NCBI RefSeq assembly: GCF_022869825.1
Contig: NZ_CP094971.1
Span: 683,501-747,500, forward strand
Direction: 5' to 3'
DNA from: Clostridium sp. BJN0001
Lineage (GTDB): Bacteria > Bacillota > Clostridia > Clostridiales > Clostridiaceae
DNA length: 64,000 nucleotides
The notes beneath the pieces were generated by a model. The model saw nothing but the letters and a program-made list of their open reading frames with translations. It was not told the origin of the DNA and did no database searches. Below, in pieces: positions 1 to 64,000 of the stretch. Each line of letters opens with the position of its first letter. Position 1 is the first letter of the stretch. The position numbers and the translations under genes are program-made.

Positions 1-2
1 AA

Positions 3-1337
3 GATAAAATTTCAGGTATTGCCCATTCTAAAGATTACACTTTTAATCATGTTTTAGTTGCAAAAGGCACACCCAAGATAGATGATGAACCTATAAAAGT
101 AAAAATGATCCATGAAGATAGAAATATTATAAATGATATTGCAGATAATGAAAAAATAGATTTTAAAGGAATCCATAAGATTGGAATAGTAAAAAAAGGT
201 GACATAGTGGCTGAAAAGGTACACGGAAAAGAAGGTTCTGATGGATTCGATGTTTATGGAAATGTAATAAAGAGGAAACCTGCAACAGATATAAAAATGG
301 TAGCAGGTCCTGGAACAAAACTTGAAGAAGATAAGATAATTGCAATATTTGAAGGAAGACCAGAAAGAAGTGGAAATGTATTTTCTGTAAAAAAGATATA
401 CGAAGTTCAAAATGTTGATTTAAAGACAGGGAATATTGATTTTATAGGTGATGTAAATATACTTGGAAATGTAAGTATAGGAATGAGTGTTAAAGCTGAT
501 AGTAATGTAAAGCTTTATGGAAATGCAGATTCATGTAAAATTGAAGCTGGAGGGAAAGTAGAAATACTTGGAAGCCTTCTTAATTCTACTGTGAATTCAG
601 GAATAAATGATGTTTATAATAAAAATTATTTGGACAACCTCTCTATACTTTATAAGGCAGTTGAGGAGATTATTTTATCGCTAAAACAGATAAGAGAAAC
701 AAATATGTTTAAGGATAAAAGAGTAGGCGAAATTGTAAAGGTATTAATAGAAACAAAACTAAAGAAATTACCTGATATATGTAAAAAGATTATTGAGTAT
801 AATATTCATAAACATGATAATCAAAATGTAATTTCTATTTTTGCTTATAATAAACTTATTGGAAATGGACCACTTAAAATAGAGAGTGGAACAGAACTTG
901 TTCAATTTAATAGTAAGATTCAAAAAGAGATTGATAGAATAAAAGAACTTGCATTTAATCCGTCAGACATAGATCTTTCATATATTCAAGCGTGCAATAT
1001 AAATTCTTCTGGAAATGTTAATATTACAGGAAAAGGACAATATGTATCTAATATAACATCACTTTATGATATTAATTTTATTCAGAATGGTTCTGTATGC
1101 AGAGGTGGAGTTTTAAAAGCTGGTGGACAAATAAATCTTAAAACTGTAGGAAGTGTTGCTGGAGTTTTAACAAGACTTATAGTTCCTAAAGATGGTAGAA
1201 TTAAAGCTGAAGTTGCGTATAATAATACGGAATTTTGTTTTGGAGAAAAAAGAATGGTACTAGATGTTTCCTCAAAAAATCTTGAGGCATATCTAGATAA
1301 AACAGGTGATATTCAAATCGATAAATTATTACTATGA
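3..1337 (+). CDS. fapA: Flagellar assembly protein A (FapA, DUF342), 5' truncated by window edge
   Basis: The reading frame is open from base 3, so the N-terminus lies outside the window and 444 residues remain. The visible part has the FapA/DUF342 pattern: a beta-rich region with repeated glycine turns (GKEGSDGFDVYGN, then DFIGDVNILGNVSIGMSV), followed by a helical insertion and a second beta-helix-like segment. FapA-family proteins are associated with polar flagellar assembly and with chemotaxis clusters in many bacteria; their biochemical role is poorly defined. It directly precedes cheW, 14 bases away. Its last codons contain a good sigma-28 promoter match (1298-1324). The first in-window ATG, at 105, is internal and is not the start. 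Family assignment is confident; function is inferred from the family. Confidence 0.85.
   Translation, partial: DKISGIAHSKDYTFNHVLVAKGTPKIDDEPIKVKMIHEDRNIINDIADNEKIDFKGIHKIGIVKKGDIVAEKVHGKEGSDGFDVYGNVIKRKPATDIKMVAGPGTKLEEDKIIAIFEGRPERSGNVFSVKKIYEVQNVDLKTGNIDFIGDVNILGNVSIGMSVKADSNVKLYGNADSCKIEAGGKVEILGSLLNSTVNSGINDVYNKNYLDNLSILYKAVEEIILSLKQIRETNMFKDKRVGEIVKVLIETKLKKLPDICKKIIEYNIHKHDNQNVISIFAYNKLIGNGPLKIESGTELVQFNSKIQKEIDRIKELAFNPSDIDLSYIQACNINSSGNVNITGKGQYVSNITSLYDINFIQNGSVCRGGVLKAGGQINLKTVGSVAGVLTRLIVPKDGRIKAEVAYNNTEFCFGEKRMVLDVSSKNLEAYLDKTGDIQIDKLLL
1298..1324 (+). promoter_or_regulatory. Candidate sigma-28 (SigD/FliA) promoter inside the 3' end of fapA
   Basis: TAAA at 1298-1301, a 15-base spacer, then ATCGATAA at 1317-1324. 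This fits the sigma-28 consensus TAAA-N15-GCCGATAA (4/4 and 6/8), and the -10 is identical to the candidate at 18415. It lies 28 bases upstream of the cheW start, so it could start a che-fliM-fliY transcript independently of fapA. No experimental support is available. Confidence 0.55.
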
Positions 1338-1351
1338 AGGTGAAATAGGTA

Positions 1352-1840
1352 ATGGAGAATACAAATATGAAGATTTTAATTTTTAATTTAAATAAGGAGT
1401 ACTATGCAACAGATATACAAAATGTTGAAAGAATACTAGGATATGAAACTCCGACAGAGCTACCTAATGCTCCTTACTTTGTAGAAGGAGTAATAAATCA
1501 GGAAGACAGTATACTTCCTATAATAGATATTTCTAAGGAATTTAAATTATCAACAGATATGCATGAGAAAAATTGTGCAAAAAAAATAATAGTAGTTAAA
1601 AGAGAAAAAAAGAAATTTGGAATAGTGGTTAACAATGTTTCTGAAGTTAAAGATGTCGATGAAAAATTAATTGAAGATGCACCTGAAATTACAAAAAATT
1701 CAAAAAGGGAATATATAAAGGGACTTATAAGGTTTGATAAAAAGATAGTAATATTACTTGACTTAGAAAAACTTCTCTCAAGTGGAGATGAGGATAAAAT
1801 CTTTAAAGGGGGAAGAGATGAATCAATTGGGAGAGGTTAA
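1352..1840 (+). CDS. cheW: Chemotaxis coupling protein CheW (first copy)
   Basis: A 162-residue CheW-domain protein. CheW couples chemoreceptors to the CheA kinase through its paired SH3-like beta barrels. Typical features are the start ILIFNLNKEYYATDI, the loop LPNAPYFVEGVINQ, and the C-terminal YIKGLIRFDKKIVILLDLEKLL. A GAAGGTGA ribosome binding site lies 8 bases before the ATG. It has about 20 more C-terminal residues than the second CheW at 7300, and its end overlaps the start of cheD. Having two CheW proteins in one cluster may allow different array compositions; that is inference. No receptor (MCP) gene is present in the window. Confidence 0.93.
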   Translation: MENTNMKILIFNLNKEYYATDIQNVERILGYETPTELPNAPYFVEGVINQEDSILPIIDISKEFKLSTDMHEKNCAKKIIVVKREKKKFGIVVNNVSEVKDVDEKLIEDAPEITKNSKREYIKGLIRFDKKIVILLDLEKLLSSGDEDKIFKGGRDESIGRG

Positions 1841-2309
1841 AGTTGGAATTGCAGATTTAAATATAGTGCTTGCACCTGATGTTATAATGACAATCGGATT
1901 AGGATCATGTGTAGGTATAGCTTTATATGATGGAATAAAAAAGATTGCAGGTTTATCTCATATAATGTTACCAGATAGTACTCAGTTTAAAAATGTAAAA
2001 AATGAAATGAAATTTGCAGACTCAGCTGTTCCGCTTTTGCTTAAAAAAATGGAATTAAAAGGATGCAGAAAACAAAATATAGTAGCCAAGATAGCTGGCG
2101 GAGCATCTATGTTTAATTTTAGTGATAAGAGCATAATAAGTGATATAGGAAAAAGGAATGGAGAGGCTGTAAAAAAAGCACTTGAAAAAGAAAACATAAG
2201 AATTATTGGAGAGGAACTTGGAGGAAACAAAGGACGAACAATGATTTTAGATTCCAATAGTGGTAGAGTAACTTTAAATGTTGTCGGTCAGGGTACTATT
2301 GAATTATAA
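1818..2309 (+). CDS. cheD: Chemoreceptor glutamine deamidase CheD
   Basis: CheD deamidates glutamines of methyl-accepting chemotaxis proteins and, in Bacillus-type systems, binds CheC to tune receptor activity. The catalytic Cys lies in GLGSCVG and the His in LSHIMLP, spaced as in the family. The C-terminal GGNKGRTMILDSNSGRV is also typical. The start was set at the ATG at 1818, preceded by AAAGGGGGA; a longer in-frame start at 1782 lies deep within cheW and lacks a ribosome binding site. With the chosen start it encodes 163 residues and overlaps cheW by 23 bases, suggesting translational coupling. Confidence 0.93.
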   Translation: MNQLGEVKVGIADLNIVLAPDVIMTIGLGSCVGIALYDGIKKIAGLSHIMLPDSTQFKNVKNEMKFADSAVPLLLKKMELKGCRKQNIVAKIAGGASMFNFSDKSIISDIGKRNGEAVKKALEKENIRIIGEELGGNKGRTMILDSNSGRVTLNVVGQGTIEL

Positions 2310-2328
2310 GAAGAAAAGGTGATACTAT

Positions 2329-3426
2329 ATGGAAAAAATCAAAATAATTATTGTAGATAATTCTGCTTTTATGAGAAAAATGATTGCAGATATTATAGAG
2401 TCAGAACCTAGTTTAGAATTAATAGCTAAATTTGGATCTGGTGAGGATTTATTATTAAAAGTTGATTCGTATAATCCAGATATTATCACATTAGATGCGA
2501 ATATGAGAAAACTTGATGGACTTTCTACGTTGAAAGAACTAAAGAAAAAGGGGAAGAATTATCCTGTAATAATGCTCACTAGCTTAACAAATGAAAAATC
2601 TGATTCTACACTTGAGTATATTGAAAATGGAGCTGCAGGTTTTGTAAAAAAACCAAATAATCAAGTTTCATTTGATGTAAATAAGTTAAAAATCAGTTTG
2701 CTTGCTGAAATTATGTCGATAGTAAATAAGAAAAGAATTAATAAACAAAATAAATTAAATATAAAAAAAATAAAAACTGATGGGAAAATAGTGCAAAAAA
2801 GCTATAATAATATTGAAAATAATGTTAAAATAGAGAAAAGAGTGTTAATTAGTTCAAATATAGAAGCTGTTGTCATAGGAGCTTCTACTGGAGGACCTAA
2901 AGCTCTGCAAGTAGTTTTACCTAATCTTCCAAATGATTTAAATGTCCCTGTATTTGTAGTTCAGCATATGCCAGCTAATTTTACAAAGGCTTTTGCTGAA
3001 AGACTAGATAAGTCGTGCAAAATGAGAGTACATGAAGCAGAAGATGGTATGATGATTGAAAAGAATAATATTTATATAGCTAAAGGTGGAAATCATATGG
3101 TGATTAAAAATAAACAAATGATTTCACTTAATGATGAGCCTCCGATATGGGGAGTAAAACCTGCAGTTGATAAGTTATTTAATTCAGCATCTAATATTTA
3201 TAAGGATAGATTGTTATCTGTTGTCCTAACAGGAATGGGCAGAGATGGAGCAAATGGTACTTCTACTATAAAAGATAATGGTGGGATTACAATTTCAGAA
3301 GATAAATCTACATGTACAATATATGGAATGCCTAAAGCTGCATATGAAACTGGAAAGGTTGATTATGTATTAGAAATTGATAAAATAGCAAAGACAATAA
3401 CAAGTATTGTATGTGATAGGAGGTAG
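2329..3426 (+). CDS. cheB: Chemotaxis methylesterase/response regulator CheB
   Basis: 365 residues: an N-terminal receiver domain (about 1-125), a Lys/Asn-rich linker (about 126-178) and a C-terminal methylesterase domain that removes methyl groups from receptor glutamates. The esterase triad is visible as Ser186 in GASTGG, His213 in VVQHMP, and the Asp in GMGRDG. The phospho-acceptor is Asp56 in TLDANM and the conserved Lys lies in FVKKP. The acidic metal-binding pair near residue 10, usually Asp-Asp, reads Asp10-Asn11, and the usual MPRMDG loop reads MRKLDG. The receiver may therefore be phosphorylated less efficiently. It lies between cheD and cheR, 3 bases from the latter. Confidence 0.95.
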   Translation: MEKIKIIIVDNSAFMRKMIADIIESEPSLELIAKFGSGEDLLLKVDSYNPDIITLDANMRKLDGLSTLKELKKKGKNYPVIMLTSLTNEKSDSTLEYIENGAAGFVKKPNNQVSFDVNKLKISLLAEIMSIVNKKRINKQNKLNIKKIKTDGKIVQKSYNNIENNVKIEKRVLISSNIEAVVIGASTGGPKALQVVLPNLPNDLNVPVFVVQHMPANFTKAFAERLDKSCKMRVHEAEDGMMIEKNNIYIAKGGNHMVIKNKQMISLNDEPPIWGVKPAVDKLFNSASNIYKDRLLSVVLTGMGRDGANGTSTIKDNGGITISEDKSTCTIYGMPKAAYETGKVDYVLEIDKIAKTITSIVCDRR

Positions 3427-3429
3427 GCT

Positions 3430-4197
3430 ATGGATTTTAATGAATTTCATAAATGGGTACAGAGAGAACTTGGAATTAATCTTTCTGCATACAAACCAGA
3501 ACAGCTTAATAGACGTATAAATAGCATAATGACGAGAAATGGAATAAGTTGTCTTTCTGATTATACTAAAGCTATAAAAAATGAGCCAGTTCAGAAACAA
3601 AAATTTCTTGATTTTATAACTATTAATGTAACTGAGTTTTTTAGAAATCCAGAACTATTTAAGCAACTTCAAAAACTACTTAAAGATGAATTATTAGTAA
3701 AAAACAGAAATTTAAAAATCTGGAGCGCGGCATGTTCTATAGGATGTGAGCCATATACTATTGCAATGATATTAAATGAACTTACACCACATATAAAACA
3801 TACTATTATCGCTACTGATATAGACAGCACAATACTTAAGAAAGCTAAAAAAGCTGAATACACAAAAAATGAGTTAAAATCAACAGATGATTATTACATA
3901 AAAAAATATTTTAATAAAGAAGATAATAAATACATTTTGAACAATTCAATTAAGTCAATGGTTACATTTAAGAAGCAAGATCTTATAATGGATCAGTATG
4001 AAAAAGAATTTGATCTTATTGTCTGTAGAAATGTAGTTATATATTTTAATAATGATACAAAAGAAAGTATCTATAGAAGATTTTCACAGTCTTTAAAAAA
4101 AGGCGGAATGCTATTTGTAGGAGCAACTGAAAGTATTTACAACTATAAAGATTATAATTTTGAAAAAGCTTCTACATTTATTTATAAAAAAATATAA
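3430..4197 (+). CDS. cheR: Chemotaxis protein methyltransferase CheR
   Basis: A 255-residue SAM-dependent methyltransferase that methylates receptor glutamates, opposing CheB. It has the all-helical N-terminal domain, the conserved NVTEFFRNPELF stretch, the SAM-binding motif IWSAACSIGCEPYT, and DLIVCRNVVIYF. The SAM-binding motif normally reads GEEPY; here the first Glu is Cys (GCEPY), an unusual change near the cofactor pocket. The length is normal for the family. The ribosome binding site GGAGG overlaps the end of cheB, and cheA follows 12 bases downstream. Confidence 0.95.
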   Translation: MDFNEFHKWVQRELGINLSAYKPEQLNRRINSIMTRNGISCLSDYTKAIKNEPVQKQKFLDFITINVTEFFRNPELFKQLQKLLKDELLVKNRNLKIWSAACSIGCEPYTIAMILNELTPHIKHTIIATDIDSTILKKAKKAEYTKNELKSTDDYYIKKYFNKEDNKYILNNSIKSMVTFKKQDLIMDQYEKEFDLIVCRNVVIYFNNDTKESIYRRFSQSLKKGGMLFVGATESIYNYKDYNFEKASTFIYKKI

Positions 4198-4209
4198 GGG
4201 GGAATAAAT

Positions 4210-6270
4210 ATGGATACATCTCAATATATGTCAATGTTTATTGAAGAATCATTAGATAATCTTCAAACTCTTAATGAATCTTTACTTGATTTGGAGCAAA
4301 ATCCAGAAGATATTGATAAAGTTAATGCAATTTTTAGAGTAGCTCATACAATAAAAGGTATGGCTGCAACTATGGGTTTCACTGATGTTGCTGAATTAAC
4401 ACATAAAATGGAAGATGTACTTGCAGAATTTAGATCAGGGGAATTAAAAGTAACTCAAGATGTTGTAACTGTATTATTTGATTGTCTAGATACTCTTGAA
4501 AAAATGATAGATAATATTCAAGAAGAATCAGACGATAAAGTTGATATAGATCCAATAATGAAAAAGCTTGAAAAAATAGCAGATGATAATAAAGGACAAA
4601 GAGGAGAAAAGCCTGAAAATAAAAAAGAGCCTGAAAAAGAAGCTGTACAGGAAGAAAAGAAAGATGAAGATGATTTTGTACTTAATGAGTATGATATTTC
4701 TGTAATAAAGCAGGCAAATGAAAAAGGCTTTACTGCATTAAGTGTAGATGTAAGCATAAGTAAAAACACACTCCTTAAATCTGCAAGAGCATTTTTAATC
4801 GTTAAAGATCTTGAAGATACTGGAGAAATAATTAAATCAGATCCACCAACAGAAGAAATTGAAAATGAAGAATTTGGATTTGAATTAAAATTTGTTCTAG
4901 TAACTAAGAATACTAAAGAGGAAATTGAACAAGTTGTAGAAGGTATTTCTGAAGTAACAAACGTAAAAGTAGAAGTAATAAATGCAGAGGAAATAGAAAA
5001 ACAGCGTAAAGATGCAAGTGATAAAGCTAAAGCTGAAGCACAGGATAAAAAAGCTGATGAACCTAAAAAGGAAGAAAAACCAAAGGTCACAAAAGCTAAG
5101 AAACCTGTTGAAAAGAAACCATCTAAAAAATCAGGAAAGAAAGTTCATCAGTCAGTAAGAGTAGATCTTGAAAGAATAGATAATCTTATGAACATGGTAT
5201 CAGAGCTTGTTATTTATAGAACAAGACTTGAACAAATAGTATCTGATCATAAGTCACCTGAACTTAGTGAAACTCTTGAGCAGATAGGAAGAACTACTTC
5301 TGATCTTCAAGACTTAGTAATGAAGATAAGAATGCTTCCACTTGACATAGTATTTAATAGATTCCCAAGAATGATAAGAGATATATCTGTAGAACTAAAT
5401 AAGAAGATTAACTTTGTTATAGAAGGTGCTGATACTGAACTTGATAGAACAGTAATAGATGAAATTGGAGAACCTTTAATCCATCTTCTTAGAAATGCAG
5501 CAGATCATGGTGTTGAGTCTAAAGAAGACAGACTTGCACAAGGAAAGACACCTGTTGGAACAGTTAAACTTGTAGCTTATCAAGAAGGAACTAAGGCACT
5601 TATAAAAGTTATTGATGATGGTGCTGGAATTAATCTTGAAAAGGTAAAGGAAAAAGCTGAACAAAAGGGCATAAATACAGATGGAATGTCAGATAATGAT
5701 ATTAAAAATCTTATTTTTGCACAAGGATTTAGTACAAATGAAGTTGTAACAGATATCTCTGGAAGAGGAGTTGGAATGGATGTTGTTAAGACAAAGATTG
5801 CAGCTCTTGGAGGAACAGTTGATCTTTATAGTGAAGAAGGAAAAGGTTCTACATTTACTATAAAACTCCCACTTACACTTCAGATAATTCAAGCGCTTTT
5901 AGTTAAAGTTGGAGAAGATACTTTAGCAATATCACTGGGATTTATCGATAGAGTAATAGACTATAAAGAAGAAAATATAAAGAGAACAAATGGAAAAGAA
6001 GTTATTGTTTATAGAGAAAATGTTATTCCACTTGTAAGATTAAATGAACGACTTAACATAGAATCTGGTGAAACAAACAAGAAATTTGTTATAATAGTTA
6101 ATGTAGGAGATAAAACTATAGGTCTTTTAGTTGATTCACTTATGGGACAGCAGGAAATAGTAATAAAACCTTTAGGAAAGACATTAAAGAATCTTGATGA
6201 GTACATAGGTGCTACAATATTAGGCAATGGACTAGTTACATTAATTCTTGATGTGGGTGCACTATTATAG
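4210..6270 (+). CDS. cheA: Chemotaxis sensor histidine kinase CheA
   Basis: 686 residues with the full P1-P5 architecture. P1 (Hpt, about 1-105) has phospho-accepting His46 in RVAHTIKG. A charged linker is followed by a P2-like CheY/CheB-binding region (about 155-260) and a Lys/Pro-rich linker (about 265-310). The dimerisation helix region begins near SVRVDLERIDNLMNMV. The ATPase domain has an N box (LLRNAADHG), DDGAGIN and GRGVGMDVV. The C-terminal CheW-like P5 ends in LGNGLVTLILDVGALL. It phosphorylates CheY and CheB. It is preceded by an AAGGGGGAA ribosome binding site, and cheC follows. Confidence 0.97.
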   Translation: MDTSQYMSMFIEESLDNLQTLNESLLDLEQNPEDIDKVNAIFRVAHTIKGMAATMGFTDVAELTHKMEDVLAEFRSGELKVTQDVVTVLFDCLDTLEKMIDNIQEESDDKVDIDPIMKKLEKIADDNKGQRGEKPENKKEPEKEAVQEEKKDEDDFVLNEYDISVIKQANEKGFTALSVDVSISKNTLLKSARAFLIVKDLEDTGEIIKSDPPTEEIENEEFGFELKFVLVTKNTKEEIEQVVEGISEVTNVKVEVINAEEIEKQRKDASDKAKAEAQDKKADEPKKEEKPKVTKAKKPVEKKPSKKSGKKVHQSVRVDLERIDNLMNMVSELVIYRTRLEQIVSDHKSPELSETLEQIGRTTSDLQDLVMKIRMLPLDIVFNRFPRMIRDISVELNKKINFVIEGADTELDRTVIDEIGEPLIHLLRNAADHGVESKEDRLAQGKTPVGTVKLVAYQEGTKALIKVIDDGAGINLEKVKEKAEQKGINTDGMSDNDIKNLIFAQGFSTNEVVTDISGRGVGMDVVKTKIAALGGTVDLYSEEGKGSTFTIKLPLTLQIIQALLVKVGEDTLAISLGFIDRVIDYKEENIKRTNGKEVIVYRENVIPLVRLNERLNIESGETNKKFVIIVNVGDKTIGLLVDSLMGQQEIVIKPLGKTLKNLDEYIGATILGNGLVTLILDVGALL

Positions 6271-6291
6271 GATAATACTAGAGGAGGATAT

Positions 6292-6891
6292 ATGGATAAT
6301 ATAGAATTAAATACAATGCAGCTTGATGCTTTAAAAGAAGTATCTAATATAGGAGCAGGAAATGCAGCTACATCGCTTTCTATGCTTCTTGGAAAAACAA
6401 TTGATATGACTGTTCCAGCTGTTAATATTATTTCTCTTCAAGACATTTTTGATCAAAATGGGGAAGACCTTGTTTGTGGCATAATAGTAAGAGTACTCGG
6501 AAGTATTGAAGGAAATGTTCTAATAGTATTTGATAAAGAGACAGCAGAAGATATTGTAAAGAGGCTTACTAATGGGGAAAGTGAAATTACAAGTGACATG
6601 GGTCAATCGGTATTATGTGAAATAGCAAATATTATATCAGGTTCATATATGAATGCAATTGCTAAGCTTACGAATTTATTAATAACTCCATCAGTGCCTG
6701 CTGTAAGTTATGATATGCTCGGAGCAATATTAAGCACTTCTTTTATAGAGGCAGATCAGTATGATGAACAGATATTAGATATTGAAACAGTATTTTTAAA
6801 TCAGAATAAAGAAAATATTGGAGGACATTTTTATTATATTCCTAAGCCTGGTTCGCTTGATAAAATATTAAAATCTATAGGAATAAATTAA
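6292..6891 (+). CDS. cheC: CheY-P phosphatase CheC
   Basis: 199 residues of the CheC/FliY/CheX phosphatase family, which dephosphorylates CheY-P and interacts with CheD. Both active-site helices are intact, each with the Glu-x2-Asn signature: LKEVSNIGAGNAA in the first half and LCEIANIISGSYM in the second. It has no CheY-binding N-terminal peptide and no C-terminal FliN domain, which separates it from FliY at 8714. It lies between cheA and cheY with a GAGGAGG ribosome binding site. Confidence 0.95.
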   Translation: MDNIELNTMQLDALKEVSNIGAGNAATSLSMLLGKTIDMTVPAVNIISLQDIFDQNGEDLVCGIIVRVLGSIEGNVLIVFDKETAEDIVKRLTNGESEITSDMGQSVLCEIANIISGSYMNAIAKLTNLLITPSVPAVSYDMLGAILSTSFIEADQYDEQILDIETVFLNQNKENIGGHFYYIPKPGSLDKILKSIGIN

Positions 6892-6907
6892 TTTTGGAGG
6901 TAACAAA

Positions 6908-7267
6908 ATGGCGAAAGTATTAATTGTAGATGATGCAGCTTTTATGAGAATGATGATAAAGGATATCCTAGAAAAAAATGGATATGAAATAGTAGGAGAA
7001 GCTAATAATGGTATAGTAGCATGTGACTTATATAAGAAAGAGAAACCAGACGTAGTCACAATGGATATCACAATGCCTGATATGGATGGTATAGAAGCAG
7101 TAAAACAGATAAAAGCATTTGATCCTAATGCTAAGATAGTTATGTGTTCTGCCATGGGACAACAGTCAATGGTAATGGATGCAATAAAAGCAGGAGCAAG
7201 AGATTTTATCGTAAAACCTTTTCAAGCTGACAGAGTTTTAGAAGCAATAAAAAAAGTTGTAGGGTAA
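6908..7267 (+). CDS. cheY: Chemotaxis response regulator CheY
   Basis: A 119-residue stand-alone receiver domain. The acidic pair is in VDDAAFMR, the phospho-acceptor Asp53 in TMDITMPDMDG, the switch Ser in CSAMGQQ, and the Lys in FIVKPFQ. In Gram-positive bacteria CheY-P binds FliM/FliY at the switch and promotes counterclockwise rotation. It sits directly between cheC and a second cheW, with a TTGGAGG ribosome binding site 6 bases before the ATG. Confidence 0.96.
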   Translation: MAKVLIVDDAAFMRMMIKDILEKNGYEIVGEANNGIVACDLYKKEKPDVVTMDITMPDMDGIEAVKQIKAFDPNAKIVMCSAMGQQSMVMDAIKAGARDFIVKPFQADRVLEAIKKVVG

Positions 7268-7299
7268 TTATTTTTATTAAAGAATAGGAGGAGGATTTT

Positions 7300-7704
7300 A
7301 TGCAGATTGTAGTATTTAGACTTGGTAATGAACATTTTGCAGTTGAAACAAGTATTGTTCAGAGTATAAATGATATGATGCCAACAACAAGAGTACCTAA
7401 AGCTCCTGTATATATAAAAGGCCTTATAAATTTAAGGGGAAGTATTAAATCACTTGTAGATATTAATTTATTACTTAATGTTAAGTCAGATAATGAACAA
7501 AATAGTATAATTATCCTTAATATTGAGGATGAAGAAATAGGAATTTCAGTAGATGAAGTGGAGGAAGTACTTGACGTTGATGAAAAAGATCTTCAAAGAG
7601 TAGGCAAAGAAGAAAATAGTAATCAGCCATATGTAAAAGGAATATTAGATTATGAAGACAAGCTTCTTACAGTTATTGATATCAATAAACTGATAAATAA
7701 ATAA
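7300..7704 (+). CDS. cheW: Chemotaxis coupling protein CheW (second copy)
   Basis: A 134-residue single CheW domain near the minimal family size. Recognisable elements are MQIVVFRLGNEHFAVE, the loop TRVPKAPVYIKGLINLRG, and the C-terminal YVKGILDYEDKLLTVID. It couples receptors to CheA. It is only distantly similar to the CheW at 1352 and lacks that copy's charged tail, so it is not a recent duplicate. It is followed by fliM, which links the chemotaxis block to the switch genes. Confidence 0.93.
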   Translation: MQIVVFRLGNEHFAVETSIVQSINDMMPTTRVPKAPVYIKGLINLRGSIKSLVDINLLLNVKSDNEQNSIIILNIEDEEIGISVDEVEEVLDVDEKDLQRVGKEENSNQPYVKGILDYEDKLLTVIDINKLINK

Positions 7705-7725
7705 TGAATGAAATGAGGTAGAAAA

Positions 7726-8721
7726 ATGGCAGATGTTTTATCACAAAATGAAATAGATGCCTTGTTATCAGCTCTATCCACAGGAGAGCTGGAACCAGAA
7801 GAGGTTGGAAAAGACGAAGAAAAACATAAAGTAAAAGTATATGATTTTAGAAGCCCTCAGAAATTTTCAAAAGAACATATAAGGACGCTTGAAGTAGTGC
7901 ATGATAATTATGCAAGAATTTTATCTAATTATCTCACAGCTCAGGTACGTCAGAATATAAAAATTAAAGTAGAAACAGTTGAACAGGTTCCATATGAAGA
8001 ATTTATACATTCTGTTCAAAATCCTACAATAATAACATTATTTAAGATGCCTCCGCTTACAGGAAATATTATATTAGAGACTAATCCACAGTTTTCTTTA
8101 GAAGTTATTGATATTCTATTAGGTGGAAATGGTGATAGAAAAATTGAAGTAAAAGAATTTACTGATATAGATAAAAATATAATGCTTCATGTTACAAGTG
8201 GTATGATTCAGAATCTTAAACTTGCATGGAACGGTGTTTTAAATGTTAAACCTGAAGTTGTAGGAATAGAAACTAACCCTGCTTTAAATCAGACACTAGC
8301 TCCAAATGAACCAGTTGCGTTAATTACATTTTCTGTTGAAATGGGTAAGACAAGTACTTTTGTAAATATGTGTATACCATATTTATGTATAGAAAAGCAG
8401 CTGGATAGTTTGGTTGTACAATATAAATTTCAGAGTTCAGATGAAGAGGCTCTTGTTGATTCAAGAAATAAGGTACAAAATGGAATTAAAAAAGTTGATG
8501 TTGATATATTGGCACAACTTGGAAAGACAGATATTAGCGTCTATGATTTTTTGAAACTTACAGTTGGAGATATTATAAAACTAGATGAAAGAGCTTCATC
8601 ACCTATAAAGGTTTATGTTGGAGATCAGGAATGTTATTACGCAAAACCTGGAACTACTGGCAAGAATATGGGCGTAATGATACTAGATGTTACAGATAAG
8701 GAAGTGAGAGTAGATGGGTGA
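7726..8721 (+). CDS. fliM: Flagellar motor switch protein FliM
   Basis: 331 residues. The N-terminal CheY-P-binding peptide LSQNEIDALLSAL (about residues 5-17) is followed by the CheC-like middle domain, starting near YDFRSPQKFSKEHIRTLE, and a C-terminal FliN/SpoA-like domain (LGKTDISVYDFLKLTVGDIIKL). It forms the C-ring layer that receives the CheY signal. Its last 8 bases overlap the start of fliY, indicating coupled translation of the two switch subunits. Confidence 0.96.
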   Translation: MADVLSQNEIDALLSALSTGELEPEEVGKDEEKHKVKVYDFRSPQKFSKEHIRTLEVVHDNYARILSNYLTAQVRQNIKIKVETVEQVPYEEFIHSVQNPTIITLFKMPPLTGNIILETNPQFSLEVIDILLGGNGDRKIEVKEFTDIDKNIMLHVTSGMIQNLKLAWNGVLNVKPEVVGIETNPALNQTLAPNEPVALITFSVEMGKTSTFVNMCIPYLCIEKQLDSLVVQYKFQSSDEEALVDSRNKVQNGIKKVDVDILAQLGKTDISVYDFLKLTVGDIIKLDERASSPIKVYVGDQECYYAKPGTTGKNMGVMILDVTDKEVRVDG

Positions 8722-9931
8722 TAATTTTTTATCTCAAGATGAGATAAATGCATTATTAGCTGGAAATAATGAAGATTCATCAAAAGAAAATACACCAAAC
8801 AAAGATGAAGTAAATGAGAAAGATGAAGTAAATGAGGAAGAATTAATAAATGAGACAGATAAAGATTTACTTGGAGAAATAGGAAATATTTCTATGGGAT
8901 CTGCCTCTACCGCATTATATCAGCTGATAAATCAAAAAGTAAATATTACAACACCAGTAGTAAGTGTAACGACACTTGGCGAAATAAAGAAGAGTTTTGA
9001 AACTCCTAATATTGTTCTTGACATAAAATATATTAATGGAATAGTAGGAAGAAACATATTAATAATAAAAATTGAAGATGGTCTTGTAATATCAAACCTA
9101 ATGATGGGTGGAGATGGTTCAGTAAGTGATCATACAGAATTATCTGAAATTGAAATAAGTGCAGTTTCAGAAGCGATGAATCAGATGATAGGATCAGCTG
9201 CTACTTCGATGGCAACAATGTTTGGGAGAAAGGTTGATATATCACCTCCAACTTCAAAAGTTGTAACAAGTAAGGATGAACCTTTATCAGATGCCATTTC
9301 AGACGATGAAAGAATTGTTAAAGTTTCATTCAAGATGACAATTGGAGATATTGTAGATAGTAATATAATGCAGATATTCCCAATTAAAACAGCAAAGAAC
9401 ATAGTAGCAATAATGACAGGAACAGAAGTTAAAGAGGAATTAAAGGATAATAAAATTACTGAAAAACCTGCTGAAACAGTAGTTAAACCAGAGATGCAGC
9501 CAAAAGAAGAACCTGCTATAAAAAATACTGCAGCAGTTGATAGCGATAGACAAAGTAATGCTAGTTACAGTAATAATGTTATGCAAAGTCAGCCTCAGCA
9601 ACCTGTTGAAGTACATGAAGCATCATTTGCTCCATTAAATCAGAATCAAAATCAAAATGTGGTACCACCAATTAAGAATATTGATTTGATTTTGGATGTA
9701 CCTCTTAATATATCCGTTGTACTTGGAAGAGCTAAAAAGAGTATTCAGGATATTCTTGATTTAGGAAGTGGTTCTTTAATAGAACTTGATAAACTTGCTG
9801 AAGAACCTGTAGAGATACTAGTTAATGGAAAGACAATAGCAGAAGGTGAAGTTGTTGTTGTTGATGAAAACTTTGGTGTTAGAATAACAAATATTATAGA
9901 CACAGCAGAGAGAGTTAAATCATTAAAATAA
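8714..9931 (+). CDS. fliY: Flagellar motor switch phosphatase FliY
   Basis: 405 residues, a Gram-positive type FliN fusion. It has an N-terminal FliM-like peptide FLSQDEINALLAG, a CheC-like phosphatase domain with both Glu-x2-Asn signatures (LLGEIGNISMG and VSEAMNQMIG), a Gln/Pro/Asn-rich linker (about 245-320), and a C-terminal FliN domain (LDVPLNISVVLGRAKKSI). It acts in the C-ring and removes phosphate from CheY-P. An exact 18-base tandem duplication near codon 30 gives a repeated KDEVNE. A strong terminator follows. Confidence 0.95.
   Translation: MGDNFLSQDEINALLAGNNEDSSKENTPNKDEVNEKDEVNEEELINETDKDLLGEIGNISMGSASTALYQLINQKVNITTPVVSVTTLGEIKKSFETPNIVLDIKYINGIVGRNILIIKIEDGLVISNLMMGGDGSVSDHTELSEIEISAVSEAMNQMIGSAATSMATMFGRKVDISPPTSKVVTSKDEPLSDAISDDERIVKVSFKMTIGDIVDSNIMQIFPIKTAKNIVAIMTGTEVKEELKDNKITEKPAETVVKPEMQPKEEPAIKNTAAVDSDRQSNASYSNNVMQSQPQQPVEVHEASFAPLNQNQNQNVVPPIKNIDLILDVPLNISVVLGRAKKSIQDILDLGSGSLIELDKLAEEPVEILVNGKTIAEGEVVVVDENFGVRITNIIDTAERVKSLK
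8801..8836 (+). repeat. Perfect 18-base tandem duplication inside fliY
   Basis: AAAGATGAAGTAAATGAG occurs at 8801-8818 and again at 8819-8836. It duplicates KDEVNE in the acidic linker after the CheY-binding peptide. The frame is kept, so the only effect is linker length. It is a likely slippage product. Confidence 0.9.
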
Positions 9932-9962
9932 AGTTCAAATAAAATATATTCGTGAAATTATG

Positions 9963-9996
9963 GGCTAACCGCTTTTTACGCGGCTAGCCTTTTTTT
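9963..9996 (+). terminator. Intrinsic terminator after fliY
   Basis: GGCTAACCGC (9963-9972) pairs with GCGGCTAGCC (9980-9989) with one A-C mismatch and a 7-base loop, followed directly by a run of seven T. It is one of the most GC-rich short segments of the window and marks the end of the che-fliM-fliY unit. Confidence 0.88.
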
Positions 9997-10006
9997 ATTT
10001 TTACTA

Positions 10007-10033
10007 TTAATTAAAAATAAAAATTTACGATAA
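10007..10033 (+). promoter_or_regulatory. Candidate sigma-28 promoter for the flgM operon
   Basis: TTAA at 10007-10010, exactly 15 bases, then TACGATAA at 10026-10033 (3/4 and 6/8 to the sigma-28 consensus). It lies just after the fliY terminator and 32 bases before flgM. A SigD-dependent flgM operon is known in Bacillus subtilis. Confidence 0.55.
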
Positions 10034-10065
10034 TAAGTTATTGATAAATAACAGGAGGAGTATCT

Positions 10066-10344
10066 ATGAATATCAATAAAATATATGGGGCATCATTTGT
10101 TAATTCATATAATAAAAATGTATGCGCTAAAAAATCAACTCAAAATGAAAATAGTTCAAAGGATACTATTGAAATTTCAAATTTTGCAAAAACACTTTCA
10201 GATTATAAAAATAGTAATAACGTTAATAATGAAAAGAAAATTTCTGAAATAAAAGATAAGATTAAAAGTGGAACTTATAATGTTGATGCAAAGCTTACAG
10301 CAGAAAGTATACTTAAAGAGATAAATAAAAGAAAGGGCTTATAA
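10066..10344 (+). CDS. flgM: Anti-sigma-28 factor FlgM
   Basis: A 92-residue small charged protein of the FlgM family. It holds sigma-28 inactive until the hook is complete. The sequence shows the usual N-terminal MNINKIYG, a Ser/Asn-rich disordered middle, and the C-terminal sigma-binding helices (KISEIKDKIKSGTYNVDAK, then ESILKEI). It is the first gene after a terminator and a candidate sigma-28 promoter, which would give an autoregulatory loop. The sigma-28 gene is not in the window; in related gene orders it lies just downstream of the flhG/ycgR end. Confidence 0.93.
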   Translation: MNINKIYGASFVNSYNKNVCAKKSTQNENSSKDTIEISNFAKTLSDYKNSNNVNNEKKISEIKDKIKSGTYNVDAKLTAESILKEINKRKGL

Positions 10345-10350
10345 AATTTT

Positions 10351-10764
10351 ATGATTGATAAAATTATAAGAATAATAAATGATGAAAGCAAAGCTTTAGA
10401 AGATTTACTAATGCTTTTAAAAATGCAATATGATCTTTTAATGAAACAGGATGTATTTGGTCTTGAAGGTATAATAGAGAAAATAAATGCATCAAGCAAA
10501 GTTTTAGCTAAATATGAATTAGATAGAAGAAACCTTTTAGGAAAACAGAGCTTTAAGAATTTTGTAGCTTCATCTAATAGCGATAAGCTTAAAGAATCTT
10601 ATGAAAAAGTAAAAGAAACGCTTGAAAAAACAAATATGCAAAAAGAAACTAATGATGTATTAGTTAAGCAGAAACTTTTATTTACGAATAAAATGCTATC
10701 TATAATGAATCCAAACAGAGAAGCAAATGTATATAATTCATATGGAAATATAAAAAGAAAATAA
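10351..10764 (+). CDS. flgN: FlgN-family chaperone for hook-filament junction proteins
   Basis: 137 residues, predominantly helical, matching FlgN in length and N-terminal pattern (DESKALEDLLMLLKMQYDLLMKQD). FlgN chaperones FlgK and FlgL, whose genes follow directly, so position supports the call. The ribosome binding site is weak and flgM ends 6 bases upstream, so translation may be coupled. FlgN sequences diverge strongly; confidence rests on both pattern and neighbourhood. Confidence 0.85.
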   Translation: MIDKIIRIINDESKALEDLLMLLKMQYDLLMKQDVFGLEGIIEKINASSKVLAKYELDRRNLLGKQSFKNFVASSNSDKLKESYEKVKETLEKTNMQKETNDVLVKQKLLFTNKMLSIMNPNREANVYNSYGNIKRK

Positions 10765-10818
10765 GGAAGTTAAAATATATTACAGGGAAGTTTAGTAATT
10801 ACGAAAGGATAGATTAAA

Positions 10819-12600
10819 ATGTCAGGATTATTAGGAACTCTTACAACAGCCGTAAGAGGAATTAATGTTCAGCAAGGGAACATAAGTACAGCATCACATA
10901 ATATTGCTAATGTTGGAACAGATGGATACTCAAGGCAGAGGACAGTTGTTCAGACTACAATACCATTTGGAGCAAATTCAAAATATGAACTTTGCACATA
11001 TGGTCAAGTTGGAACTGGAGCAGAAATTACAGATATCATGAGAATAAGAAATACTTTTCTTGATTATCAGGTAAGAAATGAGATGGGGGTAAATGCAGAT
11101 GCATCTGAAAGAAATACATATCTTACAGGTGTAGATGATATTTTAAATGAAGTCAGTGATAATGGAATTCAGAAATGTCTTACTGAATTTTTTAATGCTT
11201 ATAATGACTTTGCAACAACACCTTCATCAGATACAAATAGAGGTTTAGTATATAAAGCATCTCAGGCGCTTGCTGAACAAATAAACAGTAAATACACAGA
11301 AGTTGAGAATCAGAAAGAAGATGCACAGGCACAGCTAAAAGATTCTACAGAAACAATAAATGATCTTTTAGATAAAATTAATGAGTTAAATCAAAAGATA
11401 TCATCAATTTCTGCACTTGGAATGAGTGCAAATGATTATATGGATACAAGAGATTTGTATTTAGATGATTTAAGTGAGCAGCTAGGAATAACTGTAAAAA
11501 GAGATAAGTACGATACAATAAGTGTGTCAGCAGGTGAAATAAGCGGAATAAATAATTTAGTTAATGCTTCTCCATCAGATATGGATTATACAAGATTTTC
11601 ATATGTTGAAGAAGCTGAGCTTAAAGGGAGTACAATTACAGTAACATATTCTGCACTTGGAGATGAAAATAATAAAAAGACATTTACATTAACAGGAGAC
11701 CAAGATACAGTAGATAAGCTTTTAAAAAATAGAATGCTTATTGCAGATAAAGATGGAGAAGTTAGCGGTGTTACAGCTGCAAATCTTGATTCAAAGCTTG
11801 TAAATAATATAGAAAAAGGAAAGGTTGCCGCAAGAGAAAATGTTCAGGATAATATTCAGGGATATTTAAATAGACTTGATGCATTTGCGGCTTCATTTGC
11901 GTATACAGTAAATGCAATTCAAACTGGTGATACAGGAGATGGAAATGGAGCAGGAATAGTTGATAAAGATGGAAATAAAGTTACTACAGAAGTTTTATTT
12001 ACAGTAAAGAAGTCAGACGGTACTCTTACTGGAACTGATGATGGAATTTCTGCTAAAAATATTTCTGTAAATACAAATATCCAAACTGACCTTTCAATAT
12101 TAAATTCAGGAAGATATCATGTAGATGATTATAGTGGAACTAAAGATAATGAAAGAGCACAGGCTATGTATAAGCTTAAAGATTTAAATGTTGATATGAG
12201 CGCATTATTTAATGCAGCCGATGGAAGCATTAAAGATAATACTATTGATACAAGAAAGAATTTCTTTGATTCTAAGACAGATGTAGGAATAGAATTTTCA
12301 GATGCTGACTGTGTAGATATTATAAATACTAAAAATGGAACAGGCTCTAATATGTTTAATTATTATCAAAATATTATTGGAACTATTGCAAATGATGCAA
12401 AATCTGCAAATTCTGATGCAACAACATCATCGGATCTTTTATTGCAGTATAAAAATAGCAGACTTCAAGAATCAGGAGTTTCACTTGATGAAGAAATGGC
12501 AAACCTTGTACAGTTTACACATGCATTTCAGGCAAATGGAAGAATGATAAATACAGTTGATAAATTGCTCGATGTAGTAGTAAACGGACTTATGAATTAA
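10819..12600 (+). CDS. flgK: Flagellar hook-associated protein 1 (FlgK)
   Basis: 593 residues, the first hook-filament junction protein. The N-terminal rod/hook motif is present (SGLLGTLTTAVRGINVQQ, with HNIANVGTDGYSRQ). The C-terminal coiled coil has SGVSLDEEMANLVQFTHAFQ and ends in LLDVVVNGLMN. The central region is the variable surface domain. It is exported by the flagellar type III system. AAAGGAT precedes the ATG, and flgL follows 16 bases after the stop. Confidence 0.96.
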   Translation: MSGLLGTLTTAVRGINVQQGNISTASHNIANVGTDGYSRQRTVVQTTIPFGANSKYELCTYGQVGTGAEITDIMRIRNTFLDYQVRNEMGVNADASERNTYLTGVDDILNEVSDNGIQKCLTEFFNAYNDFATTPSSDTNRGLVYKASQALAEQINSKYTEVENQKEDAQAQLKDSTETINDLLDKINELNQKISSISALGMSANDYMDTRDLYLDDLSEQLGITVKRDKYDTISVSAGEISGINNLVNASPSDMDYTRFSYVEEAELKGSTITVTYSALGDENNKKTFTLTGDQDTVDKLLKNRMLIADKDGEVSGVTAANLDSKLVNNIEKGKVAARENVQDNIQGYLNRLDAFAASFAYTVNAIQTGDTGDGNGAGIVDKDGNKVTTEVLFTVKKSDGTLTGTDDGISAKNISVNTNIQTDLSILNSGRYHVDDYSGTKDNERAQAMYKLKDLNVDMSALFNAADGSIKDNTIDTRKNFFDSKTDVGIEFSDADCVDIINTKNGTGSNMFNYYQNIIGTIANDAKSANSDATTSSDLLLQYKNSRLQESGVSLDEEMANLVQFTHAFQANGRMINTVDKLLDVVVNGLMN

Positions 12601-12616
12601 AAGGGGGAGAAAATTT

Positions 12617-13642
12617 ATGCCAAGAATAACAAATACAATGCTTATTAATAATTATATGAATAATATGCAGAGAAATTTAAATAGCATGAGCATTACACAG
12701 AATCAGATGTCATCAGGTAAGCTTATTCAAAGAGCTTCTGAAGACCCTTCAGCTGCTGTTAAAGTAATGCAGCTTAATGCAGAAATTAATTCTAATAAAA
12801 CATATAATACAAATATAAATGATGCAACAAACTGGCTTAATACAACAGATACAGCTATGAATGAGGTAACTAACATTGTAAAGAGAGTAAGAACTCTTAT
12901 GGTTAAAGCTGGAAACGGAACATATGAAGAAGATGAAATTACAGCAATAAAGAATGAAGTAGATGAGAGAATAAATCAGATGGGTGAAGTTTTAAATACT
13001 TCGTTTAATGGTGAATACATTTTTGGAGGTACAAAGAATACTTCAAAACCTGTAGCAGTTGAAGATGGTCAGATTTATTATGTTGATAAAAATGGTAATA
13101 AACTAGATTCTACAACTGATCCTAATGGAAAGATTAAAGATCAGATAGCATCAAAAGTAAGTGTTGGAATTTCTGATGGAATTTTTCTTGACTATAATAA
13201 AAATGCAGTAGATGTTTTAGAATTTAAGGATAGTCAAAATAAATCTCTTAATGGATCAAATATACTTTCCGATTTATCTAAATGTCTTGGTGTAGCGTCT
13301 GGTGAATCTTCTTCTGTATCATTATCTGATGGAAGCGTAGTATCAAGTTCAAGTGAGGCATTAGATAAAATAAGTGGAGATATAAATGAAAATATGAGCT
13401 TATTTACGCAAAATATATTATCAGTAAGATCGACTGTAGGTGCAATGCAAAACAGAATGGACTCTGCAAAAACTAATAATGAAGATCAAACTTATAATAT
13501 GACAGATATTTTATCAAAAACTGATGATATTGATGTTACAGAAAAGACAATGCAGTATGCTGTTTTGCAGACAGTATATACAGCAACTCTTCAAACAAGT
13601 TCTAAAGTTTTAAATAATACACTTATGGACTATTTAAACTAG
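12617..13642 (+). CDS. flgL: Flagellar hook-associated protein 3 (FlgL)
   Basis: 341 residues with flagellin-like N- and C-terminal coiled coils. The N-terminus reads MPRITNTMLINNYMNNMQRNL and contains the FlgL hallmark MSSGKLIQRASEDPSAAVKVM. It also has FNGEYIFGGTKN, and a C-terminal MQYAVLQTVYTATLQ. It forms the second junction layer between FlgK and the filament. It has a strong AAGGGGGAG ribosome binding site and is part of the flgM operon. Confidence 0.95.
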   Translation: MPRITNTMLINNYMNNMQRNLNSMSITQNQMSSGKLIQRASEDPSAAVKVMQLNAEINSNKTYNTNINDATNWLNTTDTAMNEVTNIVKRVRTLMVKAGNGTYEEDEITAIKNEVDERINQMGEVLNTSFNGEYIFGGTKNTSKPVAVEDGQIYYVDKNGNKLDSTTDPNGKIKDQIASKVSVGISDGIFLDYNKNAVDVLEFKDSQNKSLNGSNILSDLSKCLGVASGESSSVSLSDGSVVSSSSEALDKISGDINENMSLFTQNILSVRSTVGAMQNRMDSAKTNNEDQTYNMTDILSKTDDIDVTEKTMQYAVLQTVYTATLQTSSKVLNNTLMDYLN

Positions 13643-13672
13643 AGTAAAGATTATGAGAGGAGCTTTTACACG

Positions 13673-14098
13673 ATGAAGTTAATTTCGAGAATTGATGGCG
13701 AAATCGAATATAATGAGGATGAAATAATTTATTTTAAAAAGGGACTACTTGGTTTTGAAAAATGTAAAAAATATATTTTAAAAGACTTAGATGAGTATAA
13801 ACCTTTTAAAATACTTCAATCTATAGACGATGAAAATGTAGGAATGATAGTAATTTCTACATATGATTTTTTTAAAGACTACGATATAAAATTAAATGAA
13901 GAAACAGTTAAAAATCTTAAATTAAAGTCTGCAAAAGATGCATTTGTAATTACAACAATTACATTAAATTCAGATGCACAGAAAATTACTACAAATCTTC
14001 AGGGACCTATAATAATAAATATTTCTGAGAAGAAGGGCGAACAGATTATTTTAGATAATCCAAAGTTTAAGACAAAAGAGTCCCTTATAAAGGGGTGA
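13673..14098 (+). CDS. fliW: Flagellar assembly factor FliW
   Basis: 141 residues. FliW binds flagellin and CsrA; as free flagellin falls, FliW releases it, sequesters CsrA and relieves translational repression of the flagellin mRNA. The family signature is clear: [18 protein letters not shown] at the start, DVN-like and [12 protein letters not shown] motifs near the C-terminus. It lies 4 bases upstream of csrA, the standard pairing. A predicted CsrA site in the flagellin leader at 17487 completes the circuit within this window. Confidence 0.96.
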
Positions 14099-14102
14099 TA
14101 AG

Positions 14103-14321
14103 ATGTTAATAATCACTAGAAAAAAAGGTCAATCACTAAAAATAGGTGATGATATAGAAATAACAGTAAGTAGAATAGATGATGGAAGCGTTAAACTTGG
14201 AATTAATGCTCCAAAAGAAGTTTCGATTCTTAGAAAAGAAATTTATGATGAGGTTCAAAAAGAAAATAAGGATGCAGTAAAAGTGGATCTTAATATGTTA
14301 AAAAATATTAGTAAAAAGTAA
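14103..14321 (+). CDS. csrA: Translational regulator CsrA
   Basis: 72 residues, the normal size. It has the typical [35 protein letters not shown], and the RNA-binding Arg in [10 protein letters not shown]. CsrA dimers bind GGA motifs in hairpin loops or Shine-Dalgarno sequences and, in Firmicutes, repress the flagellin gene. The strong AAAGGGGTGA ribosome binding site overlaps the end of fliW, so the two are probably co-translated. The C-terminus is slightly extended and basic. Confidence 0.97.
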
Positions 14322-14357
14322 AAGAATATTTTGTGAATTTCAAGGAGGAATGATAAC

Positions 14358-14738
14358 ATGGATGTTAACTCAATTGCAAAGTCTTCAGTAGCTGCTATAA
14401 ACACATATAATAATAATCAAAATAATATTTCATCTGGGGATTTAGCTAAAGAAAGCTCAGTAGATGATAAAACATCTACTGATAAAAAAATTAATGCTGC
14501 TGACTCTAAAAAATATGATAAAGAAGATTTAGAAAAAGCGGTAAATAAATTAAATAAATTTTTAGAAGATGATAATACAAGGGCTGAATTTTCTTATCAT
14601 AAACAGTTAGGTACATTGATGGTTAAAGTAGTTGATCAAAATACAAAAAAAGTATTATTAGAAGTCCCACCAGAGAAGATATTAGATATGGTTGCAAGTA
14701 TGTGCGAACAATTTGGAATAATTGATAAAAAAGCATAG
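14358..14738 (+). CDS. flaG: FlaG family protein
   Basis: 126 residues: a Ser/Asn/Lys-rich N-terminal half, then the conserved FlaG domain (KAVNKLNKFLEDDNTRAEFSYHKQLGTLMVKVVDQ, seen in parts, with EVPPEKILDMVASM). FlaG proteins affect filament length and are usually encoded beside fliD/fliS, as here. The exact role is unsettled in Firmicutes. CAAGGAGG precedes the ATG. Confidence 0.9.
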   Translation: MDVNSIAKSSVAAINTYNNNQNNISSGDLAKESSVDDKTSTDKKINAADSKKYDKEDLEKAVNKLNKFLEDDNTRAEFSYHKQLGTLMVKVVDQNTKKVLLEVPPEKILDMVASMCEQFGIIDKKA

Positions 14739-14740
14739 AT

Positions 14741-15037
14741 ATGGAATTTAAATTAAATCAAATAGATACTGATATAAGAAGAAAGATGCAGGAGGAAGTT
14801 AAGGAAGACAAGGTGCATTCCTCAAAAGATTCCGATGGAAAAGGAAATATTATTAAAGATAAAAGAAAAAATAACGAAAGTAAAAGTAATGACAGAAAAA
14901 ATGAAAACAAAGGAAAAAGGTTCATTACAGTGGACGGTTTTATACCGAATAAGAATTCAATAAGAATCGAAGCACAAAAATTAGAAAATCTAAATGAAGA
15001 TGATATTAAAGGAACAGTTCTAGATACGAAAAAGTAG
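14741..15037 (+). CDS. Small highly charged protein between flaG and fliS, function unknown
   Basis: 98 residues starting 2 bases after the flaG stop, without a clear ribosome binding site of its own, so expression probably depends on coupling to flaG. The first 75 residues are rich in Lys, Asp, Glu, Asn and Ser and are probably disordered. The end (RFITVDGFIPNKNSIRIEAQ) looks more ordered. No family is recognised. Its position in the late operon suggests a role in filament export or capping, which is inference only. The reading frame is uninterrupted and fits the gap between flaG and fliS exactly, which supports it being a real gene. Confidence 0.6.
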   Translation: MEFKLNQIDTDIRRKMQEEVKEDKVHSSKDSDGKGNIIKDKRKNNESKSNDRKNENKGKRFITVDGFIPNKNSIRIEAQKLENLNEDDIKGTVLDTKK

Positions 15038-15048
15038 GAGGATTTATC

Positions 15049-15429
15049 ATGTATCAAAATGGCTATAACGTATATAAGAATAACAGTGTAAACTATGCAT
15101 CTAAGGATCAGCTTTTATTAATGCTCACAGAAGGTGCTGTTAAGTTTTCTAAAATAGGAAGACAAGCTATTATAGATAAAGATATATCTAAAGCACATAA
15201 AAGTCTTTTAAGAACACAGGACATTTTTACAGAGCTTATGGTAAGTCTTGATAAAAATGCAGGAGAATGGGCAGAAAATTTATATAAAGTTTACGATTTT
15301 ATAAAAAGAAGACTTGCTGATGCTAATATGCAGAAAAATAAAGAGATTATGGATGAAATCATTCCTCTTATAGAGGATATTAACAATATGTGGAATGATG
15401 CTTATAAAAAGTCAAAACAAAGTATGTAA
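15049..15429 (+). CDS. fliS: Flagellin export chaperone FliS
   Basis: 126 residues, helical, with the family start MYQNGYNVYKNNSVNYASKD, the LLLMLTEGAVKF helix, and a C-terminal WNDAYKK. FliS binds the flagellin C-terminus, prevents premature polymerisation and delivers it to FlhA. It is 22 bases upstream of fliD, as in most Firmicutes. A GTAGGAGG ribosome binding site is present. Confidence 0.95.
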   Translation: MYQNGYNVYKNNSVNYASKDQLLLMLTEGAVKFSKIGRQAIIDKDISKAHKSLLRTQDIFTELMVSLDKNAGEWAENLYKVYDFIKRRLADANMQKNKEIMDEIIPLIEDINNMWNDAYKKSKQSM

Positions 15430-15450
15430 ATAAAAAGGAAGTGATAAACC

Positions 15451-17049
15451 ATGACAATGAGAATAACAGGAATGTCAAGTGGACTTGATGTTGATTCAAT
15501 AGTTACAGATACTTTAAAACCATATATGACTAAAATTGATACAGCAAAGCAGCAGAAACAGATTTTAGAATGGAAACAAGAACAGTATCAAGATATTATG
15601 AAAAAAGCTGATACTTTTTATACTAAGTATTTAACAACAACTGGCTCATCAAGTTTGTTTAAGATGAGTGCTTATAATGAAACTAAGTTTACATCAGATA
15701 ATAGTGCTGTTTCAGTTTCTGGAAGTTCTGATGCTAATATTCAGAATTATACAGTAAGTAATGTTGTTAAAGCTACAAAGGCATATGCAACAATAAGTAA
15801 TGATGATTTAAATAATATTAATACATTAAGTATTAATAATACATCAATTATTAGTGATAGTGATAAGGATTTGGATTTAACAGGATTGAGCGATTCTGAA
15901 ATTGCTGATAAATTAAATGAAGCTCTTCAGGAAAAAGGCTTTAATGTATCTGCACGATATAGTGATTTTGCTAATAATGGTGCTGGCGGACTTATTATTG
16001 AAAATAAGGAAGCTGGAACAGAGACATTATCAGTAAAAATAAATGGTACTGATAAAGAAATGGCAAAACCAGGTAATGGACTTTATGCAACTATTTCAGA
16101 TGGATCTAATACAATATATATAAAAGATGGAGAGCAATATAAGAAAGTTGCTGATCCCGATGATGATTCTAAATTTAAATTAGAAATAGTAAATAATTCT
16201 GATATCAAAATAAATCAGAATAACGTAACTATTGATGGAACAACATTTAAGTTTAATAGTTCAACAACAGAATTGGATTCTACTAAGGATACTGGTGTTG
16301 TAGATAACAGTGCAACAAATACTGTAAATATAACAGGTTCTCAAGATGTAAGCAAATTAAAAGATACAATAGTAAGTTTTGTAAAAGATTATAATGATCT
16401 TATAGGAGACATAAATACAAAGCTTTGGGAAGAGTATGACACCGATTATCAGCCACTTACAGATGATCAAATGGATGCTATGTCAGATAAGCAGATAGAA
16501 AATTGGCAGACAAAAGCTCAGACTGGACTTCTTAGAAAAGATGAAGATTTAAGAAATTTATCAGACAGTTTAAAAGATGCAATGAATACATTTATGGGAG
16601 GCAGCGGACTTTCTCTTGAAAGAATTGGATTTAAGGCGGTAAATGATTATAAAGAAGATAATGGTAAATTTGATATTGATGAAGATAAATTAAAAACTGC
16701 ACTCGAAAGTAATTTTGATGATATAAAAGATTTATTTATGAAAAATTATACATCTGATGATACTTCAAATGCAGGAATAATCCCAAAAGTTCAAAAAATA
16801 ATGTATAATAATTTTGAAAAGTATGATTCTGTATTTAATAAGAAAGCAGCTAAAAGTGGAGTTTATGCAGTAACAAATGATATGTATAAATCAATACTTG
16901 AAAAGAAAAATTTAATTGAGGATTTAAATGATGATTATACAGATAGACAAAATGATCTTTATACAAAATATTCTAAGCTTGAAACAGCTATGGCTGAAGC
17001 TCAGTCTCAGCAGTCTTCAATGTCAGCATGGTTTGGAACATCAAGTTAG
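15451..17049 (+). CDS. fliD: Flagellar filament cap protein FliD
   Basis: 532 residues. The N-terminal domain (MRITGMSSGLDVDSIVTDTL) and central region with VSNVVKATKA fit FliD/HAP2. The C-terminal FliD_C region includes LKDTIVSFVKDYNDLI, LSDSLKDAMNTFMGG, SLERIGF, and a final coiled coil ending DRQNDLYTKYSKLETAMAEAQ. It caps the growing filament and folds incoming flagellin. It is the second-last gene of the late operon. Confidence 0.95.
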   Translation: MTMRITGMSSGLDVDSIVTDTLKPYMTKIDTAKQQKQILEWKQEQYQDIMKKADTFYTKYLTTTGSSSLFKMSAYNETKFTSDNSAVSVSGSSDANIQNYTVSNVVKATKAYATISNDDLNNINTLSINNTSIISDSDKDLDLTGLSDSEIADKLNEALQEKGFNVSARYSDFANNGAGGLIIENKEAGTETLSVKINGTDKEMAKPGNGLYATISDGSNTIYIKDGEQYKKVADPDDDSKFKLEIVNNSDIKINQNNVTIDGTTFKFNSSTTELDSTKDTGVVDNSATNTVNITGSQDVSKLKDTIVSFVKDYNDLIGDINTKLWEEYDTDYQPLTDDQMDAMSDKQIENWQTKAQTGLLRKDEDLRNLSDSLKDAMNTFMGGSGLSLERIGFKAVNDYKEDNGKFDIDEDKLKTALESNFDDIKDLFMKNYTSDDTSNAGIIPKVQKIMYNNFEKYDSVFNKKAAKSGVYAVTNDMYKSILEKKNLIEDLNDDYTDRQNDLYTKYSKLETAMAEAQSQQSSMSAWFGTSS

Positions 17050-17065
17050 ATAAAAGGAGATTATT

Positions 17066-17395
17066 ATGAATCTACATGAATATTTAAATAAGTATTTAGA
17101 TATAACTAAAAAATTAATACAGAATATTTATGCTGAAGATAAACTTTCTAATCTTCTTAAGCAAAGAAAAGATATTCTTGATAAAATAAATATGTATAAG
17201 TTAGAGGAATCACAAAATGTTGATGAAAGATTAAAAAATGAGATATTACAAAAGGATGAAGAATTATCTTTATCTTTAAAAAATCATAAAAATAATCTTT
17301 TAAATAAAATTAATTCTTTAAAGAAACGTAAACAGGCAAGAATATGTTATTCATCTTCAAAAATATCTTCTGGATTTTTTAATAAAAAAATCTAA
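17066..17395 (+). CDS. fliT: FliT-like small helical flagellar protein
   Basis: 109 residues, Lys/Leu/Asn-rich and predicted helical, with a good AAAAGGAG ribosome binding site. Position directly after fliD, length and helical character match the FliT chaperone of FliD. Sequence conservation in this family is too low for a firm call. The C-terminal 20 residues are basic and Ser-rich (RKQARICYSSSKISSGFF). Symbol given by position; an unrelated fliD-linked protein is possible. Confidence 0.55.
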   Translation: MNLHEYLNKYLDITKKLIQNIYAEDKLSNLLKQRKDILDKINMYKLEESQNVDERLKNEILQKDEELSLSLKNHKNNLLNKINSLKKRKQARICYSSSKISSGFFNKKI

Positions 17396-17402
17396 AAAAT
17401 GC

Positions 17403-17429
17403 TAAAGTATTAAAAGATAAGTGCGAATA
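17403..17429 (+). promoter_or_regulatory. Candidate sigma-28 promoter for the major flagellin gene
   Basis: TAAA at 17403-17406, 15 bases, then TGCGAATA at 17422-17429. The -35 and spacing are good. The -10 keeps CGA but not the following TAA of the other candidates here, so the match is weaker. It would give a leader of about 90 bases, enough to contain the CsrA-type hairpin at 17487. Confidence 0.4.
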
Positions 17430-17455
17430 TATAAATGTAAAGCTTATAAGTGTAT

Positions 17456-17469
17456 AACTCTTAAGAGTT
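17456..17469 (+). repeat. Palindrome in flagellin leader
   Basis: AACTCTTAAGAGTT is a perfect 14-base palindrome, extended by TAT/ATA on both sides with a small slip. It is in the region expected to be transcribed upstream of the flagellin gene, could form a 5' stem-loop, and has no T-tract. Role unknown. Confidence 0.4.
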
Positions 17470-17486
17470 TATATAAATAAATTTTT

Positions 17487-17500
17487 GGACATGGATGTCC
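17487..17500 (+). promoter_or_regulatory. Predicted CsrA-binding hairpin in the flagellin mRNA leader
   Basis: GGACATGGATGTCC folds with GGACA/TGTCC as stem and TGGA as loop. Its core ACAUGGAUGU differs in one position from the CsrA SELEX consensus RUACARGGAUGU as published for Escherichia coli CsrA, and GGA lies in the loop as required. It is 10 bases upstream of the Shine-Dalgarno (17511-17518), which holds two more GGA motifs. That matches the two-site arrangement of the Bacillus subtilis hag leader. fliW and csrA lie 3 kb upstream. Confidence 0.72.
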
Positions 17501-17525
17501 GTTTAAAATCAAGGAGGAAAATATT

Positions 17526-18335
17526 ATGGTAATATCACATAACTTAAATGCAATGAACGCACACAGACAGATGAAAATCTCTACAGGAGAACAAGGAAAG
17601 TCAATTGAAAAGTTAAGTTCTGGATACAGAATTAACAGAGCTGGAGACGATGCAGCAGGACTTGCAATCTCAGAAAAAATGAGAGCACAGATAAATGGTC
17701 TTGATCAGGGTTCAAGAAATGCACAAGATGGTATCTCAATGGTACAGACAGCAGAAGGTGCATTAACAGAAACTCACTCAATGCTTCAGAGATTAAAGAC
17801 ATTAGCAGTACAATCAGCTAATGGAACTTATTCAGATGGAGATAGAGCATCAATTAATCTTGAAGTTGAACAATTAAAATCAGAAATAAGCAGAATAGGA
17901 TCACAAACAGACTTTAATGGAACAAAAGTATTAAAAGATGCTAAGGCAGTAAATATTCAAGTTGGTAATAAAAATGGTCAGACAATAGCAATTAGCTTAG
18001 CTGATATGACTGCTTCAGGAATTACTGTAAACAACATAGATCTTTCTAATGAAACTAAAGCAGGAGAGGCAATAGATACAATAGATACTGCAATAAAGAA
18101 TGTATCAGATCAGAGAGCAAAACTTGGAGCTGTTCAGAACAGACTTGAACATACAATCAAATCTGTAGATAATACATCAGAAAACATTCAAGCAGCAGAG
18201 TCAAGAATCAGAGATACAGATATGGCAAAAGAAATGATGAACTATACTAAGTCTCAGATTTTAACAAATGCAGCACAGAGTATGCTTGCACAAGCAAATC
18301 AAGCACCACAGAGTGTTCTTCAATTATTACAGTAG
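17526..18335 (+). CDS. hag: Major flagellin
   Basis: 269 residues, a short flagellin with only the D0/D1 core and no D2/D3 surface domain. The N-terminal region is canonical (INRAGDDAAGLAISEKMRAQI; NAQDGISMVQTAEGAL), as is the C-terminus (RIRDTDMAKEMMNYTK, ending QAPQSVLQLLQ). Codon use is more regular than in the flanking glycosylation genes, and the ribosome binding site is very strong (AAGGAGG), as expected for an abundant protein. Ser/Thr residues in the central segment (about 140-190) are the likely glycosylation sites given the adjacent island. It probably has its own promoter, a CsrA-controlled leader, and a strong terminator. Confidence 0.97.
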   Translation: MVISHNLNAMNAHRQMKISTGEQGKSIEKLSSGYRINRAGDDAAGLAISEKMRAQINGLDQGSRNAQDGISMVQTAEGALTETHSMLQRLKTLAVQSANGTYSDGDRASINLEVEQLKSEISRIGSQTDFNGTKVLKDAKAVNIQVGNKNGQTIAISLADMTASGITVNNIDLSNETKAGEAIDTIDTAIKNVSDQRAKLGAVQNRLEHTIKSVDNTSENIQAAESRIRDTDMAKEMMNYTKSQILTNAAQSMLAQANQAPQSVLQLLQ

Positions 18336-18343
18336 TCATTAAT

Positions 18344-18381
18344 AAAAAAATCGGATTCAATGATTTGAATCCGATTTTTTT
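18344..18381 (+). terminator. Intrinsic terminator of the flagellin gene
   Basis: A perfect 11-bp stem, ATCGGATTCAA (18350-18360) with TTGAATCCGAT (18365-18375), a TGAT loop, and flanking A and T runs that extend pairing. It is symmetric, but nothing on the minus strand nearby needs it. It isolates the flagellin transcript. Confidence 0.9.
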
Positions 18382-18395
18382 ATCCATAAATATAT

Positions 18396-18422
18396 TAAAG
18401 AAAGTATATATATTATCGATAA
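18396..18422 (+). promoter_or_regulatory. Candidate sigma-28 promoter at the head of the glycosylation island
   Basis: TAAA (18396-18399), 15 bases, ATCGATAA (18415-18422): the same -35, spacing and -10 as the site inside fapA. It sits between the flagellin terminator and the next gene, so island transcription would be tied to the same late regulon as flagellin. Confidence 0.6.
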
Positions 18423-18461
18423 TTAAATAAATAAAAGAATTTTGGAGGATAAAAGCTACAT

Positions 18462-18815
18462 ATGATAGAAGAAAAATATGAAGTGATGGAATCTGTCTAT
18501 AAGTATATTAATAATTTAAAAAAAGGACTTAAAGATGTATCTAATATGATTCAGTCTGGAAATGAAATTCAGGGAATAAAAAAATTTATACCTTCATTAG
18601 ATGGAATAGAATATATAATAAAGGTAGCTGAACTTACAAAAGATATTCAAAAAGATCACATTGATATAAATAAATTAAATGATTTGCTTAAAGAAATTAT
18701 AGATTCATTTGAAAATGAAGATTATGTATTATTAGGAGATTTAATAAATTATGAATTAATACCTATAATAAATGATATCCAGATTTCGTTTCGTAGATCA
18801 TTAGATAATAGATAA
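18462..18815 (+). CDS. Small acidic helical protein at the head of the glycosylation island, function unknown
   Basis: 117 residues, mostly helical by pattern, with no signal peptide or membrane segment. No family is recognised with confidence. TTGGAGG lies 13 bases before the ATG, a little far but strong. It is the first gene behind the candidate sigma-28 promoter at 18396 and is followed 19 bases later by the DUF115 glycosyltransferase. Possible roles are a partner of the flagellin-modifying enzyme or a flagellin-associated regulator; both are inference from position. Confidence 0.75.
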   Translation: MIEEKYEVMESVYKYINNLKKGLKDVSNMIQSGNEIQGIKKFIPSLDGIEYIIKVAELTKDIQKDHIDINKLNDLLKEIIDSFENEDYVLLGDLINYELIPIINDIQISFRRSLDNR

Positions 18816-18834
18816 ATAAGTGGAGAATTGAGAA

Positions 18835-20568
18835 ATGGCATTAGATATAGAAATTTCTAAAGATAATTATAAAATTTTAAGAGTAGACTCATGCGGTAAA
18901 AAAATTTATATTGGAAGCAAATATAATCAAAAAAGAGAGATAAAAAAATTTGTAGACTCAGTGTGGCCTATAACGTATAATGATATATTTATTATTTTGG
19001 GATTAAGTTTAGGAGAGCATATAGAAGAAATTCAAAAATATACTGAATTAAATCAAAAAATATTAATAGTAGAATTTAATAAGGAACTTATACAGTATTG
19101 TAGAAGTGATAAAAAAATTGCTGAGATTTTAAATAAATCTGGAATTAAAATAACTAATTCAATAAAAGAAGTAGATGATTTTTTTCAAAATTATGTTAAT
19201 AAATCAAATGTTAATTTTGTAAAAGTTAATACATATTGTAAATATGCTAATATTTTTTGGAATGAATATGAACATATATATAGTCATATAAAAAGTTCTA
19301 TATTTAATATTGTAATTAACAGAAATACATTAAATATATTAGGAAATAAATATTTTGAAAATTTTCTTGGAAATATTAAATATATTGCAAAAAATCCTGA
19401 AATAAATATTCTTAAAGATAAATATAAGAATAAACCTGCAGTAATTGTTTCAGCAGGTCCTTCATTAAGTAAAAATGTTAATCTTTTAAGGAATATAGAT
19501 AATACACTTATATTAACAGGTGGAAGAACAATAAAGACACTTATGGAACGTAATATACATCCTAGCCTTTTAGGAATAGTTGATCCAACAGACAAATCAT
19601 ATGAAATTGTAAAAGATGTTATTGAAAAAGTAGATTATCCACTCTATTTTAATGATGTTACGCCTACATATGTATTGCTTCATCATAAAAGAAAAAAAAT
19701 ATATTCATTACAGAATCAATTTTTAAATGATATTTTGAAAAAAGATATACCATCTCTTTATGGAGGTGGATCTATTGCACATAGTCTTACTGAAGTGGCG
19801 TTATATATTGGATGTAATCCTATTATTTATATAGGACAGGATTTAGCATATACAAATGATCTAGAACATGATAATTCGGCAAGAAATCCAGGAAGTGATG
19901 CGAAACATAGAATTTATAAGAGAAATGATGATATATATGTTGACGATATATATGGAAACAAGGTAAGGACAAGTTTGGTTCTTAATTCTTATAGAGAAAA
20001 TCTAGAAAAAATAATTTCTGAGAATCCAAGTATAAGTTTTATAAATGCAACAGAAGGTGGATCTAATATAAAGGGTACTGAGATACATACACTATCTGAA
20101 GTACTTAAAAAAATAAAAAAAGAGAAGATTATTTCGATAGATCAATATCTTGATAATATTAATGATGTAGATTATTCTAAAATGATTTGTGAATATTTAA
20201 AAAATACATTAAAAGAATGTACAGAATTTTATAAACTTTGTGAAGATGGCAAAAACAATTTAAACAAGTGTAAAGTTATGTATGGTAATAATTTATATAA
20301 AAAGTATGAAGAAAAATTTTTATTACTCCATAAAAAAATTCAAAGTAAGATTCACAATTTAATAGTTTTTGATGCTCTATTATCAAAGGTTATATATGAG
20401 GTTGAAGGAAATAATAAATATGCAGTTATTTTTAGTGATTCTCCTATAGAAAAATTTCAAAAAAAATATAATATGGCATTTGATTTATATAGCAATGTAC
20501 AGAAAGTTATAGAAAAATATTCACCACAAATAGAAAATATTATAAAAGATTTAGAAAAAATAAATTGA
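18835..20568 (+). CDS. Motility accessory factor, DUF115/Maf-type flagellin glycosyltransferase (first)
   Basis: 577 residues. The central DUF115 (MptE-like) domain begins with NKPAVIVSAGPSLSKN (about 200-215) and includes NIHPSLLGIVDPTD, YGGGSIAHSLTEVALYIG and YIGQDLAYTND. Maf proteins transfer nonulosonic acids (pseudaminic or legionaminic type) to Ser/Thr of flagellin in the cytoplasm. The N-terminal part (1-190) and the helical C-terminus flank this core, as in Maf proteins. It lies next to the flagellin gene and a PseB-like gene. A second, shorter homologue is at 38203. Sugar specificity cannot be read from sequence. Confidence 0.88.
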   Translation: MALDIEISKDNYKILRVDSCGKKIYIGSKYNQKREIKKFVDSVWPITYNDIFIILGLSLGEHIEEIQKYTELNQKILIVEFNKELIQYCRSDKKIAEILNKSGIKITNSIKEVDDFFQNYVNKSNVNFVKVNTYCKYANIFWNEYEHIYSHIKSSIFNIVINRNTLNILGNKYFENFLGNIKYIAKNPEINILKDKYKNKPAVIVSAGPSLSKNVNLLRNIDNTLILTGGRTIKTLMERNIHPSLLGIVDPTDKSYEIVKDVIEKVDYPLYFNDVTPTYVLLHHKRKKIYSLQNQFLNDILKKDIPSLYGGGSIAHSLTEVALYIGCNPIIYIGQDLAYTNDLEHDNSARNPGSDAKHRIYKRNDDIYVDDIYGNKVRTSLVLNSYRENLEKIISENPSISFINATEGGSNIKGTEIHTLSEVLKKIKKEKIISIDQYLDNINDVDYSKMICEYLKNTLKECTEFYKLCEDGKNNLNKCKVMYGNNLYKKYEEKFLLLHKKIQSKIHNLIVFDALLSKVIYEVEGNNKYAVIFSDSPIEKFQKKYNMAFDLYSNVQKVIEKYSPQIENIIKDLEKIN

Positions 20569-20577
20569 GGTGATAAT

Positions 20578-21582
20578 GTGTTTAATAATTCAATTATTTT
20601 AATAACAGGTGGGACAGGTTCTTTTGGACATAAGTTTGCTGAAAGAATTTTAAAGGAATATAACCCTAAAAAAATAATAATTTACTCACGAGATGAGTTT
20701 AAACAAGATAATATGGCAAAAGAGTTTAGACTTAAATATCCTGAAAAATATCAAAAATTAAGATTTTTTATTGGTGATGTAAGAGATAAAGAAAGACTTT
20801 ATAGGGCATTTAAAGATGTAGATTATGTAATTCATGCAGCAGCTATGAAACAGGTTCCTGCATGTGAATATAATCCGTTTGAAGCTATAAAAACTAATAT
20901 TCATGGTGCTCAGAATATAGTTGATGCTGCAATTGACTGTAATGTAAAAAAAGTAGTTGCACTTTCAACAGATAAGGCTGTTAACCCTATTAATTTATAT
21001 GGTGGTACTAAGCTTGTATCTGATAAATTATTTATATCAGGAAATGCGTATTCAGCAGGTCATGGAACAGTATTTTCTGTTGTAAGATATGGAAATGTTG
21101 CTGGAAGCAGGGGATCTGTAATACCATTTTTTAAATCGCTTCTTGAAAGCGGAAAAAAAGTTTTGCCAGTTACTGATTATAGAATGACAAGATTTTTTAT
21201 AACACTTGATCAAGGCGTAGATTTGGTATTTAAAGCTTTAAAAGAGTCAAAAGGCGGAGAAACTTATATTTCAAAAATTCCTTCATTTAAAATATCAGAT
21301 TTAGCTAAAGCTATGAATCCTGATGGGGATATGCAGGAAGTTGGAATAAGAGAAGGTGAAAAGCTTCATGAAGTCATGATAACTAGGGATGATTCAAGAA
21401 TGACTTATGAGTATGATAAGCATTATATAATTTATCCACATTTTAACTGGTGGAATTCACAGAAAAATATGACACCTGGTGGAAAACCTGTAGAAGAGGG
21501 ATTTGAATATAATTCAGCAACAAATAAAGAGTGGCTTTCTGTAGCTGACTTAAAAAAGATTTTAAATGACAGTGATTTTTAA
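20578..21582 (+). CDS. pseB: UDP-N-acetylglucosamine 4,6-dehydratase, PseB/FlaA1-like
   Basis: 334 residues of the extended short-chain dehydrogenase family. The NAD-binding motif is TGGTGSFG near the start; the active site shows STDKAVNPINLYGGTKL, with the Tyr-x3-Lys pair typical of PseB-type inverting dehydratases. It makes the 4-keto-6-deoxy intermediate at the start of pseudaminic acid synthesis. The start codon is GTG with GAGGTGA just upstream, overlapping the end of the preceding gene's stop. The aminotransferase (PseC) that normally follows is absent; an ATP-grasp gene is there instead. Legionaminic-type or other 6-deoxy sugar routes cannot be excluded. Confidence 0.88.
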   Translation: MFNNSIILITGGTGSFGHKFAERILKEYNPKKIIIYSRDEFKQDNMAKEFRLKYPEKYQKLRFFIGDVRDKERLYRAFKDVDYVIHAAAMKQVPACEYNPFEAIKTNIHGAQNIVDAAIDCNVKKVVALSTDKAVNPINLYGGTKLVSDKLFISGNAYSAGHGTVFSVVRYGNVAGSRGSVIPFFKSLLESGKKVLPVTDYRMTRFFITLDQGVDLVFKALKESKGGETYISKIPSFKISDLAKAMNPDGDMQEVGIREGEKLHEVMITRDDSRMTYEYDKHYIIYPHFNWWNSQKNMTPGGKPVEEGFEYNSATNKEWLSVADLKKILNDSDF

Positions 21583-21600
21583 TATTTGGAGAATAAAGAG

Positions 21601-22569
21601 ATGAATTTACTATTAACTTCTATAGGAAAAAGGGTACAGCTTATAAAACATTTAAAAAAAAATTTTAAAGTTATTGGTGCTGATGCAGGAGAATTGAATG
21701 CAGGAAGATATTTTGCAGATAAATTTTATAAAATACCAAAAGCAAATGAAGATACATATATAAATATGCTTTTAAAAATATGCAAAGAAGAAGATATAAA
21801 AGTTTTGATACCTTTATATGAAGGAGAATTTGAAAAACTTAGCGAAGCTAGAAAAGAATTTAAAAATATAGGAACACTACTTTTATTAAGTAGTAAAGAA
21901 ATATTAGATATATGTAAAGATAAAAAGAAGACATATACATTTTTTAAAAATTCAGATATAAAGTTACCTAAAGTATATAATGATGAAGAAATAGAAGGCT
22001 TAATACATAATAATAATTTTGATAAATTAAAATTTATTATAAAGCCAAGAGATGGTATGGGAAGCAGCAGCGTTTTTAAAGCTGAGAATAAAACTGAACT
22101 GATATTCTTCAAGAATTATGTAAAAAATTGTATTGTTCAAGAGTTTATATCAGGGGATGAATATACTGTTGATGTACTTGTAGATTTTAAAGGAAATCCT
22201 ATTTATATTGTTCCAAGAAAAAGAATTGAAATAAGAAGCGGTGAAGTTGTAAAGAGCGCTACTATAAAAGATAAACAGATAATAGATATGACATTAAAAG
22301 TTATAAAAAAATTAAATGAATTAAGAGATAAAGATGAAGTATCTAGTGTAGGCCCTCTTACAATACAGTTTATAAAGACATTTGATCAAAAGTTATTTCT
22401 TTTGGAAATAAATCCACGCTTTGGAGGTGGAGTACCACTTAGTTTTGAAGCGGGAGCTAACTATGGACAAAAGATATTTGATATGGTAATGGAAAAAAAG
22501 AGTGAATACTGCAGAGATTTTAATGAGAAGATTATGATTAGGTATGAGGAAGCTGTATTTTTAAATTAA
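21601..22569 (+). CDS. ATP-grasp domain enzyme (carbamoyl-phosphate synthase large-subunit-like)
   Basis: 322 residues. The N-terminal Rossmann-like pre-ATP-grasp segment begins MNLLLTSIGKRVQLIKHL. The ATP-grasp core has FIIKPRDGMGSSSVF, the nucleotide-binding IVQEFISGDEYTVDV, and the metal-binding LFLLEINPRFGGGVPLS. ATP-grasp enzymes form C-N or C-O bonds by an acyl-phosphate intermediate. In flagellar glycan clusters they may attach amino or acid groups to sugars, but the substrate is not known here. The ATG at 21601 is preferred over a TTG 15 bases upstream because GGAG (21588-21591) lies 9 bases before it. Confidence 0.82.
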   Translation: MNLLLTSIGKRVQLIKHLKKNFKVIGADAGELNAGRYFADKFYKIPKANEDTYINMLLKICKEEDIKVLIPLYEGEFEKLSEARKEFKNIGTLLLLSSKEILDICKDKKKTYTFFKNSDIKLPKVYNDEEIEGLIHNNNFDKLKFIIKPRDGMGSSSVFKAENKTELIFFKNYVKNCIVQEFISGDEYTVDVLVDFKGNPIYIVPRKRIEIRSGEVVKSATIKDKQIIDMTLKVIKKLNELRDKDEVSSVGPLTIQFIKTFDQKLFLLEINPRFGGGVPLSFEAGANYGQKIFDMVMEKKSEYCRDFNEKIMIRYEEAVFLN

Positions 22570-22632
22570 AAAATTAGAAAGCAATTATTTCATAAAAGTA
22601 ATTTAATAAAAGTTATACAATATATAATTATT

Positions 22633-22659
22633 ATATAAGAAAGTATTTATATCTTATAT
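22633..22659 (+). repeat. Inverted repeat in the gap before the FkbM gene
   Basis: ATATAAGA (22633-22640) pairs with TCTTATAT (22652-22659) around an 11-base loop in a 134-base AT-rich gap. There is no T-tract, so it is probably not a terminator. It could be an operator or chance in AT-rich DNA. Confidence 0.25.
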
Positions 22660-22703
22660 GAACTGAGATATAAAATTATGTTATAGAGGTGAATGTTAGA
22701 ATT

Positions 22704-23687
22704 ATGAAAAAGAAAGTCGTTTTATTTGGTGCTTCAGAACTTGGTAAAAAAGCAGTTAATCTGTTAAAAGAGAAATATGAAATTGTATATTTTTGTGATA
22801 ATGATATCGCTAAACAAGGCAAAAAGATTAACAATGTTTTAATAATTTCTTTTAATAGATTAAAAGAAATATATCAGGATTATGAAATAATAATAACTAG
22901 TATGTATATTAAAGAAATAAGTAAGCAATTAAAAGAATTAAAGTTAAGAAAAATTTCATATTTTTTACTAGTTAATGATGACACATATAAAATAAGGACA
23001 AGAGAAAAAGAAGAGGAAAAGGATGTATATTCAATAACGTATAATAACAGAAAAATAAAATTTTATTTACCAAATCGAGATGAATATATTCAAGGTTTAA
23101 TTTATGATTATTCTATGTTTTATGAAATAAAAATATTGGAAAAAATTAAAGAATTTGATTTAAAAGATAAAGTCATAATAGATGTTGGAGCAAATATAGG
23201 TAATCATAGTTTGTATTTTGCTAAAGTTATAGATAGTTTAAATGTATATTCATTTGAACCTAATATTAAATTGAGAAAAATTTTTGAGAAGAATATGAAA
23301 ATTAATAATATAGATAATAAAGTATTTCTTAAAAATTGTGCACTTTCAAATGAAGAATGTTATGGAAATTTAGAAATAATAGATAAAAATAATTGGGGAT
23401 CAAATAAAATAAAATATGATAAAAATGGTTTTATACAAGTTAAGACTTTAGATGATATTATGTTACCTTTGAACAAAAAAATTGGATTAATAAAAGTTGA
23501 TGTTGAAGGAATGGAATATTTAGTCTTAAAAGGTGCCGAAAAAATTATTGCTAAATATAGACCTATTTTATGTGTAGAAATTTTGACAGAAATTAAATAT
23601 AAAGAGATAACTGAGTATTTGAAAAAATATGGATATAAAAAAGTATTTAGTTTTAATTGTGCTACATATATTTTTAGAAAAATATGA
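22704..23687 (+). CDS. FkbM-family methyltransferase with N-terminal Rossmann-like module
   Basis: 327 residues. Residues 1-95 form a small Rossmann-like domain (VVLFGASELGKKA, then YFCDND) that recurs in six other proteins of this island. The C-terminal FkbM SAM-methyltransferase domain shows IIDVGANIGNHSLYFA, VYSFEPN, and KVDVEGMEYLVLKGA. FkbM enzymes O-methylate sugars, so it may cap a flagellin glycan. The start at 22704 is chosen because AGAGGTGA lies 11 bases upstream; a GTG at 22689 would have none. Substrate unknown. Confidence 0.82.
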   Translation: MKKKVVLFGASELGKKAVNLLKEKYEIVYFCDNDIAKQGKKINNVLIISFNRLKEIYQDYEIIITSMYIKEISKQLKELKLRKISYFLLVNDDTYKIRTREKEEEKDVYSITYNNRKIKFYLPNRDEYIQGLIYDYSMFYEIKILEKIKEFDLKDKVIIDVGANIGNHSLYFAKVIDSLNVYSFEPNIKLRKIFEKNMKINNIDNKVFLKNCALSNEECYGNLEIIDKNNWGSNKIKYDKNGFIQVKTLDDIMLPLNKKIGLIKVDVEGMEYLVLKGAEKIIAKYRPILCVEILTEIKYKEITEYLKKYGYKKVFSFNCATYIFRKI

Positions 23688-23774
23688 AATAATTTTCGTT
23701 ATATTATAAATTAGATATTAAAAAGAGAGGATATTAAAAAAATAATCATATGATTAAAGGAGAATATAATACGT

Positions 23775-25043
23775 ATGAAGGAAAAAGTCATTTTATTTGG
23801 AGCTTCAAATCTTGGTAAAGTAGCACTTCAAAAGTTAAAGAATAAATATGAAATATTATTTTTTTGTGATAATTCTAAAGAAAAATGGAATACAGAATTT
23901 TGCAATATAAAAATTATTTCTCCAATGCAATTAAAAGACAATTTTGAAGGTATACGAGTTATTATAACGAGTATATACTCAAATCAAATAATTTCACAGT
24001 TAGAAAAAATGCATATAAAAAAAATTGATGTTTTTAATTATATACATATTTTTAATGATACTAGATACACCCTGAAAGATATTGATGGTGATAAACAGCT
24101 AGATAATAAAAATAAAAAAGTAGAAAAAATTGCGTTCTTTGTTAATGGAAATATCGATTTCTGTAAAAAAATAATAGATAGTTTGCAAAAAGAATATTAT
24201 GTTAGAATTTGTAATATTAATGATGAAAAAGATGTGTTAGATTGCTTAAACTGGTGCGATTTATGTTGGTTTGAATGGTGTGATATATTATTTCAATATT
24301 GTAGCAATCTGAAAATAATTAAAAGTAAGAAAGTTATAGTAAGATTACATTTATATGAGATTTTTGAAAAAAAAATTTATTCTATGAACTGGAATATAGT
24401 TGATAAAATAATTTTTGTAGCTGATTGGGTAAAAGAAGAGTTTTTAACAAAGATTAAAATTGAGAAAGATAAAACTATTGTTATACCTAATATATTTGAT
24501 TATAAAGAATTTGAATTTAAAGAAAAACAAAAAGGGTATAATATAGCAATTGTTGGCTCCATCATAGCTAAGAAAAATATACCTGCTGTAATACAGTTAT
24601 TTTATGAATTATATAATATTAATAACAATTATAAATTATATATAGCAAGTTATAAAAATGAGGAATTGAGTTATAGATATATTAAAGGAATTATAAAAAA
24701 ATTACATCTAGAAAAAAGTATTATTTTATGTGGTAAAATTCCACATGAAAAATTATCAAATTGGTTTTCAGATAAACAATATATTTTAAGTGGTTCTATA
24801 GTTGAATCTCAGGGATTAAATATTCTTGAAGGAATGGCATGTGGATTAAAGCCAGTAATTAATTATTTTCCAGGAATTGAATGCTTATATCCGGAAGAAT
24901 ATACATATTTTTCATTAAGAGGTTTTGTTGATAAATTTGAAAAAGAGAAAATAGAAAGTTTCAAATATAGGAAATTTGTTGAAGATAACTTTAGAATTGA
25001 AGAAACTATGAAAAGAATAAAAGAAGTGATTAGAAATCTTTAA
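23775..25043 (+). CDS. Glycosyltransferase (GT4-like) with N-terminal Rossmann-like module
   Basis: 422 residues. The first 95 (VILFGASNLGKVA, LFFCDN, then IIS) repeat the module of the neighbouring proteins. From about residue 120 there is a GT-B fold: an N-lobe with few conserved motifs, then VIPNIFDY, YNIAIVGSIIAKKNIPAVI, and a donor-site region ending SIVESQGLNILEGMACGLKPV, the E-x7-E-like signature of family 4 transferases. It probably adds a sugar to the flagellin glycan. AAGGAG precedes the ATG. Donor and acceptor are unknown. Confidence 0.75.
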   Translation: MKEKVILFGASNLGKVALQKLKNKYEILFFCDNSKEKWNTEFCNIKIISPMQLKDNFEGIRVIITSIYSNQIISQLEKMHIKKIDVFNYIHIFNDTRYTLKDIDGDKQLDNKNKKVEKIAFFVNGNIDFCKKIIDSLQKEYYVRICNINDEKDVLDCLNWCDLCWFEWCDILFQYCSNLKIIKSKKVIVRLHLYEIFEKKIYSMNWNIVDKIIFVADWVKEEFLTKIKIEKDKTIVIPNIFDYKEFEFKEKQKGYNIAIVGSIIAKKNIPAVIQLFYELYNINNNYKLYIASYKNEELSYRYIKGIIKKLHLEKSIILCGKIPHEKLSNWFSDKQYILSGSIVESQGLNILEGMACGLKPVINYFPGIECLYPEEYTYFSLRGFVDKFEKEKIESFKYRKFVEDNFRIEETMKRIKEVIRNL

Positions 25044-25139
25044 ATTAGAAAGCGAGTCTAATGTTTTTTGATAAATTAATGTGAAAATGAAGTTTTTAGA
25101 ATAGTAAATATTTAATAGAAAAAAGTAGAGGGGATTATT

Positions 25140-26867
25140 ATGGAAAAAATAATTTTATTTGGAGCATCAAAAAAAGGCAAAATAGCATATAATGTTTTAA
25201 AAGAAAAATATGACATATGCTATTTTTGTGATAATGATAAAAACAAATGGAATACATATTTTTGCAATAAAAAAATCATTTCAACAGATGAACTTTTAAA
25301 ATATAAGGAAGATAAAATTATAATTACAAGTGAATATTATGGAGAAATATCATTTCAATTGAAGAGCTATGGTTTAAAAAATATATATGTATTTTGGTAT
25401 GCTGATATAAATGATATAACATATAAGAAAAAATATTTTATAAATAAAGCAGTTGATTTAGGAATAATTAATAATATTAAGTTGGAAACTGATACTATTA
25501 ATAAACATAAAATTACTTTGAAAGAAAATAACAATAAAATTGGTAGAAATGTTTTGATGATTGCTTATGATTTTCCACCAACTGCTGGTAGTAGTGTTCA
25601 AAGAGTACTGAAATTTGCTAAATATTTAAAATATTATAAATGGAATCCTATAATAGTAACTACAGATAAATATTATGGAACGCAGAGTAATGATGAATCA
25701 TTACTACAAGAACTAGATGAAGGTATAAAAATAGTTAGAATTAAATGTGATATTGTATATTCAGAACAGCTTGATAATGGAAAAATAACTAATTATTTAA
25801 ATATAATTAATAAAATGATTGCTAATAAAGAAAAATTAATTAATTTTATTAATTTATTAAATAATGATTTTAATGGTAATAGAAAAAATGTTCTTATACC
25901 AGATCCATTTGTATTTTGGGCTTATGAGGTAATACAAAATATAGAAAATTATGTAAATATGAATGATATAGATATTATTTATTCTACATCGGCACCATAT
26001 TCAGATCATATAGCAGCGTATTTTATTAAAGATAAGTATTCAATCCCATGGGTTGCAGATTATAGAGATTCATGGATAGGAGATCCATATAAAAGCAAGA
26101 TGCCTAAAGAAAGACAAGAACTAGAAGAGGAAATAGAGAAAGCAATTGTAAATTATGCGGATAGAATTATTGAGGTCACACCATTAATAACAGAAGAATA
26201 TATAAATGTATTTTCATTAGATAGAAAAAAGGTTTTAACTATAACTAATGGATATGATGAAGAGGATTTTAATAATTATATAGGTAAGACAAAAAATAAT
26301 AAATTTAAAATTACTTATACAGGAACATTATTTCAAAATAGATTATGTGCTAATTTATTTAATGCAGTTAATAATTTAATTTCTGAAAATAAAATTAGTG
26401 CAGATAACATATGCATTGAATTTTATGGAAAATTATTAGGAGATACTTCTATAAGAATAAAAGAATATGATAAAAATAATATTTGCCAGATAGGAGGATA
26501 TTTGGCACATAAGGATGCTATTTATTTAAATTCTAAAAGTAATTTATTATTACTTCCAATAGGCAAAGAAGATAAATTTAAATCTATTTATACAGGAAAA
26601 GTTTTTGAATATTTAAGATTATATAAACCGATATTAGCCTTATCACCTAAAGGAAGTTTAGTTGAAAAATTACTTTTAGAGACAAAATCTGGAAAAAATT
26701 TTAAATATGAAGATTTAGAGGGAATAAAGGAATACATATATAATCAGTATATGTTATGGAAAGAAAATAAAGAATATATAGGGTATGATAAAGATAAAAT
26801 ATTAAATTATGATAGAAGAACTTTAACTAGAAAATTAGCAGATATATTTAATGAAATAATATGTTAA
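25140..26867 (+). CDS. Glycosyltransferase (GT4-like) with N-terminal Rossmann-like module
   Basis: 575 residues. The module (IILFGASKKGKIA, YFCDNDKNKWNTYFCN) occupies about 1-95 and is closest to that of the gene before it; both share KWNT and FCN. The transferase part starts near residue 137 (NVLMIAYDFPPTAGSSVQR, a glycine-rich loop of family 4 transferases). It continues with PWVADYRDSWIGDP, ITNGYDEEDF, ITYTGTLF, and a donor site near SIYTGKVFEYLRLYKPILA. The length beyond 400 is due to the extra N-terminal domain. Likely a cytosolic sugar transferase in flagellin glycan assembly. Confidence 0.78.
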   Translation: MEKIILFGASKKGKIAYNVLKEKYDICYFCDNDKNKWNTYFCNKKIISTDELLKYKEDKIIITSEYYGEISFQLKSYGLKNIYVFWYADINDITYKKKYFINKAVDLGIINNIKLETDTINKHKITLKENNNKIGRNVLMIAYDFPPTAGSSVQRVLKFAKYLKYYKWNPIIVTTDKYYGTQSNDESLLQELDEGIKIVRIKCDIVYSEQLDNGKITNYLNIINKMIANKEKLINFINLLNNDFNGNRKNVLIPDPFVFWAYEVIQNIENYVNMNDIDIIYSTSAPYSDHIAAYFIKDKYSIPWVADYRDSWIGDPYKSKMPKERQELEEEIEKAIVNYADRIIEVTPLITEEYINVFSLDRKKVLTITNGYDEEDFNNYIGKTKNNKFKITYTGTLFQNRLCANLFNAVNNLISENKISADNICIEFYGKLLGDTSIRIKEYDKNNICQIGGYLAHKDAIYLNSKSNLLLLPIGKEDKFKSIYTGKVFEYLRLYKPILALSPKGSLVEKLLLETKSGKNFKYEDLEGIKEYIYNQYMLWKENKEYIGYDKDKILNYDRRTLTRKLADIFNEIIC

Positions 26868-26968
26868 ATAGTAATTTAATTGATGTTATTGTAGATATAT
26901 ATGTTAAAGAAGTTCAACGTGCAATATTTTATTTAGAAAATAAAATCATTGTTTAGGAGATTGTATTT

Positions 26969-28372
26969 ATGAAAGTTAGTATAGTAGTAACTGCATATAA
27001 TATTGAGAATTATATAGAAAAATGTTTACAAAGCTTGATTAATCAAACATATAAAGATATAGAAATTATAGTAGTTGATGATGGCTCAATAGATAATACA
27101 TATAAAAAAATAAAAAGAATGCAACTTATGGATAAAAGAATTGTGATGATTTCACAAAAGAATAAAGGTGTACAGGCTGCTAGAAAAAAAGGATTTGAAT
27201 TTTCAAATGGTGAGTATTTTTTACTTGTTGATGGAGATGACTATTTAGAAAAAGAATGTATAGCAGAATTAGTTAAATGTGTATCAGATAATAAATATGA
27301 TTTTGTTTACTATAATATTAATATTATAAAAAATAATGAAAAAAAACAATATGTTGCTCAGATAGATTATAAAAATTCAATTGACAGTGATTTTCTTAAA
27401 ATCTATATGTCATCAAAAAGTATGCAGAATGGACTTTATTGTAAATTTATAAAAAAAGATTTTATTATAAAGAATAAGATAAATATATTATCATCTAGTT
27501 ACAGTATGGGCGAAGATCTTTTGGACACAATTATTTTAGGTTTATATAAACCAAAAGTATATTATTTAAATAAATGTTTATATAATTATGTAAGGCATAG
27601 CGATAGTATAACAGGAAGCGGGAAAAATAAGATTCAAATATTAGATATATTTAATTATATAGATGAAAATTTTAAATTAGATAAAATTGAGATGTATAAA
27701 GAAGTATATCAATATTTTAAATTTAATGAAACTTTTGTTCCATATTGTTTATTAGAGCAAAATAATAGTGTGAAAAAAGAAGTGTATATATGGTGGATGA
27801 AACAAAAGATTAATATTGAAAATAATAGATTATTTAAAAAGTATAAAATGTTTTATGATTCAAAATTAATTGAAAAAATGTTTTATTATAATATAGATTT
27901 TGAATTAGGATACAAAATGGATAAATTAATATTTCAAAATAATGCAAATAATGCAAAAAGATTATCTATTGAAAATGATAGCCATCGAGTAAATGATGTT
28001 AAAAGAATAAAAATGTATAATGATTTGTATGAAAGTATATTTAAATTGGAATCTTATGATATTTTAAAAGAATATCTTAAGGAAAATAATATTAAAAATA
28101 TAATCTTATATGGATATTCAAATTTAGCATTATATTTAAAAAATAGAATTAAAACATATAAATTTATAAAAAATGTATGGATTGCAGATGGTTATACTTA
28201 TTGCAAAAATGTTATAAATATTCAAAATAATAAAGACATTTTTGATATATCTGACATTATTTTTATTATCCCTATTCATGCATATGAAAGAATTTACTCT
28301 ATACTTTTAATGCAAAACATAAATCAAACTAAAATAGTAAATATAAATAATGTTCTTAAGAAAGAAGGTTAA
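26969..28372 (+). CDS. Family 2 glycosyltransferase with C-terminal Rossmann-like module
   Basis: 467 residues. The N-terminal GT-A domain is complete: VSIVVTAYNIENYIEKC, IIVVDDGSIDNT, and the metal-binding LLVDGDDYLE (Asp-x-Asp type), followed by EDLLDTIILGLY. The middle is helical. From about residue 365 a module of the kind found at the N-terminus of its neighbours appears (IILYGYSNLALYL, then VWIADG), here at the other end. TTAGGAG precedes the ATG. It is followed 2 bases later by a truncated family 2 transferase. Confidence 0.8.
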   Translation: MKVSIVVTAYNIENYIEKCLQSLINQTYKDIEIIVVDDGSIDNTYKKIKRMQLMDKRIVMISQKNKGVQAARKKGFEFSNGEYFLLVDGDDYLEKECIAELVKCVSDNKYDFVYYNINIIKNNEKKQYVAQIDYKNSIDSDFLKIYMSSKSMQNGLYCKFIKKDFIIKNKINILSSSYSMGEDLLDTIILGLYKPKVYYLNKCLYNYVRHSDSITGSGKNKIQILDIFNYIDENFKLDKIEMYKEVYQYFKFNETFVPYCLLEQNNSVKKEVYIWWMKQKINIENNRLFKKYKMFYDSKLIEKMFYYNIDFELGYKMDKLIFQNNANNAKRLSIENDSHRVNDVKRIKMYNDLYESIFKLESYDILKEYLKENNIKNIILYGYSNLALYLKNRIKTYKFIKNVWIADGYTYCKNVINIQNNKDIFDISDIIFIIPIHAYERIYSILLMQNINQTKIVNINNVLKKEG

Positions 28373-28374
28373 TA

Positions 28375-28731
28375 ATGAATTTTAAAGTATCTGTTATTAT
28401 GCCTGTATTTAATGCTGAAAAATATCTAGAAGAGAGTATTAAAAGTGTCTTAAATCAAACTTATAAAAATTTTGAATTTATAATTATTAATGATGGATCA
28501 ACAGATTCATCATTAAGTATAATTAACAAATTTAAGAGTATGGACAATAGGATACGAGTAATTGATCAAAAAAATAATGGAATTGTTTATAGTTTAAACA
28601 AAGGTATAAGTACTGCAAAAGGAAAATATATTGCTAGAATGGATGCAGATGATATATCACTACCTAATAGAATAAAGAATCAAGTTAAATATATGGAAAC
28701 GAATCAATTAAAAAATTGGTATCTAAAATAG
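28375..28731 (+). pseudogene. Truncated family 2 glycosyltransferase
   Basis: 118 residues that keep only the N-terminal half of a GT-A domain: VSVIMPVFNAEKYLEES, IIINDGSTD, and the Asp-x-Asp-like ARMDADDISLPNR. Intact members run to about 250-350 residues. After KYMETN the reading frame leaves family-like sequence and stops six codons later (LKNWYLK end). None of the other frames resumes the domain before the next gene, so the C-terminal acceptor half has been deleted rather than frameshifted. It has its own ribosome binding site and may still be made, but activity is doubtful. Confidence 0.75.
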
Positions 28732-28759
28732 AAGAATAAGTTATGAAAGAGAGGTTATT

Positions 28760-30442
28760 ATGAAAATACTATATTTGATAGATCAATATAAACCAGAATA
28801 TTATTCTGGTGCTATAAAGTTTGCAGAAAATATTATAAATCATTTTGCAAATAACAATGAAATAATTATAATTTCATACTCTCAGAATATACATACTGAT
28901 GCAAAAAAGTTTTCGCAAATACTATATTGGAAGGAGCAGATTGATGGAATTAGTTGCATAAAATTTTATTTAAATAATAAGTATATTAATTATGAATTAT
29001 TAAATAATGAAATATATGAATTTGCTGTAAATTTAATAAACAAAATTGATCCAGACATTATTCATTTTTGTCATACAAGGAGAGTAGCGTCGTTTATAAA
29101 AGCAGCAATAGATTTAAATAAGAAATATTTAATTACATTTACTGATAATTTTTTTGTATGTCCCAATCTATTCTTATTTACTAAAGATAGTCAGATTTGT
29201 AATGAAAGGCATAAAGATTTAATATGTTCTAAAAAATGTAATTATTCATCAAAAATAATATCTGAAAATAAAAAAATTGTTGATAAATATGTAATAAATG
29301 CATCTGCACTTATTACACCATCTGAATTTCAAAAGAAAATATATGAAGAATATTTTAACAAAGAATTTATTGTTATAAACCATGGAAATTTAATACCAAA
29401 TAAAGAAATAAGACTGGATGATTATCCAAAACAAAAATTAATTTTTTCTTTTACTGCAAATAGCGAAGCACATAAAGGTTTAATGATAGCTGTTGCAGCA
29501 TTTAATAGTCTTACTAAAAATATTAATGCTGAACTTTATGTTTATGGATACTGTGATGATTCGATAAGACTGTTAAGCGGAAATAAAGTTATATTTAAAG
29601 GTCAATACAATAATAGTGAAGTTTCAAAAATTTTAAAAAATGTAGATTTTGTTTTATGTCCATCAATTTGGTATGAAAATTATCCATTTACTATTACAGA
29701 AGCTTTAGCAAATGATGTACCTGTAATTGCTAGTAATGAAGGCGGAATGAAAGAACTTGTAAAAAATTGTATAAATGGATTTACGTTTGAAGTTGGAAAT
29801 TATAAAGATTTAGCTAGAATTATAGAATTTTTATATCTTAATCAAAACGTTATTAAATTTTTAAAGACCAATATTAACAAGCAGCATATTCAAAGCATTG
29901 ATGATGAAATAGAAAGTTATGAGAATATATATAGTAAATGCTTAAATAATCAAGAAATAAAAATAGAAAAAAGTTCTATTTTAAGTTCTGTTTGGAAAGA
30001 AATGTTAATGAAAAAATATAGAAATATTAATTTGCAAAAATATAGACCAATAATTTATGATATAGCAAAAAAGTATAATTACTATATTAACGACGATAAA
30101 ATATACAGATTTATTTTAAGATTAAATAATATGGAACAATTATTACGAAATAAACATTTAAAATCATTAATTATATGGGGAACAGGAACATCTGCGAAAT
30201 TAACAATACAAATATTAAGAAAATTATATAAAGATATAAACATAGATTATGTAGTAGACAAATTTAAAGAAAAAGGTATTTTTGAAGATTTACAAGTTAA
30301 GAATGTCTCATATCTTCAAAAACATGATTTTAATTATGTTTTTATTTGTACTTCGCCAGGGAAAAAAGATGCAATAAAACTTATGGACAAGCTTGATAAG
30401 AAAATTAATAAAAATTATAATTTTGGAATATGTGTTGAATAA
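28760..30442 (+). CDS. Family 4 glycosyltransferase with C-terminal Rossmann-like module
   Basis: 560 residues. A GT-B transferase (about 1-390) begins MKILYLIDQYKPEYYSGAIKF. It has FVCPN and CNYSSK cysteines in the N-lobe, INHGNLIP, SFTANSEAHKGLM, and the donor site SIWYENYPFTITEALANDVPVIASNEGGM. A helical linker is followed by a C-terminal module (about 470-560: LIIWGTGTSAKLTIQ, DYVVDKFKEKG), again the shared Rossmann-like domain. GAGAGG precedes the ATG. Probably a glycan elongation enzyme; donor unknown. Confidence 0.82.
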   Translation: MKILYLIDQYKPEYYSGAIKFAENIINHFANNNEIIIISYSQNIHTDAKKFSQILYWKEQIDGISCIKFYLNNKYINYELLNNEIYEFAVNLINKIDPDIIHFCHTRRVASFIKAAIDLNKKYLITFTDNFFVCPNLFLFTKDSQICNERHKDLICSKKCNYSSKIISENKKIVDKYVINASALITPSEFQKKIYEEYFNKEFIVINHGNLIPNKEIRLDDYPKQKLIFSFTANSEAHKGLMIAVAAFNSLTKNINAELYVYGYCDDSIRLLSGNKVIFKGQYNNSEVSKILKNVDFVLCPSIWYENYPFTITEALANDVPVIASNEGGMKELVKNCINGFTFEVGNYKDLARIIEFLYLNQNVIKFLKTNINKQHIQSIDDEIESYENIYSKCLNNQEIKIEKSSILSSVWKEMLMKKYRNINLQKYRPIIYDIAKKYNYYINDDKIYRFILRLNNMEQLLRNKHLKSLIIWGTGTSAKLTIQILRKLYKDINIDYVVDKFKEKGIFEDLQVKNVSYLQKHDFNYVFICTSPGKKDAIKLMDKLDKKINKNYNFGICVE

Positions 30443-30466
30443 ATAACTAGTTTTAGGAGATAAAAA

Positions 30467-32779
30467 ATGTGGCAGAATGATCAAACATTATCAAAATATA
30501 AAGAACAGTTTAAAAAGTATAAATATATTAGCTTTGATATTTTTGATACACTTCTTTTAAGAAACTTATCAAAACCTACTGATATTTTTTTAAAAGTAGG
30601 AAGTAAAGCTAGAAAATGTGGATATTTAAATGAAAACATTGATAAATATGAGTTCAATAGAATAAGAATTTTAGCACAAAAGAAAGTACGTAATATGTGC
30701 AGAAAAATAGATAAAGAAATTACTCTTTTAGATATCTATAATGAAATGCCTAATAATATAGGAAATATGAAAGAGATTATGAAAATAGAAATCGAAGAAG
30801 AAAAAGAATTGACATATTTAAATCCTGTTATATATGACCTTCTAAAATTTTTAAAACAGAAGGGTAAAAAAATTTTTCTTATTTCTGATATGTATTTGAA
30901 TGCAAAAATTATAAAAGAAATTCTTCTTTATAATAATTTTGATTATACTAAAATTGATGGATTGTTTGTTTCTTGTGATGTTTCATTGAGTAAGAGTAAT
31001 GGAAAATTATTTAAATATGTTTTAGAAAAATATAAAATTAATGCTTCTGATATTATACATATTGGTGATAATTATAGTAAAGATATCCAAGGAGCACAAA
31101 AAGAATCAATAAAGACTATTTATTATAATCCTGTATCTAGAAAAGATAATACAATAGATTTTGAAAATTATATTTATAGAGACGTGCTACCTGAAATAAA
31201 ATCTTTAAGGAAAGTAGCTGGTAATTTAGCAGCGAAGTATGATAAAGATGAAATTTTTTGGTTTAAATTTGGGGCTGAAATATTTGGACCTGTTATTACA
31301 TTATTTTGTGATTATGTAATAAATGAAGCAAAGAAAAATGATATTAAAATGATTAGACCATTTATGAGAGAGGCTGTAACATTAATAGATGTTTTAAAGA
31401 AATCTGCTAGTAATATAGACTACAATTGTGATATTGAACCATTATATATATCAAGAAAAGTTACAATTTTACCATCATTTAAAGAAATTAATCAGCAGAA
31501 TTTAAACAAAATTTTTTATATTAAAAATATTTCATTTAAAGATGTAATAGATTTAATTGGTTTAAATAAAGAAAATATTAAGAAATATATATGTTATTAT
31601 GATAAACTTATTCGAGATATAAATAAAGAAAAATTAAATGAAATATCGTCATTTATACTTAATAATTATAAAAAGGAAATTAATGAAGAAATTTATAAGT
31701 CAAGAAAAATATTAAAAGAATACTTATACCAAGAAAAAATGAATAAAGGAAAATTGATTACAGTTGACTTTGGTGTAAAAGGTACAGTACAGGAAATTAT
31801 AGAAGATTTAATGGATAATGAAAGCATGATGCATATTGTAATGATATCAAGTGAGCATTTATATGATAAATTGGAAAAGGGAATAAACATTAATACTTTC
31901 TTAGGTTCATATGATGAAAATTTAGAATTATCTACTAATCTTCTTCAAAATTTTAAATTGGTAGTATTTGAAGATATAATGATGGATGAGAAAGGTTCAA
32001 CTGTTGGATATACTGATACAGCAGATAAAATAGCACCAAATCTTGGAATTAATATGGTTCCAAAATTGGAACTTAAATTAAAGAAAATTTTGAGAGAAGG
32101 TATATCGTGTTTTCAGAAGATTTATTATCAGAGCTTAAATAAAAAAAGAATTATAAATAATTTATATTTTAAAAAGAAGGATATTTTAAAAATATTAGCA
32201 AGAGTGATGTCTGTACCATCTAAAGAGGAAAGCCTCAGGCTTGGAAATTTATCTCATGAAAATAGTTTTGGAAGTACTTGTGTTGAAAAAATATGTAAAG
32301 AAACAGAAATTAATTTTTTAGAAAAAATGGATTTGGATGAATTTATTACACAGCAGAATGAAATTGGTGTAAAATGGCCAGAAGCAGTAATTACAATGAA
32401 GTATCCACAGTATTTGCAGAATAAAGCTATAATTAGTAGCAACACCCTTCCAATATATTATAAAGAAGCGTTAATTACTGCATTAAAGATAAAAGAAGAA
32501 GGAATTAACGATATTATTATATGGGGAGCAGGAGAAGTTGGTAAAGTGTGCATAGATGTATTTACAAATCAGAATATAAATATAAGATATATAATAGATA
32601 GTAAATCATGGCTATGGGATACTAAAATTTTTGGAATACCAATTAAATCTGCAGAATTTATAGCTGATATGTATAAAAATCAAAGTATAAATATATTAAT
32701 TTCGTCTTTTAGTTTTGCTGAGGATATTAAAAATTCTATAAGTAAGAAATTTAATAAGTTTAAAGTATATACTTTATAG
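30467..32779 (+). CDS. Large HAD-domain protein with C-terminal Rossmann-like module
   Basis: 770 residues. The N-terminal haloacid dehalogenase-type domain (about 15-240) has motif I ISFDIFDTLLLRN with both Asp, motif II LISDMYLN, and motif IV HIGDNYSKDIQGA. The long middle part (about 240-670), with PFMREAVTL and TVDFGVKGTVQEI, resembles the large multidomain HAD proteins (COG5610-like) of surface polysaccharide clusters. The C-terminal 95 residues carry the shared module (IIIWGAGEVGKV, IIDSKSW). It may be a phosphatase or phosphotransferase acting on a glycan intermediate; substrate unknown. TAGGAGA precedes the ATG. Confidence 0.72.
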   Translation: MWQNDQTLSKYKEQFKKYKYISFDIFDTLLLRNLSKPTDIFLKVGSKARKCGYLNENIDKYEFNRIRILAQKKVRNMCRKIDKEITLLDIYNEMPNNIGNMKEIMKIEIEEEKELTYLNPVIYDLLKFLKQKGKKIFLISDMYLNAKIIKEILLYNNFDYTKIDGLFVSCDVSLSKSNGKLFKYVLEKYKINASDIIHIGDNYSKDIQGAQKESIKTIYYNPVSRKDNTIDFENYIYRDVLPEIKSLRKVAGNLAAKYDKDEIFWFKFGAEIFGPVITLFCDYVINEAKKNDIKMIRPFMREAVTLIDVLKKSASNIDYNCDIEPLYISRKVTILPSFKEINQQNLNKIFYIKNISFKDVIDLIGLNKENIKKYICYYDKLIRDINKEKLNEISSFILNNYKKEINEEIYKSRKILKEYLYQEKMNKGKLITVDFGVKGTVQEIIEDLMDNESMMHIVMISSEHLYDKLEKGININTFLGSYDENLELSTNLLQNFKLVVFEDIMMDEKGSTVGYTDTADKIAPNLGINMVPKLELKLKKILREGISCFQKIYYQSLNKKRIINNLYFKKKDILKILARVMSVPSKEESLRLGNLSHENSFGSTCVEKICKETEINFLEKMDLDEFITQQNEIGVKWPEAVITMKYPQYLQNKAIISSNTLPIYYKEALITALKIKEEGINDIIIWGAGEVGKVCIDVFTNQNINIRYIIDSKSWLWDTKIFGIPIKSAEFIADMYKNQSINILISSFSFAEDIKNSISKKFNKFKVYTL

Positions 32780-32807
32780 AATCATAATATGGAAAAGAGG
32801 AATTTAT

Positions 32808-33476
32808 ATGAGTAATATAATTTATAAAAGAGAAAAAAAAATAATGCATCTAGCAGAGGCTTTTTATACTAATGTAATAGTAAATCCGATACTTCCATTA
32901 GTAGCTAAAACGCCTATAAAACCTAATTACATAACTATTTCTAATATATTAATTTCAGTTTTTATCTATTATTTAGCTTTTATGAATAATCTTACGATTG
33001 TTGCAGTTTTAATTCAGTTATATTTATTTTTTGATGTTTTAGATGGAAATTTAGCAAGATATATAAATGCTAGATCTAAACTTGGAGCTAAGCTAGATTT
33101 TTGGAGTGATAGGTTTTTTTACAATTTGATTTTTATTTCTATAGGGTATGGTAGAGTTAATATACTATTATTATTAGCAGTAGTAGTATGCGTAAATTTA
33201 TATGCAATTATTCCAACGTATTACATAGTTCCTAATCTTAGAAAGTTAAAAAATATAAAGAGATTTGGCTTTAAAAAATATATGATGAGTAAGGGATACA
33301 TAATTGGAATGGATCTTGGCACAGTAGATTTTTTACTTACTTTCTTTTTAATAACTAGATTAATATCATTAACAAATCTATTTATACTTATAACAGCAGG
33401 GTACATTATAGATTTAATGTATAGAATTATAGAACTTAAAATAAACCAAAAGATAAGTGGTGGGAGAAATGTTTAA
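32808..33476 (+). CDS. CDP-alcohol phosphatidyltransferase family membrane enzyme
   Basis: 222 residues with about six hydrophobic segments. It holds the complete family signature D-x2-DG-x2-AR-x8-G-x3-D-x3-D: Asp76, Asp79-Gly80, Ala83-Arg84, Gly93, Asp97 and Asp101. Such enzymes transfer a phospho-alcohol or phosphatidyl group from a CDP-linked donor to a second alcohol. Lipid synthases of this family are not normally encoded in flagellar loci. The nearby TarI- and TarJ-like genes suggest that CDP-ribitol may be the donor; that is inference. Its end overlaps the next gene by 8 bases. Confidence 0.87.
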   Translation: MSNIIYKREKKIMHLAEAFYTNVIVNPILPLVAKTPIKPNYITISNILISVFIYYLAFMNNLTIVAVLIQLYLFFDVLDGNLARYINARSKLGAKLDFWSDRFFYNLIFISIGYGRVNILLLLAVVVCVNLYAIIPTYYIVPNLRKLKNIKRFGFKKYMMSKGYIIGMDLGTVDFLLTFFLITRLISLTNLFILITAGYIIDLMYRIIELKINQKISGGRNV

Positions 33477-34572
33477 TGTAATTATTTTTGGAACTGGAAA
33501 GAGTAGAAAAATAGTTGAAAGCGGTTTTAATGATGATGTTAATGTAATTGCATATTTAGATAATAATACTGACAAGTGGAATCAAAAAATTAATGGCAAG
33601 TATATTTTGAATCCTGAAAATATAAAAAATATGGAATATGATTACGTGATAATAGCAAGCCAGTATAATGATATAATTTATAATCAGCTTATTAATTTAG
33701 GAGTAGATATAAAAAAGATATTTCAGCATAATATTTTTTTTATGTCAATATGGAATGATATATGTTATAGAATGAAAACAATAGAAAATATGAATAAAGA
33801 TGAACTTAATCTTATAATTACTGGAATATCATATGCTCAAAAGGGAATAAAAACTGATAAACTTCGAAAAAAATCTTTTTCACTTGCATGTTTTAGTCAG
33901 GATTTATTTTATGATTATACTCAAGTAAAGTGGATTATTAATAATTTAAGTGATAATATTCAGAATCTTAAATATGTAATAATCGGATTATCCTATTATT
34001 CTTTTGAATACGATATGTCGTTATCATCTCAAAAATATAGGACGTTATTATATTATGATGCTATTAAAGAAAGTCATCACTTGAAAAATACAGATTATTT
34101 ATTAGAAGGAATGAATATAACTAAAAAAATAGCAAAGAATATTTTCTCCTATGATAAAGATGGACGTTTAGATAAGATTGACTTTATGTTTACTAAGAAA
34201 AGAATTTATTTACTTAGTGATGAAAAAGGAAAAGAGCAGGCTGAGCGTGACTGCAATAAAAATTATCCAGAGACAGTTAAAGAAAATACAAAAATTTTTA
34301 AAGATTATCTTACATTATTAAAAGATAATAATATAAAACCTATTGTTGTTGTTTTCCCAGTTTCAAAATACTATTCAAAATATTTTTCAAGAAGAGTGAA
34401 AAATGAATTTGAAAACATACTTAATGAAGTTAGAAAAGATTATGATTTTCAGCTGATAGATTATTTTGATAGCGATGAATTTACTGATGACGATTTTTAT
34501 GATGTATCTCATCTTAATAATGATGGAGCGTTAAAGTTTACTGAGATACTTAATAATATTATTAAGTGGTAG
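33469..34572 (+). CDS. Rossmann-module protein fused to an SGNH/DltD-like domain
   Basis: 367 residues. The N-terminal 95 carry the shared module (VIIFGTGKSRKIVE, AYLDNNTDKWN). The rest resembles an SGNH-hydrolase/acyltransferase fold: a first strand IITGISYAQKG in place of the usual Gly-Asp-Ser, then KPIVVVFPVSKYY, and a C-terminal Asp-x2-His pair in YDVSHLNNDGALKF. SGNH enzymes often O-acetylate or deacetylate sugars. The nucleophile Ser would be that in TGISYA, which is uncertain. Start at 33469, preceded by GTGGGAG, rather than a GTG 12 bases earlier. Possibly a glycan O-acyltransferase. Confidence 0.6.
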   Translation: MFNVIIFGTGKSRKIVESGFNDDVNVIAYLDNNTDKWNQKINGKYILNPENIKNMEYDYVIIASQYNDIIYNQLINLGVDIKKIFQHNIFFMSIWNDICYRMKTIENMNKDELNLIITGISYAQKGIKTDKLRKKSFSLACFSQDLFYDYTQVKWIINNLSDNIQNLKYVIIGLSYYSFEYDMSLSSQKYRTLLYYDAIKESHHLKNTDYLLEGMNITKKIAKNIFSYDKDGRLDKIDFMFTKKRIYLLSDEKGKEQAERDCNKNYPETVKENTKIFKDYLTLLKDNNIKPIVVVFPVSKYYSKYFSRRVKNEFENILNEVRKDYDFQLIDYFDSDEFTDDDFYDVSHLNNDGALKFTEILNNIIKW

Positions 34573-34583
34573 GAAGAAATAGT

Positions 34584-35255
34584 ATGATAAAAGTTATAAT
34601 TTTTGATTTAGATGACACCCTTTACTATGAAAAACAATTTGTTTTATGTGGTTTTAAAAATGTTTGTATATATTTAAGCAAAAAATACAATAAAGATTTA
34701 AACAAGCTTTATAAAGATACAATAGATATCTTAGATAAAGACGGAAGAGGAAAGATTTTTGATTTTTTATGTAAGAAAAATAATTTTAAAGAAGATATAA
34801 ATGATCTCGTTTTAATTTATAGAAATACAAAACCGACTTTAACTTTATATGAAGACAGTATTAAAATTTTTAAATACTTAAAAAATAACAATATAAAAAC
34901 AGGCATTATTACAGATGGATGTGCATTAGTTCAATGGAACAAAATAAAATCTTTAAAGATTGATAAAAAAGTGGACAAGGTAATTGTAACAGATGATTAT
35001 GATGGAAACTTTTCAAAGCCTTCTACAAAATCATATCTAGAAATGGCAGAATATTTTAAAGTAAATCCTAAGGAATGTATTTATATTGGAGATAATCCTA
35101 AAAAGGACTTTATAGGAGCAAAAAGCATTGGTATGAAAACTGTACGAATAATAAGAGAAAAAGGAGATCATGTGTCTGATATAGAAGATAATAAGCATGA
35201 GGCAGATAAAAAAATTAAAAATCTTGAAGAAATTAAAGATATAATAAAATTGTAA
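34584..35255 (+). CDS. HAD-superfamily phosphatase
   Basis: 223 residues. Motif I IIFDLDDTLYYE, motif II GIITDG, Lys in NFSKPSTKSY, and motif IV IYIGDNPKKDFIGAK define a HAD class with an alpha-helical cap. It probably dephosphorylates a small phosphosugar or phospho-alditol. It lies 15 bases upstream of the TarI-like gene. AGGAAG lies 7 bases before the ATG at 34584, favouring it over a GTG 18 bases upstream that overlaps the previous gene. Confidence 0.82.
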   Translation: MIKVIIFDLDDTLYYEKQFVLCGFKNVCIYLSKKYNKDLNKLYKDTIDILDKDGRGKIFDFLCKKNNFKEDINDLVLIYRNTKPTLTLYEDSIKIFKYLKNNNIKTGIITDGCALVQWNKIKSLKIDKKVDKVIVTDDYDGNFSKPSTKSYLEMAEYFKVNPKECIYIGDNPKKDFIGAKSIGMKTVRIIREKGDHVSDIEDNKHEADKKIKNLEEIKDIIKL

Positions 35256-35270
35256 AGGAGATTTTAGCAT

Positions 35271-35978
35271 ATGAATATAGGTATAATTCTGGCAGGTGGC
35301 AGTGGAACCAGAATGGGAAATCAGAGTAAACCAAAGCAATTTATTGATGTTTATGGAAAGCCACTTATTATTTATACATTAGAAGCTTTTGAAAACAATG
35401 AATACATAGATGAAATTGTTATATCATGCCATAAGGATTGGATAGATAATGTTAAAATATGGTGCAGAAAATATGAGATTACAAAAGTAAAATATATAGT
35501 AGAAGGCGGAAATACAAGGCAGGAATCTTCATATAATGCATTAAAATGCCTTGATAAAGAATTAAGTGATGATGACATTGTAGTTATTCATGATTCTGCA
35601 AGACCTCTTATTACACCACAAATTATAAAAAACAATGTTATCATGTCAAAGGAGTATGATGCTGTTGATACAGTAATTCATTCTGATGATACTGTAATAA
35701 GAAGTATTGATGATAAAAGAATAGAAAGTGTACCAACACGAAAAGAGTTATATTTAGGACAAACACCACAAAGTTTTAAATATTCACTTATAAAAAATGC
35801 TCATATAGAAGCAGAAAAGAATGGTATTTATAATGCTACAGATGATTGTCAGCTTGTTCTTAAGCTTAATAAACAGGTATTTTTAGTAGATGGTGATAAA
35901 CTAAACTTAAAGATTACACGATCTGAAGATTTAACTCTTTTTAAAGCTATACTTAAGATGGGTAGAATAGGAGGCTAA
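35271..35978 (+). CDS. tarI: Ribitol-5-phosphate cytidylyltransferase, TarI-like (IspD family)
   Basis: 235 residues. The nucleotide-binding loop GIILAGGSGTRMG with downstream KPKQF, then VIHDSARPLITP and the ATDDCQLV segment, identify the IspD/TarI/Acs1 family. It would make a CDP-activated alditol from CTP. The next gene is a TarJ-like reductase, the classic TarI-TarJ pair for CDP-ribitol, which favours TarI over the isoprenoid enzyme IspD. AAGGAG precedes the ATG. Confidence 0.83.
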   Translation: MNIGIILAGGSGTRMGNQSKPKQFIDVYGKPLIIYTLEAFENNEYIDEIVISCHKDWIDNVKIWCRKYEITKVKYIVEGGNTRQESSYNALKCLDKELSDDDIVVIHDSARPLITPQIIKNNVIMSKEYDAVDTVIHSDDTVIRSIDDKRIESVPTRKELYLGQTPQSFKYSLIKNAHIEAEKNGIYNATDDCQLVLKLNKQVFLVDGDKLNLKITRSEDLTLFKAILKMGRIGG

Positions 35979-35981
35979 AAT

Positions 35982-37037
35982 ATGCTCTCCAGAAATATAA
36001 AAATTGTTTCCAAGGAAATATTTGAAATGTATGTTGAGGACACAACTCTTAAACAGGGGCAGTGTCTTATAAGAGTAAATAAAGGTGCTATATGCAGAGC
36101 GGATATTCGTTATTATAAAGGAGAACGTGAAGAAAAGATATTAGGATTAAAATATCCAATGAGTCTTATTCATGAAGCTATTGGAACAGTTTTAAAAAGC
36201 TATGATAATACATATAAAGCAGGGGATAGAGTTATTCTTATTCCCAATTTATGTAGATGCGTTAATGAAGAAAAATGTAAAAATAAAGTTTGCAAAAATA
36301 AGTTTTTAGGTGAAAATTACTGCAAATATGCAAAGTTTGCATCTAGCAATTGCGATGGATTTTCAAAAGAAATAATTAGCTGGCCTAAAAGTAATATTAT
36401 AAAAATTGACGAAAGTATATCAGATGATGTTGCTGTATTTTCAGAACTTATATCTGTTTGTGAATCTATTTTAAGAAGAATTAAAGATATAGACAGTTCT
36501 TTTGAAACTGTATGTATTTTTGGAGATGGAATTGTAGGATTTATACTTTCAAATATATTACATAATATTTATAAGAAAAAAGTAATTATAGTAGGAAAAC
36601 ACGAAGATAAAATGATGAAATTTCCATGTGAGCATTATTTAAAAATAGATAAAACAGAAAAATTAAAAAATCAAAAGATTGATGTCTTTGTTGAATGTGT
36701 TGGCGGAAAAGGTATGAATAGTGCAGTGCAGAGTATTTTAGATGTTATAAATCCTGGAGGAAAGATTGTTTTATCTGGTGTAAGTGAAGAAAAACTTTTA
36801 ATAAATAGTAGAAGTATACTTGAAAAGGGTCTTGTACTTACAGGAAGTACAAGAAGTAACATATCTGATTTTAAAAAAGCTACAGAGTATCTTAAAAATA
36901 AAGAATTTTATAAATATATAAAAATTCTTAATCTTGGTGAAAAAGATATAAGAAGTGTTTCAGATTATTATAATGCTTTTTTCGATGCATGTACCGAAAA
37001 AAGATTAGGAAAATATATTCTTAATTTTATATTTTAA
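35982..37037 (+). CDS. tarJ: Ribulose-5-phosphate reductase, TarJ-like (zinc alcohol dehydrogenase family)
   Basis: 351 residues of the medium-chain dehydrogenase fold. Catalytic zinc ligands are suggested by the Cys in GAICRADIRYY and the His-Glu in LIHEAIG. A cluster of cysteines (CRCVNEEKCKNKVC) marks the structural zinc site. The Rossmann part reads VCIFGDGIVGFI. TarJ reduces ribulose-5-phosphate to ribitol-5-phosphate with NADPH for TarI. The 3-base gap to tarI indicates coupled expression. In wall teichoic acid loci these genes accompany TarL-type polymerases, but none is present in the window. Confidence 0.83.
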   Translation: MLSRNIKIVSKEIFEMYVEDTTLKQGQCLIRVNKGAICRADIRYYKGEREEKILGLKYPMSLIHEAIGTVLKSYDNTYKAGDRVILIPNLCRCVNEEKCKNKVCKNKFLGENYCKYAKFASSNCDGFSKEIISWPKSNIIKIDESISDDVAVFSELISVCESILRRIKDIDSSFETVCIFGDGIVGFILSNILHNIYKKKVIIVGKHEDKMMKFPCEHYLKIDKTEKLKNQKIDVFVECVGGKGMNSAVQSILDVINPGGKIVLSGVSEEKLLINSRSILEKGLVLTGSTRSNISDFKKATEYLKNKEFYKYIKILNLGEKDIRSVSDYYNAFFDACTEKRLGKYILNFIF

Positions 37038-37053
37038 AATGAGAGGGATAAAT

Positions 37054-38118
37054 ATGAAAATATTAACAGTAGTTGGAGCAAGACCGCAGTTTATTAAAGC
37101 AGCTATGGTATCAAACAAAATCAGAAAGAAAAACACTGAAATTTTAGTTCATACAGGGCAACACTATGATGCTGATATGTCAGATGTTTTTTTTGATGAA
37201 CTTGGAATTCCAAAGCCAGATTATAATTTGGGAATAGGTTCTTCTATGCATGGACATCAGACTGGGAATATGCTTATAAAACTTGAAGATATTTATTTAA
37301 AAGAGAAACCGGATGCTGTTTTAGTTTATGGAGACACAAATTCAACACTAGCAGGAGCACTCTGTGCAAGTAAACTTTTAATTCCAGTAGCTCATGTAGA
37401 AGCAGGTCTTAGAAGTTTTAATAAAAGAATGCCAGAGGAGCAGAATAGAATAGTAGCAGATCATTTATCAGATATTCTTTTTACTCCGACGAATGCAGCT
37501 GTATCAAATTTAAAAAATGAAAATATTATAAATGGTATTTATAATGTTGGGGATGTGATGTTTGATGCAATTAATTTTTTTAATCATAAGGCAGAAAATA
37601 TATCTCAAATAAAGCAAATATTAGATCTTGATAAAAAAGATTACATTTTGTCAACAATACATAGAGCTGAAAATACAAATGATCCACAAAAGCTATCTAA
37701 AATAATTTATGCATTAAATGAATGCGGACAAAGAGTTATTTTTCCACTTCATCCCAGAACTAAAAAATTTATAGAAAAATATAATATTATATTAGCAGAT
37801 AATATAGAAATAATAGATCCAGTAGGATACTTAGAGATGATTTTACTTGAAAAAAATGCTTCAAAGATTGTTACTGATAGTGGTGGCGTTCAAAAAGAAG
37901 CTTATTTTTTAAAAAAGCCATGTATTACAGCTAGAGACGAAACTGAATGGATAGAAACAATAAATGATGGCTGGAACATGATTGTTGGAAGTAATAGCAA
38001 TAAAATTTTAGATGCTATACAAAACTTCAATCCAGATGGTACTACTCATAATATATTTGGATATGGAAATGCATCAGATTTAATATGCAATATTTTACTT
38101 AAAAAAATAAAGAGTTGA
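37054..38118 (+). CDS. wecB: UDP-N-acetylglucosamine 2-epimerase (non-hydrolysing, WecB-like)
   Basis: 354 residues, the normal size. Signature regions are ILTVVGARPQFIKAA, VLVYGDTNSTLAGALCA, VEAGLRSFNKRMPEEQNR, STIHRAENT, and TDSGGVQKEAYFLKKP. It interconverts UDP-GlcNAc and UDP-ManNAc. A non-hydrolysing epimerase would supply UDP-ManNAc for a glycan, rather than free ManNAc. The preceding genes are tarI-tarJ, and a DUF115 gene follows. GAGAGGG lies 6 bases before the ATG at 37054; an ATG 15 bases upstream lacks this. Confidence 0.92.
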   Translation: MKILTVVGARPQFIKAAMVSNKIRKKNTEILVHTGQHYDADMSDVFFDELGIPKPDYNLGIGSSMHGHQTGNMLIKLEDIYLKEKPDAVLVYGDTNSTLAGALCASKLLIPVAHVEAGLRSFNKRMPEEQNRIVADHLSDILFTPTNAAVSNLKNENIINGIYNVGDVMFDAINFFNHKAENISQIKQILDLDKKDYILSTIHRAENTNDPQKLSKIIYALNECGQRVIFPLHPRTKKFIEKYNIILADNIEIIDPVGYLEMILLEKNASKIVTDSGGVQKEAYFLKKPCITARDETEWIETINDGWNMIVGSNSNKILDAIQNFNPDGTTHNIFGYGNASDLICNILLKKIKS

Positions 38119-38202
38119 AATATTATTTATTAAGGATATTGTGAAAAAAATAATATAAAAAATCTAAGTCTTAAAATTATTTAGAATAAGAGGTAATAAT
38201 AT

Positions 38203-39426
38203 ATGCCAATTCAATTTGAAAAAGCAGAAAATGGACTTTTAACTGCTAAATATAAAGGAAAATATATTCATAGCAGATATAATCCGCAAAGAGAAGCCGA
38301 AGTTTTTGTTAAGAATAATATTAAATATTTTAATGGAAAAACTATTGCTTTATATGGTATTGGTTTAGGATATCATATAAAAGAAATGTTGAAATTAATT
38401 ACTGAAGATTCTGCTGTTTATGTTTTTGAAATGAGCGATGAATTAATTAAAGAAGCAAAAATTGTTAATCCAGATATTTTTAATTCTGATAATATAAAAA
38501 TAATAGATGGTAAAAGCATAAATTTTTACCAAGAGTTAGTAAGCGCAATTGAAGAAGCTGGAAACTTAGTTGTACATAAACCATCACTAGAAATGATAAG
38601 AGAATCTTTTCCTAAATTATTTAATGTTATAAATGATTTTTCTAGCATTAGAAATTTTTCCACTTTTCATAATGAAAATTATATGCTTGGAGAAGCAAAT
38701 AGAAAAGTCAATATATCTAAAGAATATCCTGATATAAGTATTTTAATTGATAAATTAAGTGAAAATAATAAGCCATTTATAATTGCATCTGCAGGACCAT
38801 CGCTTGATTATGAACTTAAAACTTTAGAAAAATATAGAGATGAATTTACAGTTATTTCTGTAGGAAGTTCACTTAGGACTTTGGTTAATAACAATATTCT
38901 GCCAGATGCAATAGTTATTATAGATCCAAAACAAATTATAGAAAAACAGTTTATAGGTTTTGAAAATCTGTCTATTCCATTATGTTTTCCAGCATCAGCA
39001 TCAAAATGGGCAGTAGAAGTCTATAATGGACCTAAATATATGTTTAATAAATGTGAAGAAAATACGCAAATCCTTGTTGGTGGTACAGTAGCACTTTCAG
39101 CACTTGATATTGCAAAAAAAAGTTGTGCAAAAAAGATAATTTTTATTGGACAAGATTTTGCATATCTTGGTGAAAAATCTCATACTGCAACATATGAGAA
39201 AATGTATGGGTTTAAAGATAGTGAGAAAACAAGGCATAAAATGCGTATAGTTCAAGGTGTTTTAGGTAATAATCTTGAAACATCTGATGGTTATCTTGTT
39301 TTTAAGCATAAAGTAGAATATTTCATACATAACTGTAAAGATATAGAATTTATCAATTGCAGCAGAGGAGCCGCAATTGAAGGAACTAAATTTATGACTT
39401 TAGAGGAATTTATAAATAAGTTATGA
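38203..39426 (+). CDS. Motility accessory factor, DUF115/Maf-type flagellin glycosyltransferase (second)
   Basis: 407 residues, 170 fewer than the homologue at 18835. It holds the DUF115 core: KPFIIASAGPSLDYELKTL, NNILPDAIVIIDPKQ, LVGGTVALSALDIAKKS and FIGQDFAYLG. The N-terminal part starts with an RYNPQREAEVFV motif, also present as KYNQKREIKKFV in the other copy. The C-terminal helical extension of the other copy is absent. It sits directly upstream of the nonulosonic acid synthase genes, so it is a good candidate for the enzyme that transfers their product to flagellin. AGAGGTAA precedes the ATG. Confidence 0.87.
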   Translation: MPIQFEKAENGLLTAKYKGKYIHSRYNPQREAEVFVKNNIKYFNGKTIALYGIGLGYHIKEMLKLITEDSAVYVFEMSDELIKEAKIVNPDIFNSDNIKIIDGKSINFYQELVSAIEEAGNLVVHKPSLEMIRESFPKLFNVINDFSSIRNFSTFHNENYMLGEANRKVNISKEYPDISILIDKLSENNKPFIIASAGPSLDYELKTLEKYRDEFTVISVGSSLRTLVNNNILPDAIVIIDPKQIIEKQFIGFENLSIPLCFPASASKWAVEVYNGPKYMFNKCEENTQILVGGTVALSALDIAKKSCAKKIIFIGQDFAYLGEKSHTATYEKMYGFKDSEKTRHKMRIVQGVLGNNLETSDGYLVFKHKVEYFIHNCKDIEFINCSRGAAIEGTKFMTLEEFINKL

Positions 39427-39444
39427 TTATGTTGAGGTGAATTT

Positions 39445-40506
39445 ATGAATAGATCATTTTATATAGGAAATAAAAAAGTAGGAGAAGGTGAAAAAACATT
39501 TATAATTGCTGAAATGTCAGCAAATCATCTTCAAGACTATGAAAGAGCAGTAAAAATTATAGAAGAGGCAAAAAAAGCTGGTGCAGATGCGATAAAGCTT
39601 CAGACATATACTCCAGATACAATTACACTTGACTGTGATAACAAGTATTTTAAGATAAATCAAGGAACTATATGGGATGGAACAACACTTCATAAGCTCT
39701 ATGAAAAAGCATATACACCATGGGAGTGGCAGCCTAAGCTTAAAAAGATTGCAGAGGATTTAGGACTTATATTTTTTTCATCTCCATTTGATAATACGGC
39801 AGTTGATTTTTTAGAAGACATATCTGTTCCTGCATATAAAATTGCATCGTTTGAACTTACTGATATTCCATTTGTAGAGTATATTGCTTCAAAAGGAAAG
39901 CCTGTTATAATGTCAACAGGAATTGCAGAGATCTCTGATATAAAAAATGCATTAGACGCATGTAAAAGGATGAACAATTATGATGTAGCATTATTAAAAT
40001 GTACATCAGCTTATCCAGCACCTGTAGATGAAATTAATCTAAAGACCATGGAGAATATGAGAGAGACATTTAATGTTACGTCAGGACTTTCAGATCATAC
40101 TTTAGAAAATTCAGTTTCAGTTGCAGCTGTAGCACTTGGAGCTACAATAATAGAAAAACATATGACTTTAAAAAGAAGCGATAAAGGCCCTGATAGTGAG
40201 TTTTCTATGGAGCCTCACGAATTTAAAGATATGGTTAAAAGCATAAGAACGGTTGAAAAAGCGCTTGGCTCTGTTACTTATGATCTTTCTTATAAACAGC
40301 AAAAAGAAAGAGAACATTCAAGAAGTCTTTTTGTAGTTAAAGATATAAAAAAAGGTGAAGCTTTTACAAATGATAATGTAAAAAGTATAAGACCAGGTTT
40401 TGGACTTAAAACAAAATACATTACTGATATTTTAGGAAAAAAATCAGATAGAGATATACAAAAAGGAACTCCAATGAGCTGGAATTTAATTGAGAGGGAT
40501 GAATAA
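39445..40506 (+). CDS. pseI: Nonulosonic acid synthase, PseI/NeuB family
   Basis: 353 residues: a TIM-barrel NeuB domain followed by a C-terminal SAF (antifreeze-like) domain (about 290-353, with RSLFVVKDIKKGEAF and SIRPGFGL). The start FIIAEMSANHLQDYERA is of the pseudaminic acid synthase type rather than the AEIGVNH seen in sialic and legionaminic synthases. It condenses a 6-carbon amino sugar with phosphoenolpyruvate. Other landmarks are FFSSPFDNTAVDFLE, ALLKCTSAYPAP, LSDHTLENSV and EKHMTL. It is followed by the cytidylyltransferase and PseG genes. Confidence 0.92.
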   Translation: MNRSFYIGNKKVGEGEKTFIIAEMSANHLQDYERAVKIIEEAKKAGADAIKLQTYTPDTITLDCDNKYFKINQGTIWDGTTLHKLYEKAYTPWEWQPKLKKIAEDLGLIFFSSPFDNTAVDFLEDISVPAYKIASFELTDIPFVEYIASKGKPVIMSTGIAEISDIKNALDACKRMNNYDVALLKCTSAYPAPVDEINLKTMENMRETFNVTSGLSDHTLENSVSVAAVALGATIIEKHMTLKRSDKGPDSEFSMEPHEFKDMVKSIRTVEKALGSVTYDLSYKQQKEREHSRSLFVVKDIKKGEAFTNDNVKSIRPGFGLKTKYITDILGKKSDRDIQKGTPMSWNLIERDE

Positions 40507-40507
40507 A

Positions 40508-41173
40508 ATGAAGATTTTATGTATTGTGCAGGCAAGAATGGGTTCTGAAAGACTGCCTAAAAAAGTTATGAGAGAAATTAACGGAAAGCCTATGATTTAT
40601 TATACGCTAAATGCTCTAAAAAAAAGCAGATACATAGATGATATTATACTCGCAACTTCTACACTCAAAATAAATGATAAGCTTGCAGAATACGCAGAAA
40701 AAGCAGGCTTTAAAGTGTTTAGAGGATCTGAAGACAACGTTCTTAAACGATATAAGGATGTAGCAGATAAATATGAAGGCGATGTGATAATAAGAGTTAC
40801 TGGAGATTGTCCTCTTATAAATCCTGTAATTGTAGATAATACTATTACAAAATATCTTATGTACGATTACGATTATGTAAGACTTGATGTACCAAATACA
40901 TTCCAGAGAGGGTTTGATACAGAAGTATTTTCTAAAAAAGCACTTGCTAAAGTGTATAACATAGTATGCTCAAAAGAGAATATAGATAGAGAAGATTTTA
41001 AGCCGTTTAGGGAGCATGTTACATTTTATATTTATAATCACAAAGATGATTTTAAAGTAGGCGTTGTAAAAGGCGAAGGAAAGTATTTTGAAAACAAAGA
41101 TATAAATTATAGCGTTGATAGAATTGAAGATTTTGAAAGAGTAAAAAATATATTAGAAAAAAGAGATATTTGA
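40508..41173 (+). CDS. pseF: CMP-nonulosonic acid cytidylyltransferase, PseF/SpsF-like
   Basis: 221 residues. The N-terminal nucleotide-binding loop VQARMGSERLPKKVM and ILATSTLKINDKL, VTGDCPLINP are typical of SpsF-type cytidylyltransferases. It would activate the PseI product with CTP for transfer by a Maf protein. The start ATG at 40508 is one base past the pseI stop, with GAGAGGG 9 bases upstream; an ATG at 40499 is directly against that site and a TTG further upstream overlaps pseI. SpsF is another valid name. Confidence 0.85.
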   Translation: MKILCIVQARMGSERLPKKVMREINGKPMIYYTLNALKKSRYIDDIILATSTLKINDKLAEYAEKAGFKVFRGSEDNVLKRYKDVADKYEGDVIIRVTGDCPLINPVIVDNTITKYLMYDYDYVRLDVPNTFQRGFDTEVFSKKALAKVYNIVCSKENIDREDFKPFREHVTFYIYNHKDDFKVGVVKGEGKYFENKDINYSVDRIEDFERVKNILEKRDI

Positions 41174-41205
41174 TGAGCTTTTTAGTTGATGAATAGGTGA
41201 TAGAA

Positions 41206-42231
41206 ATGAAAATATTTATTCGTACAGATGGTGGAAGAGAAATAGGTCTTGGGCATATTATGAGAATGCTTGTCCTTGCAGATGAACTGAGAAAATCGAA
41301 TGAAGTTATTTTTATCTGCAGAAATTCAAAAAATAATAAGTTTGAAGCAGGAATTGAAAAAATTTATCAGAATGATTTTAAAATACTATTTATAAAAGAA
41401 AAAGATTATATTAACGATATAATTTCTTTACAAAAAGAATACAAAGCAGATTTGCTTATTACTGATAGCTATGATGTTTCTGAATCTTATTTTAATGTAT
41501 TAAAGCCATATTTTAGATTTACAGGGTATGTTGATGATGTTAACAAGATGAAGATGAATGTTGATTTTATAATAAATCAGAATATAAATGCGAAAGAACT
41601 TGATTATAGTAGTAATATTAATCTTGAAACTAAGCTATTTTTAGGCCCAAAGTATTGCATGATAAGAAAAGAATTTAAAGAGGCTTTTAAATTAAAAGTG
41701 GTTAAAGATGAAGTAAGTGATATTATGCTTACATTAGGTGGCATGGATGATGATAATAATACAGGAAAGATATTAAAAATGATTAAAGACATCAATAAAA
41801 ATATTCATGTTGTAATTGGTTCTGCATTTAGTGAAGAAACTATTAAAAGTATAGAAAATTTAAGCATAGGGCATGAAAATATTTATTTATATAAGAATGC
41901 TAATATGGCAGATATTATGAGAAAATGTGACGTTGCCATATCATCATGTGGTTCAACAATATATGAACTATGTTCAATGAATGTTATACCAATTGGTATT
42001 ATTGTAGCTGAAAATCAGAGAAAAACAGCTGAATTTATGAAAAGTAATGAACTTATAGCTAAAATATTTAATGCTCAAAATTTAAATAGTCATGATTTAA
42101 TTAACTTTTTAAATAACCTCTTAAATAATAAAAGTAAAAGGTTAAAAATTTTTAACAATCAGAAAAATATAGTAAATATAAATGGTGCCAAACTTTTAGT
42201 TGATAAAATAAATAAAATTAAATTAAAGTAA
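41206..42231 (+). CDS. pseG: UDP-sugar hydrolase, PseG-like (SpsG)
   Basis: 341 residues of the GT-B-like PseG family. The N-terminal IFIRTDGGREIGLGHIMRM includes the catalytic His of the GxGHxxR motif. Further motifs are LLITDSY, GYVDDVNKM, GPKYCMIRKEF and a C-terminal SSCGSTIYELCSM. In the pseudaminic pathway PseG removes UDP from the 2,4-diacetamido sugar before condensation by PseI. It ends just where a candidate sigma-28 promoter for yjfB begins. AGGTGAT precedes the chosen ATG; a GTG 9 bases upstream is less likely. Confidence 0.88.
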   Translation: MKIFIRTDGGREIGLGHIMRMLVLADELRKSNEVIFICRNSKNNKFEAGIEKIYQNDFKILFIKEKDYINDIISLQKEYKADLLITDSYDVSESYFNVLKPYFRFTGYVDDVNKMKMNVDFIINQNINAKELDYSSNINLETKLFLGPKYCMIRKEFKEAFKLKVVKDEVSDIMLTLGGMDDDNNTGKILKMIKDINKNIHVVIGSAFSEETIKSIENLSIGHENIYLYKNANMADIMRKCDVAISSCGSTIYELCSMNVIPIGIIVAENQRKTAEFMKSNELIAKIFNAQNLNSHDLINFLNNLLNNKSKRLKIFNNQKNIVNINGAKLLVDKINKIKLK

Positions 42232-42250
42232 ATGAAAAAAAGTTCGATAA
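42224..42250 (+). promoter_or_regulatory. Candidate sigma-28 promoter for yjfB and the second flagellin
   Basis: TAAA (42224-42227), 15 bases, TTCGATAA (42243-42250): 4/4 and 6/8 to the sigma-28 consensus. It overlaps the last codons of pseG and ends 30 bases before yjfB. No terminator separates it from pseG, so yjfB and the second flagellin may also receive read-through. Confidence 0.6.
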
Positions 42251-42280
42251 TAAACAAAATATGTTAAGGATGTGAGAATT

Positions 42281-42460
42281 ATGGATGTAGCAGCAGCTTC
42301 AATTGGAATGCATCAGGCTCAGCTTCAAAATGATGTTACGCTTTCTGTTATGAAGATTTCGATGAATGATGCAGAAAATACAAGTACACAGATTACTGAA
42401 ATGATGGATAATATGTCACTTGATCCTAATTTAGGCACAAATATTGATACGACAGTTTAA
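42281..42460 (+). CDS. yjfB: YjfB family putative motility protein
   Basis: 59 residues, a short helical protein starting MDVAAASIGMHQAQLQNDV, the YjfB-family pattern. The family is widespread near flagellar genes of Firmicutes and has no assigned biochemical role. AAGGA lies 10 bases before the ATG at 42281, preferred over a GTG 9 bases upstream that sits too close to it. The gene lies behind a candidate sigma-28 promoter and 28 bases before the second flagellin gene. Confidence 0.82.
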   Translation: MDVAAASIGMHQAQLQNDVTLSVMKISMNDAENTSTQITEMMDNMSLDPNLGTNIDTTV

Positions 42461-42488
42461 AAGATAAGATAGGAGGATATTAATAGAT

Positions 42489-43313
42489 ATGAGATTAGCA
42501 CACAATATGTACTCTGAAAAAATATATAGAACATATAAATCTATATTAACAGATAATTCTAAATCTATTAGAAATATAAGTTCTGGTCTTAAAATTAATT
42601 CTGCAAAAGATAATCCTAGCAAAATAAGTGAATCAGAAAATTTGAAAATGCAGATTATGTGTAGAAATGCAGCAGAAGAAAATATACAGGATACAAATTC
42701 TATGATTCAGACATTTGATGGATCTATGCAGGAGATTAACAATCAGCTTGTAAGATTAAAGCAGCTTGTTGTTAATGTTCATAATGATACAAATGATGAT
42801 GAGGATAAAGCTACAATAAAAAAAGAGATAGATCAAATTCTAGAAGGAATAGATGATATTTCAAACAATACAGAATTTAATGGGACAAAGTTATCACTTG
42901 AAGCAGGTGAAAAAGAAGATCCAAATAGTAATATAATAAAATCTACTATAGGAGATATGGTAGGAGATGATGTAAAATTACAAAGATATAATCTTACAAC
43001 AGGAAAAAATGGTTTGGATTTACAGGGAAATTCTACAGATTTATCAAAAATAGATGATGCTATACAAAAAGTATCTATATCTAGAAGTAAATATGGTGCT
43101 ATTCAGTCAAGACTTGAAGATACATATACTGATATGGGTTCTATAGACATGAATCTTCAGAGTGCACAGAGTGATTTAGCTGATGCTGATATTGCAGAAG
43201 AAGCATTAAACTTATCAAAATCACAGATAATGTATCAGGCATCAATAGCACTTATGGCACAAAGTAATAAATTCCCTAAAGAAGCTTTAAATATTTTATC
43301 GGCTGTAAAGTAG
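42489..43313 (+). CDS. Divergent second flagellin
   Basis: 274 residues with D0/D1 flagellin coiled coils but a strongly altered core. The usual SSGYRINRAGDDAAGLAIS region reads SSGLKINSAKDNPSKISES, and the C-terminus reads MYQASIALMAQSNKFPKEAL in place of ILTNAAQSMLAQANQAPQ. TEFNGTKL and an ADIAEEALNLSK stretch are retained. It may be a minor filament subunit, a proximal-filament flagellin, or a flagellin-like junction protein. It has a strong AGGAGG site and is followed by a terminator. It is not a recent copy of the gene at 17526. Confidence 0.85.
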   Translation: MRLAHNMYSEKIYRTYKSILTDNSKSIRNISSGLKINSAKDNPSKISESENLKMQIMCRNAAEENIQDTNSMIQTFDGSMQEINNQLVRLKQLVVNVHNDTNDDEDKATIKKEIDQILEGIDDISNNTEFNGTKLSLEAGEKEDPNSNIIKSTIGDMVGDDVKLQRYNLTTGKNGLDLQGNSTDLSKIDDAIQKVSISRSKYGAIQSRLEDTYTDMGSIDMNLQSAQSDLADADIAEEALNLSKSQIMYQASIALMAQSNKFPKEALNILSAVK

Positions 43314-43354
43314 TGATGATTTTTATAGAGGTAAGAGTCTGCCAAAAAACAGCT

Positions 43355-43379
43355 AAAAACTGCTTATGGCAGTTTTTTT
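43355..43379 (+). terminator. Intrinsic terminator after the second flagellin
   Basis: AAAAACTGC (43355-43363) pairs with GCAGTTTTT (43369-43377) around TTATG, within and followed by a T run. An alternative stem, CTGCCA with TGGCAG (43339-43344 and 43367-43372), overlaps. It ends the yjfB-flagellin unit. Confidence 0.8.
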
Positions 43380-43474
43380 ATGTATAAAAATATTCTCTTA
43401 TTATAGAATAATTAGAAAAAATATATAATCGTATATATTTTTAGCTTAATATTGAAAAGAATTTCAAAATCATA

Positions 43475-43483
43475 TGGTAAAAT
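43475..43483 (+). promoter_or_regulatory. Candidate vegetative (sigma-A) extended -10 promoter for the flgB operon
   Basis: TGGTAAAAT (43475-43483) fits an extended -10 element (TGn-TAAAAT). A TTGAAA at 43452-43457 is 20 bases away, too far for an ideal -35. It lies in the 245-base gap before flgB, which otherwise holds only the preceding terminator and AT-rich sequence. The predicted leader is about 70 bases, too short for a c-di-GMP riboswitch. Confidence 0.4.
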
Positions 43484-43557
43484 GTGATATTTTATTTTAT
43501 AATAATTATAAAAGTGTTTTTATGTAAAATAATAACTTTTGGAAAAGGGATGAGTTA

Positions 43558-44004
43558 ATGAGTATACCAATGGTATCAGATAATACGTATAATCTTATAA
43601 AAAGAGGCATGGATGCTTCGAATGTAAGAGCAAATGCAATATCGAATAATATTGCTAACATTAATACAAAAAACTATAAAAGATTTAATGTTATATTTGA
43701 ACAAAATCTTGAAAAACAAAATGATTCCGATTTTAAATTAAAAACAACAAACGAAAACCATTATAAAAATGAAGCTTCAGGTCTTTCACTAAAGAGAACA
43801 GAAAATGCTCATTTTACATCAAATGGTGAAGAAAATGGAGGAATATCTGTTACTCGTGATACGTCTACGAGTATGAGAACTGATGGTAATAATGTTGATT
43901 TGGAAGTTGAGAAAGCAAATCAGGCAGCAAATACACTAAAGTATTATGCATTAGTTGCTGCAGCAAATAATAAGTTTACTAATTTAAAAACAGTTCTTAA
44001 ATAA
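43558..44004 (+). CDS. flgB: Flagellar basal-body rod protein FlgB
   Basis: 148 residues, the proximal rod subunit and first gene of the early fla operon. It has the N-terminal rod motif NAISNNIANINTKNYKRF and a C-terminal NNVDLEVEKANQAANTLKYYALV. It is slightly longer than usual, owing to a Ser/Asn-rich middle. The GGAAAAGGGATG upstream provides the ribosome binding site. Exported by the type III apparatus encoded downstream. Confidence 0.95.
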   Translation: MSIPMVSDNTYNLIKRGMDASNVRANAISNNIANINTKNYKRFNVIFEQNLEKQNDSDFKLKTTNENHYKNEASGLSLKRTENAHFTSNGEENGGISVTRDTSTSMRTDGNNVDLEVEKANQAANTLKYYALVAAANNKFTNLKTVLK

Positions 44005-44028
44005 TTAAAATTTAGGGGGATTAAATGT

Positions 44029-44439
44029 ATGGGAGCTTTTAGTTCAATGGCAGTTAGCGCAACAGGAATGTCTGCTGAGCGTTTAAGAATGGATACCATT
44101 TCATCAAATATGGCAAATGCTACAACAACAAGAAATGCAGCAGGAGAAAAACAGCCTTATATAAGGAAAGTAGCTGTATTTCAGGAAGCATTAGATAAAG
44201 CAGGAAATGCAGCAGGAGTTAAGGCAGTAAAAATAGAAGATGATCCATCGCCACTTAGAAAAGTATATAATCCAAGTCATCCAGATGCAGGAGAAGATGG
44301 ATATGTAACAATGCCTAATGTAAATGTACTTAATGAATATGCTGATATGATGGTCGCAACGAGATCGTATGAAGCTAATGTTGATACATTTAATGCATTA
44401 AAAGGTATGTTTTCAAAATCATTAGAAATTGGTAAATAG
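44029..44439 (+). CDS. flgC: Flagellar basal-body rod protein FlgC
   Basis: 136 residues. The start [31 protein letters not shown], the PYIRKVAVF segment, and the C-terminal [20 protein letters not shown] are characteristic. It is a rod component that assembles with FlgB. A TTAGGGGGA site precedes the ATG. fliE follows 11 bases later. Confidence 0.96.
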
Positions 44440-44450
44440 AGGTGAAAGAA

Positions 44451-44783
44451 TTGGAAATAAATAATAGCTTTGCTAATAGAATTGAAAATTTTAATACGAG
44501 AATAGATAGTTTTAATAACAAAATAAATGGAAATCAAAATAATGATGTTAAAGACACTAAAAAATTAAGTTTTTCAGATGTACTTAAAGGAACTTTAGAT
44601 AATGTAAATGGTATGCAGGTTAAAGCAGACACATCAATGACAGATTTCATAAGTGGAGGAAAGACTAATATTGGTGAAGCAATGATAAATAACACAGAAG
44701 CATCGCTTGGACTTCAGTTTTTAACTGCAACAAGGGATAAGCTACTTGAAGGATATAAGGAATTAACAAAAATGCAGTTATAG
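44451..44783 (+). CDS. fliE: Flagellar hook-basal body complex protein FliE
   Basis: 110 residues from a TTG start. FliE joins the MS ring to the rod. Conserved parts are LSFSDVLKGTLDNVNGMQVKA and the C-terminal NNTEASLGLQFLTATRDKLLEGYKEL. TTG at 44451 is chosen because AGAGGTGA (44438-44445) lies 5 bases before it; the GTG at 44442 lies inside that site. It is placed after flgC and before fliF as in most Firmicutes. Confidence 0.92.
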   Translation: MEINNSFANRIENFNTRIDSFNNKINGNQNNDVKDTKKLSFSDVLKGTLDNVNGMQVKADTSMTDFISGGKTNIGEAMINNTEASLGLQFLTATRDKLLEGYKELTKMQL

Positions 44784-44799
44784 TAAGGGGCGCTAGAAG

Positions 44800-46368
44800 A
44801 TGAAAAAACTTTTAGAAAAAGCTAAAGGACTTTTAAATAAATTTAAAAGTAAGAGCAAAAAAGTTAAAATAGCAATGACGGTTGCCTTTATTGCTGTAAT
44901 TGTAGCAATAGGAAGTCTGATATACTATTCACAGGCAAACAAATATCAGGTATTGTTTTCTGGCCTTAAAGGTGATGATTCTCAAGTCGTAATTAATTCA
45001 TTAACAGATGAAAAAATTGATTATAAAATAAAAGGAGATTCAATTTTAATACCAAAAGATAAAGTAGATGAACTTCGTCTTAAGCTTGCACCAAGTTTAA
45101 CAGATGGAAGTAAAGGCTATGAACTCATGGATGGTGGAAGTTCATTTGGAATGACAGATGAGGAATTTAAAATAAAGAAATTAAGAATGCAGCAAGGTGA
45201 ACTTGAAAAAACATTTAAGAGTTTTAATGAAGTATCAGACGCTAGAGTACATATAACACAGGCAACAGATTCTGTTTTTGCAAAGGACAAGCAGGAAGGG
45301 AAAGCTGCTGTAAAACTTACATTAAAACCTGGAAAAAAGCTTTCAGAAGATCAGGTAAGAGCTATCGTTGCTTTAGTATCTGGTGCAACTGAAAATATAC
45401 CAGAAAAAAACATAAGTGTAATAGATGATAAAATGAATCTTTTAACAAAAGATCTTGAAAATTCAGATGATGGCAGTGCAAATACAGAAGTCATAGGAAA
45501 ACAGCATGCACAGGAAAAAGATTATGAAGAAAAACTTCAAGAAGCTATAGTTGAATTACTTGAGCCAGTAGTTGGAAAGAATAAAGTAAAATCAACTGTA
45601 AGTGCTGATCTTGATTTTGATTCTAAACAGGTAACAGAAACAACAATAGATCCAAATAAAGTAATTGTAAGTCAGGATTCTTCAAAGGAAACTTCAAATA
45701 CTACTAATGGAGGGAATCAGAGTCAGAGTCCTGTTGACAATAATATGTCAAACCAGATAACTGATGGAACAAATGATACTAATTCATCAGCTAAAGAAGA
45801 ACAGAAAACTAATTATGATTCTGGAAAGAGCGAAAGTAAAACCATAGTTGCTCCAGGAGAAGTTAAAAGAAAAACAGTTTCTGTAATTATAGATGGAAAT
45901 CTTGATGCTGATACTCAATCTCAGATTGAAAATCTTGTATCTAATGCTGTAGGGCTTGATGCAACAAAAGGTGATCAGCTTACAGTAGCAGGAATGGCAT
46001 TTGATCCATCAATAAATGATGAAGCACAGAGCGAAATAGATGCAATGAATGCAGAAGAAGCACAGAAAAAGCAAACAAGAATGTTAATTCTTGGAGCAAT
46101 AGGTGCAGTAGTTTTATTAATTGCACTCTTTATGATAATGAGAAAAATTATAGCAAATAGAAAGAAGAAGAAACAAGAAGCTCAAAATATTGATACATTA
46201 ATAGATGATACAATTATTCCAAAGGAACCAGAAGAGTTTGCTCCTATTGAATTTGAAGAGAAATCTGAGAAAACTCATTTAGAGCAAGAAATCAAGAAAT
46301 ACGCTAAGGAAAAACCAGAGCAGGTTGTTGAAATAATTAAATCGTGGTTAGCTGAAAATGAGAGGTGA
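44800..46368 (+). CDS. fliF: Flagellar MS-ring protein FliF
   Basis: 522 residues. A first membrane segment near 25-42 (KIAMTVAFIAVIVAIGSLIYY) is followed by the YscJ/FliF ring-building domain (YQVLFSGLKGDDSQVVI; ELMDGGSSFGMTDEEF; DARVHITQATDS). A Ser/Asn-rich periplasmic loop follows, then a second membrane segment near 428-447, and a C-terminal FliG-binding tail (PEQVVEIIKSWLAENE). It is the base for export-gate and rod assembly. Confidence 0.96.
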   Translation: MKKLLEKAKGLLNKFKSKSKKVKIAMTVAFIAVIVAIGSLIYYSQANKYQVLFSGLKGDDSQVVINSLTDEKIDYKIKGDSILIPKDKVDELRLKLAPSLTDGSKGYELMDGGSSFGMTDEEFKIKKLRMQQGELEKTFKSFNEVSDARVHITQATDSVFAKDKQEGKAAVKLTLKPGKKLSEDQVRAIVALVSGATENIPEKNISVIDDKMNLLTKDLENSDDGSANTEVIGKQHAQEKDYEEKLQEAIVELLEPVVGKNKVKSTVSADLDFDSKQVTETTIDPNKVIVSQDSSKETSNTTNGGNQSQSPVDNNMSNQITDGTNDTNSSAKEEQKTNYDSGKSESKTIVAPGEVKRKTVSVIIDGNLDADTQSQIENLVSNAVGLDATKGDQLTVAGMAFDPSINDEAQSEIDAMNAEEAQKKQTRMLILGAIGAVVLLIALFMIMRKIIANRKKKKQEAQNIDTLIDDTIIPKEPEEFAPIEFEEKSEKTHLEQEIKKYAKEKPEQVVEIIKSWLAENER

Positions 46369-46373
46369 TATAA

Positions 46374-47390
46374 GTGGCAAGAGAACAAAAAGGATTAACA
46401 GGGGTACAAAAAGCTGCAATACTGTTTATTACTCTTGGTCCTGAAGCTTCATCAGGAATATTAAAAAAGCTTCCTGAAAATGACATACAAAAAATAACAT
46501 ATGAAATTGCTAATATAACATCTGTAACATCTCAGCAGAGAGAAGATATATTAAATGAGTTTTTACAGATAAATAAAGCTAAAGATTATATAGTAGAAGG
46601 CGGAATGGAATATGCAAAGCAGCTTTTATCACAGGCACTTGGAAATGAAAGAGCTGGTGAAATTTTAGAGAAGGTTTCTGAAGCTACTTCGCAGTATAGA
46701 CCATTTTCTATTGCTAGAAAAGCAGATGCTAAGCAGCTTCTAAATGCTATAGTTAGTGAACAACCACAAACAATAGCACTTATATTATGTTATCTTCAAG
46801 CTGATAAGGCAGCACAGGTTATTGCTGAACTTCCAGAAGATGTACAAAGTGAAGTATCATTTAGAATCGCAACTATGAATAATACATCACCTATGGTAAT
46901 AAAAGAAATAGAAAGTGTTCTTGAAGGAAAGCTTTCATCTGTTGTAAGAACAGAAATGACATCACTTGGTGGAGTAGAAACATTAGTTGATATATTAAAT
47001 GCAGTAGATAGAACTACTGAGAAAAATATTACTGAAGGTCTTGAAAAAGAAGATGCAGAGCTTGCTGATAAAGTTAAGAGCTCAATGTTTGTATTTGAAG
47101 ATATCATTAATCTTGATGATGTTTCAATTCAGAGAATACTTAGAGAAGTTGAAGTTAGTGATCTTGCACTTTCACTTAAAGGATGTTCTGAAGAAGTTGC
47201 AAACTGTATTTATAGAAATCAGTCAAAGAGAGCTGCTGCTTCATTAAAAGAAGATATGGAATACTTAGGACCAGTAAGATTATCAGATGTTGAAAAATCA
47301 CAGCAGAAGATTGTTGCAGTTATAAGAAAATTAGATGATGCTAATGAGATCGTAATATCAAGAGGTGGCGAAGATGCAATTATCGTCTAG
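46374..47390 (+). CDS. fliG: Flagellar motor switch protein FliG
   Basis: 338 residues starting at GTG, with AGAGGTGAT 5 bases upstream. The N-terminal domain LTGVQKAAILFITLGPEAS binds FliF. The middle contains the EHPQ-like motif (SEQPQTIALIL). The C-terminal torque-generating domain has MFVFEDIINLDDVSIQRILREV with the charged ridge residues. It transmits torque from MotA. Its last 17 bases overlap fliH. Confidence 0.97.
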   Translation: MAREQKGLTGVQKAAILFITLGPEASSGILKKLPENDIQKITYEIANITSVTSQQREDILNEFLQINKAKDYIVEGGMEYAKQLLSQALGNERAGEILEKVSEATSQYRPFSIARKADAKQLLNAIVSEQPQTIALILCYLQADKAAQVIAELPEDVQSEVSFRIATMNNTSPMVIKEIESVLEGKLSSVVRTEMTSLGGVETLVDILNAVDRTTEKNITEGLEKEDAELADKVKSSMFVFEDIINLDDVSIQRILREVEVSDLALSLKGCSEEVANCIYRNQSKRAAASLKEDMEYLGPVRLSDVEKSQQKIVAVIRKLDDANEIVISRGGEDAIIV

Positions 47391-48168
47391 ACTTATAAAA
47401 TGGGATATAGCTAAAAGTGGTGAAAAAAAAGTAATAACTACTGAATATACTCCCCATAATATTGATAATCATATAGAAGATAATAGTGAAAAAACAGAAA
47501 ACACTATTGAATATATGGAAAAAGAAAATGTTATCGATCCTGAAGAAATGATAAAAGAATATCAGGTTGTAGCAGATAGAATAGTAGAAGATGCTAGAAA
47601 AGAAAAAGAAAAAATACTCAGCGAAACATACGAAAATGCTGAGAATATTGAAAAAGAAGCTTATGAAAAAGGCTATAATCAGGGAGAAAAAAATGGATAT
47701 GATGATGGCTTTAAAAAAGTTTATGCTGAAAATATAGAAAAAGCTAAAAAAGAAGCTTCTGAAATTGTTAAAAAAGCAGAGAATATGCTTAAGTCTGCAG
47801 AAGACCAATATGGTGAGTATTTAAACGAAAAGAAAAAAGATGTAGTTGACCTTGCTCTTACTATAGCATCCACTATAGTAAGACAAAAATTAACTACTGA
47901 TGATGGAATGAATAATCTTGTAGAAGAAGCATTTAAACTTTCAAAAGGTGAAGAAAGTATAGTGATTAAAGTAAACAAGATTCATATTCAAAAATTAAAA
48001 GAAAATATAGATAAGTGGAAAGTAACTTATGATATTAAAAACGAAATTTTTATACTTGAAGACACTTTCTTAGAACCTGGAAATGCAGTTATAGAAAAGA
48101 CTAGCGGAATTATTAAGGTTGGCATAGAAAGTGGACTTTCTGAAATTAAGAAAGCACTTATTGGTTAG
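47374..48168 (+). CDS. fliH: Flagellar export ATPase regulator FliH
   Basis: 264 residues. A charged coiled-coil N-terminal half includes a GxxxG-like AYEKGYNQGEKNGYDDGFKK segment (about 95-112), typical of FliH. The C-terminal FliH/HrpE domain (DLALTIASTIVRQKL; ILEDTFLEPGNAVIE) binds FliI. The start at 47374 has AGAGGTGG 6 bases upstream, preferred over a GTG 9 bases earlier. It overlaps fliG. Confidence 0.92.
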   Translation: MQLSSRLIKWDIAKSGEKKVITTEYTPHNIDNHIEDNSEKTENTIEYMEKENVIDPEEMIKEYQVVADRIVEDARKEKEKILSETYENAENIEKEAYEKGYNQGEKNGYDDGFKKVYAENIEKAKKEASEIVKKAENMLKSAEDQYGEYLNEKKKDVVDLALTIASTIVRQKLTTDDGMNNLVEEAFKLSKGEESIVIKVNKIHIQKLKENIDKWKVTYDIKNEIFILEDTFLEPGNAVIEKTSGIIKVGIESGLSEIKKALIG

Positions 48169-48184
48169 ATTAAGAGGTATGTAT

Positions 48185-49504
48185 ATGGATTTAGGGCTTA
48201 ATTTTAAGAAACTGACTGATAAAGTAAATAATGTATCTGCAATATATAGTGAGGGAATTGTAAGAGAAGTAATAGGTCTTACAATTGAAGTTACAGGAAT
48301 AAAGGCTTTTGTTGGTGAATTATGCATAATTTATAATGAGAGAAATATGCCAATTAACTGTGAAGTTGTTGGATTTAAAGAGGATTTTGTAATACTTATG
48401 CCGCTTGATGAACTTATAGGAATTTCACCAGGATGCAAAGTAGTTGCCCAGCATAAACCTTTAAGTGTACGCTGCTCAGATAATATGTTAGGTCATATTT
48501 TAGATGGACTTGGAAAACCTCTTGATGATTCAGATCTATCAGTTGATGGAGTAGATTATCCACTTGAAAATGAAGCACCAGATCCACTTAAAAGAAAAAG
48601 AATAAAAGACATAATGCCAACAGGAATAAGAGCGATTGATGGGTTTTTAACTGTTGGTGATGGACAAAGAATTGGTATATTTGCAGGTAGTGGAGTTGGA
48701 AAAAGTACAACTCTTGGTATGATAGCAAGGGAAGCTAAAGCTGATGTAAATGTAATTTCTCTTATTGGAGAAAGAGGAAGAGAAGTTCTTGAATTTGTAG
48801 AAAAAGATTTAGGACCTGAAGGAATGAAAAGATCAGTTGTAGTATGTGCTACATCAGATAAACCAGCACTCATAAGAATTAAAGGTGCTCTTACAGCAAC
48901 AGCTATAGCAGAGTATTTTAGAGATAAAGGAAAAAAAGTAATTCTTATGATGGACTCAGTAACAAGATTTGCTATGGCACAAAGAGAGGTTGGACTTGCA
49001 ACAGGAGAGCCTCCTGCAACTAAGGGATATACTCCTTCAGTTTTTGCAAAGCTTCCAAAGCTTATGGAACGTTCAGGAACATCTATTAATGGCTCAATTA
49101 CTGCATTTTATACAGTTCTTGTTGATGGTGACGATTTTAATGAACCTATTGCAGATGCAGTAAGAGGTATACTTGATGGACATATAGTTCTTTCAAGAGA
49201 CTTAGCTCATAAAAATCATTATCCTGCAATTGATGTTTTAAATAGTGTATCAAGACTTATGAGTTCTATTGCATCAAAAGAGCATAAAGAAGCTGCATCT
49301 ATTGGCAGAGATCTTTTAGCAACATATAAAGATTCAGAGGATCTTATAAATATAGGTGCATACGTAAAAGGAAGCAACAAAAAGATAGATCAAGCTATTA
49401 AATATAATGATGTTATAAATAAATTTTTGTGTCAAAAAGTAGACGAAAAAACATCATTTGATGAAACTGAAGCAAAACTTAAAGGTATGTTTAAAAATAA
49501 TTAG
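48185..49504 (+). CDS. fliI: Flagellum-specific ATPase FliI
   Basis: 439 residues, homologous to F1-ATPase beta. Walker A is IFAGSGVGKSTT (about residue 165), Walker B is KVILMMDSVTRFA. Also present are VISLIGERGREVLEF, GEPPATKGYTPSVFAKLP, and DGHIVLSRDLA. It energises loading of the type III export gate with FliH and FliJ. The start ATG at 48185 has AAGAGGT 6 bases upstream; an ATG at 48179 would abut this site. Confidence 0.96.
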   Translation: MDLGLNFKKLTDKVNNVSAIYSEGIVREVIGLTIEVTGIKAFVGELCIIYNERNMPINCEVVGFKEDFVILMPLDELIGISPGCKVVAQHKPLSVRCSDNMLGHILDGLGKPLDDSDLSVDGVDYPLENEAPDPLKRKRIKDIMPTGIRAIDGFLTVGDGQRIGIFAGSGVGKSTTLGMIAREAKADVNVISLIGERGREVLEFVEKDLGPEGMKRSVVVCATSDKPALIRIKGALTATAIAEYFRDKGKKVILMMDSVTRFAMAQREVGLATGEPPATKGYTPSVFAKLPKLMERSGTSINGSITAFYTVLVDGDDFNEPIADAVRGILDGHIVLSRDLAHKNHYPAIDVLNSVSRLMSSIASKEHKEAASIGRDLLATYKDSEDLINIGAYVKGSNKKIDQAIKYNDVINKFLCQKVDEKTSFDETEAKLKGMFKNN

Positions 49505-49519
49505 TGAGGAAATTTTAGT

Positions 49520-49960
49520 ATGGCTAAAAAGTTCAAATTTAGTTTAGATAAACTTCTTGAAATAAGGCGTGACAAAGAAGAAGAGAGTAAGAGAGTTTTT
49601 ACAAAAGCTCAGGCTGAAAAAGATTTGATTGAAAAAAAACTTAAAAATCTTCATGATAATTATGAGAAATATAAGGTTATAGATGCAAATGAAGATGTTA
49701 CTTATCAAAAATTAAAAAGATATTACTTAACAGGTATTCAGTCTTCAATAAAAGAAACTAAAAAAGATTTAGTCAAAAAAGAGGAAGAAGTAGAAAAGAA
49801 TAGAAAGAAAGTAATAGAAAAACAGATTGATAGGAAAACAGTTGAAACATTGAAAAATAAGAAATATGATAAATTTATAAAAGAAGAAAATAAAGCAGAG
49901 CAGATTGTGACTGACGAGCTTGGCTTATATGCATTTATCAGAAATAGAAAAGATAGATAA
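49520..49960 (+). CDS. fliJ: Flagellar export chaperone FliJ
   Basis: 146 residues, a charged coiled coil beginning KKFKFSLDKLLEIRRDKEEE, the FliJ hallmark, with a YYLTGIQSSIKETKKDL segment. FliJ is the stalk-like protein of the FliH-FliI ATPase complex and escorts export substrates. GTGAGGA lies upstream. Placed between fliI and fliK as expected. Confidence 0.93.
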   Translation: MAKKFKFSLDKLLEIRRDKEEESKRVFTKAQAEKDLIEKKLKNLHDNYEKYKVIDANEDVTYQKLKRYYLTGIQSSIKETKKDLVKKEEEVEKNRKKVIEKQIDRKTVETLKNKKYDKFIKEENKAEQIVTDELGLYAFIRNRKDR

Positions 49961-49984
49961 AGTATTTGGAAGGGGGTGAGAAAT

Positions 49985-51298
49985 ATGATAGGAAATATGA
50001 GCTTTAATATGGATAGCATAAAAAATAAAACAGATGATACTGTTTTAAAAATGAGCTATAAAAAAACCGATTCAAATAAAGCTAAAAGTGTGTCATCAGA
50101 TAAGGATTTTAGTACAGTTTTAAAATCTGAAACAAAAAAAGAAGATAAAAAGATTGACAATATGTCAAATGCTTCAGATAAAGTTTCAAAAGATGATAAA
50201 AGTAAAAGCTTATCTGAACTTAAAGATGAAATTGAGGATTTAAAAGATGAAGCTGAAAAGTCTAAAAATACAGATCTTGCAGAACTTTTAAATCAGATAC
50301 TTAATATTTTAAATAAGCTTATGCAAAATAACACTTCTGAAAATTCAGAAAATATTAAAGAATCTTTTTCAAAATTAGTAGAAAGTATACTTAATGTTTC
50401 TGATAACAGTGATAAACTTAATGAATTAATGAATCTTTTTAAAAGTGATGATTCTTTAATATCATTAAAGGATTTAACATCAGAAATGAAAGAAATATCT
50501 TCAATGATTTCAGAAAATAAAAACGATAACATTAAAGATAAAATATCAGATCTTTTATCTAAATTAACTGATAATAATTCTTCAAAAAAAGATACTGTTA
50601 TTAATCTAAATAATAATGAACAAGCTTTAGTTAATGATGACAGTAAGGATCAAAGCTTTCAATCTCAGAGTGATATGTCAAAATCTAATGATAAATCATC
50701 ATCTGCTGATAGTGACAGCGATAGTAAGGTCTTAAAGGGAATACTTGATGATAATAAATCAGACAGTATTTTTAGCAAAATAAATCAGGCAGCTCAGAAG
50801 ACACAAAATGTTCAAACTGTAGTAAAAACAGATGGAAACATAGTTAATAAAGTTACTATAGTAGATGACATAATAAAAGATGTAAAATTCATGTCTACAA
50901 CTGATTTAAAAGAATTAACAGTAAAGATTAATCCAAAAGAACTTGGAGAGATTACTATAAAGCTTATAGCTCAGGATAATGGGGCTATGAAGGCAGAAAT
51001 AAAAGCAAATACAAAGGATGCTTATACTTTATTAAATCAGAATCTTTTCGATATTAAAGACAAGTTAAATGGAGAAAATATAAAAATTAATGATGTGAAT
51101 GTATCACTATACCAAGAAGATACAACATTTTATAAAAATGGACAATTTAATTCTATGTTTTCACATAATGGAAATCAAGAAGCTGATGAAAAAAATTATT
51201 CATATTCAGAAAGTAATATATCAGGAAATGATAATCAAGAAGGCGATGACACTAGAAACTTTGCAAAAGAAGATTCTAGTATAAATTATTTTGCATAA
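49985..51298 (+). CDS. fliK: Flagellar hook-length control protein FliK
   Basis: 437 residues. Residues 20-280 are low complexity, rich in Ser, Asp, Lys and Asn, as in the secreted ruler part of FliK. The C-terminal Flg_hook domain (about 300-380) holds TDLKELTVKINPKELGEITIKL and GAMKAEIKANTKDAYTLLNQNL, which contact FlhB to switch export specificity. Start at the ATG with AAGGGGGTG 8 bases upstream; the GTG within that site is rejected. The tail is acidic and Ser/Asn-rich. Confidence 0.92.
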   Translation: MIGNMSFNMDSIKNKTDDTVLKMSYKKTDSNKAKSVSSDKDFSTVLKSETKKEDKKIDNMSNASDKVSKDDKSKSLSELKDEIEDLKDEAEKSKNTDLAELLNQILNILNKLMQNNTSENSENIKESFSKLVESILNVSDNSDKLNELMNLFKSDDSLISLKDLTSEMKEISSMISENKNDNIKDKISDLLSKLTDNNSSKKDTVINLNNNEQALVNDDSKDQSFQSQSDMSKSNDKSSSADSDSDSKVLKGILDDNKSDSIFSKINQAAQKTQNVQTVVKTDGNIVNKVTIVDDIIKDVKFMSTTDLKELTVKINPKELGEITIKLIAQDNGAMKAEIKANTKDAYTLLNQNLFDIKDKLNGENIKINDVNVSLYQEDTTFYKNGQFNSMFSHNGNQEADEKNYSYSESNISGNDNQEGDDTRNFAKEDSSINYFA

Positions 51299-51311
51299 AG
51301 GAGGTTAAGTA

Positions 51312-52307
51312 ATGGCAATAGATACTTCAATGAATAACAGTAATGTTACTACAGGTGAGCAGGCTAAAGCTGTCTATAATGCTTCTAAGGCATCGCAAAA
51401 AATAGGACAGCAGACTACTGACAGAGGAACATTAGTAGTTTCGTCAAGAAATTTAAATGCAACTTTAAATCAGAATTCATTTATAAAGCTTATGGCAGCT
51501 CAGATGAAAAATCTTGATCCGTCTGAAAATACAGATAATACGCAGTATATAACACAGATGGCGCAATTCTCTACAATGGAGCAGACACGTCAGCTTAATA
51601 ATACAATGACACAGCTTTCATATCAGGATCTCATTGGAAAAGCTGCAACATTTTCTACATTAGATTCAAATGGAGAAAATTATGTAGGAATTATAAGAGG
51701 AACATCTTATCAAAATAATACATGGTATGTCTCAGCTGAAGTGTGTGAAAATGGTGAAAATAAGATTAAACTTTTTTCAGCAGATTCTATAAATGGAACA
51801 ATAGAAAGAACTGATTATACAAGTAATGCAATGGCTATAAATTCAGACTTCTCTGCAGCATCATCACTTGCAGCTAATAAGGAAAATAAAGCTGTAATTG
51901 TCGATAAATCTGATGCAGAAAATGTAAAAGTCATAAAGGGAAGAGTAAAAAGTGTTTTCTTAGACAACGGTGTAGTAAAGGTACGAGTTTCAGAGTTTGA
52001 TGAAAATGGAAATGAAAAAGAAGATTTGCAGGTTTTCCCTTATGGATATCTTTATAGAGCTGGAGATCTTACAGATGAGGATATGGATGTAAAGGCTGAA
52101 GATTTCATAGAAAATGAAAGTGCTCAAGATAGCGCTGATGTCTTAAATGACCCAACTAATCCAAATTATGATGCAGCTGCAAAAGAAGCACAGCTTGCCT
52201 CATCTAAAGTTAGTGTTGTTACAGGTCAAAATGGTTTAAATGATTCTACAGTAAATGATCAGTACGATGAAGACATTAAAAAACTTAAGCAGATACAAGG
52301 CGATTAG
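51312..52307 (+). CDS. flgD: Flagellar hook capping protein FlgD
   Basis: 331 residues, longer than many FlgD proteins. The N-terminal FlgD signature is NQNSFIKLMAAQMKNLDPSENTDNTQYITQMAQFSTMEQ (seen as parts near residues 55-95), followed by LSYQDLIGKAATF. The C-terminal domain is extended and ends with a charged tail. It caps the growing hook. A strong AAAGGAGG ribosome binding site precedes the ATG. It is one base from the next gene. Confidence 0.93.
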   Translation: MAIDTSMNNSNVTTGEQAKAVYNASKASQKIGQQTTDRGTLVVSSRNLNATLNQNSFIKLMAAQMKNLDPSENTDNTQYITQMAQFSTMEQTRQLNNTMTQLSYQDLIGKAATFSTLDSNGENYVGIIRGTSYQNNTWYVSAEVCENGENKIKLFSADSINGTIERTDYTSNAMAINSDFSAASSLAANKENKAVIVDKSDAENVKVIKGRVKSVFLDNGVVKVRVSEFDENGNEKEDLQVFPYGYLYRAGDLTDEDMDVKAEDFIENESAQDSADVLNDPTNPNYDAAAKEAQLASSKVSVVTGQNGLNDSTVNDQYDEDIKKLKQIQGD

Positions 52308-52682
52308 ATGAGTTATAGAATAATAAATGGTAAACCATATGCTGTAAATGAGTTATCTTACTCATTTGACAATGTTAATCAGAATATAAAAAATGATTTT
52401 AAACCAAAAGAAAAAAATTTTCAGGATATTTTAGATGATGTTAAAATTTCAAAGCATGCAGCTTCAAGGCTTAATGATATTAATTTTAGCAGTGATGATA
52501 TGAAAGAAATTGAAAAAGGTTTTAAAATTGCTGAAAATAAGAATTCAAAAAATACTCTTATGCTTTATAAGAATGTTGCGCTTATAGCTAGTGTTGAAAA
52601 TAGAACTCTTATAACAGCAGTAGATAAAGACAGAGCAAAAGAAAATATTTTTACTAATATAGACAGCGTAGTTATTTTATAA
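52308..52682 (+). CDS. Conserved flagellar operon protein (TIGR02530-like)
   Basis: 124 residues. The middle shows KISKHAASRLNDINFSSDDM followed by FKIAENKNSKNTLMLYKNVALIASVENRTLITAVD. This is the pattern of the small flagellar operon protein found between flgD and flgE in Firmicutes. No enzymatic motif is visible; a hook-assembly role is inferred from position. The start ATG follows the flgD stop directly, so it is probably translated by coupling. Confidence 0.88.
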   Translation: MSYRIINGKPYAVNELSYSFDNVNQNIKNDFKPKEKNFQDILDDVKISKHAASRLNDINFSSDDMKEIEKGFKIAENKNSKNTLMLYKNVALIASVENRTLITAVDKDRAKENIFTNIDSVVIL

Positions 52683-52733
52683 AAGCTGGACCTTAAATAA
52701 GGAGGCTTTAACCTGCTAAGCGACAGAGGCAGG
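52682..52733 (+). promoter_or_regulatory. Structured GGA-rich RNA element upstream of flgE
   Basis: Two consecutive hairpins fill the 76-base gap before flgE. The first has AAAGC (52682-52686) with GCTTT (52705-52709), enclosing CCTTA (52691-52695) with TAAGG (52698-52702). The second has CCTGC (52712-52716) with GCAGG (52729-52733). Four GGA trinucleotide sites occur, including the flgE Shine-Dalgarno. It is far less AT-rich than other gaps. It does not match a c-di-GMP riboswitch. Possible roles are RNA stability, processing, or CsrA control of hook protein synthesis. Confidence 0.5.
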
Positions 52734-52758
52734 ACATAGAAAATAGGAGGATGAATTT

Positions 52759-53790
52759 ATGTTAAGATCAATGTATTCAGGAATTAGTGGAATGAGAGCT
52801 AATCAGACAAAAATCGATGTTATAGGTAATAACCTTGCAAACTCAGGAACAACAGCATTTAAAGATTCTGATGTAAGATTTAAAGATATGCTTTATCAAA
52901 ACTCAGGATATGCATCATCTCCAACACAATCTCTTGGAGGTACAAACAATAAGCAGGTTGGTTTAGGTGCACAGGTATCAAGCATTAATAGACGTACAGG
53001 CCAAGGTAATGCTATGTCAACTCAAAGAGCATTAGATATATGTATTGATGGTGATGGATATCTTGTAGTATGCAAAGGAGACATAGATGGAGGAATTACT
53101 GTTGATCAAGCTACTGGAGCAGGAACAGCAGCAACTTCAGGAGGAACAATTTCACAAACATATTATACAAGAGACGGAAACCTTACTTTAGATAAAGATG
53201 GGAATTTAGTTACATCAGATGGACATAGAGTAATGGGATATTACATGTTAGATGGTTCAACACCTTCATTAAAAAACGATAGTGGGGTTTTAAAAGCATC
53301 TTTTGTTGATGCTGAAAAAAAAGATATTAAAGCTGATACTACATTAAAGCCTCTTGCAATTCCTGATACAGTAACAGTAAATAGTAAAGAAGAACCTGTT
53401 AATAAGTTTGAAATATCAGGTGATGGTCTTATTATAGCAACACTTGGAAATAACCAGAGAACTGTTTTAGGACAAATTTCTATGGCATCATTTAAAAATC
53501 CTGAAGGACTTGCACAAGTTGGAGGAAACTATTTAGAATCTTCTGCAAACTCAGGTGCAGTTATGTACATGACAGGAAAAACTGCTACTACAACAGGAAC
53601 TACTACTAAAAAAACAGGAAATCAAGGCGGATTTGGTAGTATAATTCAAGGGTGTCTTGAAGCTTCAAATGTTGATATGACAGAACAATTTACTAATATG
53701 ATTACAGCAACAAAATGTTTCCAAGCATCAGCTAAGATGATATCAAACGGAAGCGAAATATTAGATACTATAGTTTCATTAATTAGATAA
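52759..53790 (+). CDS. flgE: Flagellar hook protein FlgE
   Basis: 343 residues, a short FlgE lacking the outer D2/D3 domains of enterobacterial forms. The N-terminal rod/hook motif MLRSMYSGISGMRANQTKI with NNLANSGTTAFKDSDVRFKDM and the C-terminal GCLEASNVDMTEQFTNMITA are clear. A TTKK-rich insertion is near residue 290. It follows flgD and the small operon protein, the normal location of flgE. FlgG-type rod proteins share this fold, but the length and position favour FlgE. TAGGAGG precedes the ATG. Confidence 0.9.
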   Translation: MLRSMYSGISGMRANQTKIDVIGNNLANSGTTAFKDSDVRFKDMLYQNSGYASSPTQSLGGTNNKQVGLGAQVSSINRRTGQGNAMSTQRALDICIDGDGYLVVCKGDIDGGITVDQATGAGTAATSGGTISQTYYTRDGNLTLDKDGNLVTSDGHRVMGYYMLDGSTPSLKNDSGVLKASFVDAEKKDIKADTTLKPLAIPDTVTVNSKEEPVNKFEISGDGLIIATLGNNQRTVLGQISMASFKNPEGLAQVGGNYLESSANSGAVMYMTGKTATTTGTTTKKTGNQGGFGSIIQGCLEASNVDMTEQFTNMITATKCFQASAKMISNGSEILDTIVSLIR

Positions 53791-53800
53791 AATAAAATAA

Positions 53801-53835
53801 AGGGATGATAAATAGGATATTTATCCTCCCTATTT
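53801..53835 (+). terminator. Terminator-like hairpin after flgE
   Basis: AGGGA (53801-53805) with TCCCT (53827-53831) and GATAAATA (53807-53814) with TATTTATC (53818-53825) form a 13-bp stem with one mismatch and a GGA loop. The T run after it is short (ATTTT). It may cause partial termination or stabilise the 3' end of the flgE message. Confidence 0.55.
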
Positions 53836-53890
53836 TGCTAAAAATGTAAAATGACTTACAAAAATGTTGAAAATTATAGGGGGAGAGTTT

Positions 53891-54082
53891 ATGATAGAAT
53901 TAACAGGGATGAATAATAAATCATTTATTCTTAATGCAGATCATATTGAAAAAGTTGAGGAAGTACCTGATACAGTGATCACATTGACAAATGGTAAGAA
54001 GTATATTGTACTTGAAAGTGCTGAAGATGTAAAAAATAGAGTTTTAGAATATAAAAATAAAATTTTTACATACAGAATTTAG
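53891..54082 (+). CDS. flbD: FlbD family flagellar protein
   Basis: 63 residues. It begins MIELTGMNNKSFILNADHIEKVEEVPDTVITLTNG and includes the KYIVLESAEDVKNRV segment, diagnostic of the small FlbD (SwrD) family between flgE and motA. In Bacillus subtilis SwrD raises flagellar power. The ATG at 53891 is preceded by AGGGGGAGAG; an upstream TTG at 53864 has no such signal. Confidence 0.9.
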   Translation: MIELTGMNNKSFILNADHIEKVEEVPDTVITLTNGKKYIVLESAEDVKNRVLEYKNKIFTYRI

Positions 54083-54093
54083 GAGGCATATAA

Positions 54094-54909
54094 ATGAAAA
54101 AGACAGATATTTTAACTGCTTTGGGATTATTACTAGGAATTGGACTTATGATGTATGGAATGGGAAGTAATGGAATATCAGACTTAAAACTTTTCTGGGA
54201 TCTTCCATCTGTTGCGATAACACTTGGAGGTTCTATTGCAGCCGTACTTATAATATATCCTATTGATGATTTTAAAAAATTTGGTATACTATTTGGCCAA
54301 GCTTTTAAGGAACCTAAAATATCAAAAATGGAAATAATAACACAGTTTGGAGATTTATCAAGAAAAGCAAGAAAAGAAGGATTACTTTCTCTTGAAGATG
54401 CAATCAATAATTTAGAAGATGCATTTATGAAAAAAGGTCTTCAGATGGTTGTAGATGGAATTGAACCTGACTCTATACGTGAAGTGCTAGAACTTGATAT
54501 AAGTGAGATGGAAGCAAGACATAAAAGTGGAGCTGGAATATTTACTGCATGGGGTGCTTTTGCACCAGGCTTTGGAATGCTCGGAACTTTAATAGGTCTT
54601 ATTCAAATGCTTGGTGGTGGACTTAGTGATTCTGGTGCGATAGCATCTGGTATGAGTAAAGCTCTTATAACTACATATTATGGATCATTAATTGCTAATA
54701 TGCTTGCATCACCTATTGCACAAAATCTTAATAATAAAGGTGCTAAAGAAGTAACTGTAAGGGAAATGATGCTTGAAGGAGTTCTTGCAATTCAATCAGG
54801 TGTTAATCCAAGAATTATTGAAGACAAGCTTATATCATATCTTTCACCAAAGGAAAGACATGAATTTGCAAGTAATGGTGACCGAAATCAAAATGAAGGA
54901 GTTGCTTAA
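54094..54909 (+). CDS. motA: Flagellar motor stator protein MotA
   Basis: 271 residues with four predicted membrane segments (about 7-23, 33-52, 150-170, 185-205). The family motif ARHKSGAGIFTAWGAFAPGFGMLGTLIGLIQML is visible in parts, and the cytoplasmic loop has charged residues for FliG contact. It forms the ion-driven stator with MotB, encoded 3 bases downstream. AGGAGGC precedes the ATG. Coupling ion not assignable by eye. Confidence 0.95.
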   Translation: MKKTDILTALGLLLGIGLMMYGMGSNGISDLKLFWDLPSVAITLGGSIAAVLIIYPIDDFKKFGILFGQAFKEPKISKMEIITQFGDLSRKARKEGLLSLEDAINNLEDAFMKKGLQMVVDGIEPDSIREVLELDISEMEARHKSGAGIFTAWGAFAPGFGMLGTLIGLIQMLGGGLSDSGAIASGMSKALITTYYGSLIANMLASPIAQNLNNKGAKEVTVREMMLEGVLAIQSGVNPRIIEDKLISYLSPKERHEFASNGDRNQNEGVA

Positions 54910-54912
54910 AAT

Positions 54913-55677
54913 ATGGCTAGGAAGAAGAAAAATGAAGGAGGAGGACTTACAGGTAATGAATGGCTTGGAACATATTCAGACTGTGTAACTCTTCTTTTAA
55001 CGTTTTTTATTTTGCTATATTCAATGTCGACAGTAGATTTAAAAAAGACAAGGGCAATATCTAATGCATTTAATGTAATGAATGGAAATCCGTCAACTTC
55101 TATCCTTGAATATGATTCAGATGATGGAAAAGCTCCGATAATAGGCGGTGAAGCTGAGGCAGATTTAGAAGAGAAAGCAAAATATAATACGAATAAAGAA
55201 CAAACTAAAAAGGAAATGTATGAAAATGTAAAACAATATATGGATCAGAATGATTTAAATTCTGCTATGACAGTTTCTATGGATTCAAAAGGTGTTGTAC
55301 TTCAGCTTAGAGATAATGTATTATTTGAATCAGGTCAAGCTGATCTAATACCTTCAAGTATTGCTATATTAGATAAAGTTAATACTTTAATATCAACAAT
55401 GCCAAACAATATTAATATAGAAGGACACACAGATAATGTGCCTATAAGTAGCAGCAGATATCCAAGCAACTGGGAATTATCAAGTGCGAGAGCTACAAGT
55501 GTTCTTAGATATTTTGTAGATGAAAAAGGACAGATACCTCAAAGATTTGCAGTATCTGGATATGGAGAATTCAATCCTATTTGTGAGAATAATAGTGATG
55601 AAAACAGAGCTAAAAATAGAAGAGTTAATATTTTAATTATTTCAGAAAATGAGGAGAGTGAGAGTAGTGGCAGATAA
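54913..55677 (+). CDS. motB: Flagellar motor protein MotB
   Basis: 254 residues. One N-terminal membrane segment contains the ion-binding Asp23 (YSDCVTLLLTFFILLYS). The C-terminal OmpA-like peptidoglycan-binding domain shows VLFESGQADLIPSS, INIEGHTDNVPIS, YPSNWELSSARA, and NRAKNRRVNILII. It anchors the stator. The gene's end overlaps the fliL start. Confidence 0.95.
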   Translation: MARKKKNEGGGLTGNEWLGTYSDCVTLLLTFFILLYSMSTVDLKKTRAISNAFNVMNGNPSTSILEYDSDDGKAPIIGGEAEADLEEKAKYNTNKEQTKKEMYENVKQYMDQNDLNSAMTVSMDSKGVVLQLRDNVLFESGQADLIPSSIAILDKVNTLISTMPNNINIEGHTDNVPISSSRYPSNWELSSARATSVLRYFVDEKGQIPQRFAVSGYGEFNPICENNSDENRAKNRRVNILIISENEESESSGR

Positions 55678-56149
55678 TGTTGAAAAAGGGAAAGAAAAAA
55701 AAGGTAAAAGCAAGATACTTTTTGTATTGATGTTTTTACTCGGATTACTTGTTGTTGCGGGAGTAACATTTGGAGCAACTTATATGATATTTGCAAATTC
55801 AGGTTCGTCTTCAAGTGAAAAGGCAGTTCCTAATAATGTATATGTAGACCTTGGAGAAAATACTGTAAATTTATTAGATGAGAATAGTAAAAGGTATGCT
55901 AAATTTCAGGTCTCTGTAGGATATAATTCAGATGATAAATCTAATAAAAAACTTCCAGATGAATTAAAAAATAACATAGCAGTAGTAAAAGATGCTGTTA
56001 CATTTTATATGAAGAGTAAGAATGCGGATTTTGTCCTTGATCCTTCAAATGAAGAAGAAATGAAAAAAGATATGATTACATCAATAAATAAACAGCTTAC
56101 TAAAGGAAGAATAGATGATGTAAAGTTTAGCAATTTAATTGTACAGTAA
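55667..56149 (+). CDS. fliL: Flagellar basal body-associated protein FliL
   Basis: 160 residues from GTG: a short Lys-rich cytoplasmic start, one membrane segment (about 15-40, FVLMFLLGLLVVAGVTF), then the FliL periplasmic domain (VYVDLGENTVNLLDENSKRYAKFQVSVGY and C-terminal LTKGRIDDVKFSNLIVQ). It supports stator function. The start was placed at 55667, 10 bases after GAGGAG, since an ATG at 55649 precedes that site. It overlaps motB by 11 bases. Confidence 0.9.
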   Translation: MADNVEKGKEKKGKSKILFVLMFLLGLLVVAGVTFGATYMIFANSGSSSSEKAVPNNVYVDLGENTVNLLDENSKRYAKFQVSVGYNSDDKSNKKLPDELKNNIAVVKDAVTFYMKSKNADFVLDPSNEEEMKKDMITSINKQLTKGRIDDVKFSNLIVQ

Positions 56150-56162
56150 GTAAGGTAAGATT

Positions 56163-56549
56163 ATGAACTTTGAAATTTTTATGATGTGTTTTAAATTAAT
56201 AGTTGCACTTATAATAACACTTATTCTTATCTATGCTATGTCAAAAGCTATTGGAAAAGGTGCTATAAAATTTAATGGTTATAGACATATGGAAATTTTA
56301 GAAAGAATGCAGATTACTAAAGAATGTACATTATTAATTGTAAAAATTCAAGATAAAGGATGTGTACTTGCAGCATCGCATGCAGGTATAGAAAAATTAT
56401 ATGAGCTTTCTGAAGAAGAAGTTAAAAATATAGAAAAAGACAAAGAAAAAATAAAGCAAGATGATATTGTATTTAAAATTTTTAATGAATTTGGGCAGAA
56501 GGACAGTAAGATTATTACTAAGTTTAAGAAAAAAGGACCAAAAGAATGA
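56163..56549 (+). CDS. fliO: Flagellar export apparatus protein FliO
   Basis: 128 residues: one N-terminal membrane segment (about 5-27), then a cytoplasmic FliO domain with MEILERMQITKECTLLIVKIQDKGCVLAASHAGIEKL. FliO helps assemble the FliP ring. Identification rests on domain pattern and on position directly before fliP, which it overlaps by 4 bases (ATGA). Confidence 0.88.
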   Translation: MNFEIFMMCFKLIVALIITLILIYAMSKAIGKGAIKFNGYRHMEILERMQITKECTLLIVKIQDKGCVLAASHAGIEKLYELSEEEVKNIEKDKEKIKQDDIVFKIFNEFGQKDSKIITKFKKKGPKE

Positions 56550-57334
56550 ATATTAAAAGAAAAAAAGTATTTTTAACTATATTTTTATCATTTGTATTTA
56601 TAATGATTATTCCTAAAAGCGTATATGCATCTGTAAATAATGCAGGAGTTATGCCAAATGTTAATGTTTCACTTGGAAATGGTGCAAATATGAATCCAAA
56701 TGATTATGTATCTAATATAAAGATATTAGTATTCTTTACAATACTTGCAGTTTTGCCTTCAATAATAATAATGATGACATCTTTTACTCGAATTGTAGTT
56801 GTTCTTTCATTCTTAAAGACTGCTATGGGAGTTCAGCAGGCAATACCAACACAAATTTTAACAGGACTTTCTATATTTTTAACATTATTTATAATGACTC
56901 CTGTATATAATGTGGCAAATAAAGATGCTATAATTCCTTATCTTAATAATGAAATAACTCAACAGGAAGCTATACAAAAAGCTGGAAAACCGCTTAAAGA
57001 ATTTATGCTTAAACAAACGAGAGATAAAGATCTTAAGCTTTTTGTTGATATAAGTGATATAGAAAATAAGGATAATTTAGATAGAGATAATATTCCATTT
57101 ACAGTAGTTATTCCTGCATTTGCAATAAGTGAATTAAATACAGCTTTTCAAATTGGATTTATGATATATCTTCCGTTTCTAGTAATAGATATGGTTGTGG
57201 CGAGTGTACTTATGTCAATGGGTATGTTCATGCTGCCACCTACTATGGTATCACTTCCGTTTAAGCTTATTTTATTCGTAATGGTTGATGGATGGAGTCT
57301 TCTAGTTTCATCATTAGTACAGAGTTTTGTTTAG
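56546..57334 (+). CDS. fliP: Flagellar type III export gate protein FliP
   Basis: 262 residues with a cleavable-looking signal peptide (KKVFLTIFLSFVFIMI, Ala-Ser near residue 29). It then has SIIIMMTSFTRIVVVLSFLKTAMG, PTQILTGLSIFLTLFIM, and MVVASVLMSMGMFMLPPTMVSLPFKL, all FliP signatures. It forms the core of the export gate with FliQ and FliR. Confidence 0.97.
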   Translation: MNIKRKKVFLTIFLSFVFIMIIPKSVYASVNNAGVMPNVNVSLGNGANMNPNDYVSNIKILVFFTILAVLPSIIIMMTSFTRIVVVLSFLKTAMGVQQAIPTQILTGLSIFLTLFIMTPVYNVANKDAIIPYLNNEITQQEAIQKAGKPLKEFMLKQTRDKDLKLFVDISDIENKDNLDRDNIPFTVVIPAFAISELNTAFQIGFMIYLPFLVIDMVVASVLMSMGMFMLPPTMVSLPFKLILFVMVDGWSLLVSSLVQSFV

Positions 57335-57343
57335 GAGGATACT

Positions 57344-57613
57344 ATGTCACAGACAATGTTAAATGCTATAGTAAAAGATACAATTGTAACAGCTGCAAAA
57401 GTTGCAGGACCACTTCTTCTTGTTGTTCTTCTTGTCGGACTTATTATAAGTATCCTTCAAGCAACTACTCAGATTCAAGAGCAGACTTTAACTTTTGTAC
57501 CAAAGCTTATAGTTACAGCTATAGTAGGAATTTTTTTGGGAAGTTGGATGCTTCAGACACTTATTTCATTTACACAGAGAATATTTGAATACATAGCTAA
57601 TATTACAACGTAG
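57344..57613 (+). CDS. fliQ: Flagellar export gate protein FliQ
   Basis: 89 residues with two membrane helices. VAGPLLLVVLLVGLIISILQATTQIQEQTLTFVPKL, seen in parts, is the FliQ signature. AGGAGG precedes the ATG. It lies between fliP and the fliR-flhB fusion. Confidence 0.96.
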   Translation: MSQTMLNAIVKDTIVTAAKVAGPLLLVVLLVGLIISILQATTQIQEQTLTFVPKLIVTAIVGIFLGSWMLQTLISFTQRIFEYIANITT

Positions 57614-57627
57614 AAAGGGGTATATAA

Positions 57628-59466
57628 ATGGTAGATTCTACTTATTTTTTAGCCCTGTTTCTAATTTTTTTAAGGCTGACATCATATTTTATTGTTGTCG
57701 ATGTATTTTTTCCAAGTGGAACACCAAAAGTATTAAAAGGAGTACTTGGAATTATAATAGCATATGGAATAATAGGTGGAGTAGATGCATCAGTTGTAAA
57801 CTCTATAAATAGTAATTATCTTCTAATATTTTCAGCAGTAAGTGAAATACTTAGCGGTCTTATTTTAGGATTTTTAACTAATATAATTTTCCTTTCTGTT
57901 AAATTTGCAGGAGGTTGGATGGATATACATGCTGGATTTTCCATGGTAAGTGTACTTGATCCAACTACACAGATGAATTCTACACTTCTTGGAAATTTTT
58001 CGTATATGATTGCAATGATGATTTTCTTTATTGTAGATGGACAGGAAATTGTTTTAGGACTTCTTGCAAAATCTTTTGAAATAGTTCCTTTAGGACATAC
58101 GATAGTTTATAGTGAAACTCTTTCAGCAATAATAAAAACTATTTTTCATTTTTTCGCACTTGGAATGGAAATCGCGATACCTGTTGTACTTATTATCGTA
58201 ATGATAGATGTATGTCTTGGACTTATATCACGAACAGTTCCTACAATACCAATAATGATATTTGGTATGCCAATTAAAAATGCATTAGGTCTTGTAACAT
58301 TTTTAATTATAATGCCGCTTATTACAAAAATAGTAAGTTCAGCTATATATGGTTTACCTCAGTTATTTGAAAATCTTGTAAAAGTCATACCAGCAGCTGG
58401 TTTTATGTGTATATTTGCTGATGCAGATAAGACAGAAGAGGCAACACCTAAGAAATTATCAGATGCAAGAAAAAAAGGACAGCTTCCTAGAAGTAAGGAT
58501 GTAAATGTTGCGATTACAATGCTTGCATGTACACTTTTAATTTTGGTATTATGGGATAGCCTTACGAATGGATTTAAAGATGTAATAATATATTTCTTAA
58601 GATTACCAGCACTTAATAATTTTAATATTCATACTTTAGGATATTTAAGTCTTTTTGTAATTTATAAAACAGCTGTTATTTTACTTCCGTTTGCATTATC
58701 AATAATGGTTGCAGGAGTATTTGCTAGTTTTCTTCAGACAGGTTTTTTACTTACTAAAGAACCAATTAAGCCTTCTTTAGGAAAATTAAATCCAATATCT
58801 GGATTTAAAAATATGTTTTCTAAAAAAAGCATTGTTGATCTATTAAAAAATTCAATAGTAATTACTATAGTAACTTTAATAGCGTATAAGTATATCAAAA
58901 AAAATTATTTAAATATACTTAATCTTGTAAATTTATATCTTCCAGATATGGGAATTCAAATAAGAAATTTAGTAGTGGGTATATTTTCTCAAATATGCAT
59001 AGTTCTTGTAGTTATAGCAGCTATTGATTATTTCCTTCAAAGAAAGATGTTCTCTAAAGATATGAAGATGACAAAACAGGAAATAAAAGATGAATATAAA
59101 GAACAAGAAGGAGATCCACAGATTAAAGGAAAGATAAAGCAGAAGCAAAGAGAAATAAGCAGACGAAGAATGATGAATGCTGTTGCAGATGCTACTGTTG
59201 TTGTAACAAATCCTACTCATATAGCAATTGCTTTAAAGTATGAAGAAAAAGGTAAAATGGAAGCTCCAAAAGTTGTAGCTAAAGGTGCTGATTACATAGC
59301 ACTTAAAATAAAGGAAAAAGCAAAAGAAAATGATGTACCTATTGTTGAAAATAAACCACTTGCACGGCTTATGTACAAGCAGGTGGAATTAAACAAGGAA
59401 ATACCAGAAGATATGTATCAGGCAGTTGCAGAAATTTTGGCTGTTGTAATGAAAATTAAAAAGTAG
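57628..59466 (+). CDS. fliR-flhB: Fused flagellar export proteins FliR-FlhB
   Basis: 612 residues joining two normally separate proteins. FliR covers about 1-262 (LILGFLTNIIFLSVKFAGGWMDIHAGFSM) and FlhB about 264-612, starting DADKTEEATPKKLSDARKKGQLPRS. The autocleavage motif Asn528-Pro-Thr-His531 of FlhB is intact. No stop or internal ribosome binding site separates the two. FliR-FlhB fusions are known in clostridia and give a fixed 1:1 gate-to-switch ratio. Confidence 0.96.
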   Translation: MVDSTYFLALFLIFLRLTSYFIVVDVFFPSGTPKVLKGVLGIIIAYGIIGGVDASVVNSINSNYLLIFSAVSEILSGLILGFLTNIIFLSVKFAGGWMDIHAGFSMVSVLDPTTQMNSTLLGNFSYMIAMMIFFIVDGQEIVLGLLAKSFEIVPLGHTIVYSETLSAIIKTIFHFFALGMEIAIPVVLIIVMIDVCLGLISRTVPTIPIMIFGMPIKNALGLVTFLIIMPLITKIVSSAIYGLPQLFENLVKVIPAAGFMCIFADADKTEEATPKKLSDARKKGQLPRSKDVNVAITMLACTLLILVLWDSLTNGFKDVIIYFLRLPALNNFNIHTLGYLSLFVIYKTAVILLPFALSIMVAGVFASFLQTGFLLTKEPIKPSLGKLNPISGFKNMFSKKSIVDLLKNSIVITIVTLIAYKYIKKNYLNILNLVNLYLPDMGIQIRNLVVGIFSQICIVLVVIAAIDYFLQRKMFSKDMKMTKQEIKDEYKEQEGDPQIKGKIKQKQREISRRRMMNAVADATVVVTNPTHIAIALKYEEKGKMEAPKVVAKGADYIALKIKEKAKENDVPIVENKPLARLMYKQVELNKEIPEDMYQAVAEILAVVMKIKK

Positions 59467-59480
59467 AAAAGGTGATTTGA

Positions 59481-61547
59481 TTGGAATTTAGTTTAAGAAA
59501 ACTTGATATAAAAAATAATTTAGATGTAATAGTAGCATTTGGAGTAATTTTTATTGTTATTATGATAATTATACCGCTTCCAAAAGCTATGCTTGATGTA
59601 CTTTTAGCATTTAATATAACCCTTTCTATAGTAATACTTCTTATAACAATGTTCACTACAAGTGTTCTTCAGTTATCAATATTCCCATCTCTTTTACTTG
59701 TAACTACATTGTTTAGGCTTGCTTTAAATGTATCGTCCACAAGACTTATTTTATCAGAAGCAGATGCAGGAACTATTATTACAGCATTTGGTGAATTCGT
59801 TGTAAATGGAAATTACTTAGTTGGAATAATTATATTCTTAATAATTGTTATTATTCAGTTTATGGTAATTACAAATGGTGCTGGAAGAGTTGCTGAAGTA
59901 TCTGCAAGATTCACACTTGATGCTATGCCTGGAAAACAAATGGCAATTGATGCGGATTTAAATTCAGGTATGATAGATGATGTAATGGCAAAAAAGAGAA
60001 GACAAGATTTGCAGACAGAAGCAGATTTTTATGGTTCTATGGATGGTGCGTCAAAGTTTGTAAAAGGTGATGCTATTGCAGGATTATTAATAACAGTTAT
60101 AAATATAATTGCAGGAATTGCAATAGGTGTTTTAGTAAAGAATATGGATGTTGCAAAAGCTGCACAGACATATGTAAGATTAACAGTCGGAGATGGGCTT
60201 GTAAGCCAGATCCCTGCACTTTTAATCTCTACTGCATCAGGTATTATAGTAACACGTTCAGGAAATTCTGAAAGCTTTGGTAAAACATTTCAAAAGCAGC
60301 TTACAGGATTCCCTATTGCTACAGGAATTGCAAGTGTTATAATGCTATTTATTTCAATAATACCTAATATGCCTATGTTCCCATTTTTAGTTGCATCAGT
60401 TGCAATGGGAATACTTACATATTTTCTTATTAAAGATGAAAAGGAAAAGAATGCTCCAAAAGAAGTTTCAGAAGAAGAAAAGATTATGGCAAAAGAAAAG
60501 AAAGAGCCTGAAAATGTAATGAATCTTATATCTGTTGAACCTATGGAAGTTGAAATAGGGTATGGACTTATTCCGCTTGCAGATGAAGCTACAGGTGGAG
60601 ATCTTCTTCAGAGAATAGCATCTGTAAGAAGGCAGTGTGCTATTGAGATGGGTATAGTTGTTCAGCCTATAAGAATTCGTGATAATCTTCAGCTTAAAAC
60701 TAATGAATATGTTATTAAAATAAGAGGTACAGTAATAGCATCATCAGAGCTTATGCCAAATATGCTTTTATGTATGGACCCTACAGGTGAACATTCTGAT
60801 ATTCCTGGAATAAAAACAATAGAACCTACGTTTAAACTTGAAGCTGTTTGGATTAATAAGGATCAAAGAGAAGACGCTGAGATTAAAGGATTAACAGTAG
60901 TTGATCCTACAACTGTAATGGTAACACATCTTACAGAGACAATTAAAAATCATTCATTTGAATTACTTGGGCGTCAGGAAGTTAAGCTTATTGTTGATAA
61001 TATGAAAGAAAAATATAGTGCAGTAGTTGAAGAGCTTATTCCGGATCTTTTAACTATTGGAGAACTTCAAAAAGTACTTCAAAATCTTTTAAAAGAAAAA
61101 GTTCCAATAAAAGATATGGTGACAATAATGGAATCACTTGCAGATAATGCAAGAAATACAAGAGATATTGAAGTACTTACTGAGTATGTAAGATATTCTC
61201 TTGCAAGAACTATATGTAATCAGATAGTAGATGAAGATAGAAAAGTAACAGTTGTCACATTAGATCCTTCAATTGAAAAAATTATAGGCTCTAATATACA
61301 AAAGACAGTTCAGGGTTCATTCCCTACAATAGATCCAGATACTACAACTAAGATTCTTCAGAGTATTAAAGATACTATTGAAAGAGTTAATTTCTATAAT
61401 AATCAGCCGGTCATACTTGTATCACCTAATATAAGATTAGTATTTAGAAAACTTATAGAAATGGTATTCCCTCAAGTTATGGTAATTTCATTAAATGAAG
61501 TACCAAACGATGTTCAAATAAATAGTGAAGGAGTTGTTACCGTATAA
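59481..61547 (+). CDS. flhA: Flagellar export gate protein FlhA
   Basis: 688 residues from a TTG start with AAAAGGTGAT 4 bases upstream. The N-terminal membrane part has about eight segments and the FHIPEP-like motif region (FPSLLLVTTLFRLALNVSSTRLIL; DALPGKQMAIDADLN type sequence DAMPGKQMAIDADLN). The cytoplasmic domain (about 350-688) binds chaperone-substrate complexes. It is the motor of the export gate. flhF starts one base after its stop. Confidence 0.96.
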   Translation: MEFSLRKLDIKNNLDVIVAFGVIFIVIMIIIPLPKAMLDVLLAFNITLSIVILLITMFTTSVLQLSIFPSLLLVTTLFRLALNVSSTRLILSEADAGTIITAFGEFVVNGNYLVGIIIFLIIVIIQFMVITNGAGRVAEVSARFTLDAMPGKQMAIDADLNSGMIDDVMAKKRRQDLQTEADFYGSMDGASKFVKGDAIAGLLITVINIIAGIAIGVLVKNMDVAKAAQTYVRLTVGDGLVSQIPALLISTASGIIVTRSGNSESFGKTFQKQLTGFPIATGIASVIMLFISIIPNMPMFPFLVASVAMGILTYFLIKDEKEKNAPKEVSEEEKIMAKEKKEPENVMNLISVEPMEVEIGYGLIPLADEATGGDLLQRIASVRRQCAIEMGIVVQPIRIRDNLQLKTNEYVIKIRGTVIASSELMPNMLLCMDPTGEHSDIPGIKTIEPTFKLEAVWINKDQREDAEIKGLTVVDPTTVMVTHLTETIKNHSFELLGRQEVKLIVDNMKEKYSAVVEELIPDLLTIGELQKVLQNLLKEKVPIKDMVTIMESLADNARNTRDIEVLTEYVRYSLARTICNQIVDEDRKVTVVTLDPSIEKIIGSNIQKTVQGSFPTIDPDTTTKILQSIKDTIERVNFYNNQPVILVSPNIRLVFRKLIEMVFPQVMVISLNEVPNDVQINSEGVVTV

Positions 61548-61548
61548 T

Positions 61549-62829
61549 ATGATTATAAAGAAATATGTTGCAAATGAAATGAATGAAGCAATGCTTAAGA
61601 TAAGAAGTGAACTAGGAAAAGACGCAGTTATAATAAGTCAGAGAAAGATTAGAAAAAAAGGAATAAAAGGTATCTTTGGAGGAAAATTAATTGAAGTAAC
61701 AGCTGCCGTTGAAAATTCTAATAAAGAAAAGAAAAAGAAGTATCAGTTTAAAGCAGCTAGTGATAAAGAATTTGAAGATTCAGTACTTAATTTTCAAAAA
61801 ATAATGAAAAATAATTTTTCAAAAAATGACGAGGAAGAGATAGCTAAAGAAAAAGAAAAATCTGATTTTGAAAAAATGATTGAAAAGCATAATAATAAAG
61901 CAATAAAAGAAACTACAGAAAAAAAAGAAATAACTGCTAAAAATGATGATAAGTCTCAATCTTACATAGAGTCGGTACATAAAGAAGTTAGTGAAATAAA
62001 GGATCTTCTAAATAAAGCTATAGTTGAGAAAAATAGCAATCAAATTAAATCTGAAGATAAAGATGAAAATAATTCTCTTTATAAAGAATTTCAGAAGCTT
62101 GATATTGATGAAGAATATATTAATGATTTAATTGATAAAGTAAAAAATATTAAGGAAAATTCTGAAGAAAAAAAAGATCCTAAAGAGATATTAAGTGAAG
62201 CTTTAAAAGAAGATATAAATATATCATCTGATGATTTAGAAGGAAATGTAGTGCTTGTTGGACCTACAGGTGTTGGAAAGACAACAACAATAGCAAAACT
62301 TGCAGGAAGACTTTCTTTAGTAGAAAAAAAGAGAGTTGGTCTTATAACAGTTGATACTTATAGAATTGGAGCAGTAGATCAGCTTAAAACTTATGCTGAG
62401 ATAATGAACATACCATTTGAAGTTGTTATAACTGCAAAAGAGATGGAACAGGCTGTAGAGAAGATGTCAAATCTTGATGTTGTTTTAATAGATACAACTG
62501 GAAGAAGCAGCAAAAATATTATGCAGATATCAGAACTTCGTACATTTATTACAAAAACTAATCCTTCAAAAGTTGAAATGGTAATAAGTTCTACAACTAA
62601 AAATAGTGATATTAAATCAATACTTAAAGGTTACGAAAAACTTGATTATAACAACATAATCATAACAAAATTAGATGAAACTACCACATATGGATGTATA
62701 TATAATATATGTAAGGAAGCTGAAAAACCTATACAGTATATGACAATAGGTCAAAATGTTCCTGATGATATGAAAGTACCAGAAAAAGATGAAATTATTC
62801 GTTTAATATTAGGAGAAGAAACAATATGA
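61549..62829 (+). CDS. flhF: Flagellar SRP-like GTPase FlhF
   Basis: 426 residues. It begins MIIKKYVANEMNEAMLKIRSEL, continues through a Lys/Glu-rich B domain (about 70-190), and ends with the NG GTPase domain: VVLVGPTGVGKTTTIAKLAG (about 233-250), GLITVDTYRIGAVDQL, DVVLIDTTGRS, and ITKLDETTTYG. It sets flagellar position or number. The ATG at 61549 gives the canonical start; a GTG at 61525 lies inside flhA. No strong ribosome binding site, so coupling to flhA is likely. Confidence 0.93.
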   Translation: MIIKKYVANEMNEAMLKIRSELGKDAVIISQRKIRKKGIKGIFGGKLIEVTAAVENSNKEKKKKYQFKAASDKEFEDSVLNFQKIMKNNFSKNDEEEIAKEKEKSDFEKMIEKHNNKAIKETTEKKEITAKNDDKSQSYIESVHKEVSEIKDLLNKAIVEKNSNQIKSEDKDENNSLYKEFQKLDIDEEYINDLIDKVKNIKENSEEKKDPKEILSEALKEDINISSDDLEGNVVLVGPTGVGKTTTIAKLAGRLSLVEKKRVGLITVDTYRIGAVDQLKTYAEIMNIPFEVVITAKEMEQAVEKMSNLDVVLIDTTGRSSKNIMQISELRTFITKTNPSKVEMVISSTTKNSDIKSILKGYEKLDYNNIIITKLDETTTYGCIYNICKEAEKPIQYMTIGQNVPDDMKVPEKDEIIRLILGEETI

Positions 62830-63671
62830 TAGATCAGGCAGAATCATTAAGAAAATTGGCTAAAGAGGATAAAAAAAGAGCAAAAGTAATTACAGTAACT
62901 TCTGGAAAAGGTGGAGTTGGAAAAAGCAATTTTGTTGTTAATCTTGCCATATCTCTTCAGAAAAAAGGAAAAAATGTTTTAATTTTTGATGCTGACCTAG
63001 GAATGGGGAATGATGATGTATTAATGGGACTTTACCCACAATATAATATTTTCGATGCAATATTTACTAATATGGATATAAAAGATATAATAATAGAGGG
63101 CCCTGAAGGTATAAATCTTGTGCCGGCTGGTTCTGGTCTTAATAAAGCCATGCAGCTAAAACCGGAACAAAGAGATGAATTTCTTAAGAAACTTGATGTT
63201 TTAGATGATTACGATTATATATTGATGGATACAGGAGCAGGAGTCAATAAAGATGTACTTGAATTTATTAAAGCATCTGAAAAACTTATTGTAATTACTA
63301 CTCCTGAACCTACTTCAATTACTGATGCATATAGTCTTATAAAAGCTACTGATTATTTTAAACTTAAAACTTCTGCTGATATTATAGTAAATAAGTCTTT
63401 TTCGTATAAAGAAGCTTTAGATACCTTTTCTAAACTCAATAGAACGATAGAACGATTTCTAAATATTAAAGTGAATTATTTAGGAGCAATTTCAGATGAT
63501 AAAAAGCTTGTAATGAGTGTTAGAGCGCAAAGACCTTTTATTATGTCTTATCCACAGTGTGAAGCATCAAAAGATATCGATAACATTTCAAATAAGATAC
63601 TAGGATTGCAATCAGAAAATACACAAGGGGCTAGAGGTGTTTTTAGAAAATTATTTAATATTTTTTCATAA
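62826..63671 (+). CDS. flhG: MinD-like ATPase FlhG (FleN/YlxH)
   Basis: 281 residues. The deviant Walker A VTSGKGGVGKSN (about 24-35), the switch region LIFDADLGMGNDDVL, and LMDTGAGVNKD identify FlhG. The N-terminal DQAESLRKLAKED helix is the FlhF-activating motif (with the conserved Gln-Ala-x2-Leu). It controls flagellar number with FlhF. The start overlaps flhF by 4 bases (ATGA). Confidence 0.94.
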   Translation: MIDQAESLRKLAKEDKKRAKVITVTSGKGGVGKSNFVVNLAISLQKKGKNVLIFDADLGMGNDDVLMGLYPQYNIFDAIFTNMDIKDIIIEGPEGINLVPAGSGLNKAMQLKPEQRDEFLKKLDVLDDYDYILMDTGAGVNKDVLEFIKASEKLIVITTPEPTSITDAYSLIKATDYFKLKTSADIIVNKSFSYKEALDTFSKLNRTIERFLNIKVNYLGAISDDKKLVMSVRAQRPFIMSYPQCEASKDIDNISNKILGLQSENTQGARGVFRKLFNIFS

Positions 63672-63686
63672 TCTTAGGAGGCAAAA

Positions 63687-64000
63687 ATGGAAGGTATCGG
63701 GTTAGAAGTAAATACAAAGCTTGAAATTCAAGGCGAAAAAAAAGGATATAAAAGTATTGTTTTAGATGTTTCAGATGAAAACTTTATGATCAATATTCCA
63801 GTTTCAGATGGAGAGTATATGCTTTTGCATATTGGGGAAGAAGTTGAAATTAACTGCTATTTAGAAAATGGGAGATGTTATAATTTCTTTTCTAAGGTAA
63901 CAGGAAAAGGAAAAGAGAGAAATATTTTATATTATAGATTGAGTACTCCTTTTAACATAAGAAAGATTCAAAGAAGAAATTTCTTTAGAGTTAGTGTTAT
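63687..64000 (+). CDS. ycgR: YcgR/PilZ c-di-GMP receptor, 3' truncated by window edge
   Basis: 104 codons are visible. The N-terminal YcgR-like domain (GLEVNTKLEIQG; YMLLHIGEEVEINCYL) is complete, and the first PilZ motif, RRNFFRV, the c-di-GMP-binding Arg-x3-Arg type segment, is reached at the edge. In Bacillus the homologue (YpfA/DgrA) slows the motor by binding MotA when c-di-GMP is high. TTAGGAGG precedes the ATG. Confidence 0.85.
   Translation, partial: MEGIGLEVNTKLEIQGEKKGYKSIVLDVSDENFMINIPVSDGEYMLLHIGEEVEINCYLENGRCYNFFSKVTGKGKERNILYYRLSTPFNIRKIQRRNFFRVSV

What the first reader, a model, noticed from the sequence alone, without database searches (positions are those of the whole stretch)
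32808..37037. CDP-alditol module inside a flagellin glycosylation island
A membrane CDP-alcohol phosphotransferase with a perfect catalytic motif, an SGNH-like protein, a HAD phosphatase, and TarI- and TarJ-like enzymes stand together, all in the same direction with short gaps or overlaps. TarI-TarJ normally make CDP-ribitol for wall teichoic acid, but here there is no TarL/TagF polymerase and no teichoic acid primase, and all neighbours are flagellar glycan genes. The proposal is that ribitol-phosphate (or a related phospho-alditol) is added to a flagellin glycan or its precursor by the CDP-alcohol enzyme. Phosphate-linked flagellin glycans are known in Clostridioides difficile, but with a different gene set. 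This is the strongest candidate in the window for an undescribed system.
Basis: partly seen in the sequence, partly recalled or inferred. Interest (0 to 1): 0.8.

Follow-up and report, generated by a model that had tools for sequence, protein, structure and literature searches.

The report
Ribitol-phosphate module in flagellar sugar island
A Clostridium-like bacterium carries, inside the gene island that decorates its flagella with sugars, the enzymes that make activated ribitol next to an unusual membrane enzyme that probably hands the ribitol phosphate on, a job that related bacteria leave to a quite different enzyme in cell-surface gene clusters.

Summary
The block is real: five intact same-strand genes (CDP-alcohol phosphotransferase, SGNH protein, HAD, TarI, TarJ) inside a fliD-to-flgB flagellar glycosylation island. 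TarI and TarJ match solved TarI1/TarJ1 best, and the genome has a separate IspD, so CDP-ribitol synthesis is likely. New here: in the family, 22 other TarI-TarJ places were read; 20 have a TagF-type PF04464 transferase within one gene, one has LicD, none has this CDP-alcohol enzyme. The window's genome has no PF04464 match. Relatives of the CDP-alcohol enzyme recur in nonulosonate loci (7 of 8 read, one of them weakly; flagellar genes visible in 3), beside varying nucleotidyltransferases, and their tree follows the partner type. Best reading: a CDP-alcohol-superfamily ribitol-phosphate transferase replaces TagF and decorates a flagellin glycan or its precursor (about 0.5). The acceptor is unproven; lipid or soluble products remain possible. 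HAD tracks an ATP-grasp gene and the SGNH family is common in Clostridium, so neither need belong to the module. Ribitol genes in enterobacterial islands, and tagD plus a CDP-alcohol enzyme in a Geobacillus island, were already reported as predictions, so this is a new variant of a known kind.

The parts
32808..33476 (+). CDP-alcohol phosphotransferase, 222 aa, proposed CDP-ribitol phosphotransferase
33469..34572 (+). Two-domain protein: N-terminal C2185-like Rossmann domain, C-terminal SGNH hydrolase/acyltransferase fold; perhaps a general clostridial modifier rather than part of the module
34584..35255 (+). HAD-IA phosphatase-like protein; may act on the transferase product or belong to the nonulosonate/ATP-grasp branch
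   Evidence: PF13419 94.7 bits; TIGR02253 122.8 bits, below cut-off 169.75; relatives seen only together with the ATP-grasp relative
35271..35978 (+). TarI-like D-ribitol-5-phosphate cytidylyltransferase
   Evidence: NF001183 234.4 bits, cut-off 166; best PDB match 6xhp TarI1; separate IspD elsewhere in genome
35982..37037 (+). TarJ-like ribulose-5-phosphate reductase
   Evidence: best PDB match 6xh9 TarJ1, 163 bits, next 48.3
20578..22569 (+). PseB (20578-21582) and PylC-like ATP-grasp (21586-22569)
   Evidence: TIGR03589 535.4 bits, cut-off 407.75; PF02655/PF21360
22689..32779 (+). FkbM methyltransferase, glycosyltransferases and a HAD-containing 770-aa protein upstream of the block
   Evidence: Pfam
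37054..42231 (+). WecB-type 2-epimerase, Maf-domain protein, PseI, PseF-like, PseG downstream of the block
   Evidence: TIGR00236, TIGR03586, TIGR03590 over cut-off; PseF-like (TIGR03584 41.3 bits) below cut-off 205.7; Maf by PF01973
15049..18335 (+). FliS, FliD and first flagellin: left border of the island
   Evidence: PF02561, PF02465/PF07195, PF00669/PF00700
42489..44439 (+). Second flagellin and two rod proteins (FlgB/FlgC by order, inferred): right border of the island
   Evidence: PF00669/PF00700, PF00460, PF06429

Best explanation
TarJ reduces ribulose 5-phosphate to ribitol 5-phosphate and TarI couples it to CTP, giving CDP-ribitol (inferred from family). The membrane CDP-alcohol phosphotransferase then takes the place that TagF/TarL-type enzymes hold in related bacteria: it moves ribitol phosphate from CDP-ribitol, on the cytoplasmic face, to the flagellin glycan or to a precursor of it (inferred). 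The result would be a flagellin glycan of nonulosonate and other sugars carrying a ribitol-phosphate group (+214 Da). HAD and SGNH would trim or further modify the glycan and may not be essential. Shown here: gene content, family assignments, partner swap, and phylogenetic tracking. Not shown: any activity, the acceptor, and the alditol's identity.
For: 1) TarI/TarJ have solved TarI1/TarJ1 as best matches, with a true IspD elsewhere (227.9 bits for TIGR00453; 154.1 for NF001183, cut-off 166). 2) Partner swap: TarJ at E 1e-30 in 22 of 206 family genomes, 23 places. In the 22 places other than the window's, TarI is adjacent in 22; PF04464 stands within one gene in 20 (18 of 20 scanned by Pfam; 2 more, L112 and L113, by phmmer); LicD in 1 (L110); neither seen in 1 (L108); a relative of the window's CDP-alcohol enzyme in 0 of 22 (phmmer, 50 bits, 12-19 kb each). 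The window's genome has 0 PF04464 and is the 1 of 206 with this CDP-alcohol enzyme at E 1e-15. 3) Two non-homologous reductases: L010 and L052 have the CDP-alcohol gene directly before a TarI/IspD-type plus short-chain-dehydrogenase fusion, so CDP-alditol synthesis seems to have been assembled beside this enzyme twice. 4) Tree: all 8 TarI/J-linked rows lie in one clade of 30 rows (98/96; 22 rows unlabelled), the fusion-linked rows in another (100/91, with L012); the three labels together need 2 changes, the minimum, 0 of 200 shuffles as low. 7 of the 8 TarJ links rest on equal contig lengths. 5) Setting: of 8 relatives' loci read, 7 hold nonulosonate-type genes (L009, L011, L012, L045, L046, L053; L052 more weakly), and flagellar genes are visible in L045, L046 (FliS) and L053 (flagellin; Maf-like, 88 bits).
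Against: No activity or glycan data. The nearest named CDP-alcohol families use inositol phosphate or lipid acceptors, and the protein is a membrane enzyme, whereas Maf meets flagellin in the cytoplasm (passage of PMC13317340). One relative (L010) lies outside any nonulosonate or flagellar locus in the 15.6 kb read. In the L010 and L052 fusions the IspD model scores higher than the ribitol model (196.8 and 191.4 against 167.5 and 176.5; all over cut-off), so their alditol is unsure. A LicD protein 240 kb away could be the real CDP-ribitol user. L009, L011, L045, L046 and L053 have MobA-like nucleotidyltransferases instead, so the family as a whole is not tied to ribitol, and the MobA label alone needs 2 changes on the tree. 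14 of the 43 database relatives form a distant group with no contig-length link to TarJ.
Confidence: 0.5

Rival explanations
1. The CDP-alcohol enzyme makes a lipid: CDP-ribitol plus diacylglycerol (as in choline phosphotransferases), or CDP-diacylglycerol plus ribitol phosphate followed by HAD dephosphorylation (as in phosphatidylinositol phosphate synthesis).
Confidence: 0.17
2. DIPPS-like route: CDP-ribitol is joined to an alcohol or sugar phosphate, HAD removes the outer phosphate, and a soluble phosphodiester results, as a precursor or a solute.
For: IPCT-DIPPS is among the best folds; HAD in the same gene run; the MobA-like neighbour in L011 scores 48.4 bits against the IPCT-DIPPS model (cut-off 580).
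Against: No HAD relative was seen in L010, L012, L052 and L053 (15.6, 20.6, 5.6 and 8.3 kb read), and where present it comes with the ATP-grasp gene; NF041135 is far from met (23 bits, cut-off 580).
Confidence: 0.13
3. CDP-ribitol from TarI/TarJ feeds the distant LicD protein or another envelope polymer, and the CDP-alcohol enzyme has an unrelated substrate.
For: One LicD at 473162 in a polysaccharide-like cluster, read by eye; in relative L110 LicD stands next to TarI-TarJ.
Against: 240 kb apart; TarI is 1.8 kb from the CDP-alcohol gene in one gene run; CDP-alcohol and TarJ proteins seem to share other contigs and their clades track.
Confidence: 0.1
4. The alditol is not ribitol but a relative (for example arabinitol, xylitol or erythritol phosphate), with the same logic.
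For: Only family-level evidence for substrate; TarI is about 40% and TarJ about 30% identical to the solved ones, judged roughly from the alignments (not computed).
Against: TarI and TarJ both point to ribitol and stand together in all 22 other places read.
Confidence: 0.1

Closest known systems
TarI-TarJ-TarL / TagF wall teichoic acid pathway
   Same: TarI and TarJ, adjacent, making CDP-ribitol
   Different: No PF04464 match in the genome; a CDP-alcohol superfamily enzyme instead; flagellar island instead of envelope locus
Archaeal/bacterial IPCT-DIPPS and archaetidylinositol phosphate synthases (AF2299)
   Same: Cytidylyltransferase plus CDP-alcohol phosphotransferase; best fold matches
   Different: Alditol instead of inositol (inferred); none of the curated models is met; no lipid gene seen around
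C. difficile type A flagellin glycan (CD0240-CD0244) and P. aeruginosa PAO1 cluster
   Same: Phosphoserine-phosphatase-like and phosphocholine-cytidylyltransferase-like proteins needed to add a phosphodiester-linked group to a flagellin sugar (PMC4441256, passages read)
   Different: Phospho-N-methylthreonine, not alditol; glycerophosphotransferase-like CD0244 instead of a CDP-alcohol enzyme; no TarJ mentioned in the passages read
Geobacillus thermoglucosidans DSM 2542 flagellin island with tagD and pgs (PMC5109656, passages read)
   Same: CDP-alditol cytidylyltransferase beside an enzyme named phosphatidylglycerophosphate synthase in a flagellin island
   Different: Glycerol instead of ribitol; authors suggested a phospholipid derivative; relation of that Pgs to this family not tested
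Enterobacterial flagellin island type 12 (ribitol genes, 2 strains; PMC4875605, section 8 read)
   Same: Ribitol biosynthesis genes in a flagellin glycosylation island
   Different: Transferase not named in that section; the genes were not examined here
Clostridium flagellar hypervariable region flgB-fliD (PMC13317340, abstract, passages and part 1 of section 18 read)
   Same: Same place, Maf and CMP-Pse genes; PseC outside the island as reported for C. beijerinckii
   Different: Main text has no occurrence of 'ribitol'; its supplements were not seen

Membership tests
CDP-alcohol phosphotransferase superfamily | PF01066 over cut-off and D..DG..AR.{8}G...D...D motif | tested here: met
   52.2 bits vs 22; motif complete in the ORF; its D, G, A, R positions D76, D79, G80, A83, R84, G93, D97, D101 invariant in the 30 rows of A1
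CDP-alcohol phosphotransferase superfamily | superfamily fold | tested here: met
Archaetidylinositol / phosphatidylinositol phosphate synthase | curated NCBIfam score | tested here: not met
   69.1 vs 180 and 48.2 vs 170 bits
IPCT-DIPPS | curated NCBIfam score NF041135 | tested here: not met
   23 vs 580 bits
TarI | NF001183 over cut-off, better than IspD model | tested here: met
   234.4 vs 166; IspD model 187.7 vs 181.3; own IspD shows the reverse
TarJ | closest solved relative is TarJ; stands with TarI | tested here: met
   6xh9 163 bits, next 48.3; no NCBIfam model over its cut-off among those listed
TarJ / TarI | enzymatic activity on ribulose-5-P / ribitol-5-P | not testable with these tools
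   needs assay
Wall teichoic acid pathway | TagF/TarL/TagB-type PF04464 transferase | tested here: not met
   0 in the genome at E 0.001
Wall teichoic acid pathway | TagA/WecG glycosyltransferase nearby | tested here: not met
   one copy, at 2017226, 1.3 Mb away
C. difficile type A flagellin modification | glycerophosphotransferase-like CD0244 | tested here: inconclusive
   no PF04464 in the genome, but CD0244 itself was not fetched or compared
C. difficile type A flagellin modification | CD0241-CD0243 orthologues | not tested
   sequences not fetched
Clostridium flagellar hypervariable region | lies between fliD and flgB with Maf and NulO genes | tested here: met
   flgB itself named only by rod domain PF00460 and order
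SGNH hydrolases | SGNH fold with catalytic Ser and D-x-x-H | tested here: met

The most novel reading that the evidence does not exclude
A clade of CDP-alcohol-superfamily enzymes is a new class of ribitol-phosphate transferase, a non-homologous replacement of TagF/TarL, and together with MobA-partnered sister clades forms a patchy but phylum-wide way of putting phospho-alditols or phospho-cyclitols on flagellin nonulosonate glycans.
Probability: 0.38. Interest if true: 0.68.

Novelty: new variant of a known kind. Interest (0 to 1): 0.52.

Why it matters
The CDP-ribitol users known to me (recalled, not searched) belong to the PF04464 and LicD/fukutin-type families. A CDP-alcohol-superfamily user would be a third, unrelated solution, and would give flagellin glycans a charged phospho-alditol group. 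It also offers a simple test set: the same TarI-TarJ pair with two non-homologous transferases in related bacteria, so genome content would predict where the ribitol goes.

Tried and rejected
Chance clustering: rejected by equal-length contigs, the clade-tracking tree and repeated loci. TarI as a misread IspD: rejected by the model contrast. Teichoic acid locus: rejected by absence of PF04464. Viral or plasmid origin: no relative found in viral contigs (pattern-limited) or plasmids. Acceptor-phosphate arginines of PIP synthase (PMC4634129, two passages read): I wanted to test them, but the distant relatives read looked by eye like PgsA-type and other CDP-alcohol enzymes, not PIP synthases, so it was dropped.

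Rows dropped or used: eight loci served as close relatives. L038-L041 are short versions of L052, L045, L046 and L053. L047-L049 (60-62 bits) were fetched; L047 had two neighbours scanned and served as an outgroup row, L048 and L049 were not followed. L013-L036 were left out as distant. Searches covered 22 and 10 genomes, many seen before, and gave no new locus. In the genome searches the first look passed only part of its candidates to scoring (for example 14 of 22). Contig-length matching used the listed best 120 of 265 TarJ hits and 120 of 214 SGNH hits (119 and 118 lengths entered; the window's own rows and one row without a length left out). L051 and L068 were fetched and not examined. 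The fold search lists no LicD or TagF chain; this was not pursued.
Full report
What is there. The five ORFs reported are intact and on one strand. They sit in a longer same-strand gene run between FliS-FliD-flagellin on the left and a second flagellin and rod proteins on the right, which is the place of the Clostridium flagellar hypervariable region described in PMC13317340 (abstract, found passages and part 1 of section 18 read). The run holds PseB, PseI and PseG over their curated cut-offs, a PseF-like gene under it, a WecB-type epimerase, two Maf-domain proteins and several glycosyltransferases. No DegT/PseC-type gene lies in the window; the two strong DegT hits are elsewhere in the genome, and PMC13317340 reports an outlying PseC for C. 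beijerinckii. G+C is 25.5% in the block, 24.6% in the island and about 30% in the flagellar flanks.

The enzymes. The cytidylyltransferase passes the ribitol-5-phosphate model by 68 bits and its best solved relative is TarI1; the genome's own IspD shows the reverse ranking. The dehydrogenase's best solved relative is TarJ1, by a wide margin. The CDP-alcohol enzyme is one of three PF01066 matches in the genome; the other two score higher and are presumably the usual phospholipid enzymes (not checked). Its model (pLDDT 90) is closest to AF2299 and the archaeal IPCT-DIPPS, but none of the curated subfamily models is met.

Partner swap. TarJ was found at E 1e-30 in 22 of 206 family genomes (23 places). 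All 22 places other than the window's were read, 12-19 kb each. TarI is next to TarJ in 22 of 22. A PF04464 transferase stands within one gene of the pair in 20: 18 of 20 scanned by Pfam and 2 of 2 more by phmmer. L110 has LicD beside the pair and a weak PF04464-like hit (51 bits) 5 kb off; L108 has neither. None of the 22 shows a relative of the CDP-alcohol enzyme (phmmer with the window's protein, 50 bits). The window is the only one of the 206 genomes with that enzyme at E 1e-15, and it has no PF04464 match. So the usual CDP-ribitol user is missing and a different CDP-alcohol user stands in the same gene run.

Relatives of the CDP-alcohol enzyme. They are rare: 44 protein clusters, the window's included; 2 of 391 class genomes and 7 of 398 phylum genomes, the window's genome counted in each and three of the seven only distant; and four close loci among 28 in named genomes. 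Eight close loci were read: L009, L010, L011, L012, L045, L046, L052, L053. Six hold clear nonulosonate genes (PseB and/or PseI relatives); L052, a 5.6-kb contig, has only a PseF-like gene (114-116 bits to the window's; below every curated cut-off shown) and a DegT gene; L010 has none. L045 and L046 (sister genomes) carry FliS, and L053 a flagellin and a Maf-like protein. L009 and L011 are near relatives too, so independent lineages number about six. L010 lies among tRNA-synthetase and folate genes and a glycosyltransferase. Beside the enzyme stand different nucleotidyltransferases: a TarI/IspD-dehydrogenase fusion in L010 and L052 (both models passed, the IspD one with the higher score); MobA-like proteins in L011, L045 and L053 by Pfam and in L009 and L046 as their close relatives; a nucleotidyltransferase-choline-kinase-like fusion and a TarI-like protein below its cut-off, 2.6 and 4.2 kb away, in L012. 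In the tree the eight TarI/J-linked rows fall in one supported clade of 30 rows, the other 22 being unlabelled, and the fusion-linked rows in another; MobA-linked rows fall in two places. Seven of the eight TarJ links rest on equal contig lengths in the protein database, an indirect sign with a strong control that does not prove adjacency. The TarJ tree needs three label changes for the same rows (7.2 in shuffles, 0 of 500 as low), so TarI-TarJ may have been joined to this enzyme more than once or lost in places.

HAD and SGNH. HAD relatives appear in L009, L011, L045 and L046, each time with the ATP-grasp relative; neither was seen in the other four loci, two of which are short contigs. HAD may therefore serve the nonulosonate branch. 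The SGNH protein has 214 homologues (120 listed), many named as Clostridium, while the CDP-alcohol enzyme was found in 1 of 206 family genomes; the two sets were not compared genome by genome. Its model (pLDDT 93) is an SGNH hydrolase/acyltransferase with an extra Rossmann domain like 2g6t.

How it most likely works, and how sure. CDP-ribitol synthesis is likely (about 0.85); its use by the CDP-alcohol enzyme is likely (about 0.7); delivery to a flagellin glycan or its precursor is plausible (overall about 0.5). These are judgements, not computed values. The chemistry has a precedent in kind in the C. difficile type A glycan, where a phosphatase-like and a cytidylyltransferase-like protein are needed to add a phosphodiester-linked group (PMC4441256, PMC8861647, passages read).

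Print. Ribitol genes were listed for two enterobacterial strains (PMC4875605, section 8 read), and tagD with pgs for one Geobacillus strain, read by the authors as pointing to a lipid (PMC5109656, passages). No paper in the held library has both 'CDP-ribitol' and 'flagellin', 'CDP-ribitol' and 'CDP-alcohol', or 'CDP-alcohol phosphotransferase' and 'ribitol'. Three papers hold 'flagellin glycosylation' and 'ribitol phosphate' and one holds all five broader terms; their ribitol passages concern teichoic acids or a reference title on an O-antigen. The one with 'CDP-alcohol', 'flagellin' and 'glycosylation' is a Pantoea association study whose passages place the CDP-alcohol gene in another cluster. 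PMC4875605 and PMC5109656 use other words and were reached by other routes, so these zero counts do not rule out further reports. Subscription papers and supplements were not searchable.

Noticed in passing
22689-23687, 23775-25043, 25140-26867, 26969-28372, 28760-30442, 30467-32779, 33469-34572: Seven island proteins of different catalytic type seem to share an appended Rossmann-like domain (C2185/PglD_N-like), N-terminal in four and C-terminal in three. phmmer in an 11-row set links four firmly, 30467 and 28760 more weakly, and 26969 no better than control segments.
   Followed up: partly
28375-28731: A GT2-type ORF of only 118 aa covering the first two thirds of the domain profile; looks truncated.
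   Followed up: partly
21586-22569: PylC-like ATP-grasp gene next to PseB; its relatives pair with the HAD relatives in four distant nonulosonate loci, perhaps an unassigned nonulosonate step.
   Followed up: partly
L011:3485-8557: Second CDP-alcohol enzyme, second nucleotidyltransferase and an asparagine-synthase-like gene in the same nonulosonate locus.
   Followed up: no
L012:13240-14847: Nucleotidyltransferase fused to a choline-kinase-like domain near the CDP-alcohol gene, hinting at a CDP-choline-like donor.
   Followed up: no
L053:1116-2756: Cytidylyltransferase fused to an aldo/keto reductase beside the CDP-alcohol gene, about 5 kb from a flagellin.
   Followed up: no
L064:9070-9909: The genome's only LicD match, in a polysaccharide-like cluster 240 kb away.
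   Followed up: partly
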